Source: a virus
Strand: one strand, 5' to 3'
Virus record (IMG/VR): IMGVR_UViG_3300030103_005764
Location: 1 to 44,817 of that record
Length of the DNA stretch: 44,817 nt
Positions 1 to 44,817 of this stretch are shown in pieces (position 1 is the first letter of the stretch; every line of letters starts with the position of its first letter). A program made the position numbers and the translations under genes. A model generated the notes under the pieces. That model saw only the letters and a list, made by a program, of their open reading frames with translations. It made no database searches and was not told where the DNA came from.

Positions 1-10
1 AAAAGTGGAC

Positions 11-415
11 ATGAACACTATACAAAATGTCAGAGACCAATTAAAAATAGAAAAGCCAAGAGTTAACATTAAAGATTTAATAGCGGCCAATCCAAATCAA
101 CAACAAGTAACGGCATTGGCAAACGCAATTTTTAGACATGTTGATAACGTAGCAGGCTTTGTGAATGCTGTAATGAAAAAAGACGAAGGAGCCGCGAAGT
201 TAGAGCATACGAAATTAGCATTTTCAAATTATCAAAACATGACAAGACAGGGCGATGACACGTTCGTAGGTATTATATTCATGAGCGGGGCAAAAAAATG
301 GTCTAACGTTGTGTCAAACTTAGACGAGTTGGTACAGAATGTTGCGATAGGAACCATCTACGTCGCATCTCCCGACCAGGCTGATTTATTTCCGCAGACA
401 ACTTACAAGTTCTAA
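11..415 (+). CDS. hypothetical phage protein, possibly 5'-partial
   Basis: A 134-aa soluble protein from the ATG at 11. An in-frame GTG at 5 and the open frame to the window edge mean the true start could lie upstream. I see no signal peptide, membrane segment or motif I recognise. It has a mixed helical N-terminus and a more hydrophobic core around residues 85-120. It ends just before the YqgE-like gene on the same strand. Function unknown. Confidence 0.6.
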   Translation: MNTIQNVRDQLKIEKPRVNIKDLIAANPNQQQVTALANAIFRHVDNVAGFVNAVMKKDEGAAKLEHTKLAFSNYQNMTRQGDDTFVGIIFMSGAKKWSNVVSNLDELVQNVAIGTIYVASPDQADLFPQTTYKF

Positions 416-454
416 ATACATTTATAAACTCTTTAAACACCAATAAGTATTTGT

Positions 455-1036
455 ATGATAGACACACAGGGGAAGTTGCTTGTCGCACCACCAAACATGC
501 CGGACTGGAGATTTCAGAAATCTGTTATCTACATGTGGAAACACGATGTATCTGGCGCCGCCGGTGTTATAATAAACAAAATTTGCAAACACCCTGACTT
601 CAAACACGTTTGTATGGAGGGCGGAATCAAACTGATGCAGGGTTACAACAACGCTTGTTACTATGGTGGACCAATACTGACTAACATCATCGGTGTGCTA
701 CACACCAAAGACATACAATTAGGCAGTAGCCAATCTCAGAAGAAAGACAAAATTGCATACACCCTTGATCGCAAGATGCTGGAAATGATTGCACAGGGCA
801 ACGGCCCTCGAAGAAAATTAATCATGCTTGGCATGGCAAATTGGGAGCAAGGACAGTTAGAGGCAGAACTAGATCCACAACCTCCGAGACCCAAGACAAT
901 GAGTTGGCTCACACTTGACTATGATGAGGACATGGTATTTTCAAGCAAACCCGATGACCTTTGGGAAGCCTGTGTAAACAAGGCAGTCACCAACAAAACG
1001 CAAGAAATTACAAGTAAAATTTTTAAAGACCAGTAG
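455..1036 (+). CDS. YqgE/AlgH (DUF179) family protein
   Basis: 193 aa, the usual length for this family. Family hallmarks in order are the N-terminal LLVAPPNMPDWRFQKSVIYM strand-helix unit, GAAGVIINK near residue 35, YYGGP near residue 70 and GMANWEQGQLEAEL near residue 130. The molecular role of YqgE is not settled; in bacteria it is a small cytosolic protein. Here it converges with the metallopeptidase gene, their ends overlapping at 1023-1036. A variant late box (AATAAGTA, 442-449) lies 5 nt before the ATG. The family call is secure; the role in a phage is unknown. Confidence 0.85.
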   Translation: MIDTQGKLLVAPPNMPDWRFQKSVIYMWKHDVSGAAGVIINKICKHPDFKHVCMEGGIKLMQGYNNACYYGGPILTNIIGVLHTKDIQLGSSQSQKKDKIAYTLDRKMLEMIAQGNGPRRKLIMLGMANWEQGQLEAELDPQPPRPKTMSWLTLDYDEDMVFSSKPDDLWEACVNKAVTNKTQEITSKIFKDQ

Positions 1037-1439
1037 GGTCGCAGGTGCTGATCACCATGTACCAGAGTTCGTCGTAGTCCCAATCAAAGTTGTGTACCTT
1101 TTTTAAGTAATTCTTTTGTATTGGCCATACATCACGTTCCATTTCTTTTGTGCAATTGAATTGCATCTTATTCATATCCTGCAAATAGTGTAATATCTCA
1201 TGCACTAGAACTCCATTATCCCATGGTTTTCGCCTGTCCCAAGTATCCGGCAGGTAGATTGTGTCTGTGTCTTTATCGTATAGACCGTGCAGTGTGTTAC
1301 CATCATGCGGCAGGTCTTTGTAGTACATGTGGTTTAGTTGCTCTTGTGGGAGGAATATAACCTGTGGCACGTCGTGGTTTGTGTTGAAGTACGTATTGGC
1401 TCCTATCCATATCATTAGTGCTGTAAGTATTTCTTGCAT
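1023..1439 (-). CDS. putative HExxH zinc metallopeptidase-like protein (DUF6647-like)
   Basis: 138 aa read leftward from the ATG at 1439. The N-terminus is hydrophobic (MQEILTALMIWIGANTYF), which suggests a signal or anchor. A zinc-peptidase motif HEILH lies at residues 80-84 (H80, E81, H84), inside a context typical of small SprT/M48-like domains. A late box on the minus strand (TTAAATA) sits 6 nt before the ATG, the same spacing and sequence as the other minus-strand gene at 21964. The substrate is unknown; it may act in the periplasm. DUF6647 is my recollection of a family with this layout. Confidence 0.65.
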   Translation of the reverse strand: MQEILTALMIWIGANTYFNTNHDVPQVIFLPQEQLNHMYYKDLPHDGNTLHGLYDKDTDTIYLPDTWDRRKPWDNGVLVHEILHYLQDMNKMQFNCTKEMERDVWPIQKNYLKKVHNFDWDYDELWYMVISTCDPTGL

Positions 1440-1445
1440 CAGAAC

Positions 1446-1452
1446 TATTTAA
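1446..1452 (-). promoter_or_regulatory. T4-like late box, minus strand
   Basis: On the minus strand this reads TTAAATA, then 6 nt (gttctg), then the ATG of the metallopeptidase gene. The minus-strand zinc-ribbon gene has the same TTAAATAGTTyTGATG arrangement. With T4-type geometry, transcription would start at or next to the ATG. Confidence 0.6.
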
Positions 1453-1520
1453 TTTTTTATTAGACACTAAAATGCACACCAAGACCATAATGTACGCACA
1501 GATTAAATCTACGCCTATTA

Positions 1521-1527
1521 TTAAATA
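1521..1527 (+). promoter_or_regulatory. T4-like late box upstream of the secretion cluster
   Basis: TTAAATA lies 3 nt before an ATG at 1531 that opens a 23-codon ORF (1531-1602), and 25 nt before the ATG (1553) of the FecR-domain giant gene. It is the only late-type box in the 1440-1552 divergent gap. The rest of this gap holds the opposing late box at 1446-1452 and no other gene I can support. Confidence 0.5.
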
Positions 1528-1552
1528 TCAATGAGCGAGGTTAACGTACGAA

Positions 1553-4500
1553 ATGGCAGGTCCATCTACATCTATAGAAGTATCCATCCAACAACTGCTT
1601 GACGGCAGATTGATTCGTGACGGTGCTGACCTATCCATAACTTCCACAAACCTATCGGGCGAAAAAGAAACGGTTCTGCTCAAAGACTACTTTCTGACTT
1701 CACCTGACCTCGCGACGACAACCGGTATCCTCAAAAGCAACATAGTTAACCTCTTGGCCATCGGCCAGCCTCTTGACCACGGCATGTTAGCATTTGAGGA
1801 TCCACAAGCGATAGGTAAGATAACGACAGCCGACGGTGCTGTAAGTGTGCAACGTATGGATCAATCGATCCAGTTGAACGAGGGTGACTTCATATATCTC
1901 AATGATATAGTCTCATCCAACACTAGTGCCGTTGGTATCGCTTTCGCTGACCAAACAACAATGTCTGTTGATCCAAACAGCACAATGGTCATAGATGATT
2001 TTGTATACGATCCTGAGAATCCCACAACAGGATCAATGAACGCAAACGTGTTGGAAGGTAACTTCTCTTTCGTTTCAGGACAGATTGCCAAAGTAGGCAA
2101 TGACGCTATGAAAGTAACCACACCTGTATTAACAATAGGTGTCAGGGGTACACAGGTTGCGGGTAAGGCCAACACAGAAGGTGAAGACAACGAGATAGTA
2201 CTACTGCCCAACGAAGACGGCACTGTGGGACAGATAATGATTAAGAACGAATCAGGTGAAGTGCTGTTGACAAAAGCCTATGAGGCAACCATAATAACAG
2301 ACCCATACACTGTGCCAACTGTTCCTGTGATATTACAGAAAACAGAAGTGCTTAAAAAGTTTGCAACCACGATCGCAACGACTAGGAAAACAGAAAAGAT
2401 TGCCAAGGTAGAAAGAGAAACCGAAGAAGCAGTCAAACAAAAAGAAGAAGCAGAAGAAGAGAAGGAAGAGTTGGAAGAAGAGAAAGAAAAACTCGAGGAA
2501 GAAGCGGAAGAACTGGAAGAAGAGAAAGAGGAACTGGAAGAAAAGGTCGAGGAACTCGAGGAAGAGAAAGAGGAAGTGGCAGAAGAGAAAGAAGAGATCG
2601 AAGAGAAACTTGAAGAAGTTTTCGAGGAAAAAGAAGAGATCGAAGAGAAGAAAGAAGCAGTAGCGGAGGAGATAGAAGAACTAGAAGAGAAACTGGAAGA
2701 AGTGCCTGTTGCGGAAAAAGAAAAGATAGAGCAAGAACTACAGAAGTTGGAAGAAGAATTTGAGGAGATCGAGGAAGAAGCACAGGAGATCGAGAAAGAG
2801 ATCGAAGTGGTAGCCAAAGAGAAGGTTGAAGTAGAGAAAAAAGTAAGAGAGATTGAAAAAGAATTTGAACAGGTACAGGAAGATTTCACAGAAATAGAAC
2901 AGAACATAGAAGTAATTGAGAAAGAAGTATTACAGGTAATAGAAAAAGAACAAGTGATCGAGCAAGAGATCAAGTTTGTTGAAGAAAAATTCGATGCCAT
3001 TGTAGAAGAATTTGAAGTGTTCCAAAAGGAATTTGTACAGGAGTTCGAGGACTTCATTCCAGAAGAAGAGATACAACAGTTCATCGAAGAAGCACCGATA
3101 GAACTTATTGAGGAATTCCAAGAGAACATTATAGAAAAATTAGAAGAAGAAAAAATTAATGTGCAGGAAAATGAGAACGAAGTGGCAAAGGACGAGGATC
3201 CATTTGCTGAAGAGAACGTTGAGAAGAAACTGGACGAACTGGATGAGAAGCAGGAAGAACTCATAGAGAAGGCCGACGAACTGATGGAGAAGGACATGCA
3301 ACTCCAAGAGGAAGCAAAACAACTGGAAGAGGAGGCCAAAGCACTTGAAGAAGAAGCACAGCAGTTGGAGAAGGAAGCGGAAGAGGCCTACAGGAACAAC
3401 GATGAAGAAGCCATAGCAGAGATAGAACAGAAGTTTGAAGAACTGGACGAGGAGTTCAAACAGATAGACGACAGTTTCCAAGAGATCGATGAGCAGTACC
3501 AAGAGATCAACGAAGACTTCGATCAACTAAATGAAGAATTTATATCAATAGATGAGGAGTTCCAAGAAGTGTTCCAGACCAACGAGAGCATGCCTATCAG
3601 GATACCGGAAGACGGACCCATGTATAACGAGGACAATGATGTGTTTGACGTACCTGAAGATGAACAAGTTGAAGTCAACGTTGAGGAATTCATACAGGAA
3701 GAAAAACAAAAAGTTATAGAAAACAATGTGTTTGCAGAAGAGGCCGACAATTTCTTCCAGAGCGACGAGATGCAGGATGTAGAAGTCGATGAAAACGTGA
3801 AGGACATGTTCATAATCAACACTTCGCAGATAGATGAATTTATAACAGGTCCTAATATTGATTCTGCCGACGACTACTATGCACAGGAAGACGAGATGGA
3901 CGACTTCTTCTATGTGGTAGACAACAACGAAGAACTATACAACACTGCACTGGAGGCTGATGACTGGTTCGATCAATTCATAGCAGACCTGGCAGAAGAG
4001 CAGAACATCAACGTGGCCCCATGGTTGGACATGCCAAATGACACAACTGTGTCTGAGAGCCTGTCGACAAACAGCACACTGGGTTACGTGTATGCCTCAG
4101 ACGCCAACGGCGACCAATTGACATACAGCATCTTGAGTGATGCATCAGGCAAGATAGCGATAGACGGCAACAGGTTGTATCTGAATTCTGCATTCGATGA
4201 TGTCTCTGCCAACACAAATTATTCCGTGCTTCTGAAAGTAACAGATCCATATGGCGCATCGGATGTTGACGAATGGATAGTGACCGTGTCGGCGGACCAG
4301 GTTTTATCAACACAACTCTCCAAAAGCGTTACCTATGGTGACATAGCCACATGGGGAGCCAAGTTCTCAGAAGACACAGTGCAGGATAACCTCTGGGCGA
4401 ATAAGACAGCACTTGTGATATCAAACGCAGACTATGGTAACCTACGTACCAATGTTGTGGATTTATTGGAAGCGGAGGGATTGACAGTGACCACGTCAAC

Positions 4501-5641
4501 AAACCAAAATTCCATTGACACTTGGGCAGAAGTCAACTCATATTCACAGATATGGAACCTCAACTGGGCGGATCATTCCAACTCGGGATCACCGGGTGCA
4601 TACTCAACCAACGTTAAAAATGCCTACGAGGACTACCTGCAGGCAGGTGGTTCGTTGTACCTGGGTGGTGAATTGAACGGATCTATCTACAACGTGATCA
4701 ACAACAGTGTTGTCTCAGCAGTGCAACAGGTTGGTGGAGACATGTCCTATGGAAGCACAACGACATCAGCAGTGGATTTGAATGCCGCGTACAGGGTTGG
4801 TCCAATTACAAGTAGCACATCTGGCAAGATAACTCCGTCGGCGGCTGTGATCAGCACTTCAGATGGATCATACATGACCAGCAACAACATTTCCGCAGAA
4901 TGGGGGCCTGATGTGTTGAACAACAACATACAGGGTACAGTCATGGCACACATGGACTTCAACTATGCCATGGGTACTGGTTGGGTTTCTTCCAGCCAGA
5001 GATGGTCTGATATGGTTTCAACATATTCAAACTGGCTACAACAGGAATCTGAGAACAACGCCGCCATAGCCACAGTTGACAGCGAGGTACTGCCGATATT
5101 CCGTTCAGTAGGTTGGGGTGCAGGAGTTTCGGTCGAGACCGTCACTTCCGGCCAGACAATGCTGGAAGTGGATGCATTCCACCTGGGCGACAACGTGTAC
5201 ATCGGTGGTGGTTACGGCCACATCGACTGGGCATGGGACGATTCCGAGGACACTGCCTACTGGGCCTTCAACGCTGACATGGACGGTGCGCCTGCGGAAG
5301 ATGATGACCACTACGGTGTGATAGGCTATGACCGCGACGGCGACGGTGATCTTTGGGAGACCACAGACACATTTGACCTGGACAAGATCTACATAGTGGA
5401 TGACTCAGAGGACTACATGGCACAGGATTCTGATGCACACGGACCTTTGAGTTTCTATGTTTCACCGGTCACATACAGCGGCGGCAGTTGGACGGTGGAA
5501 ACCGATAACGCGGTCCATGTCCACACAACAGATTACAATCAATATCTTGACCTCAGTTCAAACACAGATTTTGATGACATCAACTACGCACTGATCCAGT
5601 GTGAGTCAGCACTGATATCAGAAGTGGTGGTCACAGCATAA
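1553..5641 (+). CDS. giant FecR-domain, coiled-coil, cadherin-like surface/secreted protein
   Basis: 1362 aa with no Sec signal peptide. Domains in order: a FecR-like beta domain, about residues 75-240, with the VTTPVLTIGVRGTQV core; an extreme Glu/Lys coiled coil, about 280-680; a cadherin-like beta domain, about 819-917 (SDANGDQLTYSIL, LLKVTDPYGASD); a Rossmann-like or ThuA-like domain, about 950-1165 (TALVISNADYGNLRTNVV, GGSLYLGGEL); and a C-terminal region with an acidic Ca-binding-like loop DRDGDGD. The missing signal peptide, acidic repeat character and adjacent TolC, ABC and HlyD genes suggest a type I secretion substrate (inference). An in-frame stop at 1532 fixes ATG 1553 as the start. 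The 3' half looks more GC-rich than its neighbours, which could reflect transfer. Confidence 0.8.
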   Translation: MAGPSTSIEVSIQQLLDGRLIRDGADLSITSTNLSGEKETVLLKDYFLTSPDLATTTGILKSNIVNLLAIGQPLDHGMLAFEDPQAIGKITTADGAVSVQRMDQSIQLNEGDFIYLNDIVSSNTSAVGIAFADQTTMSVDPNSTMVIDDFVYDPENPTTGSMNANVLEGNFSFVSGQIAKVGNDAMKVTTPVLTIGVRGTQVAGKANTEGEDNEIVLLPNEDGTVGQIMIKNESGEVLLTKAYEATIITDPYTVPTVPVILQKTEVLKKFATTIATTRKTEKIAKVERETEEAVKQKEEAEEEKEELEEEKEKLEEEAEELEEEKEELEEKVEELEEEKEEVAEEKEEIEEKLEEVFEEKEEIEEKKEAVAEEIEELEEKLEEVPVAEKEKIEQELQKLEEEFEEIEEEAQEIEKEIEVVAKEKVEVEKKVREIEKEFEQVQEDFTEIEQNIEVIEKEVLQVIEKEQVIEQEIKFVEEKFDAIVEEFEVFQKEFVQEFEDFIPEEEIQQFIEEAPIELIEEFQENIIEKLEEEKINVQENENEVAKDEDPFAEENVEKKLDELDEKQEELIEKADELMEKDMQLQEEAKQLEEEAKALEEEAQQLEKEAEEAYRNNDEEAIAEIEQKFEELDEEFKQIDDSFQEIDEQYQEINEDFDQLNEEFISIDEEFQEVFQTNESMPIRIPEDGPMYNEDNDVFDVPEDEQVEVNVEEFIQEEKQKVIENNVFAEEADNFFQSDEMQDVEVDENVKDMFIINTSQIDEFITGPNIDSADDYYAQEDEMDDFFYVVDNNEELYNTALEADDWFDQFIADLAEEQNINVAPWLDMPNDTTVSESLSTNSTLGYVYASDANGDQLTYSILSDASGKIAIDGNRLYLNSAFDDVSANTNYSVLLKVTDPYGASDVDEWIVTVSADQVLSTQLSKSVTYGDIATWGAKFSEDTVQDNLWANKTALVISNADYGNLRTNVVDLLEAEGLTVTTSTNQNSIDTWAEVNSYSQIWNLNWADHSNSGSPGAYSTNVKNAYEDYLQAGGSLYLGGELNGSIYNVINNSVVSAVQQVGGDMSYGSTTTSAVDLNAAYRVGPITSSTSGKITPSAAVISTSDGSYMTSNNISAEWGPDVLNNNIQGTVMAHMDFNYAMGTGWVSSSQRWSDMVSTYSNWLQQESENNAAIATVDSEVLPIFRSVGWGAGVSVETVTSGQTMLEVDAFHLGDNVYIGGGYGHIDWAWDDSEDTAYWAFNADMDGAPAEDDDHYGVIGYDRDGDGDLWETTDTFDLDKIYIVDDSEDYMAQDSDAHGPLSFYVSPVTYSGGSWTVETDNAVHVHTTDYNQYLDLSSNTDFDDINYALIQCESALISEVVVTA
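2389..3590 (+). repeat. purine-rich tract encoding a long E/K coiled coil
   Basis: About 1.2 kb in which the plus strand is almost entirely GAA/GAG/AAA-type codons, encoding imperfect EEKEELEE-type heptads. The complementary strand is pyrimidine-rich and yields long Ser/Phe/Leu-rich spurious reading frames, which are not genes. Confidence 0.8.
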
Positions 5642-5644
5642 TGG

Positions 5645-5650
5645 TAAATA
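5645..5650 (+). promoter_or_regulatory. late box upstream of the TolC-like gene
   Basis: TAAATA, 10 nt before the ATG at 5661, directly after the stop of the giant gene. It matches the recurrent box seen before other genes in the window, but its GG flank is less consensus. Confidence 0.4.
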
Positions 5651-5660
5651 TGGGTATAAA

Positions 5661-7448
5661 ATGAAGAAACTCGTACATTACATTTTGATCGGAATAATGC
5701 TCAACTGGAACGTGGCCGTGTTCGCGGAAACGGACCAAGGCTGTGCAAATTGGGAAATTGTTGAAGAGACAGACAAGTACATCCAAGAAACCTGTGCTGA
5801 CGACGGAACAATGCAGGCAAGGATCAGGAGCAAACCAGTCGAGGGCATGAACATTATAGTTGTTGAGTCTACAGAGAAGAAAGAAAATCCCATAAAGAAA
5901 TTCAAGGACAAGGTCGAGGAGGCTCCCAAGGCCACTGCCAAGGTAGAGAAACTTGAGAAGATAGAGCAGGAAGTCATAGTCACAGAGAAGAAAGTAAAAG
6001 AATTAAAAGAAGAAAAGGATGTTGTTCAAAAAGTAGAAGAACACGTGGAGAATAAAAAACTAGCGGAGACTCCGATAGAAGAAACACAGAAACCCATCAT
6101 AAAAGAAGAGATTGCTAAAGTAGAAGAGGATAAAAAATCTGATGAGAAACTGGTTGAAGAAGCAACTGAAAAAGAATGGGCCGATGTTGACACAGAACAA
6201 AAAATTACCTGGATGCAGTTCCATGAATTGCTACCTAGATTGATTGTTGAAAATGAAAAGATAAAAGCGGCGGAACTTGATTACGAGGCCGCAGTCGAAT
6301 CGCTTAAATCGGAATACACAGCATACTACCCACAGGTAACAATATCAGTTGGCAACAACTGGGAAGATGACAGAACTCCTGCAAAGGGAACATATCCCAA
6401 TAACACGATAACACATGACTCCAAACAGGGCATACAAAAAAGTATAACCATCACACAGATGATCTGGGACGCAGGTAGAACCAACGCAATGATTGACAAG
6501 GCCAAAGCGGCGGCTCAGCAGGCACACTACAGGTTAGAACTTGTGAAAGAGGATGTTGTGATCGAGGCAATCAACGCATGGTTGAATTTACAGAAGGCAT
6601 ACAACACACATGAAGCAAATAAAAAAGTAGAAGCCAACGCCAAGATTACACTTGCAATGACCATAGAGAAAGTCAAAAAAGGTGAAGGATCTAAACTAGA
6701 GCAACTGCAAATTGAACAACAGTACAGAACGTATCAAACACTATCAATGACAAGCAGACTAGGTCTTGATTCGGCCATACAAAGATTTCAAAATGTCTGG
6801 AGATGGAAACCACACAACATCGCAGAGATGCCTGCGCCTTTGGCAGATGCATTGGGTATTATACCTATGCAGGGCACCGCGGTAACAAACAACACAACAT
6901 TACGTATTGCCAGCATGGACATCACAATAGCACAGGAGCAGTTAAATTTTGACCGTGCTGAATTCAAACCAAGGATAGACGGCAAACTTTCGTATACTGA
7001 AAAAGACGGAGAACTGGCAGGAGGTTATGACACTGACGAATCTCAAAAAGAAGAGTGGAGGGCAGATGTAACAATGACTTGGAAAGTATTCAACTTCAAG
7101 AACAGGCATATGACCAACGCAGACAGATCTAGATTGAATGCGGCAAACTTTAGATACCAAGACACATTGAGAACTATACAGGAACAGTTTGACAATGCAT
7201 GGAACAACTACGTGTTGGTCGAAAAGAATCTTGAGACACTAAAACGCACAGTCGAAATAAACGACGAGATGTACAAACTCACACTGGCTGACTTCCAAGC
7301 AGGAAACTCACCTATAATGGCGGTGTTTGGTATGAAGACAGCACACATCATGAGTGAAGTTGCATACCAGAACGCACAGATTGACCTACAGATAGCAAGG
7401 TACCAATTGCACAAGGTACTTGGTCTTGTAGATCCTATCATTAAGTAA
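5661..7448 (+). CDS. TolC-like outer-membrane efflux protein with N-terminal coiled-coil extension
   Basis: 595 aa. It has a clear signal peptide (about 1-22, MKKLVHYILIGIMLNWNVAVFA), then an unusual K/E-rich coiled-coil insert (about residues 75-170), then a TolC/OMF domain (about 185-595). OMF landmarks are ITQMIWDAGRTNAMIDKAKA in the first repeat, the long helical stretch after it, and a second repeat with VTMTWKVFNFKNRHM. TolC trimers form the outer-membrane exit duct of type I secretion systems. The extension is not part of the canonical family. It resembles in composition the coiled coil of the upstream giant protein, so a direct contact is possible (inference). Confidence 0.85.
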   Translation: MKKLVHYILIGIMLNWNVAVFAETDQGCANWEIVEETDKYIQETCADDGTMQARIRSKPVEGMNIIVVESTEKKENPIKKFKDKVEEAPKATAKVEKLEKIEQEVIVTEKKVKELKEEKDVVQKVEEHVENKKLAETPIEETQKPIIKEEIAKVEEDKKSDEKLVEEATEKEWADVDTEQKITWMQFHELLPRLIVENEKIKAAELDYEAAVESLKSEYTAYYPQVTISVGNNWEDDRTPAKGTYPNNTITHDSKQGIQKSITITQMIWDAGRTNAMIDKAKAAAQQAHYRLELVKEDVVIEAINAWLNLQKAYNTHEANKKVEANAKITLAMTIEKVKKGEGSKLEQLQIEQQYRTYQTLSMTSRLGLDSAIQRFQNVWRWKPHNIAEMPAPLADALGIIPMQGTAVTNNTTLRIASMDITIAQEQLNFDRAEFKPRIDGKLSYTEKDGELAGGYDTDESQKEEWRADVTMTWKVFNFKNRHMTNADRSRLNAANFRYQDTLRTIQEQFDNAWNNYVLVEKNLETLKRTVEINDEMYKLTLADFQAGNSPIMAVFGMKTAHIMSEVAYQNAQIDLQIARYQLHKVLGLVDPIIK

Positions 7449-7457
7449 TCTAAATAA

Positions 7458-7464
7458 TTAAATA
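7458..7464 (+). promoter_or_regulatory. T4-like late box
   Basis: TTAAATA, 8 nt before the ATG at 7473, the same spacing as the boxes at 11313, 42872 and 43736. It lies in the 24-nt gap after the TolC-like gene. Confidence 0.6.
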
Positions 7465-7472
7465 CACACATA

Positions 7473-8228
7473 ATGAAAAGTCTTATCCGACATCTATCCA
7501 AAGAACCTGGCACAGCGTCAATGCTGTTTACCAGCAGTTTCATAATTGGTATTTGTGCATTGGCTCCGGCATTATTCGTGATAATTGTGTTGAACAAGTA
7601 TCTCACATCGGGAATCACAGCAACATTGGTCAGCCTGTCAATAGGAGCAGTGTTGGCGATAGCATTCGAGTTCACTTTCAGACAGAACAGGGGCAAGATG
7701 ATGACTGCTTTCAATCAACGTGTGTATGATCCACTGTTAAAAACATTCGGAGAAAAATTCAGGAAAGCAGGACCACTCACAGCACAGCAGTATAAAAAGT
7801 TGGATGGTGCAGGCACAATGATAAAAAATATGAGGACATCTTCGATGACCAGTTGGATATTGGACTGGCCCTTTGTGTTGCTGTTTTTGGTTGTGTTGCT
7901 TTACATTAATTGGGCCGCATCAATAATAACAGCAATATTCATGATCGTGATGTACAATCTTATCACATGGAAAAGGAACGTGTCCATGTCACAGGACACA
8001 CAGAGCAACATCGAAATATTTTTAAATGGCCTACAGACAATAGTGATCATGTCAGTTGGTGCCATGATGATAGTAGCAGGCACACTGGACATTGGACTGC
8101 TGATTGGTTCAAACATATTGGCGGCAAGGGCATTACAGGGAACCAGCAAGTATGCAAAGGCAACAGAATTTTTGAAACAACGTGACCAAGCAGTGGGAGA
8201 AATAATAAATTATGTCAAAAGCAAGTAG
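7473..8228 (+). CDS. ABC exporter transmembrane domain (type I secretion type) lacking the ATPase domain
   Basis: 251 aa with hydrophobic segments at about 15-40, 48-68, 127-145, 147-165 and 190-222. The layout and local sequence resemble the membrane domain of type I secretion ABC exporters: the ALAPALFVIIVLNKYL segment, the following TL..LSIG segment, and IGLLIGSNILAARAL near the end. The protein stops where the nucleotide-binding domain would begin. No Walker A, Walker B or LSGGQ motif occurs here or in any gene of this cluster. At 251 aa it is also shorter than the usual membrane domain of about 300 aa, with the loop between the fourth and fifth segments missing. It overlaps the HlyD-like gene by 17 nt. 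Family assignment is by pattern only. Confidence 0.7.
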   Translation: MKSLIRHLSKEPGTASMLFTSSFIIGICALAPALFVIIVLNKYLTSGITATLVSLSIGAVLAIAFEFTFRQNRGKMMTAFNQRVYDPLLKTFGEKFRKAGPLTAQQYKKLDGAGTMIKNMRTSSMTSWILDWPFVLLFLVVLLYINWAASIITAIFMIVMYNLITWKRNVSMSQDTQSNIEIFLNGLQTIVIMSVGAMMIVAGTLDIGLLIGSNILAARALQGTSKYAKATEFLKQRDQAVGEIINYVKSK

Positions 8229-8913
8229 CAGATTCTTTTTTGCAATAACAACATTGTTTGTGATATGCTTCGTGTGGATGTCGTTGGCAAAAGTCGACAT
8301 AACGACACAGGCAGTCGGCATCGTTGTGCCTGAGAAAAATATTACGAAACTGGGTACAATGGTAACAGGTGAGATAGTTGCTGTAAATTACAAGCAAGGT
8401 GATGTTGTCAAAAAAGGTGATGTGATTATAACAATCAATCCCGGAGTAGGTTACGAGCCTAGAAACATTATTGCTAACATTGATGGCAGGATACAGGAAC
8501 TCACTTATAGGAATCCCGGGTCCGTGGTTAAACAGGGCGACGGACTTGCTATACTTGTTCCATTGGATCAGAAACTTATAGTGAATGGAAGACTGTTGGT
8601 CAAAGATAGAGGTTATGTAACAGTTGGCATGGAAGCAAAAATAAGACTTGCAAATCAGGATCAACTAAAATTTGATTCGATCAATGCAAAAATAATATCT
8701 ATATCTCCAGATGCTGTGCAGTCTGACAGTGCCGCATGGTATGACATAGAATTAGAAATAGAAAAAGAATTTTTCACAAGTGGTGAAACCACGTACAATC
8801 TTGTGCCTGGTATTCATGTGTATGTGTTTATATTAACAGGTGAGAGGACCGTGTTGAGTTACATCACAACACCTTTCCACAATGGCGTTGGACAGGCCCT
8901 ACAGGAGAGATAA
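8212..8913 (+). CDS. HlyD-like periplasmic adaptor without helical hairpin
   Basis: 233 aa; typical family members are about 390-440 aa. It has one N-terminal membrane anchor (about 8-26). The first lipoyl half (GEIVAVNYKQGDVVKKGDVI, about 53-72) runs almost directly into the second half (IIANIDGRIQELTYRNPGSV, about 86-105), so the coiled-coil hairpin that normally separates them is absent. The beta-barrel follows (VPLDQKLIVNGRLLVKDRGY), and the C-terminus ends in TGERTVLSYITTPF, matching the family ending. It would bridge the inner-membrane exporter and TolC. It overlaps both neighbouring genes, which suggests translational coupling. Confidence 0.85.
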   Translation: MSKASSRFFFAITTLFVICFVWMSLAKVDITTQAVGIVVPEKNITKLGTMVTGEIVAVNYKQGDVVKKGDVIITINPGVGYEPRNIIANIDGRIQELTYRNPGSVVKQGDGLAILVPLDQKLIVNGRLLVKDRGYVTVGMEAKIRLANQDQLKFDSINAKIISISPDAVQSDSAAWYDIELEIEKEFFTSGETTYNLVPGIHVYVFILTGERTVLSYITTPFHNGVGQALQER

Positions 8914-9038
8914 TGTTGAGTTGGTTCTTGATAGGAATATTGGTTGGACTGTTTATCAGATGCACAGCCAGACCTCACAAATCTGTTGAAGACAAATTTA
9001 AAGATCCATGGAACTGGACAGGATTCGGAGGCGGATGA
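8913..9038 (+). CDS. small single-span membrane protein (41 aa)
   Basis: 41 aa. The start overlaps the HlyD-like stop (TAATG at 8911-8915) and the stop overlaps the next start (ATGA at 9035-9038). It has a hydrophobic N-terminal segment (WFLIGILVGLFI), then a basic and a polar tail ending GFGGG. The two exact overlaps are the main evidence that it is translated. Probably an accessory inner-membrane subunit of the cluster; function unknown. Confidence 0.6.
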   Translation: MLSWFLIGILVGLFIRCTARPHKSVEDKFKDPWNWTGFGGG

Positions 9039-9391
9039 GCGATAAAAAATTAACAATTAGAGAAAGATGGCGTAAGGCCTGCACCGCAGACAACATAGTA
9101 GACTTCAGTGTGGACGTGTTTCTTATCGTATTTGACGTGTTAAGTTCACCTATATTGATTGTGATGAGAGTGATACGTTGGTTACTTGCCAAATTCGTAA
9201 ACCAACACGTGAAAAGTTTTATAAAAAGAATAGTGCATTGGTTCTTGGACAATAGGAAAATTAGATTAGAAAAAGGACAGAACATATTCCGTTACTACTG
9301 GTACCTGTGGCTGTTAAGTCCGTTTATTGTTTTTGCATTATGGATGATCACTGCATTTATTATAGGATTTAGACAAGGAGCAGGACTGTAA
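9035..9391 (+). CDS. basic integral membrane protein, unknown function
   Basis: 118 aa from the ATG at 9035. This start is chosen over one at 9008 because it makes an ATGA overlap with the preceding stop. It has a highly basic N-terminus, a hydrophobic segment around 25-50, an amphipathic basic middle and a strong C-terminal membrane span (WLLSPFIVFALWMITAFIIGF). No family recognised. It overlaps the cyclase gene by one base (TAATG). Confidence 0.65.
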   Translation: MSDKKLTIRERWRKACTADNIVDFSVDVFLIVFDVLSSPILIVMRVIRWLLAKFVNQHVKSFIKRIVHWFLDNRKIRLEKGQNIFRYYWYLWLLSPFIVFALWMITAFIIGFRQGAGL

Positions 9392-11316
9392 TGAAAATAT
9401 TCACAAGCATTTGGGCAGTCATTGTTTTTGCTATGGTGTTGACGGGCATAAGAATAGACAACAGTGACACTGTAAAAACTTTAAGATATAAGACCTGGGA
9501 CAAGTTTCAAACAATACAACCCAGGGAAACTTTAAGCGATTCGGTCTCTGTAATCAGCATCACAGAAGATGATCTAAAACGATACGGACAGTGGCCATGG
9601 CCTAGGCATGTCATGGCAATGCTACACGCCAAGATAGCAGATGCAGGAGCGATACTTGTAAACTATAATATTCTTTTTGCAGAGCCTGATAGAATGAGCG
9701 GCGTAGAGTATTTGAAATCAATGCCTATGACAAACGACTTGCGAGAACAACTGGGACAGGTGTTGTTGGACACGGATGCTGTATTCTCCGTAGTGTTAAA
9801 AGAATCAAAAAGAGCGGTGCTGATGATGAGTGTTAAAAATACTAAGGACAAAAATTTACCCAGCACCACACAGATAATAGAAAAAGGCAACGTTAAGCCT
9901 TGGTTGTACGAGTACGGTGGAATAGTGTCTCCACACGCAAAAGTTTCAGCAGGGGCAACAGGCATGGGAGTTAATGTCACATCTCCAGAACCAGATGCGG
10001 TTGTGAGGAAGATGCCTGTGCTGATACGGATAAATGGAAAAATTTATCCCAGCATGATACTAGAAAATGTAAGACTGCTTAACGGCTCCAAAAGGATCAA
10101 GGTGATAGCAAAGGAACATGGCATAGACGAAGTGCTTGTAAGCAAGAAGGCGGGCATACCTGTAAACCACAACGCAGAGATGTATATCAACTATGCTGAT
10201 CCTAAGATGTACGTGAATATGTCAGCAACAGACATCCTCACAGACAACTTCAATGAGAATAAGATTAAAGACAGAATAGTTGTTGTTGGATTGGATGCCG
10301 CAGGATTGAGTGTGCTAAAATATACACCACATGGACTGACAACAGACCAGAACATTACTGCTCAAGCATTAGATACATTATTGACCGGCAAGTATCTTGT
10401 GAGGACACCACAGGCAGACACATACGAAATTGTGTTCCTAGCACTATTATTATTGCTCTTAATTTTAGTACTGCCTAGAACAAGTGTCTTGTTGGCTGTG
10501 CCTCTTTTACTATTTGTGGAAGTGGGTGTTGCCTACGGAGCATTCATGGCATACGCAAACAAGGGATTTCTTGTTGATCCATCTTGGATCATGCTGTCTG
10601 TGTTTTTGATTTGGTCGCACAGCACATACAATAATTTTGCAACACAGAGCAGATTAAGGAAGCAAATCAAAAAACAATTCGAACACTATCTTGATCCTGG
10701 CATGGTTAAGAAATTGCAGAAGGATCCATCATTGTTAAAACTTGGTGGCGAAACAAGAAACATGACTTTTTTGTTCTGTGACATCAGAGGCTTCACACCT
10801 ATCAGTGAGAAGTACAAAGGTAACCCGGCCGGGCTCACAAAACTTATAAATCGTTTCTTAACGAAAATGACAGATGTTATAATCAAAAATGGCGGAACCA
10901 TAGACAAGTTTATGGGAGACTGCATCATGGCATTCTGGAATGCTCCTTTGGAAGATACACAGCACGAAGATCATGCCATTCAAGCGGCAATTGAAATGCA
11001 AGAAGAATTATTAAAACTCAATACACAATTAGCCGCAGAAGCACTGCCGCAGATCAAAATAGGTATCGGTATAAACACAGGAAACGCCCTTGTGGGGAAC
11101 ATGGGTTCGGAACAGCGATTCGACTACTCTGTAATAGGAGACCCAGTCAATTTGGCATCAAGATTGGAAAGTAGCAGTAAGACATTAGGGCACACTGTGA
11201 TTGTTGGCGAAGAAACAGTGAATGCCGCAAGGCACAGTTATAATTTTGACTACGTAGATACAATTCAGGTAAAAGGGAAATCAGAGATGATAAAGGTGTT
11301 TACGATACCTAGTTAA
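9391..11316 (+). CDS. CHASE2-domain class III adenylate cyclase
   Basis: 641 aa. A short N-terminal membrane segment is followed by an extracytoplasmic CHASE2 sensor (about 30-330; SVISITEDDLKRYGQWPWPR motif), three closely spaced hydrophobic segments (about 345-410) and a cytoplasmic class III cyclase domain (about 440-641). Catalytic residues look intact: metal-binding D464 (FCDIRGFT) and D510 (MGDCIMAFW), purine-specifying K506 and D584, and transition-state N587 and R591 (GDPVNLASRLES). K plus D is the adenylate-type signature, so cAMP is the expected product. From memory, CHASE2 cyclases in bacteria often neighbour FecR-domain proteins, as here. An active cyclase on a phage could alter host signalling (inference). 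Confidence 0.9.
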   Translation: MKIFTSIWAVIVFAMVLTGIRIDNSDTVKTLRYKTWDKFQTIQPRETLSDSVSVISITEDDLKRYGQWPWPRHVMAMLHAKIADAGAILVNYNILFAEPDRMSGVEYLKSMPMTNDLREQLGQVLLDTDAVFSVVLKESKRAVLMMSVKNTKDKNLPSTTQIIEKGNVKPWLYEYGGIVSPHAKVSAGATGMGVNVTSPEPDAVVRKMPVLIRINGKIYPSMILENVRLLNGSKRIKVIAKEHGIDEVLVSKKAGIPVNHNAEMYINYADPKMYVNMSATDILTDNFNENKIKDRIVVVGLDAAGLSVLKYTPHGLTTDQNITAQALDTLLTGKYLVRTPQADTYEIVFLALLLLLLILVLPRTSVLLAVPLLLFVEVGVAYGAFMAYANKGFLVDPSWIMLSVFLIWSHSTYNNFATQSRLRKQIKKQFEHYLDPGMVKKLQKDPSLLKLGGETRNMTFLFCDIRGFTPISEKYKGNPAGLTKLINRFLTKMTDVIIKNGGTIDKFMGDCIMAFWNAPLEDTQHEDHAIQAAIEMQEELLKLNTQLAAEALPQIKIGIGINTGNALVGNMGSEQRFDYSVIGDPVNLASRLESSSKTLGHTVIVGEETVNAARHSYNFDYVDTIQVKGKSEMIKVFTIPS

Positions 11317-11319
11317 ATA
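11313..11319 (+). promoter_or_regulatory. T4-like late box
   Basis: TTAAATA overlapping the cyclase stop codon, 8 nt before the ATG at 11328. The spacing equals that of several other boxes. Confidence 0.55.
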
Positions 11320-11327
11320 CCCTTACA

Positions 11328-11606
11328 ATGAGTTTTTGGACATTAGTTGCTGATCTGGGATTGCCGATAGCGGCCACAGCCGGTATGGGTGTGTTTATAC
11401 TATTCATAATAAAATATATTCTAAACGGTATTGTCGGTTCCATCAAATTTATCGAGAGCGTGATTACGCAATTGGATAACAGAGTGAAAACAATGAACAA
11501 CGATATCATCAAGATAGATCAAGAAGTATCTGAACAATTGGGCATACCAATAGACACAGACAGAGTGGCCCGTGCTGACGGCAAAACTGATGCGAGGAAA
11601 GACTAA
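11328..11606 (+). CDS. small holin-like membrane protein A
   Basis: 92 aa. It has a short N-terminus, one membrane span (about 8-35) and a coiled-coil-like cytoplasmic tail with LDNRVKTMNNDIIKID. It is similar in layout and sequence to the next gene (LGLP/YGFP before the span, LDN/MxND motifs after it), so the two look like a tandem duplication. The shape resembles BhlA/UviB-type holin-like proteins. Alternatively it is a structural subunit of the secretion cluster. TAATG overlap with the next gene. Confidence 0.6.
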   Translation: MSFWTLVADLGLPIAATAGMGVFILFIIKYILNGIVGSIKFIESVITQLDNRVKTMNNDIIKIDQEVSEQLGIPIDTDRVARADGKTDARKD

Positions 11607-11833
11607 TGGATATCGTTACTATGATAAACGATTACGGTTTCCCCACAGTGGCGGTATTTTTCCTTGCATATTTTATCTATTTTTTGTGGAAATTTATAAC
11701 CACAGAAATAACGCCTAAATTGGCTTCAACATCAAAGACATTGATTGCTCTCATAGACAGAATACGTATGTTAGACAATGACCTAATCAGGTTACGAACT
11801 AAAGTGCGTACTTTCCGACAACAAAAAAAGTAG
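11606..11833 (+). CDS. small holin-like membrane protein B, paralogue of the preceding gene
   Basis: 75 aa. One membrane span (about 10-32) is followed by a polar helix with the same LDNDL pattern as the preceding protein and a basic tail (RTKVRTFRQQKK). Its start overlaps the preceding stop (TAATG). The pair could form hetero-oligomers (inference from similarity and coupling). No enzyme motif. Confidence 0.6.
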   Translation: MDIVTMINDYGFPTVAVFFLAYFIYFLWKFITTEITPKLASTSKTLIALIDRIRMLDNDLIRLRTKVRTFRQQKK

Positions 11834-11859
11834 TAAGTACTTTTAGGTCAGGAGAGCAA

Positions 11860-12117
11860 ATGAAATTTTTCATGGTTATAATTTTTTGTATGGGTGCGGA
11901 CTTTTGTGAAGCAATCTATGAACAAACACCGTATGACAGCAGACAAATCTGTCAACAAGAAGCGGCCACAGTAAGGAACTACATGATAGATGCATTTCCT
12001 GAAAGTAGTGGAGAAATTCATTGTATGAGCCAAGAAGAATTGGCGGACTACAATCGTTTCTTAGAAAACGGTGGAAAGCCATCCATAAATCCACCTAGTC
12101 CAACATCTGGCGCCTAA
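11860..12117 (+). CDS. small putative exported protein with conserved cysteines
   Basis: 85 aa. A hydrophobic N-terminus (MKFFMVIIFCMGADFCEA) is consistent with a signal peptide. The mature part is polar with Cys pairs (C34 and C55 region) and a Pro-rich end. A Shine-Dalgarno (AGGAG) lies 6 nt before the ATG, supporting this start. It ends the same-strand secretion cluster, just before a sigma70-type promoter. Unknown role. Confidence 0.6.
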   Translation: MKFFMVIIFCMGADFCEAIYEQTPYDSRQICQQEAATVRNYMIDAFPESSGEIHCMSQEELADYNRFLENGGKPSINPPSPTSGA

Positions 12118-12146
12118 TTGACATTACCAAACTTTTAGTGTATAGT
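12118..12146 (+). promoter_or_regulatory. sigma70-type promoter, predicted leaderless
   Basis: TTGACA at 12118-12123, a 17-nt spacer, then TATAGT at 12141-12146. The ATG at 12152 follows after only 5 nt, so the first transcribed base should fall at the start codon. Confidence 0.75.
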
Positions 12147-12151
12147 TGCGT

Positions 12152-12691
12152 ATGATCCACGCAATGATAGATTTAGAAACATTAAGCACAAATCCAAACG
12201 CGGTCATTCTTACGCTTGGTGCTGTGAAATTTGACCCATATACAGTGATGAAACCGTACGATGACTTATACTTTAGGGTAGATGTGGATAGTCAGACAGA
12301 AATGGGCAGAGATGTCATGCAAGACACATTAGACTGGTGGGGCAAACAACCAAAAGAAATATCCGAAGAAGCATTAAGTGATGACGACAGATTACCTCTC
12401 AACGACATGGTCAAAGCCATTAACAAATGGAGTGTTGGCGTTGATGTGTTTTGGTGCCAAGGCCCGCTATTCGACTATGCAATCTTACAGGACATTTACA
12501 CACAGTTGGGACATCCACAACCATGGCAGTATTGGCAAATACGTGATTCAAGAACACTGTTCAGTTTGGTGCCACGCGACAATGAAAAAAGGGAAGGCCA
12601 TCACAATGCATTACAGGATTGTATTTTCCAAGCAAAAAAGGTACAAAAAATTTACAAACAATTAGGAATAGTAAGTCAAAGTAAATATTAA
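12152..12691 (+). CDS. DEDDh 3'-5' exonuclease, DexA-like
   Basis: 179 aa. Exonuclease motifs in order: DLE (D7, E9), WCQGPLFDYAIL (D108) and GHHNALQDC (H151, D156), the DEDDh set. The overall sequence resembles the Rv2179c/T4 DexA-type family, which degrades single-stranded nucleic acid. The start at 12152 is chosen from the promoter position; an in-frame TTG at 12146 lies inside the -10 box and is unlikely. The SET gene follows after one base. Confidence 0.85.
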   Translation: MIHAMIDLETLSTNPNAVILTLGAVKFDPYTVMKPYDDLYFRVDVDSQTEMGRDVMQDTLDWWGKQPKEISEEALSDDDRLPLNDMVKAINKWSVGVDVFWCQGPLFDYAILQDIYTQLGHPQPWQYWQIRDSRTLFSLVPRDNEKREGHHNALQDCIFQAKKVQKIYKQLGIVSQSKY

Positions 12692-12692
12692 T

Positions 12693-13013
12693 ATGTATAA
12701 ACCACTACCAGACGGATTAACTATCAAACAATCTGACGTGCAAGGCTTAGGAGTTTTCGCAACACGAGATTTTGATGCCGACATCATTTTAGGCATCGCC
12801 CATATAGATAACAAAAACTTTCCACACGGCTTTATAAGAACAGCCTTGGGAGCATTTTATAATCATTCAGAGGATCCTAATTGCAAAAATGTTAAAGGAT
12901 TCTGGCATCAATTGCCTGTGAAATATCTTATGACCACAAGATCGATTAAAGCAGGTGAAGAACTGACAGCAAAATACACTTTATATAAAGACTTCGATAA
13001 CAATGGAAACTAA
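12693..13013 (+). CDS. small SET-domain protein, putative lysine methyltransferase
   Basis: 106 aa, a minimal SET domain. It shows GLGVFAT (18-24) for the first SAM-binding loop, GAFYNHSEDPNC (53-64), the NHS signature, and GEELTAKY (88-95), the final SET motif with its tyrosine. SET proteins transfer methyl groups from SAM to lysines. No post-SET cysteine cluster. The target is unknown and could be a host or virion protein. A TAAATA at 12682-12687 lies 5 nt before the ATG, but it is inside the preceding gene and may be chance. It overlaps the next gene by 11 nt. Confidence 0.7.
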   Translation: MYKPLPDGLTIKQSDVQGLGVFATRDFDADIILGIAHIDNKNFPHGFIRTALGAFYNHSEDPNCKNVKGFWHQLPVKYLMTTRSIKAGEELTAKYTLYKDFDNNGN

Positions 13014-13359
13014 ATGGTACAACATCGAGGATCTTTATACCGTAAAAGGCTTTTCAATAAAACACAATAAAAATCCAAAAACAAAATGGATTCGTTTGCC
13101 TTGTGTCTATAAGATTAAAATAAAAAGCAAAATTGTTCACGTGGGCAGATCCGACACTTGTAAGAAACACGGTGGGGCAGAGAAAGTAAGAAAGGCCTTG
13201 GTAAATTTGCTTGGTGTATTAGACTACAATAAATCTGTGCCCAAAGCCAAATATTGGGAAAAAATTCAGTTGCAACATAAACCTAATTCAAGTAATATTA
13301 AGATAGGAATAATAAAAACAAATGCCATCAACAAAACCTATCTACAAGAAGCCATTTGA
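13003..13359 (+). CDS. hypothetical protein, possible GIY-YIG-like fold
   Basis: 118 aa, basic. The segment CVYKIKIKSKIVHVGRSDTC (about 34-53) recalls the GIY-YIG core (a YKI strand, then a YVGRS-like strand), and a LQEA near the end could hold the catalytic Glu. The match is degenerate, so nuclease activity is only a suggestion. It overlaps both neighbours (11 nt upstream, 38 nt downstream), which supports it as part of a compact operon. Confidence 0.5.
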   Translation: METKWYNIEDLYTVKGFSIKHNKNPKTKWIRLPCVYKIKIKSKIVHVGRSDTCKKHGGAEKVRKALVNLLGVLDYNKSVPKAKYWEKIQLQHKPNSSNIKIGIIKTNAINKTYLQEAI

Positions 13360-13723
13360 AAAGACAGAACGCTACGAAGAGTCAACATGGCTTGGAAATG
13401 ACACTCCATTTTATGAGACTGAATACACAGGTGTATTCAACGACAAGTATCCTTGCATAGAAGGACATACATTATTCATTCCAAAAAAGAACACTCCAGA
13501 ATTTGTAGGGAAGTCATATGGATTAGCATACGAATTTGGAGAGCGATGGATCAAAGAAGGAAAGATGGACGGCTTCAATATTGGCATGAACATGGGCATC
13601 TGTGCAGGCCAAACAATAATGTGGCCGCACATTCATTTCATACCAAGGCACAATGGAGATGCAAAACCAGTGGGTGGCATGAGATACGCCCATCCTAACG
13701 CTGACCACAGGGATCACTATTAA
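13322..13723 (+). CDS. HIT-family hydrolase
   Basis: 133 aa. HIT signature near the C-terminus: GQTIMWPHIHFIPRH (97-110). H103 aligns with the catalytic middle His and H105 with the third, while the first His is replaced by W101. The HTLFIPKK segment (49-56) is the usual nucleotide-site strand. HIT enzymes hydrolyse nucleotidyl phosphoramidates or dinucleoside polyphosphates; substrate not known here. The last base overlaps the next gene (TAATG). Confidence 0.8.
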   Translation: MPSTKPIYKKPFEKTERYEESTWLGNDTPFYETEYTGVFNDKYPCIEGHTLFIPKKNTPEFVGKSYGLAYEFGERWIKEGKMDGFNIGMNMGICAGQTIMWPHIHFIPRHNGDAKPVGGMRYAHPNADHRDHY

Positions 13724-13968
13724 TGCCTAAAAAGAAAAATCCCATTTATACATCACCTGACGGAGGTGAAACAATATATGAACAATTACCAAACGGCGAA
13801 AAAATTTTAGTTGAGCAATCGCAAATTGCTAAAGATCGTGAAACTGCATTAGAAGAATTCGAAATGGTAGGTGAGGAGGCCATAATCCTAAGGCGAAAAT
13901 TTCCCACACTACAGAAGGCCTGGGAACGTTACCAAACGGTATGGAATTTAGTGGTAAAACACGACTAG
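13723..13968 (+). CDS. hypothetical small acidic protein
   Basis: 81 aa, soluble, with an N-terminal PDGGETIYEQLPNGEK segment and a helical C-terminus. Start coupled to the HIT gene by TAATG at 13721-13725. No family recognised. It is followed by a 76-nt gap with no gene, ending in a late box. Confidence 0.55.
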   Translation: MPKKKNPIYTSPDGGETIYEQLPNGEKILVEQSQIAKDRETALEEFEMVGEEAIILRRKFPTLQKAWERYQTVWNLVVKHD

Positions 13969-14032
13969 GCAACACGCGATCCAGATCACTTTTACCATGC
14001 GTATACATGCGTCTGTGTGCGTTTAAAAGGCA

Positions 14033-14039
14033 TTAAATA
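14033..14039 (+). promoter_or_regulatory. T4-like late box
   Basis: TTAAATA, 5 nt before the ATG at 14045. An earlier in-frame ATG at 14039 overlaps the box itself, which argues for the 14045 start. Confidence 0.5.
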
Positions 14040-14044
14040 TGCAT

Positions 14045-14692
14045 ATGACGAAGTACGTAAGCATCATAGGAAACGGTGAATCAAGAAGAGGATTCGACAT
14101 CACACCATTAAAAAATGTTACCACAATGGTGGGGTGCAACGCTATTTTCAGAGACCATAATTTAGAATATATTGTTGCTTGTGATAGGCATATGTGCCAG
14201 GAGGCGGCCAACACATGTGGTAAAAACACAACCATATACACAAGAGAGAACTGGTACCAACAATTTGCATATTGGCCAAATGTGAAGTGTGTGCCTGCAC
14301 TGCCTTACGATGGAGATAAAAGACAGGACGATCCTTTCCATTGGGGCACAGGACAGTTTGCGGCACTGGTTGGAATGAGTTTCAAACCCAAGGCAATTTT
14401 TTTAGTTGGAATGGATCTTTATGGCATAGGTGAACACAAAGGGCCAGAAGGCGTGAATAATATCTACAAAGGAACCCAAGGTTATACCTATATCAAAAGG
14501 CCAGTTGATCCTAGATACTGGATATATCAGTTTAATAAATTATTCCAACATTCAGACTGCCGATGGATCATAGTGAACAACGAGGATTGGAAAATGCCCG
14601 ATGAATGGAAACAAAATAAAAATGTTTTCCAGGACACCTACGAAGGACTGGCGAAATGGATCAACAACCAGATGAATAAAAAAGATGAGTAA
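14045..14692 (+). CDS. GT42/DUF115-like putative glycosyltransferase, copy 1
   Basis: 215 aa. The N-terminal motif SIIGNGESRRGFDITPLK with the following GCNAIFRD resembles the nucleotide-sugar fold of CstII-type sialyltransferases and DUF115 proteins (a GNGPS-like loop, then a cN.~~rd strand). A second block, IFLVGMDLYGIG, matches the ~~~~GmD~~ strand of that fold. It is paralogous to the gene at 21023. It overlaps the next gene by 8 nt. Donor and acceptor unknown. Confidence 0.6.
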   Translation: MTKYVSIIGNGESRRGFDITPLKNVTTMVGCNAIFRDHNLEYIVACDRHMCQEAANTCGKNTTIYTRENWYQQFAYWPNVKCVPALPYDGDKRQDDPFHWGTGQFAALVGMSFKPKAIFLVGMDLYGIGEHKGPEGVNNIYKGTQGYTYIKRPVDPRYWIYQFNKLFQHSDCRWIIVNNEDWKMPDEWKQNKNVFQDTYEGLAKWINNQMNKKDE

Positions 14693-15872
14693 TATCTGTT
14701 CGGCACCATGGCGTGGTTTACACATTCAAACAGACGGAGGCATATCGACTTGTTGTGCAGGCGGATTTAAATTAGGAAACATTAACACCGACACAATAGA
14801 ATCAGCACTGGCCAGCGATAAACTAAAAAAGATAAGACAAAGCATAATCAATGGAGTCCTACCAGAGGATTATTGCAAATTTTGTATAGATACTAGAAAG
14901 AATGAATCTACTCCAGAACAAGACTGGCACAACTCACTGAACAAAGATTTCAGCATCGAAACTGCAAATCAAGAATACCAGTACCCTGTAATTTTTGACG
15001 CACGATGGAACAACACATGTAATAGTGCCTGTGTTTATTGCAATCCAATGTTTAGTTCCAAATGGGCATCCATAATGCAATCCAAAGAACCAAAAGTAAT
15101 ACATGACAACAAACAAAAAATTAAAACATTTTTTCTAGATAAAGGATCCAAATTGAAAACAGTTGCCATGGTGGGAGGCGAACCTTTGCTTATGAAGGAA
15201 AATGCAGATTTATTAGATGTCATTCCTGATAATGTCTCTGTCGATGTTATTACAAACTTCAGTACAGATGTGACAAAAAGTAAAGTTTTTGAAAAATTGC
15301 TTGCCAAAAGAAAAGTACATTGGCATTTTAGTATGGAGAACGTTGGTCAAAGATATGAGTACGTGCGGCAAGAATCAAACTGGCAGAGGCTATTGAATAA
15401 TCTTAAAATACTGGGCAGTGAGGTCAGGAATCCACCTGAAAAGAATGATCACGAAATACAATTACACAGTCTATATCATCTTTTCAACGGTACAAGATTG
15501 TGCGAATTCAAAGAATTTTCCGCAGAGGCTTTGTCTTTTTTCCCTCACAAATTAAAAGGATATCCAGGTAAAAATATAGACATTGTATGGCAGAATTTTC
15601 AAGAGCCGTCCGAAATTTGTCTAGACCATTATGGTAAGGATGTGCTTGATGGATGCATTGTAGAACTAGAAAAATATCTTAAAAAGGATGTCAAGCCACA
15701 TGAAATAAACTTTTTTGAAGAAAAGATTACAAGATTTAAAACTATATCAACAAACACGTCTGATGAGACAAAAACAAAGTTGAAAAATTTTATAAAAAGG
15801 CACGAAAATTTTTTTCAAACACAAGGAAAATTTAAGCAACTATGGCCTGAGTTTTCGTTCATGCTTGATTGA
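14685..15872 (+). CDS. radical SAM protein with N-terminal SPASM/twitch-like cysteines
   Basis: 395 aa. Radical SAM cluster motif CNSACVYC (C112, C116, C119) and GGEPL near residue 163. The N-terminus carries extra cysteines: C5 in CSAPW, CC at 23-24 in GGISTCC, and C64 and C67. This is the SPASM/twitch-type auxiliary Fe-S arrangement placed before the core. Such enzymes usually modify peptides or proteins. From memory, similar genes occur in T4-like cyanophages with unknown function. It lies among glycosyltransferase-like genes, with an Fe-S carrier downstream. Confidence 0.8.
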   Translation: MSNICSAPWRGLHIQTDGGISTCCAGGFKLGNINTDTIESALASDKLKKIRQSIINGVLPEDYCKFCIDTRKNESTPEQDWHNSLNKDFSIETANQEYQYPVIFDARWNNTCNSACVYCNPMFSSKWASIMQSKEPKVIHDNKQKIKTFFLDKGSKLKTVAMVGGEPLLMKENADLLDVIPDNVSVDVITNFSTDVTKSKVFEKLLAKRKVHWHFSMENVGQRYEYVRQESNWQRLLNNLKILGSEVRNPPEKNDHEIQLHSLYHLFNGTRLCEFKEFSAEALSFFPHKLKGYPGKNIDIVWQNFQEPSEICLDHYGKDVLDGCIVELEKYLKKDVKPHEINFFEEKITRFKTISTNTSDETKTKLKNFIKRHENFFQTQGKFKQLWPEFSFMLD

Positions 15873-15896
15873 CAAATATACAAAATAGTCTATAAT
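15869..15896 (+). promoter_or_regulatory. consensus sigma70 promoter, predicted leaderless
   Basis: Perfect TTGACA (15869-15874), a 16-nt spacer and perfect TATAAT (15891-15896). The ATG at 15903 follows after 6 nt. No Shine-Dalgarno can fit between the promoter and the start codon. Confidence 0.85.
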
Positions 15897-15902
15897 ACAA
15901 GT

Positions 15903-16313
15903 ATGACTAAACCAATGGTAGACCATCTGATGGTACAACAACAGATAAAGGCTCCATATAAAAAATGGAAGCACATGGTTGGAGTGATATGCCTTAACCA
16001 GACATATAGAAAACAGGTAAAGTCTATTCTGCCAAAATTGTTTAAAAGATATCCAAACCCTGTTGCTTTTATCAGGGGAAGACAGAAAACACAAGAAAAC
16101 TTACTTAAACCTTTAGGCATGTGGAAAGTTAGAGCAAAAAGATTGCGGAACATGAGTGTTGACTATTTGAGTTGGGACGGCAAGGATGCCGCAGATCTAC
16201 ACGGCATTGGCAAGTACGGGTCAGACAGTTACCAAATATTTTTCCTGAACAACATTCCTCCCAACGTACAGGACAAAGAATTGAGAAAATACATTGACAA
16301 TCTTGTAGGATAG
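15903..16313 (+). CDS. MBD4-like HhH-GPD DNA glycosylase
   Basis: 136 aa. It closely follows the catalytic domain of mammalian MBD4: MVGVICLNQTYRKQV (25-39), LLKPLGMWKVRAKRL (67-81), the helix-hairpin-helix segment DLHGIGKYGSDSY (98-110), and VQDKELRKY (122-130), whose D124 aligns with the catalytic Asp (human D560). MBD4 removes T or U opposite G. There is no Fe-S cluster loop and no methyl-CpG-binding domain. Expressed from its own consensus early promoter, which suggests a role early in infection or in genome repair. Substrate could be uracil, thymine mismatches or modified bases. Confidence 0.85.
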   Translation: MTKPMVDHLMVQQQIKAPYKKWKHMVGVICLNQTYRKQVKSILPKLFKRYPNPVAFIRGRQKTQENLLKPLGMWKVRAKRLRNMSVDYLSWDGKDAADLHGIGKYGSDSYQIFFLNNIPPNVQDKELRKYIDNLVG

Positions 16314-16321
16314 TTTATAAT
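16294..16321 (+). promoter_or_regulatory. consensus sigma70 promoter, predicted leaderless
   Basis: Perfect TTGACA (16294-16299), a 16-nt spacer and perfect TATAAT (16316-16321), starting inside the glycosylase gene. The ATG at 16327 follows after 5 nt. Confidence 0.85.
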
Positions 16322-16326
16322 AAGGT

Positions 16327-16632
16327 ATGTTTGAAAATATAAAAGATGGAGATCTAGTAACTCTGAAATTGGCTTCGGGAGAAGAAGTTATTGCAAAATA
16401 TAAAAGCGGCGCAGACTCGTACATTAGTATCGAGAAAGCACTTGTCTTGATGCAAGGGCCACAAGGCCTTGCATTTGGTACATTTTTCTCCACTGCTGAA
16501 CAAGACAAACCTATTAATATCGCAAAAGACAAGATCACATCTATTGCCTACATTAATGCTAAAATCAGGCAAGAGTATGACAGGGTTTTTAGCAAGATAG
16601 AAGTTCCGAAAAAACCTGGAATCATAACATAA
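16327..16632 (+). CDS. hypothetical small beta-barrel protein, possibly Sm/Lsm-like
   Basis: 101 aa. The first 80 residues alternate short strands (LVTLKLASGEEVIAKYKS, SYISIEKALVLMQ), and this order resembles Sm/Lsm-type or SH3-like RNA-binding barrels. The KDKITSIAYI strand would be Sm2-like. This is a pattern suggestion, not a family match. It has its own consensus sigma70 promoter with the -10 box 5 nt before the ATG, and is coupled to the next gene by TAATG. Confidence 0.55.
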   Translation: MFENIKDGDLVTLKLASGEEVIAKYKSGADSYISIEKALVLMQGPQGLAFGTFFSTAEQDKPINIAKDKITSIAYINAKIRQEYDRVFSKIEVPKKPGIIT

Positions 16633-16889
16633 TGACACATTTTAAAAAACACTCAAAGAGTATTACTGCCCTAGTGGACGTAACCGAAGCACTTCTAAAC
16701 GCGATGGAGAAGCACGGTGTTGACCCTGAGACTGTATCAAAAAGGCCAGAGTTCAGTGTTTTAATACATTTTTTGAAAAGTATTATTGATGGAGAATTAA
16801 ATATACCCAACGAGCTCACTGACAGAATAAGAAACAGTGCTGAAGAATTAGGCATCGACCTGGAAGACATAAACAAAAGGTTACACTAA
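16632..16889 (+). CDS. hypothetical helical protein
   Basis: 85 aa, mostly helical and acidic with no membrane segment. The start overlaps the preceding stop (TAATG at 16630-16634), so it is likely cotranscribed from the promoter at 16294. No family recognised. Confidence 0.55.
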   Translation: MTHFKKHSKSITALVDVTEALLNAMEKHGVDPETVSKRPEFSVLIHFLKSIIDGELNIPNELTDRIRNSAEELGIDLEDINKRLH

Positions 16890-16961
16890 AAGTGACAAGA
16901 GGACTAAAAGACTTTCATCCCTCTATAAACACTCTGCAAGTCATCAAACTAGGAGAAAAAG

Positions 16962-17411
16962 ATGACTTACTACTCAACTAAAACATACGGACACAACATA
17001 GGACTATCTGCGGTGTTCAGACAACCAAACGCAGATCATTCACACTGCCATCTATTGCATGGATACAGTCTTGCCTTCAAATTTACTTTTGGGTGCAACG
17101 AACTGGACAACAAGAACTGGGCAGTTGATTTTGGTTCTCTAAAGCCTTTAAAGAAATGGCTGGAGAACAGTTTTGATCATAAAGTTGTCATAGACAGCAA
17201 TGACCCACACATTGATAAATTTAAAGAACTTGAAGAAATGGATCTTGCAAGTTTAACAATTATGGACGGAGTTGGTGCTGAAATGTTTGCCAAACATGCA
17301 TTTGATTGTGCAGATAGCATTATCCGAGCAAACACAAATAATAGATGCTATGTTGTAGAAGTGGAGTGCATGGAACACGGAGCAAACAGTGCCATCTACA
17401 GAAGAAAATAA
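16962..17411 (+). CDS. 6-pyruvoyl/6-carboxy-tetrahydropterin synthase-like protein (QueD family)
   Basis: 149 aa, normal length for QueD/PTPS. Motifs: NIGLSAVFRQ (12-21), CHLLHGYSL (29-37) with the catalytic-type Cys29, VDFGSLK, FDHKVVID, and a C-terminal block around MEHGANSAIYRRK that keeps the family Glu. Two of the three zinc histidines of E. coli QueD are replaced (the AAH position by Phe19, the HGH second His by Tyr35), although H26, H28 and H30 are nearby. Family role: making the pterin precursor of queuosine or biopterin. No other queuosine gene is in the window. A Shine-Dalgarno (AGGAG) is 6 nt before the ATG. Confidence 0.75.
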   Translation: MTYYSTKTYGHNIGLSAVFRQPNADHSHCHLLHGYSLAFKFTFGCNELDNKNWAVDFGSLKPLKKWLENSFDHKVVIDSNDPHIDKFKELEEMDLASLTIMDGVGAEMFAKHAFDCADSIIRANTNNRCYVVEVECMEHGANSAIYRRK

Positions 17412-18510
17412 AATAATCAAAGAAAAGATTGTTATCCAATATGAGCAAAATAGTGTATCAATAGATATCTATGACACACCCCTCGGAAATAGATTTTTAA
17501 ATGCTCTTAAAGATAATCTAAAAAGTAAAAGGATATTAGAAAAAAACTTTTGTTTTTTGGGTTGGGCGAGTTCAAAGAGAGATCTATCGCATCTTGTTGG
17601 TGAACTAAACAAGAGCATTGAGCAAATTAATTCATTTGATTTCCAACCGACTTATGAAAAGATTCATCCTTTTGTCACGGATGATTTCCAATTCAGTGAC
17701 AGACTACCTATCGGAAGGGATGATAAAATGATGGGACTACGTCTCAAACACGATGCCTGTAATCTACTACACAGGTATTTTGAGGAACTGCAAGGAACTG
17801 CATGGAAGATAAGCGATTTTTACAGGCAGGCCGATCCTGAAACAAAATACGCCATTAGACAACTTAACAACCTGTGCCATGAAATAGAAAGTTGGGTGTT
17901 ATCCTATCGCAAAACAAAGTACGAACCGGAATGGATCAGGCCATCTCAGATTACAACTTTCCTAAATGCCCCAAGATACAACCTTCACGATGAGGATTTT
18001 GAATTATTCAAGCACAACAGATACAAGAGAGAACTAGGTGGTGTGTATTTGCATTGGAGCCAGGTTGGCAAAACACTTTATGAAGTTTTCAGAGATGAAC
18101 ACGCACCAAAGATGACCGATGCATTGTGCAGTGAAATAAATCATCAAAAATATTATTCGGGAGAGTTTGATATAGAATGGGGAAGAACAATATCAGAAGA
18201 TGACGAATTTAAAAAAGAGGAAATGGACAAATATAGAAATTGGCTAAAGGAAAACAATTTTGACTGGGACGATGGCAAACTTTCTCTAGGGTATATCAAA
18301 TTAGGTCAGGTTAACATTAAAGAAACATTTGGAGACAAGGACTTTTTAGAAGTATACAAGCAAATGAATAATAACTTAAATATCAAAAAAATCTATACGA
18401 ATTTAGAAAACGTGTCTTGCGAATATCCATACTCACTAGATAACGAGGGTTGGAAGCAGATACAGATGGAAGGACTAAAGCAGGGATATGAATCACGTAG
18501 TTTGTGTTAA
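17389..18510 (+). CDS. conserved hypothetical phage protein
   Basis: 373 aa, soluble, Trp/Tyr/Asp-rich, with segments such as KHDACNLLHRYFEELQGTAW and LGGVYLHWSQVGKTLYEVF. I recognise no enzyme motif. The start appears to be a GTG at 17389 that overlaps the QueD-like gene by 23 nt. I found no better ATG near the 5' end. It overlaps the glycosyltransferase start by 23 nt. Context suggests it belongs to the modification island. Confidence 0.6.
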   Translation: MPSTEENKIIKEKIVIQYEQNSVSIDIYDTPLGNRFLNALKDNLKSKRILEKNFCFLGWASSKRDLSHLVGELNKSIEQINSFDFQPTYEKIHPFVTDDFQFSDRLPIGRDDKMMGLRLKHDACNLLHRYFEELQGTAWKISDFYRQADPETKYAIRQLNNLCHEIESWVLSYRKTKYEPEWIRPSQITTFLNAPRYNLHDEDFELFKHNRYKRELGGVYLHWSQVGKTLYEVFRDEHAPKMTDALCSEINHQKYYSGEFDIEWGRTISEDDEFKKEEMDKYRNWLKENNFDWDDGKLSLGYIKLGQVNIKETFGDKDFLEVYKQMNNNLNIKKIYTNLENVSCEYPYSLDNEGWKQIQMEGLKQGYESRSLC

Positions 18511-19186
18511 ATGGGGAAACAAATATCCTGCCAATTATGTGAACGTGTTGAAAAACATGGTGGCCAGGCACACAACTATTCCATACACATTTCATTGTCT
18601 AACAGATGACCCAGCAGGCATAGACCCTGATGTAAACATAGTAAAACTTCCAAACGAGCCACATATAAAAACTTGGTGGAGCAAACTATGGATGTTTTCT
18701 CCAGACATGCCTGTGAAAGGAAACATCCTATTTTTTGATCTCGATGTTGTCATATTCAACAAAATTGATAATTTGTTTTCACACAATGCAGGCAAATTTA
18801 TGATCATTCGAGATTTCAACCGTTGCAGGATTGCCGATTGGAAACATTCAAATTCAAGCGTGATGCGTTGGCAGTCAGGCACAATGGATTACCTTTATAA
18901 CGAATTTGCACAAAAGCCAGATAGGGTCATGGGAAATAACCATGGTGACCAAGATTGGATTACAAAGAGGGCAAAGGACGACATCAATTGGTGGCCTGAC
19001 CAGTGGATAAGATCATATAAATGGGAAATGATCGGTCTAAAGGATACTAAATTGCTTACAGAAAATGGCAAAAAATTTTTCAGAACTCCTGCTAGAATTG
19101 AACCGACTAATAGTGTTGCTGTGTTCCATGGACAACCTAATCCAATGGAATGTGCTGATAAATTTGTTGTCGACAACTGGAAATAA
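18488..19186 (+). CDS. putative glycosyltransferase (GT-A fold, DxD motif)
   Basis: 232 aa. The segment NILFFDLDVVIF (79-90) carries a DLD (84-86) metal/nucleotide-sugar motif as in GT8-like enzymes. Flanking features fit a GT-A fold: an N-terminal VKWGNKYPANYVNVLKNM unit, KTWWSKLWMF before the DxD, HGDQDWITK and a final VAVFHGQPNPME block. Acceptor unknown; candidates are host surface glycans, virion proteins or DNA. A late box overlaps its stop codon. Confidence 0.75.
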   Translation: MNHVVCVKWGNKYPANYVNVLKNMVARHTTIPYTFHCLTDDPAGIDPDVNIVKLPNEPHIKTWWSKLWMFSPDMPVKGNILFFDLDVVIFNKIDNLFSHNAGKFMIIRDFNRCRIADWKHSNSSVMRWQSGTMDYLYNEFAQKPDRVMGNNHGDQDWITKRAKDDINWWPDQWIRSYKWEMIGLKDTKLLTENGKKFFRTPARIEPTNSVAVFHGQPNPMECADKFVVDNWK

Positions 19187-19192
19187 TAAATA
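19185..19192 (+). promoter_or_regulatory. T4-like late box with no immediate ATG
   Basis: AATAAATA matches the strongest box form in the window. Unlike the others, it has no start codon within 20 nt; the next gene starts at 19320. It would instead transcribe the structured gap at 19197-19319. Confidence 0.5.
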
Positions 19193-19196
19193 CCAT

Positions 19197-19319
19197 TGCA
19201 ACGCCACTTTATGTGACGTCGGCAAAACACCGACCTCTGAATGTCTTAACTGCGTGGGCCGGGCCGTAAGTGGAATCTTCCACAAGCCTTTACAAAAAAC
19301 ATAAACGAGTTTAAAATTA
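19197..19319 (+). other. structured intergenic region, candidate small RNA or leader
   Basis: About 120 nt without a convincing gene. It contains a perfect stem GTCGG/CCGAC with loop caaaaca (about 19217-19233), a second perfect stem GTGGA/TCCAC with loop atct, and a G+C-rich ggccgggcc stretch between them. It is G+C-rich relative to its surroundings and sits right after a late box. I recognise no known RNA family and no tRNA. Confidence 0.35.
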
Positions 19320-20345
19320 ATGATGTTTGAAAACATTAATAATTGGCCTTTAGAGCACTGGCACATAGAACTATGTTCAAAATGTAGTTTGAAATGTCCA
19401 AGATGTTCTCGGCAGGAAGTCCCGGAAGGTCTTGTTAACAGAGACCTTTCACTAGGATGGTTTCAAGAAAATTTCACTGGCAAACTTTTGTCCGATGTTC
19501 GTAAACTTACTTTCTGTGGAGACGACGGTGATCCTATATATGCAAAGGACCTACTGAAAATACTATCTTGGTTCAGGAAAAATAACAGTAAGGTGCAGTT
19601 TATAATAGTAACAAATGGTTCCTACAAAACCAAAACATGGTGGAACGAACTAGGTTCTATATTAGATGAAAAAGATCATATACATTTTTCTTTGGATGGA
19701 TGGAACCAAGAGTCGAATAATTTATATAGGGTAAACTGTAACTGGTGGTCAATATTACAAGGCATAGATGCATTAAAGAATAGCAGGGCCTACAAAACAT
19801 GGGCCGCCATTGCTTTCAAATTCAACGAATTAAAAATAGATCACATGAAACAATTGGCGAAGAACTATAAGTTTGATAATTTCCAATTGACCTTGAGCTC
19901 AAAGTTTGGTAAAAACTACGACGCCTATCCAAAGGACGATCCATTGCAACCCAGTGATAGATACATAGCCAAAGGCAGATTCACAAGGTCCAACACAAAA
20001 TTGTCTGGTAAAAATTGGCATGACAACTGTATTGATATATTTTCAAAAAGGTTTTATAATACAAAGACTGGTCCTTCTATCATTCCTCTGTGCATGATAG
20101 GAAACAAGGGACTTTACCTTAACGCTCAGGGTAATTTTTATCCTTGCTGTTGGACCGCTTTAAGATATGAACACAACAATGATATTTTTGACTATGTTGA
20201 GCAGACGCAAAATTTGGGACAGGTACTCGATGACCCCATGTGGAGAAAACTTTTCAACGGAATGGGATCTAGATCTGCGCCAAGAGAATGCGGAGAGAAA
20301 TGCTCGGCAGGAAAATGGAATTTAGAACATGCGACCACTTGGTAA
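19320..20345 (+). CDS. radical SAM/SPASM-like protein
   Basis: 341 aa. Canonical radical SAM motif CSLKCPRC (C22, C26, C29) plus an upstream C19. The mid-region has a LTFCGDDGDP block in the place of the GGEP motif, and IHFSLDGWN follows. The C-terminal part has SPASM-type cysteines (C in LCMIGNKG, CC in FYPCCW, ECGEKC). SPASM proteins typically act on peptides. Two ATGs (19320 and 19323) are possible starts. It overlaps the next gene by 17 nt. Confidence 0.8.
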   Translation: MMFENINNWPLEHWHIELCSKCSLKCPRCSRQEVPEGLVNRDLSLGWFQENFTGKLLSDVRKLTFCGDDGDPIYAKDLLKILSWFRKNNSKVQFIIVTNGSYKTKTWWNELGSILDEKDHIHFSLDGWNQESNNLYRVNCNWWSILQGIDALKNSRAYKTWAAIAFKFNELKIDHMKQLAKNYKFDNFQLTLSSKFGKNYDAYPKDDPLQPSDRYIAKGRFTRSNTKLSGKNWHDNCIDIFSKRFYNTKTGPSIIPLCMIGNKGLYLNAQGNFYPCCWTALRYEHNNDIFDYVEQTQNLGQVLDDPMWRKLFNGMGSRSAPRECGEKCSAGKWNLEHATTW

Positions 20346-20658
20346 TAAAAGTTTCGGCAAAGTAGCAGTTAAACGCATCAAACCTGGGTTGGATAACATA
20401 CCCGAAGACTGCGGTTATATGCAACAGTTTCGCTATAACATAGACATGAACAGCAATGGAATAATGGGAGACTGCATAGAATGGTGCCAACTGAATTGTG
20501 TAGGAAAATGGGGTTGGTGGTTTGAACCAGCAGGAGAAATTCAAAGTCCTAAGAATCATTGGGAAGACCAACGTGCATATATGAGTTTCCAGAAGAAAAA
20601 AGATGCCTCTCGTTTTTGGTTGGCCATCGGAGTTAAAAACATGGGGAACAAGGACTGA
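20329..20658 (+). CDS. hypothetical protein with conserved Trp and Cys residues
   Basis: 109 aa, soluble. The central region DCIEWCQLNCVGKWGWWFEP is rich in Cys and Trp and could bind metal or a ligand. No family recognised. Its start overlaps the radical SAM gene, which suggests coupling. Confidence 0.5.
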   Translation: MRPLGNKSFGKVAVKRIKPGLDNIPEDCGYMQQFRYNIDMNSNGIMGDCIEWCQLNCVGKWGWWFEPAGEIQSPKNHWEDQRAYMSFQKKKDASRFWLAIGVKNMGNKD

Positions 20659-20669
20659 TAATTAATAGT

Positions 20670-21023
20670 ATGGAAGGCTTTGAAAATATGAAATGGTTTG
20701 AAATTACAGATGAAGCAAAGAATCAGATGGAGAAGTTGTTAGCAAAACAACCAGACAAATATGCTGTAAGTCTCATGGTTGAAGGAGGCGGCTGTGCAGG
20801 ATTCAAATACAAATGGGGATTTATAGACAAGAAGGAAGATGTAGGCACAGATGATCACATGGAGGATTGGCACACAGGCAGATTTGTTGTTGACGAGGCT
20901 TCTATGATGTATGTTGCAGGTACAAAAATAGACTGGAAAGAAGAAGTCTTCGGTTCGCAATTTGAGGTCACAAACCCGAATGCATCATCAGGGTGTGGCT
21001 GTGGCGAATCTTTCGGCGTGTAA
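20670..21023 (+). CDS. A-type iron-sulfur carrier (IscA/HesB-like)
   Basis: 117 aa. HesB signature: GGGCAGFKY (40-48) with C42, and SSGCGCGESF (107-115) with C109 and C111, the three cluster-binding cysteines of the family. A-type carriers deliver Fe-S clusters to apoproteins. Two radical SAM enzymes in the same island are natural clients (inference). A possible -10 (GATAAT, 20657-20662) lies 7 nt before the ATG, but its -35 is poor. The start may be either M1 or M7. TAATG overlap with the next gene. Confidence 0.85.
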   Translation: MEGFENMKWFEITDEAKNQMEKLLAKQPDKYAVSLMVEGGGCAGFKYKWGFIDKKEDVGTDDHMEDWHTGRFVVDEASMMYVAGTKIDWKEEVFGSQFEVTNPNASSGCGCGESFGV

Positions 21024-21766
21024 TGGACACAGCATTTATAATAGGAAACGGCGAATCAAGGAAAATTTTTCCAATAGAAAATATCAAAGGGCAAGGCACC
21101 ATATATGGATGTAACGCCATATACAGAGATCATCCAACACTGTGTGACCATATTGTCAGCGTAAATCCACCCATGTACGAAGAAGTGATGGACTGGTATA
21201 ATGTTGCCAAGCCTGAGGGAGTTCAAGTCCACGGTCCTGACGACATCTCTGATTGGAACTACACCGACGGATTGCCAGTCCAACATCCTAGCCATCTCAA
21301 AATTTATAAAGTATGGCGTGGAGCGGCAAAACTTAAATGGAGCAACAAAATAAAGACGCATGATTTTTCAGACAATAAAGGTTCAGGTTGTAGTGCAATT
21401 TTGCTTGCCGCAGAGGCAGGACACAAAGACATAGTATTCTTTGGATTCGACATATTGGGAGCAAGGCAATGGGAGATGGACGAGCCCAGCCGGATACAGA
21501 ACAACTGTTACAAAGAAACTGCGAACTATCCACAGAGAGAAAGCATGAAGGCATACATGAAGTACGAGTGGCTGTATCAGATAAGGCAAACTACCTTGAA
21601 ATTTCCTGATACCAATTTCTACTTTATTAACAGGCGTGAATACATAGAACGCAATCATTTCCTGAGAGGTTATTTTGATCAGCCAAACATAAAGGTAGGA
21701 ATATATGCTGATCTACAGCGATGGATAACTGGCGAAAAGGATGATATTAAGTGGCGACCATTATAG
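21023..21766 (+). CDS. GT42/DUF115-like putative glycosyltransferase, copy 2
   Basis: 247 aa from the ATG at 21023, which overlaps the IscA-like stop. Its N-terminus (FIIGNGESRKIFPIENIK, then YGCNAIYRD) matches the protein at 14045 almost residue for residue. A GSGCSAILLAAEAGHKDIVF segment and FFGFDILG follow in the positions seen in GT42/DUF115 folds. The middle differs strongly from copy 1, so donor or acceptor may differ. It converges with the minus-strand zinc-ribbon gene, with a 6-nt end overlap. Confidence 0.6.
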   Translation: MDTAFIIGNGESRKIFPIENIKGQGTIYGCNAIYRDHPTLCDHIVSVNPPMYEEVMDWYNVAKPEGVQVHGPDDISDWNYTDGLPVQHPSHLKIYKVWRGAAKLKWSNKIKTHDFSDNKGSGCSAILLAAEAGHKDIVFFGFDILGARQWEMDEPSRIQNNCYKETANYPQRESMKAYMKYEWLYQIRQTTLKFPDTNFYFINRREYIERNHFLRGYFDQPNIKVGIYADLQRWITGEKDDIKWRPL

Positions 21767-21964
21767 GTCACACTTGTCACAGAAGTGTTTGTGACCTTTT
21801 TCGATCCTGCCCGGATCTACTTTTGCTTTGGGTTTTTTAAACGTGTCTCCACAGGTGTCGCATTTCAATACGTATATAATGTTGTTCCTTCGTACCGTAT
21901 GACAGATGCCTAGTTTGCTCTCCCTTTTATACAATTTCAAGGTTTTTTGTGTCTCAACGAACAT
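21761..21964 (-). CDS. small zinc-ribbon protein
   Basis: 67 aa read leftward from the ATG at 21964 (an upstream TTG at 21967 is less likely). Two CxxC pairs, CDTCGDTF and CDKC near the C-terminus, form a zinc ribbon. Basic, no other domain; it could bind nucleic acid or a protein partner. It is one of few minus-strand genes in the window and has its own late box 6 nt upstream, arranged as for the metallopeptidase gene at 1439. Confidence 0.7.
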   Translation of the reverse strand: MFVETQKTLKLYKRESKLGICHTVRRNNIIYVLKCDTCGDTFKKPKAKVDPGRIEKGHKHFCDKCDL

Positions 21965-21970
21965 CAAAAC

Positions 21971-21977
21971 TATTTAA
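21971..21977 (-). promoter_or_regulatory. late box, minus strand (half of a bidirectional element)
   Basis: Reads TTAAATA on the minus strand, 6 nt before the zinc-ribbon ATG. It overlaps the plus-strand box at 21976-21983, so the two divergent late promoters share the palindrome-like core tatttaataaata. Confidence 0.55.
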
Positions 21978-21983
21978 TAAATA
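21976..21983 (+). promoter_or_regulatory. T4-like late box for the tail-fibre operon
   Basis: AATAAATA, 15 nt before the ATG at 21999 of the first tail-fibre gene. It overlaps the minus-strand box at 21971-21977. Confidence 0.6.
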
Positions 21984-21998
21984 CACATAAACCGATAT

Positions 21999-23423
21999 AT
22001 GGCTAGAAAAATAATAGACACAGGAACACTAGGAAACCCGGCTACAGGTGATACTTTACGTACGGCCATGACAAAGGCCAACACCAATTTTGAAGAACTG
22101 TACACGGATTTGGCGTCTACAACATCATCAAATGGAATATTGACAAGTTCTACAACCAACGATGATGTGAAAATCTTTCCAAACGGAACGGGTATTGTCG
22201 AGATAGACAGGCTGTCACTAAACAACACAACAATAAGTTCGCTTGATACCAATGCGGACATCACAATCGAAGCCAACGGCACGGGTGGTATTGTGTTGGC
22301 AGGTCCGGTCACAGCAGGAGAAGTTAGTACCAACCTAGTCCAATCCAGAGGTTCAAACGCAGACCTAAAACTTAAAACGGCAGGGACAGGTGACTTGATC
22401 ATTGACACAGATGGACAGGTGGGTATTGGCACTGTAAATAGTCCAGACACAAAATTACACATCAAATCCGCCTCGTCGATAATAACGCTTCAGAGAACTG
22501 CTGACGCCAACAAACCTGGCATAGACTTTCAAAATTCAAATGGTAACGTGAGAGCGGAGTTAAGAATGGATGGTACCGACGGTACCTCAAACACAGTTTT
22601 CGTGAGAACATATGATGGTTCATCAACAGCAGAAAGATTCAGAGTTGAACACACTGGAGCCAGTGTAACAGGTACTTTGAATATCAAAGATGACAGCGAT
22701 TCCAGTGGAGGAGATTCCACAATCATTATTAGAGAGAACAAAATCTTAGCAGGAAGGTCTAACGATAAGTTAGAAATATCTGCATCTGGTTCAGGTGAAG
22801 TTGAGATGGGAAGTGATTTACGTTTAAAAGGAGAAACACCTTTCCTAAAGATTCAAAGAACAGACAACGCCAACGTTCCTGGCATAGATTTCATAGGGCA
22901 GGCCGACACGTCAGGAGCAAAGATCTTGTTCGACGGTACAGGTGGCTCAGCAAACGAATTGATATTCCAAACGTTCACGGTGGCGGCGGGACTTGCAGAG
23001 GCATTCAGGGTAACAGGAACAGGAGCAAAAGTCACAGGTATTTTAACACTACCCGATGGCAGTGCCAGTGACAACTATCTAGGGATTGGCGATGCCGCTG
23101 ACCTAAAGATATTCCACAACGGAAGTCATTCAATAATAAGAGAGACAGGAACCGGAAACCTTTTCCTACAGAGTGACAACAATGTGATAATTGGTAAGGA
23201 TACTAGTTCAGAAACAATGATAAAAGGCGTTGCCGACGGGGCAGTTGAACTGTATCACGACAACACTAAAAAGTTCGAAACCACATCAGGTGGTGTGTCA
23301 GTTACAGGAAACCTCGTGGCAGATGGCTCACAGATAGATTTTACAAGCCTTCCAACCTCGGACCCGGGAGTGGCAGGCAGACTGTTTAGATCAGGAAATG
23401 ATGTCAAAATAAGCACGGGTTAA
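21999..23423 (+). CDS. tail fibre protein, paralogue 1
   Basis: 474 aa. The N-terminal unit GTLGNPATGDTLRTAMTKAN followed by NFEELY is shared with the next two fibre genes and may be the docking segment. The body has repeats of the form SNxDLxLxxxGTGxVxI and two VPGIDF/KPGIDF blocks, as in beta-structured phage fibres. The C-terminal part includes FHNGSHSIIRETGTGNLFLQ. Probable virion fibre contacting the host surface. Head of a same-strand fibre operon with a late box upstream. Confidence 0.75.
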   Translation: MARKIIDTGTLGNPATGDTLRTAMTKANTNFEELYTDLASTTSSNGILTSSTTNDDVKIFPNGTGIVEIDRLSLNNTTISSLDTNADITIEANGTGGIVLAGPVTAGEVSTNLVQSRGSNADLKLKTAGTGDLIIDTDGQVGIGTVNSPDTKLHIKSASSIITLQRTADANKPGIDFQNSNGNVRAELRMDGTDGTSNTVFVRTYDGSSTAERFRVEHTGASVTGTLNIKDDSDSSGGDSTIIIRENKILAGRSNDKLEISASGSGEVEMGSDLRLKGETPFLKIQRTDNANVPGIDFIGQADTSGAKILFDGTGGSANELIFQTFTVAAGLAEAFRVTGTGAKVTGILTLPDGSASDNYLGIGDAADLKIFHNGSHSIIRETGTGNLFLQSDNNVIIGKDTSSETMIKGVADGAVELYHDNTKKFETTSGGVSVTGNLVADGSQIDFTSLPTSDPGVAGRLFRSGNDVKISTG

Positions 23424-23435
23424 TAGGAGATCTCT

Positions 23436-26400
23436 ATGGCACAGCAGACAATTGATCTCGGCACACTGGGCGGAGCAGACGGAACAGGTGATAGCATCAG
23501 AACTGCCGGTAAGAAGATCAATGACAATTTCACGGAAGTATTTGATTTTGCACCGGTAAAGTCTGACATAAGATTCCAAGGCAACAAGATAGTAACCTTA
23601 TCCTCAAACGCAGACATTGAACTGTCAGCATCTGGCACAGGAAAGATCATCTTAAAAGATTTTCAAATAAATGACAACAACATAGAAACAACCAACACCA
23701 ACGGTGACCTAAGGATAGTTCCTAGTGGTACTGGTTATGTGATGATAGACGGGTTGGGGTTCTCTGGTACAAGCATACATGCTCCAGATTCTTCAAGCAT
23801 AAACATCAATGAAAATTTGTTAGTGTCAGGGTCACTCAATGCAGGAGCATCAACTTTTGATGCCGCGGTGACAGTCAATTCCACACTAGAGGTAACAGGC
23901 CAAACAACATTGTCAACTTTGACTGTATCTGGTGCATCTTCATTTGTTGGACCAACTACAATCGACAATTTAAGTTTTAATGATAACATTATTTCTACTA
24001 GTTCAAACGCAGATCTTGTGTTAACACCAGGCGGCACTGGAGTGGTAAATGTTTCTAACCTTACAGTGGACTCAAGTATAAATCTTACTGACAATGTGAT
24101 CAAAGTCACACGTTCAAATGATGACTTTGTGCTTTCAGCAAATGGCACAGGTTCAGTGCAAATTTCGAACGTTGATATGAACGAAGGCACTGTGGACAAC
24201 ACTGTCATTGGTAATACAACGCCAGCGAACGGCACGTTCACAACATTGGTTTTTGACCCCGCGGCAAGTGGAAGTCTGTCCACGACCGGTGTCACAATCA
24301 CAGACAACAATATTACTGCAAGTCAGTCAAATGATAATCTAGAAGTAAATGCTAGTGGATCCGGATATGTCAATATCAATGGCATCAGTTTACCCAATTC
24401 AGATGGAAGTTCGGGACAACTATTACAGACCGATGGAAGTGCTCAACTTTCGTGGGTCACAAGTCCGATACTGCTTGGACAATCGGACATACAGGACGCA
24501 CGGAACACGATTGGATTTTCATCAATCACTGAAATAGATGCAAACACGGCTGTCGGAGCACATGAAAATATAGGTGCTGGCACAGACAGTGTTTTAGATA
24601 CTTTCGATCAAGCAAAATATGACAGTGCATGGTATCTCTGTTTGCAAAGATATGACGCGGCGGACAGTTCGATAGAGTATGCAGGATTCAAGACAACCAT
24701 TGCACAAGGAACAGCAGACGGTAGCACATTTGATGCTTTCGATGGAACATCACAGATTATCAAGACAAATAATGACGACGAGATAATTGCAACATCCTCA
24801 GACGTTAGAGCCTCTGTTGGAGCAGTCAGATTCAAAGGACAGTCGGGTACACTTGCAGATGGATCAACCAAATCAACATTCAATGCCCTGACATTTTTCC
24901 GAATAGGACTAGGGGATAACGATTCATCAGGATACACAGACGGCAACGTTGCCACAAAAGTCACAGCAGATCTTGACAGTGCAATTGCCACGTTGGATAC
25001 TTTTGCCCATGCAAGTTTCAGAGGTGCGAAATATTATGTGTCAGTGAACAACACAACCACAAATGAAGTCATGAACGCTGAACTTATTGTGGTGCACAAC
25101 GGATCAGATGCCTTCATTACGGAGTACAACAAGTTGTCAACAAATTCAGGCAACACAGAACTGGCAACATTCACAGCAGACATTAGCGGCAGTGACGTGA
25201 GATTGAGAGGTGCCAACGGCACAGCAGGCACTTGCAGGGTCACAATGTACAGAGTACTATTGGCGGATAACGAATCTGCCTCAACTATAAACAGTAATGA
25301 AAGTATTATTGGTGCACAGACAGTCAGCAACACCGCATCTACTACAATTAACAACGACAGTTTCAGAGGATCAGCAAGTCCAGACATGAGCTCACAGAAA
25401 GTTATAAATTCATGGGCCAAAACAGATTTCGATAGTGTGTTCTATCACATGGTTCAAAAGGACATGACTAACAATGAATTCGTAATGAACAAATTGAGTG
25501 TGAACCACGGTATCAGTTCTGATGGTAGCACAGAAGCGGCAGGTGTCACAGACAGTCACATAATCAAGTCAGGAGAAATGAATGATATCAGTGCCTTTGA
25601 TGTTGGCATAAACGGTTCCAATGTGGAATTGAAAGCCACAGGCCAGAGTGATGGATCCACAACAATACAGAATTCTATACAGTATTACGCAATTGGACTT
25701 GGTCCAAACACGACAACTGCAACAACAGGAAAAATAGGCACACACGCAGGTGTCACTGCAGGAGGTAACAACGAAACAGAGATAGACCATGTGATAGCGG
25801 AAGGAACACTGCAAGGAAGTGTTGCCGCTGAAAGAACGGCCGCCGAATTCACAGCAAGTCAGTTCAATGGTGCACTATATCATGTAGTCACAAACGATGT
25901 GGCCAACGGCAGTTTCGAGACACAGAAAATTTCAGTGTTACACAATTTCAATGACGCTTTTCTTACATCATCGTCAGTGACAAGAACTGACCCTGGTGAT
26001 ACTCACCCAACGTTCGACGCCGACATGGTCACGGCAGATGACAGCACATCAAAAATAAGATTGAGAATGACTGACGGCGATGGATCATCAGTCACACCAT
26101 CCAACACAATGGCCTATTACAGGATAGGAATTGGTGACAGCGACTCCACTGGATACACCGGTGAACTAGGTTTGGTACATGATATCACTCTTACACCAAT
26201 CATAGGTAGCGGAACCGCCACACTGGACTCTTTTACACATGGCGCACACGTGGGAGCAAAATATTTCATAAATGTCAAGAACCAATCAACAGGTGAGTGT
26301 TCCAATATAGAAGCACTCGTAACACATGATGGGACGGATGCATACGTAACTACATACAACGAGCACTTCTCAGGAAACAACAGCCTTATCAGTCTGTCGG

Positions 26401-28082
26401 CGGTCATCAGTGGTTCTGATTTGATATTCAGAGGTTCTGCCACAGCAGGATCTAGCACCAAAGTCATAGTCAACAGAGTGGTGTTATTTGCTGATTCAGA
26501 GTCGGCCGAGTCAACAACAGACAGCACAAGGAAAGTCATAGGGAACACCATAGTATCAAGTACGGCAACTGAATTTGACACATTCATGTCAAGCGAAACA
26601 GACGCGGCCCATTATGTGATCACTGGACAAAAAGGAGCCGCCGAAAATTTCATATGTGAAGCCACAGTCGTAACAGATGGCACAGATGTTTTTGTAGCAC
26701 AAGGTCCAAATGTCAGTTCCAAAAGCACAGACATGCTGGAGATTTCTGCCACGATATCAGCCGGAGTGATCAGTGTCAAAGCCTCTTCCACGTCGGGATC
26801 ATCAACAGTGCAGGCCTACGCCGTTAAATTGAAGGCACCTGTAGACAACACAACAGAAGTTGACAGTTGGGCCATCGCTGATTACAGAGGTGCCAAGTAC
26901 TATATTTCCGCGGATGACACAATAAATGGACACATAACAAACCTGGAAGCCATGGTTGTTCATGACGGAACAGATGCATTCATTACAACATTCAACGAAC
27001 ACAGCAGTCATGGCAGTCTAACCTCATTCACTGCAGACATCAATAATGGACAGTTGCGATTGCTGGCAACACCAAATTCGGCAGATGTTAAAATAAGATT
27101 CTACAGGATCAGATTGGCAGACAGTGAGTCCAATGCTGAAGGTGCCGACAGTAAACTTTGTGACACAGTCACAGTATCAAGTTCGGCAACCGCGATAGAC
27201 ACATTCGTGGATACAAGTTATACAGGCGCTCATTATATCGTCATTGCCAGAAACGCCTCGGAAGGATCCGCAGAAATACAAGAAGCAACTGTTATCACCA
27301 ACGGAGCACAGGCTTTTGTTGCTCACGCAAACCACGTGTCATCAAAGTCGACCGCGATGCTTACACTTTCGGCGGCACACGATGGATCAAGCACAGTGAC
27401 TTTGAGTGCGGCATCCTCGGCTGGTGGCAGTACAACAGTCAATGCCTTTAGGATTCACATGAAGGTTGAAGATGCATTCGCATATGATGTGATAGACACC
27501 TTTGCATACGCAGGAGTTCAACTGGCAAACTACCTAGTGGTAGGAAAGAACGTGGCAAACGAATCACAGATAGCAGAACTTATGGTTGTGTCTGACGGCA
27601 CAGCACCATATATTGTGTCGGATGTTGCAAATATCAGCACACATTCAGCAACCAGTCCATTAATGAATTTTACTGTGGCACACAACGGCAGTAACGTTGA
27701 ATTACGTGCAGAAAATACTCAACAAAACACAGACACTACGGTCAACATGTACAGGATTGCCCTAACAAGGTCAGCAGGTGCCCCTAGTTCTATAGCAACA
27801 CTTGACACATTTGACAAGACCGTTTACAGAAGTGCCAAATACACAGTTTCAGTGAGCGATACAGAGACCGGAGCATTAGGTCATTATGAAACAGCCGACG
27901 TTAATATCACACACGACGGAACAAATGTTTATTTGTCTACATTTGGTAGAGTCGGAAACAGCACTTCCGAACTAGTACAATTTTCCGCGGACATAAGTGG
28001 TGATGATATCAGGTTGAGAGGCACGATAAGTAATACTAATACACACACGGTTACGGTGGTTAGAAGGGTAATGAAAGTTTAA
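23436..28082 (+). CDS. giant tail fibre protein with about ten repeated modules, paralogue 2
   Basis: 1548 aa. It opens with the shared docking-like unit (GTGDSIRTAGKKINDNFTEV), then about 300 residues of SNxDLxLxxxGTGxVxI repeats, then about ten divergent modules of roughly 100-120 aa from residue 385 to the end. The module pattern is xxDTFxxxxYRGAKYYVSVxN, then VVHNGSDAFIT, then FTADISGSDVRLRG, ending in an MYRVLL-like strand. Paralogue 3 ends in a single copy of this module. Likely a long fibre or adhesin. A Shine-Dalgarno (TAGGAG) lies 8 nt before the ATG. Confidence 0.75.
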   Translation: MAQQTIDLGTLGGADGTGDSIRTAGKKINDNFTEVFDFAPVKSDIRFQGNKIVTLSSNADIELSASGTGKIILKDFQINDNNIETTNTNGDLRIVPSGTGYVMIDGLGFSGTSIHAPDSSSININENLLVSGSLNAGASTFDAAVTVNSTLEVTGQTTLSTLTVSGASSFVGPTTIDNLSFNDNIISTSSNADLVLTPGGTGVVNVSNLTVDSSINLTDNVIKVTRSNDDFVLSANGTGSVQISNVDMNEGTVDNTVIGNTTPANGTFTTLVFDPAASGSLSTTGVTITDNNITASQSNDNLEVNASGSGYVNINGISLPNSDGSSGQLLQTDGSAQLSWVTSPILLGQSDIQDARNTIGFSSITEIDANTAVGAHENIGAGTDSVLDTFDQAKYDSAWYLCLQRYDAADSSIEYAGFKTTIAQGTADGSTFDAFDGTSQIIKTNNDDEIIATSSDVRASVGAVRFKGQSGTLADGSTKSTFNALTFFRIGLGDNDSSGYTDGNVATKVTADLDSAIATLDTFAHASFRGAKYYVSVNNTTTNEVMNAELIVVHNGSDAFITEYNKLSTNSGNTELATFTADISGSDVRLRGANGTAGTCRVTMYRVLLADNESASTINSNESIIGAQTVSNTASTTINNDSFRGSASPDMSSQKVINSWAKTDFDSVFYHMVQKDMTNNEFVMNKLSVNHGISSDGSTEAAGVTDSHIIKSGEMNDISAFDVGINGSNVELKATGQSDGSTTIQNSIQYYAIGLGPNTTTATTGKIGTHAGVTAGGNNETEIDHVIAEGTLQGSVAAERTAAEFTASQFNGALYHVVTNDVANGSFETQKISVLHNFNDAFLTSSSVTRTDPGDTHPTFDADMVTADDSTSKIRLRMTDGDGSSVTPSNTMAYYRIGIGDSDSTGYTGELGLVHDITLTPIIGSGTATLDSFTHGAHVGAKYFINVKNQSTGECSNIEALVTHDGTDAYVTTYNEHFSGNNSLISLSAVISGSDLIFRGSATAGSSTKVIVNRVVLFADSESAESTTDSTRKVIGNTIVSSTATEFDTFMSSETDAAHYVITGQKGAAENFICEATVVTDGTDVFVAQGPNVSSKSTDMLEISATISAGVISVKASSTSGSSTVQAYAVKLKAPVDNTTEVDSWAIADYRGAKYYISADDTINGHITNLEAMVVHDGTDAFITTFNEHSSHGSLTSFTADINNGQLRLLATPNSADVKIRFYRIRLADSESNAEGADSKLCDTVTVSSSATAIDTFVDTSYTGAHYIVIARNASEGSAEIQEATVITNGAQAFVAHANHVSSKSTAMLTLSAAHDGSSTVTLSAASSAGGSTTVNAFRIHMKVEDAFAYDVIDTFAYAGVQLANYLVVGKNVANESQIAELMVVSDGTAPYIVSDVANISTHSATSPLMNFTVAHNGSNVELRAENTQQNTDTTVNMYRIALTRSAGAPSSIATLDTFDKTVYRSAKYTVSVSDTETGALGHYETADVNITHDGTNVYLSTFGRVGNSTSELVQFSADISGDDIRLRGTISNTNTHTVTVVRRVMKV
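24588..28079 (+). repeat. array of about ten diverged ~110-aa fibre modules
   Basis: Tandem protein-level repeats within the giant fibre gene. Recurrent landmarks are DTF or DSW at the module start, a KYY/HYI/NYL strand, H(N/D)G(S/T)DAF, and a late SGSDVRL-like strand. Modules 2, 5, 7 and 10 are closest to one another; modules 1, 3 and 4 are longer and more diverged. Confidence 0.7.
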
Positions 28083-28083
28083 T

Positions 28084-29451
28084 ATGGCGCAACAAGTAAT
28101 AGGAATAGGAACTAACGCTAATGACGGTACAGGTGACACTTTACGTGTCGCTATGGATAAAATCAATGATAACTTTACCGAAGTATACACTGCTCCGGGT
28201 ATATCATCTGATGCCATCCTTATCAGTGGAAATCAAATAGCGGCTATAAGAAGTAATGATGATCTAATTTTCCAACCTGCCGGTACAGGAACAATAAACT
28301 TTCCAGCAATAAGATTTAACGATAATAATATTGAGGGACTTAGATCAAACGAAGACATAAATTTGTTGCCTGCAGGCACAGGTTCTGTAGTATTTGGTGC
28401 GATTAAAATAAAAGGAACTTCGTTAAGTTCTGATGATTCTACTACAATTAACATAAATGAAGGACTAATTGTAGATGGAACTATAAATGTTTCAGGAACA
28501 ACAACACTTACTGGAGCGACCGAACTTGGTTCAACTCTAGAAGTACCGTCGGGTCTTACAACATTGTCAACATTATCTGTCACTGGCGCTACCACATTAG
28601 TTGGTACAAGCACTATAGATAATCTTACATTCAACGACAACATCATTGGAACATCCTCCAACGCTGACTTAAATCTTACTCCAGGTGGTACAGGAAGTGT
28701 TGTAATATCAAATTTGACTGTTGATTCAAATATCAACATGACTGACAACGAAATTACAACAACGCAATCCAACTCTGACCTAGTAATTGCACCTGCAGGA
28801 ACCGGACAAGTAGTAATTGCAAAAGCAGATATTAATGGTGGGAACATTGACAACACAGTGATAGGTGCAACAACACCTTTGGCAGGAACTTTCACCACAT
28901 TGACTGCTAACACCAGTGCAGTAATTGACGGAGTTACAATATCAGATAACACAATAACATCTAATAGATCAAACGACAACCTATTCTTGACTGGTAGCGG
29001 TTCTGGTAGTGTGAGAATTAGTGGGTTTACTTTTCCAACGTCTGATGGAACCAGTGGACAGTTCATTACTACCAACGGTCTAGGAGTCTTGTCATTCGCA
29101 ACTGCGGGTGCTACATTGACTCACTCATCTATTTCTGATGCAACAACCACTGTGGCAAGTTCGGCAACAACAACTTTGAACACATTCGCAAAAGGCACCT
29201 TTAGAAGTGCCAAATATTACATATCTGCTGTTGATTCAACAAATGGAAGACATGAGATTGTAGAGGCCAACGTGACACACAACGGATCGGATGCATTTAT
29301 TAGTACCTTTGGTTCTGTATCAAGTTATTCAGGAGGCGGACTGGCCACATACACTGCGGACATAAGCGGAAGTGATGTGAGATTAAGAGTAACTAATATA
29401 TCTGACAATAGCACTGTATTCAAGTTCCAAAGAACTGTAATAAACGTTTAA
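28084..29451 (+). CDS. tail fibre protein, paralogue 3
   Basis: 455 aa. The same docking-like start (DGTGDTLRVAMDKINDNFTE), then repeats such as RSNDDLIFQPAGTGTINF and SNADLNLTPGGTGSVVI, and a single C-terminal module (FAKGTFRSAKYYISA, HNGSDAFIST, YTADISGSDVRLRV). The middle shares long stretches with paralogue 2 (TLSTLSVTGATTLVGTSTID against the corresponding block). It starts one base after the paralogue 2 stop. Its DNA looks more A+T-rich than paralogue 2. Confidence 0.75.
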   Translation: MAQQVIGIGTNANDGTGDTLRVAMDKINDNFTEVYTAPGISSDAILISGNQIAAIRSNDDLIFQPAGTGTINFPAIRFNDNNIEGLRSNEDINLLPAGTGSVVFGAIKIKGTSLSSDDSTTININEGLIVDGTINVSGTTTLTGATELGSTLEVPSGLTTLSTLSVTGATTLVGTSTIDNLTFNDNIIGTSSNADLNLTPGGTGSVVISNLTVDSNINMTDNEITTTQSNSDLVIAPAGTGQVVIAKADINGGNIDNTVIGATTPLAGTFTTLTANTSAVIDGVTISDNTITSNRSNDNLFLTGSGSGSVRISGFTFPTSDGTSGQFITTNGLGVLSFATAGATLTHSSISDATTTVASSATTTLNTFAKGTFRSAKYYISAVDSTNGRHEIVEANVTHNGSDAFISTFGSVSSYSGGGLATYTADISGSDVRLRVTNISDNSTVFKFQRTVINV

Positions 29452-29475
29452 TTTTTTTTATATTTTTACACATAA

Positions 29476-29634
29476 ATGAGAAAATTTACTAGAAACTATA
29501 GACATCGTAAGTCCCCTCAATCAGAAATCAACCGCTTAAAGGAGTCTATCAAGCGGGAGAACGACAAAGTAGAGCGTGAAAAACTACTACAACAACTGGA
29601 ACACTGGATACGAGCTCAGAATAATAGTCAGTAA
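29476..29634 (+). CDS. small conserved basic helical phage protein (52 aa)
   Basis: 52 aa, very basic at the N-terminus (MRKFTRNYRHRKSPQSEINR), then a charged helix. It sits alone between two fibre genes after a T-rich stretch (29452-29466). From memory, similar short proteins occur in marine T4-like phages; function unknown. No clear Shine-Dalgarno. Confidence 0.55.
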   Translation: MRKFTRNYRHRKSPQSEINRLKESIKRENDKVEREKLLQQLEHWIRAQNNSQ

Positions 29635-29639
29635 TCTAC

Positions 29640-29647
29640 AATAAATA
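29640..29647 (+). promoter_or_regulatory. T4-like late box
   Basis: AATAAATA, 21 nt before the ATG at 29669. Unlike most boxes in the window, this one leaves room for a Shine-Dalgarno (AAGGAG, 8 nt before the ATG). Confidence 0.55.
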
Positions 29648-29668
29648 CGCTTGTAAGGAGTAAGATTA

Positions 29669-31855
29669 ATGGCAACACCGGTGTGGACAACCACAGCAGG
29701 CAAACTAGCCACATTTAACGAAGATAGTTCGTATTCTCTTCAACTAGAAGCGAACACTAGTGACTCAACGGCCATAACTTACTCCGTTATCGCAGGAAGC
29801 CTACCATCAGGAATGCAGGTCACATCAACAGGCTTACTAACAGGTACTCCGGCCCAGGTTGCCAAAAGAACTCTTTACACCTTCGTCGTGCGAGCCACGG
29901 CCGGAAGTACCGTAACAGACAGAACTTTTTCATTAGATATTGAAGGACAGGACGCACCAGTGTTTACAACAGCGTCTGGACAACTTCAATTGGACGATTC
30001 GTCAAGGGTTGGCTTATATTGGGCATTGGATGGCGAGGCAGTAGATTTCCAAGTTGAAGCAACAGACATAGATACCAGACCCGGCCACATTTTAACCTTT
30101 TCATTATATGAAGGCATACTGCCGCCTGGACTAACAATGAGTTCCACAGGACGAATAACAGGAACCGTGCAACTTACCGATGATTATTTTGAAGACTCTA
30201 CAAGACAGATTGCAATGACCTTTGCTTTCACAACAAGAGTCACAGACGGCACATCTGTAACAACACAGGCAAATAACATTTTTGTTTACTCTGCCGCTTA
30301 CTGGAACGTTAATAATCCTGACATCACGGCAGACATGACAGAAATAAACGGTGTGCCTGTTACTATGGATCACTCTTCACAACGTAGACCGGTTTTCTTA
30401 ACCGACAGAGATCTAGGAACATATAGACACGACAATAAAGTGGTGATCAAGATAGACATAGACGACCTGGATAGCACTGGTAATCCGTTTGTGTACACAA
30501 TAGCATCTGGTTCATTGCCAACTGGACTTGCAATAGATTCATCATCGGGCGAAATATACGGAAACTTGGGCAGGCAAGGAGAAGTAAAACAAGACTTTGC
30601 TTTCACAATAAGAGCAACGAGAACCATGGACACAGGACAGTCTTTGTTCACAGACGGCAACTTTACAATGACAGTGATAGGAGACCTAGACATTGGTGTG
30701 ACTTTTACAACTGCATCAAACGTTGGCACCCTTACAGCAGATATTCCTAGTACACTAGCGATCGAAGCCACTGCTACAGAAGAAAATAGAGTGCTTTCTT
30801 ATTCAGTGACCGACGGATCTCTGCCGCCAGGTATTACACTTTCGCCTCTAGGAAACATTGTTGGAACTATCGATCCTAGTGCATTGACTGATTCTACAAG
30901 GACATTTACTTTTACTGTCACTGTTGCAGATCAGTATCAGACAAGTATAGCATCAAAAGAATTTACTTTAGATATCAACGTTCCATTTACAACAATAGAA
31001 TATGGAGATCTAATGGGCCACGCTACTTCTTTCATAGATCAAAACATATTCTATAACATAGCACAAGACCCAAACATAAATTCACCAACTGAGATTTACA
31101 GACCAGAAGACACAAACTTCGGAATGCGTTTAAGGCCCGAGATGTTAATGATGGCGGGTATAGAGGCACAAACACTGACAACTTTCCAAAATCAAATGAC
31201 ACTGAATCACGCTCCAGTAAATTTATACTTTGGAGCACTGAAAACTGCCAAAGCCAAGTCAGGATCCACTGTGATATACGAGGTGATATATCTCGACATG
31301 CACGATCCTTTTGTAAACAACGACGGAGTTGAAACAGGTGCTACAACAATTAGGCCAAATGCTGTGGAAAACATGAGAGACAGAATGAAAGCATTGGGCA
31401 ATGACGAATGGACTTTCTTACCTTTATGGATGAAAACAGAACAGGATGGAGAAGTGGGACCTTTAGGGTATATAAAGGCTGTTCCCATACTATATTGTAA
31501 GCCAGGCACATCTGCTAAACTAAAAAAGAGAATAGAAGACCTCAAACTTGAATTTAAAAACATTGATTTTATTATTGATAGATACACTATCTCAAAAAGC
31601 AAGGTGGATCCCAACAGTTTCACAGGCGACGGATCAACCGTATCTTTTGAACTGCAAGAAATTGTACACGAAGAAGATATTTTGGTAAAAGTAGGCACAA
31701 CTGCCCAGACATTAGATACAAATTTTGAACTAACACACGATACATCTGCAGTGAAAACCACAATAACTTTCCTTACAGGAGCACCGTCAGACGGAGATGT
31801 TATCACGGTCGAAAGAACCAACGATAAATATCTAAGATTTAGGGATATAACATAA
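29669..31855 (+). CDS. fibre/adhesin with repeated putative-Ig (He_PIG-type) domains
   Basis: 728 aa. Four Ig-like repeats, about residues 25-95, 115-210, 240-335 and 355-440, carry the He_PIG signature (GSLPSGMQVTSTGLLTGTPA, GILPPGLTMSSTGRITGTV, GSLPTGLAIDSSSGEIYG, GSLPPGITLSPLGNIVGTI). A different C-terminal region (about 440-728) may be the assembly or receptor-binding part, ending in a domain with FTGDGSTVSFELQEIVHEED. Probable virion surface protein. The start is supported by AAGGAG. TAATG overlap with the next gene. Confidence 0.75.
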   Translation: MATPVWTTTAGKLATFNEDSSYSLQLEANTSDSTAITYSVIAGSLPSGMQVTSTGLLTGTPAQVAKRTLYTFVVRATAGSTVTDRTFSLDIEGQDAPVFTTASGQLQLDDSSRVGLYWALDGEAVDFQVEATDIDTRPGHILTFSLYEGILPPGLTMSSTGRITGTVQLTDDYFEDSTRQIAMTFAFTTRVTDGTSVTTQANNIFVYSAAYWNVNNPDITADMTEINGVPVTMDHSSQRRPVFLTDRDLGTYRHDNKVVIKIDIDDLDSTGNPFVYTIASGSLPTGLAIDSSSGEIYGNLGRQGEVKQDFAFTIRATRTMDTGQSLFTDGNFTMTVIGDLDIGVTFTTASNVGTLTADIPSTLAIEATATEENRVLSYSVTDGSLPPGITLSPLGNIVGTIDPSALTDSTRTFTFTVTVADQYQTSIASKEFTLDINVPFTTIEYGDLMGHATSFIDQNIFYNIAQDPNINSPTEIYRPEDTNFGMRLRPEMLMMAGIEAQTLTTFQNQMTLNHAPVNLYFGALKTAKAKSGSTVIYEVIYLDMHDPFVNNDGVETGATTIRPNAVENMRDRMKALGNDEWTFLPLWMKTEQDGEVGPLGYIKAVPILYCKPGTSAKLKKRIEDLKLEFKNIDFIIDRYTISKSKVDPNSFTGDGSTVSFELQEIVHEEDILVKVGTTAQTLDTNFELTHDTSAVKTTITFLTGAPSDGDVITVERTNDKYLRFRDIT

Positions 31856-32418
31856 TGGCAAGTAAAATAGTACCAGGAAACATAGACGGAACATACCCAA
31901 CAGCAGGACAGGACAATAGTTCGCAAGGCTTTAGGGATAACTTCGCATCTATTAAAACTAACTTCACAGAAGCAAAAAGTGAGATTGAAGATTTGCAAAG
32001 CAATAAAGCAAATCTTAACGCGGCCAATGATTTCTCGGGTAATACAATCACTGACGCTGAATTAAAGGACAATTCAGAAACAGTATATGCACACGGTACT
32101 ACAGGCGGTTCAATCACATTGAATCATGAGAACGGGCACTATCAAACACTGACAAGTAATGCGTCCATCACATTGGCATTTTCTAATTTGCCGGCCGCTA
32201 ACAAGTTAGGCAGAATAATACTAGACATAAATGTCACCTCGACTGCACACACAATTACCATTCCAACTGCGGTGTTGGTTTCTGGCAACGTTTCGGGCGG
32301 GGACGGAAGTTCAGATACTATCACTGTGCCAACGTCAGGCAGATACTTGTACGAGTTCATGAGTCCAGACAACGGAACTAATATTTTAATGCACCAGTTA
32401 GGCAACAACTACATCTAA
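31855..32418 (+). CDS. short tail fibre-like protein
   Basis: 187 aa. The N-terminus (DNSSQGFRDNFASIKTNFTEAKSEIED) is a variant of the docking-like unit of the other fibre genes. A beta-rich C-terminal domain (SITLAFSNLPAANKLGRIIL) follows. Coupled to the preceding gene by TAATG. Likely a fibre or fibre-associated protein. Confidence 0.65.
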   Translation: MASKIVPGNIDGTYPTAGQDNSSQGFRDNFASIKTNFTEAKSEIEDLQSNKANLNAANDFSGNTITDAELKDNSETVYAHGTTGGSITLNHENGHYQTLTSNASITLAFSNLPAANKLGRIILDINVTSTAHTITIPTAVLVSGNVSGGDGSSDTITVPTSGRYLYEFMSPDNGTNILMHQLGNNYI

Positions 32419-32430
32419 TAGGAGGTAGTG

Positions 32431-32682
32431 ATGTATTTTCATCCATTACAAGAAGAAATAGGAAACATGTCTGATGAGGACATTTCAAAAAGAATAAAAG
32501 AACTTGCCAGGAAAGTGGCAATTGCTAGGCGTGGGAGAAATCCGGAAATGCTTCAAAGTCTTCAAGTTGCTTTGAACACCTATCGAGATGCAATTAGACA
32601 AAGACGTATCGAGGAATGGCACAAGAATCATAAAAAACTTAGGAACGAGCCAGATATGGGTGACTTGATAAACATGGAATAG
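32431..32682 (+). CDS. conserved hypothetical helical phage protein
   Basis: 83 aa from the ATG at 32431, preceded by a strong Shine-Dalgarno (TAGGAGG); an in-frame GTG at 32428 is possible. Mostly charged helix (MSDEDISKRIKELARKVAIA). No family recognised. Could be a small head or tail protein. Confidence 0.6.
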   Translation: MYFHPLQEEIGNMSDEDISKRIKELARKVAIARRGRNPEMLQSLQVALNTYRDAIRQRRIEEWHKNHKKLRNEPDMGDLINME

Positions 32683-32688
32683 TAAATA
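32683..32688 (+). promoter_or_regulatory. late box
   Basis: TAAATA, 6 nt before the ATG at 32695, immediately after the previous stop codon. Confidence 0.45.
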
Positions 32689-32694
32689 TTTTCC

Positions 32695-33330
32695 ATGTCA
32701 AACAGTTTCAGTTGGAAGACTAAATTTAAATCAATTATTATAGTAGACGGTGAATTGTTTTCGAACGAGTACGACGTGGCCATAAGTCTTACGCCACACA
32801 CTGCAAGTTTGCAAGAACAAACCGCATATTTTGACAGACTTAAAAATCTTTTCGAACAAGTATTTGCAAACACAATCACTACATGGAGAGAAGAACCTCT
32901 GTATGATGTGCTTAAAATGAACACCAACAATAGGTTTATCGAATTACCAAGGCCTCCCTATGACCAAATAATGGCGGCGGTGTGCTTCTGTAAGGCAAAT
33001 TCTATATTAGACTCGAAAATCACTATCAATCACATTGACCTGTCATCCTGGCAAGGGGACGGTATTACCTATTCAGTTGACAAAGACAGCAAAGAGCTTA
33101 TACTATTAGATAGGCCTGACTGGTTCTCTGACAAGTATAAAAACTTTGATCCATGGTGGTTGAGGCCTGACACAGCAACTTATGACAAAGAAACAGAAAA
33201 AGGCATTTACACAGGACACTTCAGTTGGACAAATACAGAGATTCCTGTTGACAAGAAGCACCAAGAACATGCTAAAATATTCGAGTTCAACCCGAAAGTT
33301 TTAGATGGCGGAAAAGACAAAAATAAATGA
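32695..33330 (+). CDS. conserved hypothetical phage protein
   Basis: 211 aa, soluble, with many aromatic residues (RPDWFSDKYKNFDPWWLRPD). No motif recognised. It overlaps the DnaE-like fragment gene by 26 nt, suggesting coupled expression and perhaps a shared function. Confidence 0.55.
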   Translation: MSNSFSWKTKFKSIIIVDGELFSNEYDVAISLTPHTASLQEQTAYFDRLKNLFEQVFANTITTWREEPLYDVLKMNTNNRFIELPRPPYDQIMAAVCFCKANSILDSKITINHIDLSSWQGDGITYSVDKDSKELILLDRPDWFSDKYKNFDPWWLRPDTATYDKETEKGIYTGHFSWTNTEIPVDKKHQEHAKIFEFNPKVLDGGKDKNK

Positions 33331-33826
33331 CCACGGCGATGTTTTGTTCACCGAACAAGATGCAATAGATCTTCTATACACAGATCCTAATTTTGATATT
33401 ACAAAACTATTCTTTGAGGACACAGGAAACTACAATTCGTCAGTCAAAGCCTTAGGATTAGACCTTCCTGTGATCAACAAAGCACCCGAGCGTGGCAATC
33501 TTCAGGAGTTCGATACTACAAACATTAATAACTGGCACATGCCTGTAGAATATTATGAAATAAATGTACTGCAATGGTTATTAGATAAATGCCAAAACGA
33601 CGAAGAAAAAGAACGTGTACAGTTGGAATATGATTTGTTTGAGAAAAAACAGTTTATACGTGTGTTACAGTTCTTGATATATTTTGTAGATACATTAAGA
33701 GCAAATAACATTGTATGGGGTGTGGGCAGAGGTAGTTCCGTGGCAAGTTTTTGTCTGTTCCTGATAGGTATACATAAGATCAATCCAATGCTGTACAACT
33801 TGGACTATAAAGAGTTTCTGAGATGA
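33305..33826 (+). CDS. truncated DnaE/C-family DNA polymerase-like protein
   Basis: 173 aa. The C-terminal half follows bacterial DNA polymerase III alpha up to the palm: LLDKCQNDEEKERVQLEYDLFEKK, then FLIYFVDTLRANNIVWGVGRGSS (motif GRGSS at 141-145, compare GPGRGS), then IGIHKINPMLYNLDYKEFL, compare LGITDIDPLRYNLLFERFL. The protein ends right there, before the region with the catalytic aspartates. A polymerase activity is therefore excluded for this protein alone. It may be a repurposed fragment, for example a nucleic-acid-binding or regulatory protein. No frameshifted continuation is visible in the next gene. Confidence 0.7.
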   Translation: MAEKTKINDHGDVLFTEQDAIDLLYTDPNFDITKLFFEDTGNYNSSVKALGLDLPVINKAPERGNLQEFDTTNINNWHMPVEYYEINVLQWLLDKCQNDEEKERVQLEYDLFEKKQFIRVLQFLIYFVDTLRANNIVWGVGRGSSVASFCLFLIGIHKINPMLYNLDYKEFLR

Positions 33827-34812
33827 TAATTTCCGTGACATCACAGCACACTATCACTGAAGTTTATGCACTGGACCTGCATGATAGGTCACACCATATA
33901 GAATTAGGCAAGGAGTCGAGACTAGATGATGGCTGGTACCAATTAAATTTTCCTTACACAGGTCAAAAAAATGAAATTACAGATATAAAATTAAATGGCG
34001 AAAGCATAGGCAACATATTGTACACTGGTTTTTACGTAGACGGTAATGGAAACACGCATCAACCTGCCTGTGCAATGTGGGATGACAGAGGTATATTCAA
34101 AATATGGATACACACTCAATTAGGCATACTGTTGCAAAGGTTCCTACAGCAGATTGCAAATCAAAAGTTCGGCAAAAACTTATTTGAAGATTATATGCTA
34201 ACAGTGGACAGGCCTGTACAGTTGAAGAAACAATGGCCGGAAAGCATAAAAACTTTTTTTTCAAACGGCGACGGACCAAATTGGTGGCACAAAAATAGTC
34301 CTGAAGTACCTTACAAAGTTCTTGATAGCATTACCGTTTCTAAGGCAGATCTTTTACGTGAAAGTGAAACATTGTGCGTACACAAAGATAAGATATTTGC
34401 CGGCAAAGTGATAATAAATTCAGTGCGACAAAGTTGCCAACCCGAACTGCCTTTTTATCAACTAGATGAAAAAAGATTTCCTAACTTTGCAAAACTTGTT
34501 AAACAGATAGGTTTCAAAAACATCCTCACAATTGATACGCAGGTGTTAGAACCAAACAGTTTCTTAAGAATGCATAAGGATGATGATTACCAAAAAGATG
34601 TCGTGCCCTACATACGTGGTTGCAAAAAATTCTATTGGACTTTGACAGACGCAGGTGATTGTTATTTTAAAATTGGCAAAAGCGGATTACTTCCTTTGAA
34701 TAGGCCTGCACTTATTAATAATGTTGAACACGTTCATTCGGTAGTGAGTGAGAGAGATAGCACTAGGACCATACTTTCTATATACGGTGAAATCGTAGAT
34801 GATAAGTATTAA
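33823..34812 (+). CDS. putative 2OG-Fe(II) oxygenase (aspartyl/asparaginyl hydroxylase-like)
   Basis: 329 aa. The C-terminal ~120 residues fit a double-stranded beta-helix oxygenase: LRMHKDDD gives a HxD pair (H251, D253), a distal His lies in EHVHSVVSE (H303 or H305), and an Arg follows (R311 or R315) in ERDSTRTILSIYG, where 2OG would bind. The N-terminal ~200 residues are not recognised. Related hydroxylases occur, from memory, in marine T4-like phages. Overlaps the preceding gene by 4 nt. Confidence 0.55.
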   Translation: MIISVTSQHTITEVYALDLHDRSHHIELGKESRLDDGWYQLNFPYTGQKNEITDIKLNGESIGNILYTGFYVDGNGNTHQPACAMWDDRGIFKIWIHTQLGILLQRFLQQIANQKFGKNLFEDYMLTVDRPVQLKKQWPESIKTFFSNGDGPNWWHKNSPEVPYKVLDSITVSKADLLRESETLCVHKDKIFAGKVIINSVRQSCQPELPFYQLDEKRFPNFAKLVKQIGFKNILTIDTQVLEPNSFLRMHKDDDYQKDVVPYIRGCKKFYWTLTDAGDCYFKIGKSGLLPLNRPALINNVEHVHSVVSERDSTRTILSIYGEIVDDKY

Positions 34813-34829
34813 TATAGGAGTTTAATATT

Positions 34830-35213
34830 ATGGTAGCAAGAGCACCCAGAAAAAGAATGTACAGAACTATGCAAGGACGCATGGTCGATATTGAAAAATT
34901 AAGAGCCGCTAATGAAAACACCCGGGCAGTTGGTAATATGGGTGTTAATGCACGAGGAGATGTATTAGGGGCAGGCGGTAAGGTTGTCACGCCAAAGAAA
35001 GAAGTTGTTGCAAAATATTACGAAGCACCTAAAGGCATGGTGGATGACACACCGGCAAGAGCCAAACCTACACCACCAAGAAGAGTTGCTCCAGAACCTA
35101 AAGTACAACCAGTTGAAACAAAACCTGCACCTCAACCAAGGGCAACGAGACAAGCAAAACCTAAACCAGCACCGAAAAAAGGAATAGACGCGGCGCTTGA
35201 TGGTCTGGAATAG
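34830..35213 (+). CDS. conserved T4-like marine phage protein with Pro/Lys-rich tail
   Basis: 127 aa. A conserved-looking N-terminus (ARAPRKRMYRTMQGRMVDIE) is followed by a low-complexity Pro/Lys/Ala tail and a C-terminal helix (GIDAALDGLE). I recall near-identical N-termini in T4-like cyanophages, where the function is unassigned; it may be structural. A Shine-Dalgarno (TAGGAG) lies 10 nt before the ATG. Confidence 0.65.
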   Translation: MVARAPRKRMYRTMQGRMVDIEKLRAANENTRAVGNMGVNARGDVLGAGGKVVTPKKEVVAKYYEAPKGMVDDTPARAKPTPPRRVAPEPKVQPVETKPAPQPRATRQAKPKPAPKKGIDAALDGLE

Positions 35214-35959
35214 TGTGGGACAAAAATCTCAGCGAAATTTTTGATAAAACAGGATACGACAAAGAAAAGTATCCATGGCCTTTCAAGCAGTCTGATAGCA
35301 CTGTTAAACCAACAAAAATATTCTACGCAATTGGAGACAGTTGGCTATCAACAAATTTTTTCAAACGAACATTTTCAAACAAATATCAAGACTATTTGCT
35401 GATTAATAGATCCATTGGTGGAATCAGTAATAGTATGATCATAAACACACTGCAAAATGATCTTGATCTACTTTTCAAAAACAGTCTAGACGTGAGTTTC
35501 CTTGTAAGTTTTAGTGAAGTTGGAAGATCAACAAAGGATCTTGCACTTGTCAATCCAATCAATCATAAAACTACACACGACTTTTTTGCAACAATTCTTA
35601 AGAAACAATATGACATAGTACACGATGCTATTAAATCTTACCCTCATTACATAACCACAGGATTTATTACCAATAATTTTAACAACAATAAATCTATTAT
35701 AGATTTCTGTGGAAAAACTATTAAAAATAAACCTAAGGACGTGTTCACAGTGTACAGTAATGGTATTTTGGAATTTTTAAAGGACCGAAAAGAACTTTTT
35801 GATTTTGATTTTGCAGGAGATGTCAAAAAATCGTTGGAATTGAAAGATTATCTGAATGACTTGAAATACATCGACGACACTTTACATCCAGATTATTACA
35901 TTCCTTATGAATTATTCATGCATGAAGTATTTTCCAACTTGCATAAACACAAAAAATAG
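35213..35959 (+). CDS. SGNH/GDSL hydrolase-like protein
   Basis: 248 aa from a GTG start overlapping the preceding stop by one base. Motifs: IFYAIGDSW (GDS at 41-43, nucleophile Ser43), INRSIGGISNSM (block II Gly, Asn at about 74), and DDTLHPDYY (D222, H225), the terminal Asp-xx-His. This pattern suggests an esterase or acetylhydrolase, perhaps acting on host surface glycans. The block III GxND is not clear, so activity is uncertain. Confidence 0.6.
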   Translation: MWDKNLSEIFDKTGYDKEKYPWPFKQSDSTVKPTKIFYAIGDSWLSTNFFKRTFSNKYQDYLLINRSIGGISNSMIINTLQNDLDLLFKNSLDVSFLVSFSEVGRSTKDLALVNPINHKTTHDFFATILKKQYDIVHDAIKSYPHYITTGFITNNFNNNKSIIDFCGKTIKNKPKDVFTVYSNGILEFLKDRKELFDFDFAGDVKKSLELKDYLNDLKYIDDTLHPDYYIPYELFMHEVFSNLHKHKK

Positions 35960-35967
35960 TATATAAT
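35939..35967 (+). promoter_or_regulatory. sigma70-type promoter, predicted leaderless
   Basis: TTGCAT (35939-35944), a 17-nt spacer and a perfect TATAAT (35962-35967). The ATG at 35974 follows after 6 nt. Confidence 0.75.
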
Positions 35968-35973
35968 ACGCAT

Positions 35974-36441
35974 ATGGGACAGGTAGAAGATTTACAAAAC
36001 AAAGGATTTGGTTCACATGGTGGAAAGCAATACACTGTTGAGAATGATATTATACCCTTAAAGAAAAGAGTGCTGGTATCCGACATGCATTTTGGAGAAA
36101 CTAAATCTAAAGGTGGCATCATATTAGTTGACGACGACGGCACAGCAGAAGGCATACACCCTAGATGGGGCAAGGTATACGCAGTGGGCAGGCTACAAGA
36201 TGATGTGAAAGTTGGACAATGGATATTGGTAGCACACGGAAGATGGTCAAGAGCGTTCAAGGTTAAAAGGAAAGAAAACGGGTCTGCTGGCGAAATAGGT
36301 GTTGAACTAGAAGTAAGGATGATCGATGAAAATGACATTTTGCTAGTGTCAGACACAGAGCCAGAATTTAACAGGAAACAGGCAGGGTACATTAACATGG
36401 GCGGTGCCAAACAGATGACAAAACTTCCCGGCAATGACTGA
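35974..36441 (+). CDS. GroES-like co-chaperonin (T4 gp31-type)
   Basis: 155 aa. Core GroES-type barrel, about residues 24-130: NDIIPLKKRVLVSDM, the mobile-loop region FGETKSKGGIIL, then DDDGTAEGIHPRWGKVYAVG, and VKVGQWILVAHGRW. Phage co-chaperonins partner with host GroEL to fold the major capsid protein. The extended C-terminus (about 25 residues) is not part of GroES. It has its own strong early-type promoter, and its end overlaps the next gene by 8 nt. Confidence 0.85.
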   Translation: MGQVEDLQNKGFGSHGGKQYTVENDIIPLKKRVLVSDMHFGETKSKGGIILVDDDGTAEGIHPRWGKVYAVGRLQDDVKVGQWILVAHGRWSRAFKVKRKENGSAGEIGVELEVRMIDENDILLVSDTEPEFNRKQAGYINMGGAKQMTKLPGND

Positions 36442-36670
36442 GTTCACACAAGGCATACAAGGAGCATTCAAGAAACTATTAACTAGTTCGAGTCTAGCAC
36501 TGGCTTTAATATACACAATAGGACATGTCATAATAGCAATGACTGTGGTAAGTGTGATGACAGGTGCAAGTTTATGGGAGGCAGGCGCAGTGGCACTAGT
36601 TGAACCAAGTATAAATGGCGTTTGGTTTTATGTTCTTCATAAAACTTACAAAAAAATCAAAGGCATATAA
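36434..36670 (+). CDS. DUF2061-like small membrane protein
   Basis: 78 aa with two membrane spans, about 15-40 and 45-70 (SLALALIYTIGHVIIAMTVV; GAVALVEPSINGVWFYVLH). The layout and YVLHKTYKKI end match the DUF2061 family of inner-membrane proteins. Function unknown. Coupled to the co-chaperonin gene. Confidence 0.65.
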   Translation: MTEFTQGIQGAFKKLLTSSSLALALIYTIGHVIIAMTVVSVMTGASLWEAGAVALVEPSINGVWFYVLHKTYKKIKGI

Positions 36671-36672
36671 GC

Positions 36673-37056
36673 ATGAAAAAAATTAAACTAAAGAGGACAC
36701 TGGTCCCTATTGATAAACTTGTAACAATGGCAGAATTGGGCATTGGTGCTGTTCGTCCTTTAAACAAAGAAAAAAGAAGTTGGATAAACAAACTAATAAA
36801 ACAACCAGAGCCGTTTGATCCCATTCTTGTTACGCCAATCAAAGATTCTGGATACTATTTGCTTACGGACGGATGGCACAGAGTACAGGCCGCAAAAAAA
36901 ATGAAAGAAAAGGAAATTGAGGCTTTGCCTATTCCAGCAGACATAGGATTAAGTATGTCCAAAGTTAATAAATTATTGCGTGACATAGATAGAGAATACG
37001 GTTTTAAATTGAAATGTAGTGACATAATTGGCCAATGGGCATTTTTCCAAGATTGA
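36673..37056 (+). CDS. ParB/sulfiredoxin-fold nuclease-domain-like protein
   Basis: 127 aa. FDPILVTPIKDSGYYLLTDGWHRVQAAKKM (about 47-76) matches the ParB N-terminal domain (a ~PI~V~~~~~~Y~~~DG~hR~~A motif), and the segment KEIEALPIPADIG follows as expected. The family includes CTP-binding partition proteins and DNases. No HTH is visible, so partition function is unlikely. It starts 2 nt after the previous stop. Confidence 0.65.
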   Translation: MKKIKLKRTLVPIDKLVTMAELGIGAVRPLNKEKRSWINKLIKQPEPFDPILVTPIKDSGYYLLTDGWHRVQAAKKMKEKEIEALPIPADIGLSMSKVNKLLRDIDREYGFKLKCSDIIGQWAFFQD

Positions 37057-37080
37057 CAAACAACAAAATTGTGTTAAAAT
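37053..37080 (+). promoter_or_regulatory. sigma70-type promoter, predicted leaderless
   Basis: Perfect TTGACA (37053-37058), a 16-nt spacer and TAAAAT (37075-37080). The ATG at 37088 follows after 7 nt. Confidence 0.75.
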
Positions 37081-37087
37081 TACAACT

Positions 37088-38125
37088 ATGCGAATAGGTT
37101 TCTGTTGTAAATGGTTGAACTCTGAAAAAGAGTTTGGCGGTATGAAAGTAAATGCCAAGGACAGAGATCTTAATGGCAGATCAACTACTATGCGTTGGTT
37201 GAGAGAACATCCAGAAGATGCGGTGCAAAGACAGTGGGACATAATGAACCACAATGCCACAGCCGCACGTAGATTGTTGGAACGTGTGGGCACACTGCCA
37301 CCTGAACGCAGAATGGTCAGGCTAGGTAGTGAGATGCTACAAGGATACACAGAAAAAGATTGGAAAAGTTGGTGGCAACAGCCGCACATACAAGATCATT
37401 GTGAAAGATTATTTGCACCTGTTGGCGAAATGGCAAGAAGACTAAATGTCAAAGTAAGTTTCCATCCTGGACAATTTTGTGTGCTTTCCAGTGCAACGCC
37501 TGAAATAGTTGAACGTAGCATAGAAGAATTTGAATACCATGCGGACATGGCACGTTGGATGGGTTTTGGCAAAACTTTCCAAGATGGTTGCAAGATAAAT
37601 GTACACATCTCAGGCAAACAAGGACCGGATGGCATACGTAAGGCCTTGCCTAGACTTTCGCAAGAAGCAAGGAACCTGATCACAATCGAGAATGACGAGA
37701 TGGGTTGGGGACTTGACGCAAGTCTTGAATTGCAAAAGGATCTTGCACTTGTGATGGACATACATCATCATTGGATACGTGATGAGGAATACATTGAAGC
37801 AAACGACGACAGAGTAAAACGTGTAATAGACTCGTGGCGTGGACAAAGGCCAACAATGCACTATTCTTATTCCAGGGATGAACACTTGGCAGTTGCAAAC
37901 CTGGGTGATAAAACACACACGGAGATGCATGACATCAAGATGTTGTTAGAACGTGGTTGTAAAAAACAAAAACTGAGGGCACACTCCGATCTATTACCAA
38001 ATAGAAAGGTCAACGATTGGGCATTGAGTTTTAGAGAACATTTTGACATACAGGTAGAGGCCAAAGGTAAAAACATGGCCCAGGAACAATTATATAGACA
38101 ATGGGTTGAAAATACTATAATATAG
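37088..38125 (+). CDS. uvdE: UV damage endonuclease (UvdE/UVDE)
   Basis: 345 aa from the ATG at 37088; an upstream in-frame TTG would start before the promoter. TIM-barrel metal enzyme that nicks DNA 5' to UV photoproducts. UvdE landmarks: MRIGFCCKW start, SFHPGQFCVLSS, NVHISGKQG, LITIENDEMGWG, VMDIHHHW and the C-terminal HSDLLP block with metal-binding His/Glu/Asp residues. Length is close to the bacterial form. Likely protects phage DNA in sunlit water (inference). Confidence 0.9.
   Translation: MRIGFCCKWLNSEKEFGGMKVNAKDRDLNGRSTTMRWLREHPEDAVQRQWDIMNHNATAARRLLERVGTLPPERRMVRLGSEMLQGYTEKDWKSWWQQPHIQDHCERLFAPVGEMARRLNVKVSFHPGQFCVLSSATPEIVERSIEEFEYHADMARWMGFGKTFQDGCKINVHISGKQGPDGIRKALPRLSQEARNLITIENDEMGWGLDASLELQKDLALVMDIHHHWIRDEEYIEANDDRVKRVIDSWRGQRPTMHYSYSRDEHLAVANLGDKTHTEMHDIKMLLERGCKKQKLRAHSDLLPNRKVNDWALSFREHFDIQVEAKGKNMAQEQLYRQWVENTII
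38095..38121 (+). promoter_or_regulatory. possible sigma70-type promoter for the formate dehydrogenase gene
   Basis: TAGACA (38095-38100), a 15-nt spacer and TATAAT (38116-38121), overlapping the uvdE 3' end. Unlike the other promoters, it leaves a leader with a Shine-Dalgarno (AGGAG, 7 nt before the ATG at 38147). The spacer is short, so this is tentative. Confidence 0.35.
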
Positions 38126-38146
38126 TAAATTCAAACAGGAGAAAAT

Positions 38147-39343
38147 ATGAAAATACTATGCGTATTGTACGATGACCCAAAAGGTGGAATGCCTGAGAGT
38201 TATCCACTTACGGATCTCCCAAAGTTAGAGAAGTATCCAGATGGCATGACGCTACCATCACCAAAAGGAAGAGATTTCAATCCAGGTGATTTGCTAGGTT
38301 GTGTGTCGGGTGAACTAGGACTTAGAAAGTTCTTAGAAGACGCAGGACATGAACTTGTTGTGACTTCTAGCAAAGATGGTGACGACTGCGAAGCCGACAA
38401 ACATATTGTTGATGCTGACGTTGTTATATCACAACCTTTCTTTCCTTACTATCTTACAAGGGAAAAAATAGAAAAAGCAAAAAACCTTAAAATGGCTATC
38501 ACGGCAGGTATCGGATCTGATCACGTTGACTTACAAGCGGCTATGGACAATAAAATTGATGTTGTTGAAGTGACCTACTGTAATTCAAGATCAGTTGCAG
38601 AGCACATTGTCATGATGATCGTTTCAATGGTAAGAGACTACCACAACCAACACAGGATTGTTAATGAAGGTGGTTGGAATATTGCAGACGCAGTACAGAG
38701 AAGTTATGATGTGGAAGGAATGCACATCGGTACAGTTGCGGCTGGGAGGATCGGTCTCGATGCTTTGAGAAAAATGAAACCATTTGATGTGCATCTACAT
38801 TACTTTGACAGACACAGACTGCCTGAATCAGTTGAGCAAGAACTAAATCTTACTTTCCATGAGTCAGTTGAGTCTATGGTCAAGGTTTGTGACGTTGTTA
38901 CAATCAACTGTCCTCTACACCCAGAGACAGAAAACTTATTTGATGCTGAAATGATAGGCAAGATGAAAAAAGGTGCCTACATTGTGAACACTGCGAGAGG
39001 CAAGATCTGTAACAGAGAAGCCATCGCTGACGCATTAAAAAGTGGACAACTGTCTGGCTACGCAGGAGACGTTTGGTTCCCACAACCAGCACCAAATGAT
39101 CACGTTTGGAGATCAATGCCAAATCACGGTATGACACCACACACATCAGGAACATCACTATCAGCACAGACAAGATATGCTGACGGTGTCAGAGAAATAC
39201 TTGAATGTTTCTTTGACGGCACGCCAATTAGGAACCAATACCTAATTGTGCAGAACGGTGAACTTGCTGGCATGGGTGCCCACAGTTACAGTAAAGGAAC
39301 TGCAACAGGTGGATCCGAGGAAGCGGCGAAGTACAAGAAATAA
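38147..39343 (+). CDS. fdh: NAD-dependent formate dehydrogenase (D-2-hydroxyacid dehydrogenase family)
   Basis: 398 aa. Very close to the enzyme of methylotrophic bacteria. It oxidises formate to CO2 and yields NADH. Key residues fall at the same numbers as in Pseudomonas FDH: N146 (CNS), D221 (YFDRHR, NAD-specific), R284 (NTARGK) and H332 (MTPHTSGTSLSAQ). The Rossmann glycine loop is VAAGRIGL (a bacterial FDH feature), and the ending GAHSYSKGTATGGSEEAAKYKK is family-typical. The gene is intact, with AGGAG upstream. Likely an auxiliary metabolic gene supplying reducing power during infection (inference). Confidence 0.93.
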   Translation: MKILCVLYDDPKGGMPESYPLTDLPKLEKYPDGMTLPSPKGRDFNPGDLLGCVSGELGLRKFLEDAGHELVVTSSKDGDDCEADKHIVDADVVISQPFFPYYLTREKIEKAKNLKMAITAGIGSDHVDLQAAMDNKIDVVEVTYCNSRSVAEHIVMMIVSMVRDYHNQHRIVNEGGWNIADAVQRSYDVEGMHIGTVAAGRIGLDALRKMKPFDVHLHYFDRHRLPESVEQELNLTFHESVESMVKVCDVVTINCPLHPETENLFDAEMIGKMKKGAYIVNTARGKICNREAIADALKSGQLSGYAGDVWFPQPAPNDHVWRSMPNHGMTPHTSGTSLSAQTRYADGVREILECFFDGTPIRNQYLIVQNGELAGMGAHSYSKGTATGGSEEAAKYKK

Positions 39344-39359
39344 TATAATAGGCTTTGTG

Positions 39360-39524
39360 ATGACTAAAAAGGAACTTGAAGAACTGAACAAGAAAATTGA
39401 TAAACTTCAAAACACTGTTGACAAACTCGCACAAAGCCTTTATAAACATATTAAGTTTATCGATTCAACATACGAGGGACTAAGGAATCCAATCGAAGCG
39501 GCGAGGAAATGGTTAAGAAAATAA
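39360..39524 (+). CDS. small coiled-coil protein (54 aa)
   Basis: 54 aa, starting with KKELEELNKKIDKLQNTVDK, a heptad-type helix, and ending in a basic segment (AARKWLRK). No family recognised. The ATG at 39360 is the first start that excludes the formate dehydrogenase frame overlap. It overlaps the next small gene by 16 nt. Confidence 0.5.
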   Translation: MTKKELEELNKKIDKLQNTVDKLAQSLYKHIKFIDSTYEGLRNPIEAARKWLRK

Positions 39525-39628
39525 AACAGTTTGTTAGATGGGTTAGTTTAATACCTTTACTACACGCACCAGTTTATTTCCTTGCAATAGTAGGAGCAAT
39601 CCTGTTAGTATTAACATTTGTATTATGA
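39509..39628 (+). CDS. small membrane protein (39 aa)
   Basis: 39 aa: a basic N-terminus (MVKKIKQFVRWV) and one strong membrane span (about 15-39). Its stop overlaps the clamp-loader start as ATGA (39625-39628), and GAGG precedes the ATG, which supports translation. Function unknown. Confidence 0.5.
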   Translation: MVKKIKQFVRWVSLIPLLHAPVYFLAIVGAILLVLTFVL

Positions 39629-40554
39629 AAGAACTTTGGGTAGAAAAATATAGGCCAAAAACATTAAAAGAGTACGTTGTGCGTGATGATGCACAACGCA
39701 AACAGATAGAGGAATGGATTAAAGATAAAAGCATTCCTCATTTATTACTGTCAGGTGCTCCGGGAGTTGGAAAAACTACATTGGCAAAAATGTTATTTCA
39801 CGAGTTGGATGTTTCTAGTTACGACATACTTGAAATAAATGCATCAAGAGAAAACTCCGTTGACACAGTAAGAGAAAAAATTAACAACTTTGTACAGATA
39901 ATGCCTTTTGGCGCTTACAAATATGTATTGCTTGATGAGGCAGATTACATGAGTCCAAACGGACAGGCCGCATTGCGTGGAGTGATGGAAGCGTACCACA
40001 CATCGGCTAGATTTATTTTAACTTGCAATTATCCAAACAGGGTCATTCCTGCACTGCACTCAAGATGTCAAGGCTTCCACATGGAAACAATAGACAAAAC
40101 TGAATTCACGGCACGTGTTGCGGAGATATTAATTGCGGAGAAAATGGAACAGGACATAGAAACACTCGACACTTATGTAAAAGCAACATTTCCGGATTTA
40201 AGAAAATGCATTAATATGGTGCAACAAAATTGCAGAGATGGAAAACTAATGCCACCAGCGACAGGTGATTCAGGACAGCAAGATTATAGATTACAAATGG
40301 TAGAACTTTTCAAACAAGGAAAAATACAAGATGCAAGAAAATTAGTATGCTCACAGGCACGTCCAGAAGAATGTGAAGAAATATATAGGTGGCTGTATGA
40401 CAACCTTGAACTAGTATCAAAAGATGAGGACCTGCAAGACAAAGCAGTGCTGATTATCAAACAGGGTTTGGTAGATCATTCTTTTGTCGCAGATCCTGAG
40501 ATAAATTTAGCCAGCGTAATGATTAAACTAGCAAGATTAAGTAATGGGCAGTAA
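39625..40554 (+). CDS. sliding-clamp loader ATPase subunit (T4 gp44/RFC small-subunit type)
   Basis: 309 aa AAA+ ATPase. Walker A GAPGVGKT (44-51), Walker B LLDEAD (102-107), sensor 1 region ILTCNYPNRV, and the SRC arginine-finger motif (146-148), as in RFC/gp44. C-terminal collar-like helical domain follows. It loads the DNA polymerase processivity clamp. In T4 the partner gp62 usually follows; here the next gene is an unrelated 91-aa protein, so the partner may lie elsewhere. Confidence 0.9.
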   Translation: MKELWVEKYRPKTLKEYVVRDDAQRKQIEEWIKDKSIPHLLLSGAPGVGKTTLAKMLFHELDVSSYDILEINASRENSVDTVREKINNFVQIMPFGAYKYVLLDEADYMSPNGQAALRGVMEAYHTSARFILTCNYPNRVIPALHSRCQGFHMETIDKTEFTARVAEILIAEKMEQDIETLDTYVKATFPDLRKCINMVQQNCRDGKLMPPATGDSGQQDYRLQMVELFKQGKIQDARKLVCSQARPEECEEIYRWLYDNLELVSKDEDLQDKAVLIIKQGLVDHSFVADPEINLASVMIKLARLSNGQ

Positions 40555-40819
40555 ACACGACAAAAAAAGATTTTTGATAGTAAATTACAGTTTCAACGCA
40601 AAAGGCGGATATGACGAACTTGTCGAACTTTCCAAGAAAAAATGTGGTCCGGGTAAAATACTAAAATCAGGTGTAGTGCTTGACCTTGTTAACAAAGAAG
40701 TATTGAAATGTGAGGTCCCCGGTCAGCCTAACCTGGTTGATTATATTGCTTACGACACCCTCTATAAGCATTTCTACAAAGCCTATGGGGATATGTTGGA
40801 TCAGTTTATAAACTCTTGA
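40544..40819 (+). CDS. hypothetical protein downstream of the clamp loader
   Basis: 91 aa, soluble, with a basic N-terminus (GSKHDKKRFLIVNYSF) and an acidic/aromatic C-terminus. It is coupled by an 11-nt overlap to the clamp-loader gene. Position would suit gp62, but it is much shorter and I see no similarity. It converges with a minus-strand gene with a 19-nt end overlap. Confidence 0.55.
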   Translation: MGSKHDKKRFLIVNYSFNAKGGYDELVELSKKKCGPGKILKSGVVLDLVNKEVLKCEVPGQPNLVDYIAYDTLYKHFYKAYGDMLDQFINS

Positions 40820-41034
40820 CGTCCATACATGCGTTGTAGCATGGCCAATCTTTTTGCTTTCCATATTTTCAGCATGACACGTCTCCTTCTTCTATCCTTT
40901 TGCTTTCTTATTTTTAGCCAATCTTGATTAAGCATATACAACTTGACTCGCTTGTCGTATACACGTTTTTTCCTCATTTGTTTCCACAATTTCCGTTGAA
41001 ATAAAGGTCGTATTTGTAGGCTTTGAAATAGCAT
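40801..41034 (-). CDS. small highly basic protein, minus strand
   Basis: 77 aa, extremely Arg/Lys-rich (for example WLKIRKQKDRRRRRVMLKIW). A good Shine-Dalgarno (AGGAG, 4-5 nt before the ATG at 41034) supports it. Its composition suggests nucleic-acid binding, but basic composition is all I can see. The 138-nt gap upstream (41035-41172) holds no other gene, only the late box for the rightward unit. Confidence 0.45.
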   Translation of the reverse strand: MLFQSLQIRPLFQRKLWKQMRKKRVYDKRVKLYMLNQDWLKIRKQKDRRRRRVMLKIWKAKRLAMLQRMYGRQEFIN

Positions 41035-41155
41035 AAGGCTCCTGTAAGGTTATGTTAGATTGCTGTTTGATTCTATTTTGATTTGGAATCATGTACAATT
41101 ACTTAATAGTAAATTTCCAAATAAACTATGCATATTTTACAACACAGATATTTAG

Positions 41156-41163
41156 GATAAATA
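41156..41163 (+). promoter_or_regulatory. T4-like late box
   Basis: GATAAATA, 9 nt before the ATG at 41173, in the gap following the minus-strand gene. Confidence 0.6.
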
Positions 41164-41172
41164 ACACTTGCA

Positions 41173-41655
41173 ATGCATGATGTACTAGACATAATCAAAA
41201 ACGCACAATCATTATACGCGGTTGGTCCAACTTTAGGCATACTAAAGGACTTTGAACGTGTGATAGATGAGTTGGATGTGTACGTATTTGAAAACTGGCA
41301 AGACGGTGAGTTACTGTCTGGCCCTATAGATTCAAGACATTTTGTAACTTGCTCTTTTATGTGGCCGATAGACAAGATGCCGGATCCTAGTGGAGGTAAG
41401 AGATTGCTTGACAGAGGATGTAAAGTGTCATATAAAAAAGATGAATTGTTAAAACCGAGAAAAATCAAAGGACCAGAAGATTACAGACCAGGAACGACTA
41501 AAGGCAAAATAGATGCACATGATATTTGGATAGTAGAAATTAAAATGCCAAAAGAATTAATTGGAAATTTCAAACACGGTAAGGATGAGATCGACAGCCA
41601 GGACGAAACAGACGAGGCACCTGGAGATCTAAATAGTTTAAATGATATTAGTTAA
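41173..41655 (+). CDS. conserved T4-like marine phage protein
   Basis: 160 aa. Soluble, with a helical N-terminus (GILKDFERVIDELDVYVFENW), a CSFMWPIDKMPDP segment, and an acidic tail. I recall similar proteins in T4-like cyanophages, without assigned function; late box and location suggest a structural or assembly role. An alternative ATG at 41177 is out of frame. It overlaps the next gene by 14 nt. Confidence 0.6.
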   Translation: MHDVLDIIKNAQSLYAVGPTLGILKDFERVIDELDVYVFENWQDGELLSGPIDSRHFVTCSFMWPIDKMPDPSGGKRLLDRGCKVSYKKDELLKPRKIKGPEDYRPGTTKGKIDAHDIWIVEIKMPKELIGNFKHGKDEIDSQDETDEAPGDLNSLNDIS

Positions 41656-42382
41656 TGAAGGATTGAAAGCCGGAGATCTCGAAGGAATAGTCGGCAAAAG
41701 ATTTTCCGTAGATCAATATAAGTCCAAGATGGGAGATGACAAGAACATCTTGGTGTTGGCGTTCACAGCAGATAGTCAAGCGGCGGCTAAAGATTTAGAG
41801 CGATTTGCAGAAACCGGATACAAAGAAGTGCTAGATGCTGATGCAACTCCTGGAACAATGGAAGATGGCAAACATAGGGTATTCATCGAACTTGCAAGAG
41901 TAGAACAAGTTGATCAACACATTATGAAATTTTTACAAGACCTTGCAAAACTAACCAACATTGAAACATTTGAATTTACATATCACAAGGGCACAGTTCC
42001 AATGGAGGCTTCTATGAAAAATCTTGCTGACGTACTGCCTAAGACACCAGAAGCATACACACAAAAAGTAGAAGAATTAAAATTAGGCGAGGTAAAAGGT
42101 TTTTTTGACAAATTTAACATGATGGAATTCAAACTTAATGAAAATGTCATGACTGTGAAAAAACACAACGCAGACACACTCAAATTCGAATTGCATTCGT
42201 TTGGCACAACTAAAAACATCATGAACGAAATTAAAGCATTTAGGTTGGACGCAGAAGCGATGAGCGAGTGCATGTGGATGACAAAATATTTTGGGCCTTA
42301 TCAAATAACAAAAACTACAGAAGACAGATTCATTTTCAGCAAAGGCGGAGAATCTGCATTATTAAGCAAATCAGGCTGGTAA
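41642..42382 (+). CDS. conserved T4-like marine phage protein
   Basis: 246 aa, soluble, mixed alpha/beta, with SVDQYKSKMGDDKNILVLAF near the N-terminus and a C-terminal block FELHSFGTTKNIMNEIKAF. No enzyme motif recognised. Coupled to the preceding gene; probably structural or assembly-related, by context only. Confidence 0.6.
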   Translation: MILVNEGLKAGDLEGIVGKRFSVDQYKSKMGDDKNILVLAFTADSQAAAKDLERFAETGYKEVLDADATPGTMEDGKHRVFIELARVEQVDQHIMKFLQDLAKLTNIETFEFTYHKGTVPMEASMKNLADVLPKTPEAYTQKVEELKLGEVKGFFDKFNMMEFKLNENVMTVKKHNADTLKFELHSFGTTKNIMNEIKAFRLDAEAMSECMWMTKYFGPYQITKTTEDRFIFSKGGESALLSKSGW

Positions 42383-42401
42383 AATAATATACGCACATAT
42401 T

Positions 42402-42409
42402 GATAAATA
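42402..42409 (+). promoter_or_regulatory. T4-like late box for the endolysin gene
   Basis: GATAAATA, 5 nt before the ATG at 42415. No Shine-Dalgarno fits between them. Confidence 0.65.
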
Positions 42410-42414
42410 GTTGC

Positions 42415-42876
42415 ATGAGATTAAGTGCAAACTTCACATTAGCAGAATTTACTAAAAGTCAGACTGCCACTAGGAAAGGCTTAGATAACACTCCCGGCGA
42501 CGAACATTTAGAAAATGCAAAAGCATTGTTTGAGAACGTTGTCCAAAAAGTTAGAGACAACTTTGGCGTCACTGTAATTAATTCAGGATACAGAGGACCA
42601 GCACTAAATGAAGCAGTGGGTGGCTCAAGCAAATCACAACACTGCAAAGGTGAAGCAGTAGATATCGAATGTCCAGGCACAGGCAATTACGATGTTGCAA
42701 AATGGATATCAGAAAACTGTGACTTCGATCAATTGATATTAGAATTTTATACGCCAGGCATACCTGACTCCGGTTGGGTACACGTTTCATACAAAGCAGA
42801 AGGTAATCGCAAAAGCATATTGACTGCAATGAAGGAGAATGGCAAGACTGTTTACAAGCCTGGTCTTATCCAATAA
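42415..42876 (+). CDS. M15-family peptidase, probable endolysin
   Basis: 153 aa from the ATG at 42415 (an in-frame TTG at 42400 lies upstream of the promoter and is rejected). M15A motifs: INSGYRGPALNEAVGG (55-70), SQHCKGEAVDIE with Zn ligands H76 and D83, and WVHVSY with H123. Such enzymes cleave peptidoglycan cross-bridges at lysis. It has no signal peptide, so release should depend on a holin. It heads the lysis region. Confidence 0.9.
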   Translation: MRLSANFTLAEFTKSQTATRKGLDNTPGDEHLENAKALFENVVQKVRDNFGVTVINSGYRGPALNEAVGGSSKSQHCKGEAVDIECPGTGNYDVAKWISENCDFDQLILEFYTPGIPDSGWVHVSYKAEGNRKSILTAMKENGKTVYKPGLIQ

Positions 42877-42879
42877 ATA
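42872..42879 (+). promoter_or_regulatory. T4-like late box
   Basis: AATAAATA, overlapping the endolysin stop, 8 nt before the ATG at 42888. Confidence 0.65.
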
Positions 42880-42887
42880 CGTACATT

Positions 42888-43361
42888 ATGTTTTCAAGCA
42901 TTAAAATGATTTTTGCAGTGATCCTTATCACAGGTATAGCCGGTGCGGGTATGTATGTGATGAAATTGAGATCAGACAATGCGATTTTGAAAGCAAATCA
43001 ACTCAAACTTGAAACAGCGGTTGCAGAACAGAACAAAGTGTTAGAGCAACAGAAAAAAGACTTCACAGCAATAATGGAAAGTAATAAAAAACTTAATGTA
43101 TTGATCAACACATTTAAGAAAGATTTACGAGACCTAGACAAAAGATTCACAAAGAAAAACAGAGACATTGGTAAACTGGCAATCGAAAGAACCGAATCAA
43201 TTGAACGTATTGTTAACGGTGGCGGTAAAAATGCGGCTAGATGTATAGAGTTGGCATCAGGTGCCGAACACACGGAAGAAGAATTAAAAGCAACTTTGAA
43301 ATCAGAAATTAACCCAGAGTGCCCGGCACTAGCAAATCCAAATTATGTACCATTCCAATAA
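42888..43361 (+). CDS. putative inner-membrane spanin-like protein
   Basis: 157 aa: one N-terminal membrane anchor (about 5-25), then a long coiled coil (about 30-105) and a Cys-containing tail. This is the layout of an i-spanin (Rz-like). It overlaps the lipoprotein gene by 17 nt, like many Rz/Rz1 pairs. Spanins fuse inner and outer membranes at the last lysis step. The assignment rests on layout and position. Confidence 0.6.
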   Translation: MFSSIKMIFAVILITGIAGAGMYVMKLRSDNAILKANQLKLETAVAEQNKVLEQQKKDFTAIMESNKKLNVLINTFKKDLRDLDKRFTKKNRDIGKLAIERTESIERIVNGGGKNAARCIELASGAEHTEEELKATLKSEINPECPALANPNYVPFQ

Positions 43362-43740
43362 AGATAAAACTTATAGACTAGCATGGATAGTGGCAGTACC
43401 ACTGATGATTTGTATGTTACTATCAGGATGTAGTATAGGTGGTGAAAAGAAGATCAAGATATTCTCTGTTGAGAAGCCAAGGGAGAAATTGAACTACGAG
43501 ATGCCAACTCCGTTGCAGATGGAAGAGATTTACTGGCACATTATCACTAGTGAAAACGCAGAAGAAGTATTCAAGAAACTAGAGGACGCAGGCATAGACC
43601 CCGTGCTGTTCGGAATCACAGACAAGGACTTCCAGGTACTTGCTAGAAACTTCGCACAGATCAGACAGAAACTGCAGGAAACCAATAACCTGCTTGAGGA
43701 ATACAAAAAATACTACGAAGATTCTGGTAATACTCAATAA
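43345..43740 (+). CDS. putative lipoprotein, o-spanin-like
   Basis: 131 aa with a lipoprotein signal ending in LLSGC (lipidated Cys29), then a charged helical region with a coiled-coil C-terminus (IRQKLQETNNLLEEYKKYY). It could be the outer-membrane partner (Rz1-like) of the preceding protein, but it is larger than typical Rz1 and not Pro-rich. Its ATG sits inside the previous gene. Confidence 0.6.
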   Translation: MYHSNKDKTYRLAWIVAVPLMICMLLSGCSIGGEKKIKIFSVEKPREKLNYEMPTPLQMEEIYWHIITSENAEEVFKKLEDAGIDPVLFGITDKDFQVLARNFAQIRQKLQETNNLLEEYKKYYEDSGNTQ

Positions 43741-43743
43741 ATA
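43736..43743 (+). promoter_or_regulatory. T4-like late box
   Basis: AATAAATA, overlapping the lipoprotein stop, 8 nt before the ATG at 43752. Confidence 0.65.
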
Positions 43744-43751
43744 CTACTATT

Positions 43752-44195
43752 ATGAAGATCAGTGATAGCACATCAATTTCAATGCCGATGCGGAATCTGT
43801 TGTCCATCGTGGCCGCAGTTGCCGTTGGAGTTTGGGCATACTTTGGAGTAATAGAAAGACTCAACAAGTTAGAAACAAATACAGTGTTGATTGAGAAAGA
43901 CATGAGTGCTGAGGATGAAAGACTACACAACGAAGTCAAACAGAACACTGAATTCAGAATCAAATATCCAAGAGGTGAGTTAGGTCAAAGTTCGCAGGAC
44001 ATTGAACAATTCATGTTGATCGAGGATCTTTATAAAACAGTAGACAGGATGCAAAAGCATTTAGACGACATGGCAAACAATAAAGTGAACATCGAGTTCC
44101 TTAAAGAGCAAATGGAAAAGGCACAAAGAAACATAGAAAAGTTGAAAGATGCTGACAGAGAAATTGTTTACAAGAACGGGAATGGAACGCACTAA
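43752..44195 (+). CDS. membrane-anchored coiled-coil protein
   Basis: 147 aa: a single membrane span near residues 14-31 (LLSIVAAVAVGVWAYFGV), then a long charged coiled coil. No family recognised. Its position in the lysis region suggests a holin accessory or spanin-like role, but this is inference. TAATG overlap with the next gene. Confidence 0.6.
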   Translation: MKISDSTSISMPMRNLLSIVAAVAVGVWAYFGVIERLNKLETNTVLIEKDMSAEDERLHNEVKQNTEFRIKYPRGELGQSSQDIEQFMLIEDLYKTVDRMQKHLDDMANNKVNIEFLKEQMEKAQRNIEKLKDADREIVYKNGNGTH

Positions 44196-44404
44196 TGATA
44201 GAATCAGTTGTAGCCTTGTTAATGTTTGTTAATGGTGAGATAAAAGAACACCGAATACAAGACAACATGGCAAAGTGCCTACGTGGCAAAAGACAAGCAG
44301 AAAGACAGTACAGCGAAAGTGTAAAATATCAGTGTTGGAAAGGTCAAGCAGAAACTGAGATTTACATGGGCGAGAAATCGATTAAAGCAATAATATTGAA
44401 ATAA
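44195..44404 (+). CDS. small conserved phage protein
   Basis: 69 aa, with a hydrophobic N-terminus (MIESVVALLMFVNG), then EIKEHRIQDNMAKCLRGKRQ and two cysteines. I recall similar short proteins in marine T4-like phages; function unknown. Its start is coupled to the preceding gene. Confidence 0.55.
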   Translation: MIESVVALLMFVNGEIKEHRIQDNMAKCLRGKRQAERQYSESVKYQCWKGQAETEIYMGEKSIKAIILK

Positions 44405-44410
44405 TAAATA
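44403..44410 (+). promoter_or_regulatory. T4-like late box
   Basis: AATAAATA, overlapping the preceding stop, 11 nt before the ATG at 44422. Confidence 0.6.
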
Positions 44411-44421
44411 GGGGTATAAAC

Positions 44422-44817
44422 ATGGAACTAATTTTAACACTTGCAATGAAATTTTGGCAATGGACGATATTAATCGCTGTTGTAATAATTGCGGCACTTA
44501 TAAATTTGTTAGATAAAAAGAAAAAAAGCAATTTAACTTTTCACGCTGACGAAATGCCAGAACTTAAACCTGTACCAATTAAAACAAAAGGCAAAGGTTT
44601 CTGGAAAGGTATAGTGATGTGGTTACTTTCAACAAGAAATTGGGAAATAACAAAAGATTGGAAGTACAGAATAGATGGCAATGAATATATCATACCAGCA
44701 GGTTTTGTATTTGATGGCGCAAGTATACCAAAATTTTTAAGAACTTTCTTCTCACCAGTAGGTGTATTATTAATGGGTGGTTTAGTACACGACTATGCTT
44801 ACAAATATGCTTGTTTA
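44422..44817 (+). CDS. DUF1353 family protein, 3'-truncated by the window edge
   Basis: 132 codons are visible with no stop. An N-terminal membrane span (about 5-30, WQWTILIAVVIIAALINLL) is followed by a DUF1353-type domain: YIIPAGFVFDGASIPKFLR and VHDYAYKY, the two diagnostic blocks. DUF1353 proteins are common in phages, with unknown function. The N-terminal anchor is an addition to the basic domain. Confidence 0.75.
   Translation, partial: MELILTLAMKFWQWTILIAVVIIAALINLLDKKKKSNLTFHADEMPELKPVPIKTKGKGFWKGIVMWLLSTRNWEITKDWKYRIDGNEYIIPAGFVFDGASIPKFLRTFFSPVGVLLMGGLVHDYAYKYACL

Follow-up and report, generated by a model that had tools for sequence, protein, structure and literature searches.

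A gene cluster carried by a T4-like marine phage is almost certainly, to judge by its sequences and by modelled folds, the descendant of a type I secretion system (T1SS) that has parted with its ATPase. The DNA analysed, here called the window, comprises positions 1 to 44,817 of the IMG/VR virus record IMGVR_UViG_3300030103_005764 (67,343 bases in all); the cluster occupies positions 1553-11833, on a single strand. The overall explanation that we favour, with a probability of roughly 45%, is that the cluster is an ATPase-free, T1SS-derived module that displays a giant FecR-domain protein on the infected cell. The initial annotation of this DNA had proposed a phage-borne cluster derived from type I secretion and lacking the ATPase domain, and that much is borne out by sequence and fold alike.

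Layout of the cassette and the missing ATPase

The T4-like phage genes that are present specify a baseplate wedge/tail-fibre connector, a T4-type clamp loader, a DNA polymerase, an endonuclease and an endolysin. On the plus strand, an AlgH-like gene (455-1036; PF02622, 7.3e-28) stands upstream of the cassette, which opens with the gene of the FecR-domain giant protein of 1362 amino acids (1553-5641; PF04773, 7.7e-8; phrog_37870, 4e-34) and continues, on the same strand, with a TolC-type outer membrane duct (OEP; 5661-7448; PF02321, 8.1e-53; TIGR01844, 5e-31, residues 198-588), an ABC-exporter transmembrane domain of 251 amino acids (7473-8228; TIGR03375, 5e-18) and an HlyD-type periplasmic adaptor of 233 amino acids (8212-8913; TIGR01843, 5.9e-44). 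Between the adaptor and a protein that combines a CHASE2 sensor with an adenylate/guanylate cyclase (9391-11316; PF05226, 1e-39; PF00211, 1.8e-24) lies a small protein with hydrophobic stretches (9008-9391); it drew no match in family searches, and is an optional member, found in many but not all relatives. Two small paralogues with hydrophobic N-termini, both of phrog_18771, complete the cluster (11328-11606, 2.8e-29; 11606-11833, 3e-27). The downstream border of the cassette is a small conserved protein of 85 amino acids (11860-12117), whose homologues occupy the same place in relatives at 25-62% identity, and beyond it stands an exonuclease gene (12146-12691; phrog_255, 1.4e-51). Matches to the PF, TIGR and phrog profiles uphold all the coordinates and domain calls first given for the cluster; the "many short overlaps" that had also been described are found at 7473-8228/8212, 9008-9391/9391 and 11328-11606/11606, and not at the other joints. 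(Two features near the cassette may be recorded here: a 138-residue open frame on the minus strand between the AlgH and giant-protein genes, at 1023-1439, with an HExxH-like motif, VHEILHYLQ, is a possible metalloprotease; and radical SAM, glycosyltransferase and sialyltransferase-like genes lie downstream, at 14039-21766.)

Profile and model agree that the 7473-8228 product is an ABC-exporter membrane domain. TIGR03375 matches it at model positions 153-300 of 696 only, and its matches to LssB and PrtD models are confined to the membrane part. In a Foldseek search, its AF2 model (pLDDT 84.4) finds HlyB (8dck) as best match (TMq 0.74), with PrtD (0.70) and PCAT1 also among the nearest solved structures: a real ABC exporter fold, and not an unrelated membrane fold. 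The gene stops before any nucleotide-binding domain (NBD), just as had been annotated, and its relatives end likewise: 17 distinct full-length viral homologues are all 247-251 amino acids long, none of the 17 has an NBD, and their genes run straight into the adaptor gene. Might a normal ABC exporter have been truncated by an error of sequencing or assembly? No support for such an error was found; no frameshifted ATPase lies in the window; the same end, together with the same internal loop deletion (described below), is seen in the 17 viral homologues and in copies from a bacterial bin. Many independent viral contigs, moreover, show both this order of genes and the truncated ABC frame, and because these recur in this way the cluster is not the product of chance or error. 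The notion of an error is already refuted, and retains a vanishingly small probability.

Could the ATPase be encoded elsewhere in the phage? The cluster contains no P-loop, as was noted at the outset, and the window's only real P-loop gene found is that of the DNA clamp loader (39625-40554). A search of related phages for a stand-alone NBD turned up none of transporter type in two near-complete relatives, G008 (148 kb) and G002 (138 kb). In G008, Pfam identifies P-loop genes for a Clp-type ATPase and for an AAA-like protein, and others resemble MoxR, PhoH and the clamp loader in sequence, with no ABC ATPase among them; when ABC ATPase domains were sought across the window's record and 25 related ones, a single hit passed the cutoff, and this one reads as SufC. 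That ATPase (G002, 8045-8782) was considered as a stand-alone transporter NBD and rejected: judged from its sequence it is SufC, and it stands beside a SufE-like gene. An ATPase "encoded elsewhere", one of three options originally offered, is largely excluded for the near-complete relatives.

A few observations on these relatives stand apart. The SufC-like ATPase and the adjoining SufE-like gene (L011/G002) look like a phage-borne set for iron-sulphur assembly. G008 has a tmRNA (tag ADAELVAA; L246, 8170-8542) and tRNA genes near a contig end (L248). Among isolated phages in GenBank, the membrane domain and the duct are without a match, and only the adaptor (weakly) and the cyclase are matched.

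Further losses, parentage and selection

Two deletions go beyond those noted initially: the ICL2 loop of the membrane domain and the hairpin of the adaptor. In ABC exporters coupling helix 2, which makes one of the main contacts with the NBD, is borne by the loop between helices 4 and 5. Aligned with their bacterial relatives, the phage proteins lack approximately 56 residues between these helices. In HlyB, residues 298 and 387 are the counterparts of 154 and 189 in the phage protein, and in PrtD residues 180 and 251 are those of 172 and 187. In the AF2 model, helix 4 (147-165) and helix 5 (174-201) are linked by a short stretch. The ICL1/coupling-helix-1 region has been kept, and with it, in the model, the TM2-ICL1-TM3 part and the long TM6 helix.

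This pattern of retention and loss bears on another of the original options, a half-transporter that borrows its ATPase from the host, pairing with a full-length host ABC protein of the same family or with a host NBD in trans, and so secreting at the expense of ATP. Stand-alone NBDs acting in trans are normal for importers; the retained TM2-ICL1-TM3 part and TM6 helix also speak for borrowing, and some NBD contact is conceivable, the coupling-helix-1 loop being kept. The probable parent ABC family is, besides, common in marine Rhodospirillales (the phage membrane-domain profile matches 178 of 297 genomes sampled from one order, nearly all of the listed matches lying in NBD-sized frames). Borrowing is nonetheless disfavoured, because the loop with coupling helix 2 has been deleted as well; the adaptor hairpin has also been lost, and no matching ABC membrane domain turned up in the single SAR11 bin tested. 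We consider a host ATPase improbable. (As to hosts, two phage-type NBD-less membrane-domain genes, L122 and G035:C19, lie on contigs that had been placed in a MAG named "Rickettsiales MED657"; these are probably phage contigs, and a weak hint of host.)

The adaptor scores 150.7 bits against TIGR01843, below the curated cutoff of 208.65. Its profile alignment with HlyD (8dck) matches to residue 129 and resumes at 328; because of this skip, we conclude that the entire helical hairpin, the TolC-docking arm of approximately 195 amino acids, is missing. The AF2 model agrees: it is beta-rich, with helices at both ends only and a short turn, and the hairpin is absent. In HlyD, the tip of the hairpin is needed for TolC binding and secretion, and single substitutions in this TolC-binding tip abolish secretion (PMC3391258); loss of the whole hairpin therefore argues against a sealed tripartite channel. 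One adaptor, alone in the family seen, keeps a hairpin of approximately 54 amino acids (L107, 1753-2724), and the ABC protein encoded with it also lacks the NBD; since L107 is nested in the tree, its hairpin is either a late retention or a regain. The duct has an N-terminal extension of approximately 170 amino acids, with a Cys-containing stretch and a K/E-rich linker. As a candidate substitute for the lost hairpin this extension was rejected: its length is not conserved, and it is short in L059.

What was the cassette before these losses? Searching genome contigs for the FecR domain leads mostly to Rhodospirillales, including many marine bins. At loci L123, L128, L130, L132, L155 and L162, all on Rhodospirillales MAG contigs, a FecR giant adjoins an ABC protein of 554-577 amino acids and an adaptor of 428-443; in many cases an OEP gene lies directly upstream. 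The neighbourhood of giant, ABC, adaptor and, often, OEP genes is that of the phage; the bacterial systems differ in possessing the full NBD, a full adaptor of approximately 430 amino acids, and both the loop and the hairpin that are absent in phage. Near L123 and L156 there are cyclase-like genes, but of a kind other than the CHASE2 cyclases. Phage and Rhodospirillales proteins are 26-35% identical in the membrane domain and 28-31% in the adaptor. The Rhodospirillales ABC proteins have Walker A and B, but where LSGGQ would be expected their signature reads L[SAP][EVL]G[ITV]; among the ABC genes of this FecR system (L198-L234), the signatures LSEGI/T, LAVGI, LALGV and LPVGI occur with Walker A intact. 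The non-canonical signature may mean that this ATPase is slow or atypical, and that loss of the NBD had begun in this way. Sequence and fold show that the phage membrane domain, adaptor and duct go back to a relative of this marine Rhodospirillales system, which is the likely parent of the phage cassette. (A technical note: the apparently NBD-less bacterial ABC genes G134, G283 and G286 were set aside, their frames running off contig ends; among candidate short ABC genes, bacterial G279 has an ABC frame of 364 amino acids.)

The NBD-less phage membrane domains form one clade against the NBD-bearing bacterial proteins (support 100/100). The membrane domain has dN/dS values of 0.03-0.11 and the adaptor values of 0.03-0.17, so the reduced phage forms are constrained, and under strong purifying selection. 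Three separate domain losses might also be read as the decay of an acquired T1SS operon that has no present function. These low dN/dS values (0.03-0.17 overall), frames that are intact in all full-length copies, and the conserved gene order already contradict decay, which we hold to be highly improbable; the cluster is very probably functional and selected.

The giant protein and an exchange with curli cassettes

The giant protein consists of a FecR region (approximately residues 86-280), an E-rich coil (approximately 260-720), a cadherin-like stretch, a variable passenger and a conserved C-terminal domain. Inspected by eye, its N-terminus has no signal sequence, in agreement with its first description as signal-less. 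Its relatives contain cadherin domains, and in two of them, from L059 and L026, RTX repeats and a serralysin-type C-terminus close the protein. In the window's protein, family matches and comparisons of C-termini reveal no recognisable RTX or T1SS C-terminal signal; its C-terminus is a different conserved domain, common to L003, L007 and L020. It shares with the LapA-type RTX adhesins the character of a giant protein with a folded N-terminal domain, in this case as a putative T1SS substrate, but its FecR domain and E-rich coil are not the usual LapA layout. The LapA retention module (NF033682) matches it weakly (E 0.0067, below cutoff), as it does the phage giant proteins generally (E 0.004-0.02, below cutoff); bacterial FecR giants match at 1e-7 to 1e-8 (L155, 1.2e-8). 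In its sequence features the giant protein resembles proteins of the cell surface.

Set against the canonical T1SS (HlyB/HlyD/TolC; the LssB and PrtD families), the phage cassette retains the three-component gene set, with a clearly homologous membrane domain and adaptor C-terminal half, and a large signal-less putative substrate, with RTX-type C-termini in relatives. It differs in lacking NBD, ICL2 and adaptor hairpin, in its T4-like phage carrier, and in being encoded together with a FecR/CHASE2-cyclase pair. That pair recurs in the type VIII (curli) cassettes found in pelagimyophages and in Melnitz. In Pelagibacter phage HTVC008M, as in the Melnitz phages, a FecR protein is encoded along with CsgF, CsgG and curlin-repeat proteins, and so is a homologue of the window's CHASE2 cyclase (35% identity in the case of HTVC008M gp019). 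Paired phrog_18771 proteins are common to the two kinds of cassette as well, the HTVC008M homologue of the 11328-11606 protein lying immediately 5' of csgF. In the curli cassettes, the CsgG/CsgF pore and the curlin-repeat proteins take the place of OEP, ABC and HlyD.

The evidence that the two kinds of cassette occupy the same site comes from contig L092, in which a curli set lies between the same two genes, AlgH and exonuclease, as the window's cluster does (61.7% and 81.6% identity, respectively). Contig L047 (1-12100) has T1SS-type genes and, adjoining them, a second cyclase together with genes for FecR and CsgG: the two types of cassette stand side by side, with two cyclases. CsgG is absent from relatives G008 and G002, and none is found among the family matches of the window's cluster genes. 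The FecR and curlin-type proteins of curli cassettes bear N-terminal signal sequences, whereas the FecR proteins of T1SS-type cassettes have none (by eye); this contrast is to be expected if the curli FecR protein uses Sec and the T1SS-type FecR protein uses the cluster's inner-membrane component. (A stand-alone protein of the L092 curli cassette, 7522-9006, was considered as sharing the giant's passenger domain and rejected: BLAST E 0.25, hhalign probability 28%.) We read these cassettes as two interchangeable export modules built around the FecR/CHASE2-cyclase pair.

CsgG is an outer membrane diffusion channel (PMC7029224). The curli cassette of marine phages has been described, with its function called unclear (PMC7029224, PMC9004378). 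The texts of both papers leave FecR and the cyclase unmentioned; TolC goes unmentioned in the text of PMC7029224, and type I secretion in that of PMC9004378. Neither full-text literature searches nor these two papers, as searched, yielded a description of a T1SS-derived phage cassette.

FecR genes adjoin CHASE2 sensors in unrelated bacteria too, and the window's cluster encodes both members of this sensory pair. The Burkholderia FecR/CHASE2-kinase operon (BiofilmReg), which has been linked to biofilm formation, likewise encodes a periplasmic FecR-domain protein beside a CHASE2 sensor, but this sensor has a histidine kinase as its output, and its FecR partner has LysM and a signal peptide (PMC5192318). 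From gene neighbourhood only, one may infer a contact between FecR and CHASE2 in the phage; whether FecR signals to CHASE2 we judge to be an even bet.

How the module might work

Of the three original options, non-canonical use, such as display, fits best, and we think it rather probable that the cluster serves the export or display of its giant protein. The phage lineage has lost the NBD, the coupling-helix-2 loop and (in all but one of the members seen) the adaptor hairpin, the remainder being kept under purifying selection. The course of events in the infected cell may be imagined as follows. Late in infection, the membrane domain and the stub adaptor would form an inner-membrane pore or anchor that hydrolyses no ATP, and the giant protein would leave, C-terminus first, through this pore and the TolC-type duct, with the cadherin/RTX-like part, as it folds outside the cell, helping to pull it out. 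The N-terminal FecR domain might remain in the periplasm as a plug, in the manner of a retention module, where the CHASE2 domain of the cyclase could read it, so that successful display would be reported as cyclic nucleotide. The likely outcome would be that infected cells bear on their surface a protein encoded by the phage, serving in adhesion, clumping or a block to superinfection. This full scheme (a T1SS-descended exporter working as a passive or folding-driven conduit that shows the giant FecR protein, with the CHASE2 cyclase reporting, and swappable with the curli pore at the same locus) is offered tentatively. That the module works without any ABC ATPase has, to our mind, equal chances of being right and wrong: we know of no type I system that works without an NBD, and the weakest point of the scheme is the passage of a 1362-residue protein lacking a Sec signal across the inner membrane without ATP.

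That weakness is the opening for the main rival, according to which the cluster is no exporter at all: the membrane domain, stub adaptor and duct would make up an envelope sensor, a pore for timing lysis, or a decoy that interferes with host type I secretion or superinfection, and the giant protein would be freed only at lysis. Every part required for ATP-driven, sealed transport is gone; the CHASE2 cyclase and small hydrophobic proteins would suit such a role, and a part in lysis timing has been suggested for the Melnitz curli cassette (PMC9004378). But why, then, are the giant protein and the duct retained together in the cassettes long enough to show both? The adhesin-like cadherin/RTX parts of the giant protein are, furthermore, typical of secreted proteins, and the curli-type alternative retains an outer-membrane export pore. 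We regard sensing, lysis timing or interference as unlikely, and as the reading against which display has chiefly to be measured.

In these phage cassettes evolution has itself put to the test which parts of a T1SS are required: the motor, the coupling loop and the duct-docking arm have been removed, and the rest has been kept by selection. The exchange with curli cassettes joins two puzzling phage modules around FecR and the CHASE2 cyclase, and through it the curli genes of marine phages, so far unexplained, gain a testable partner.
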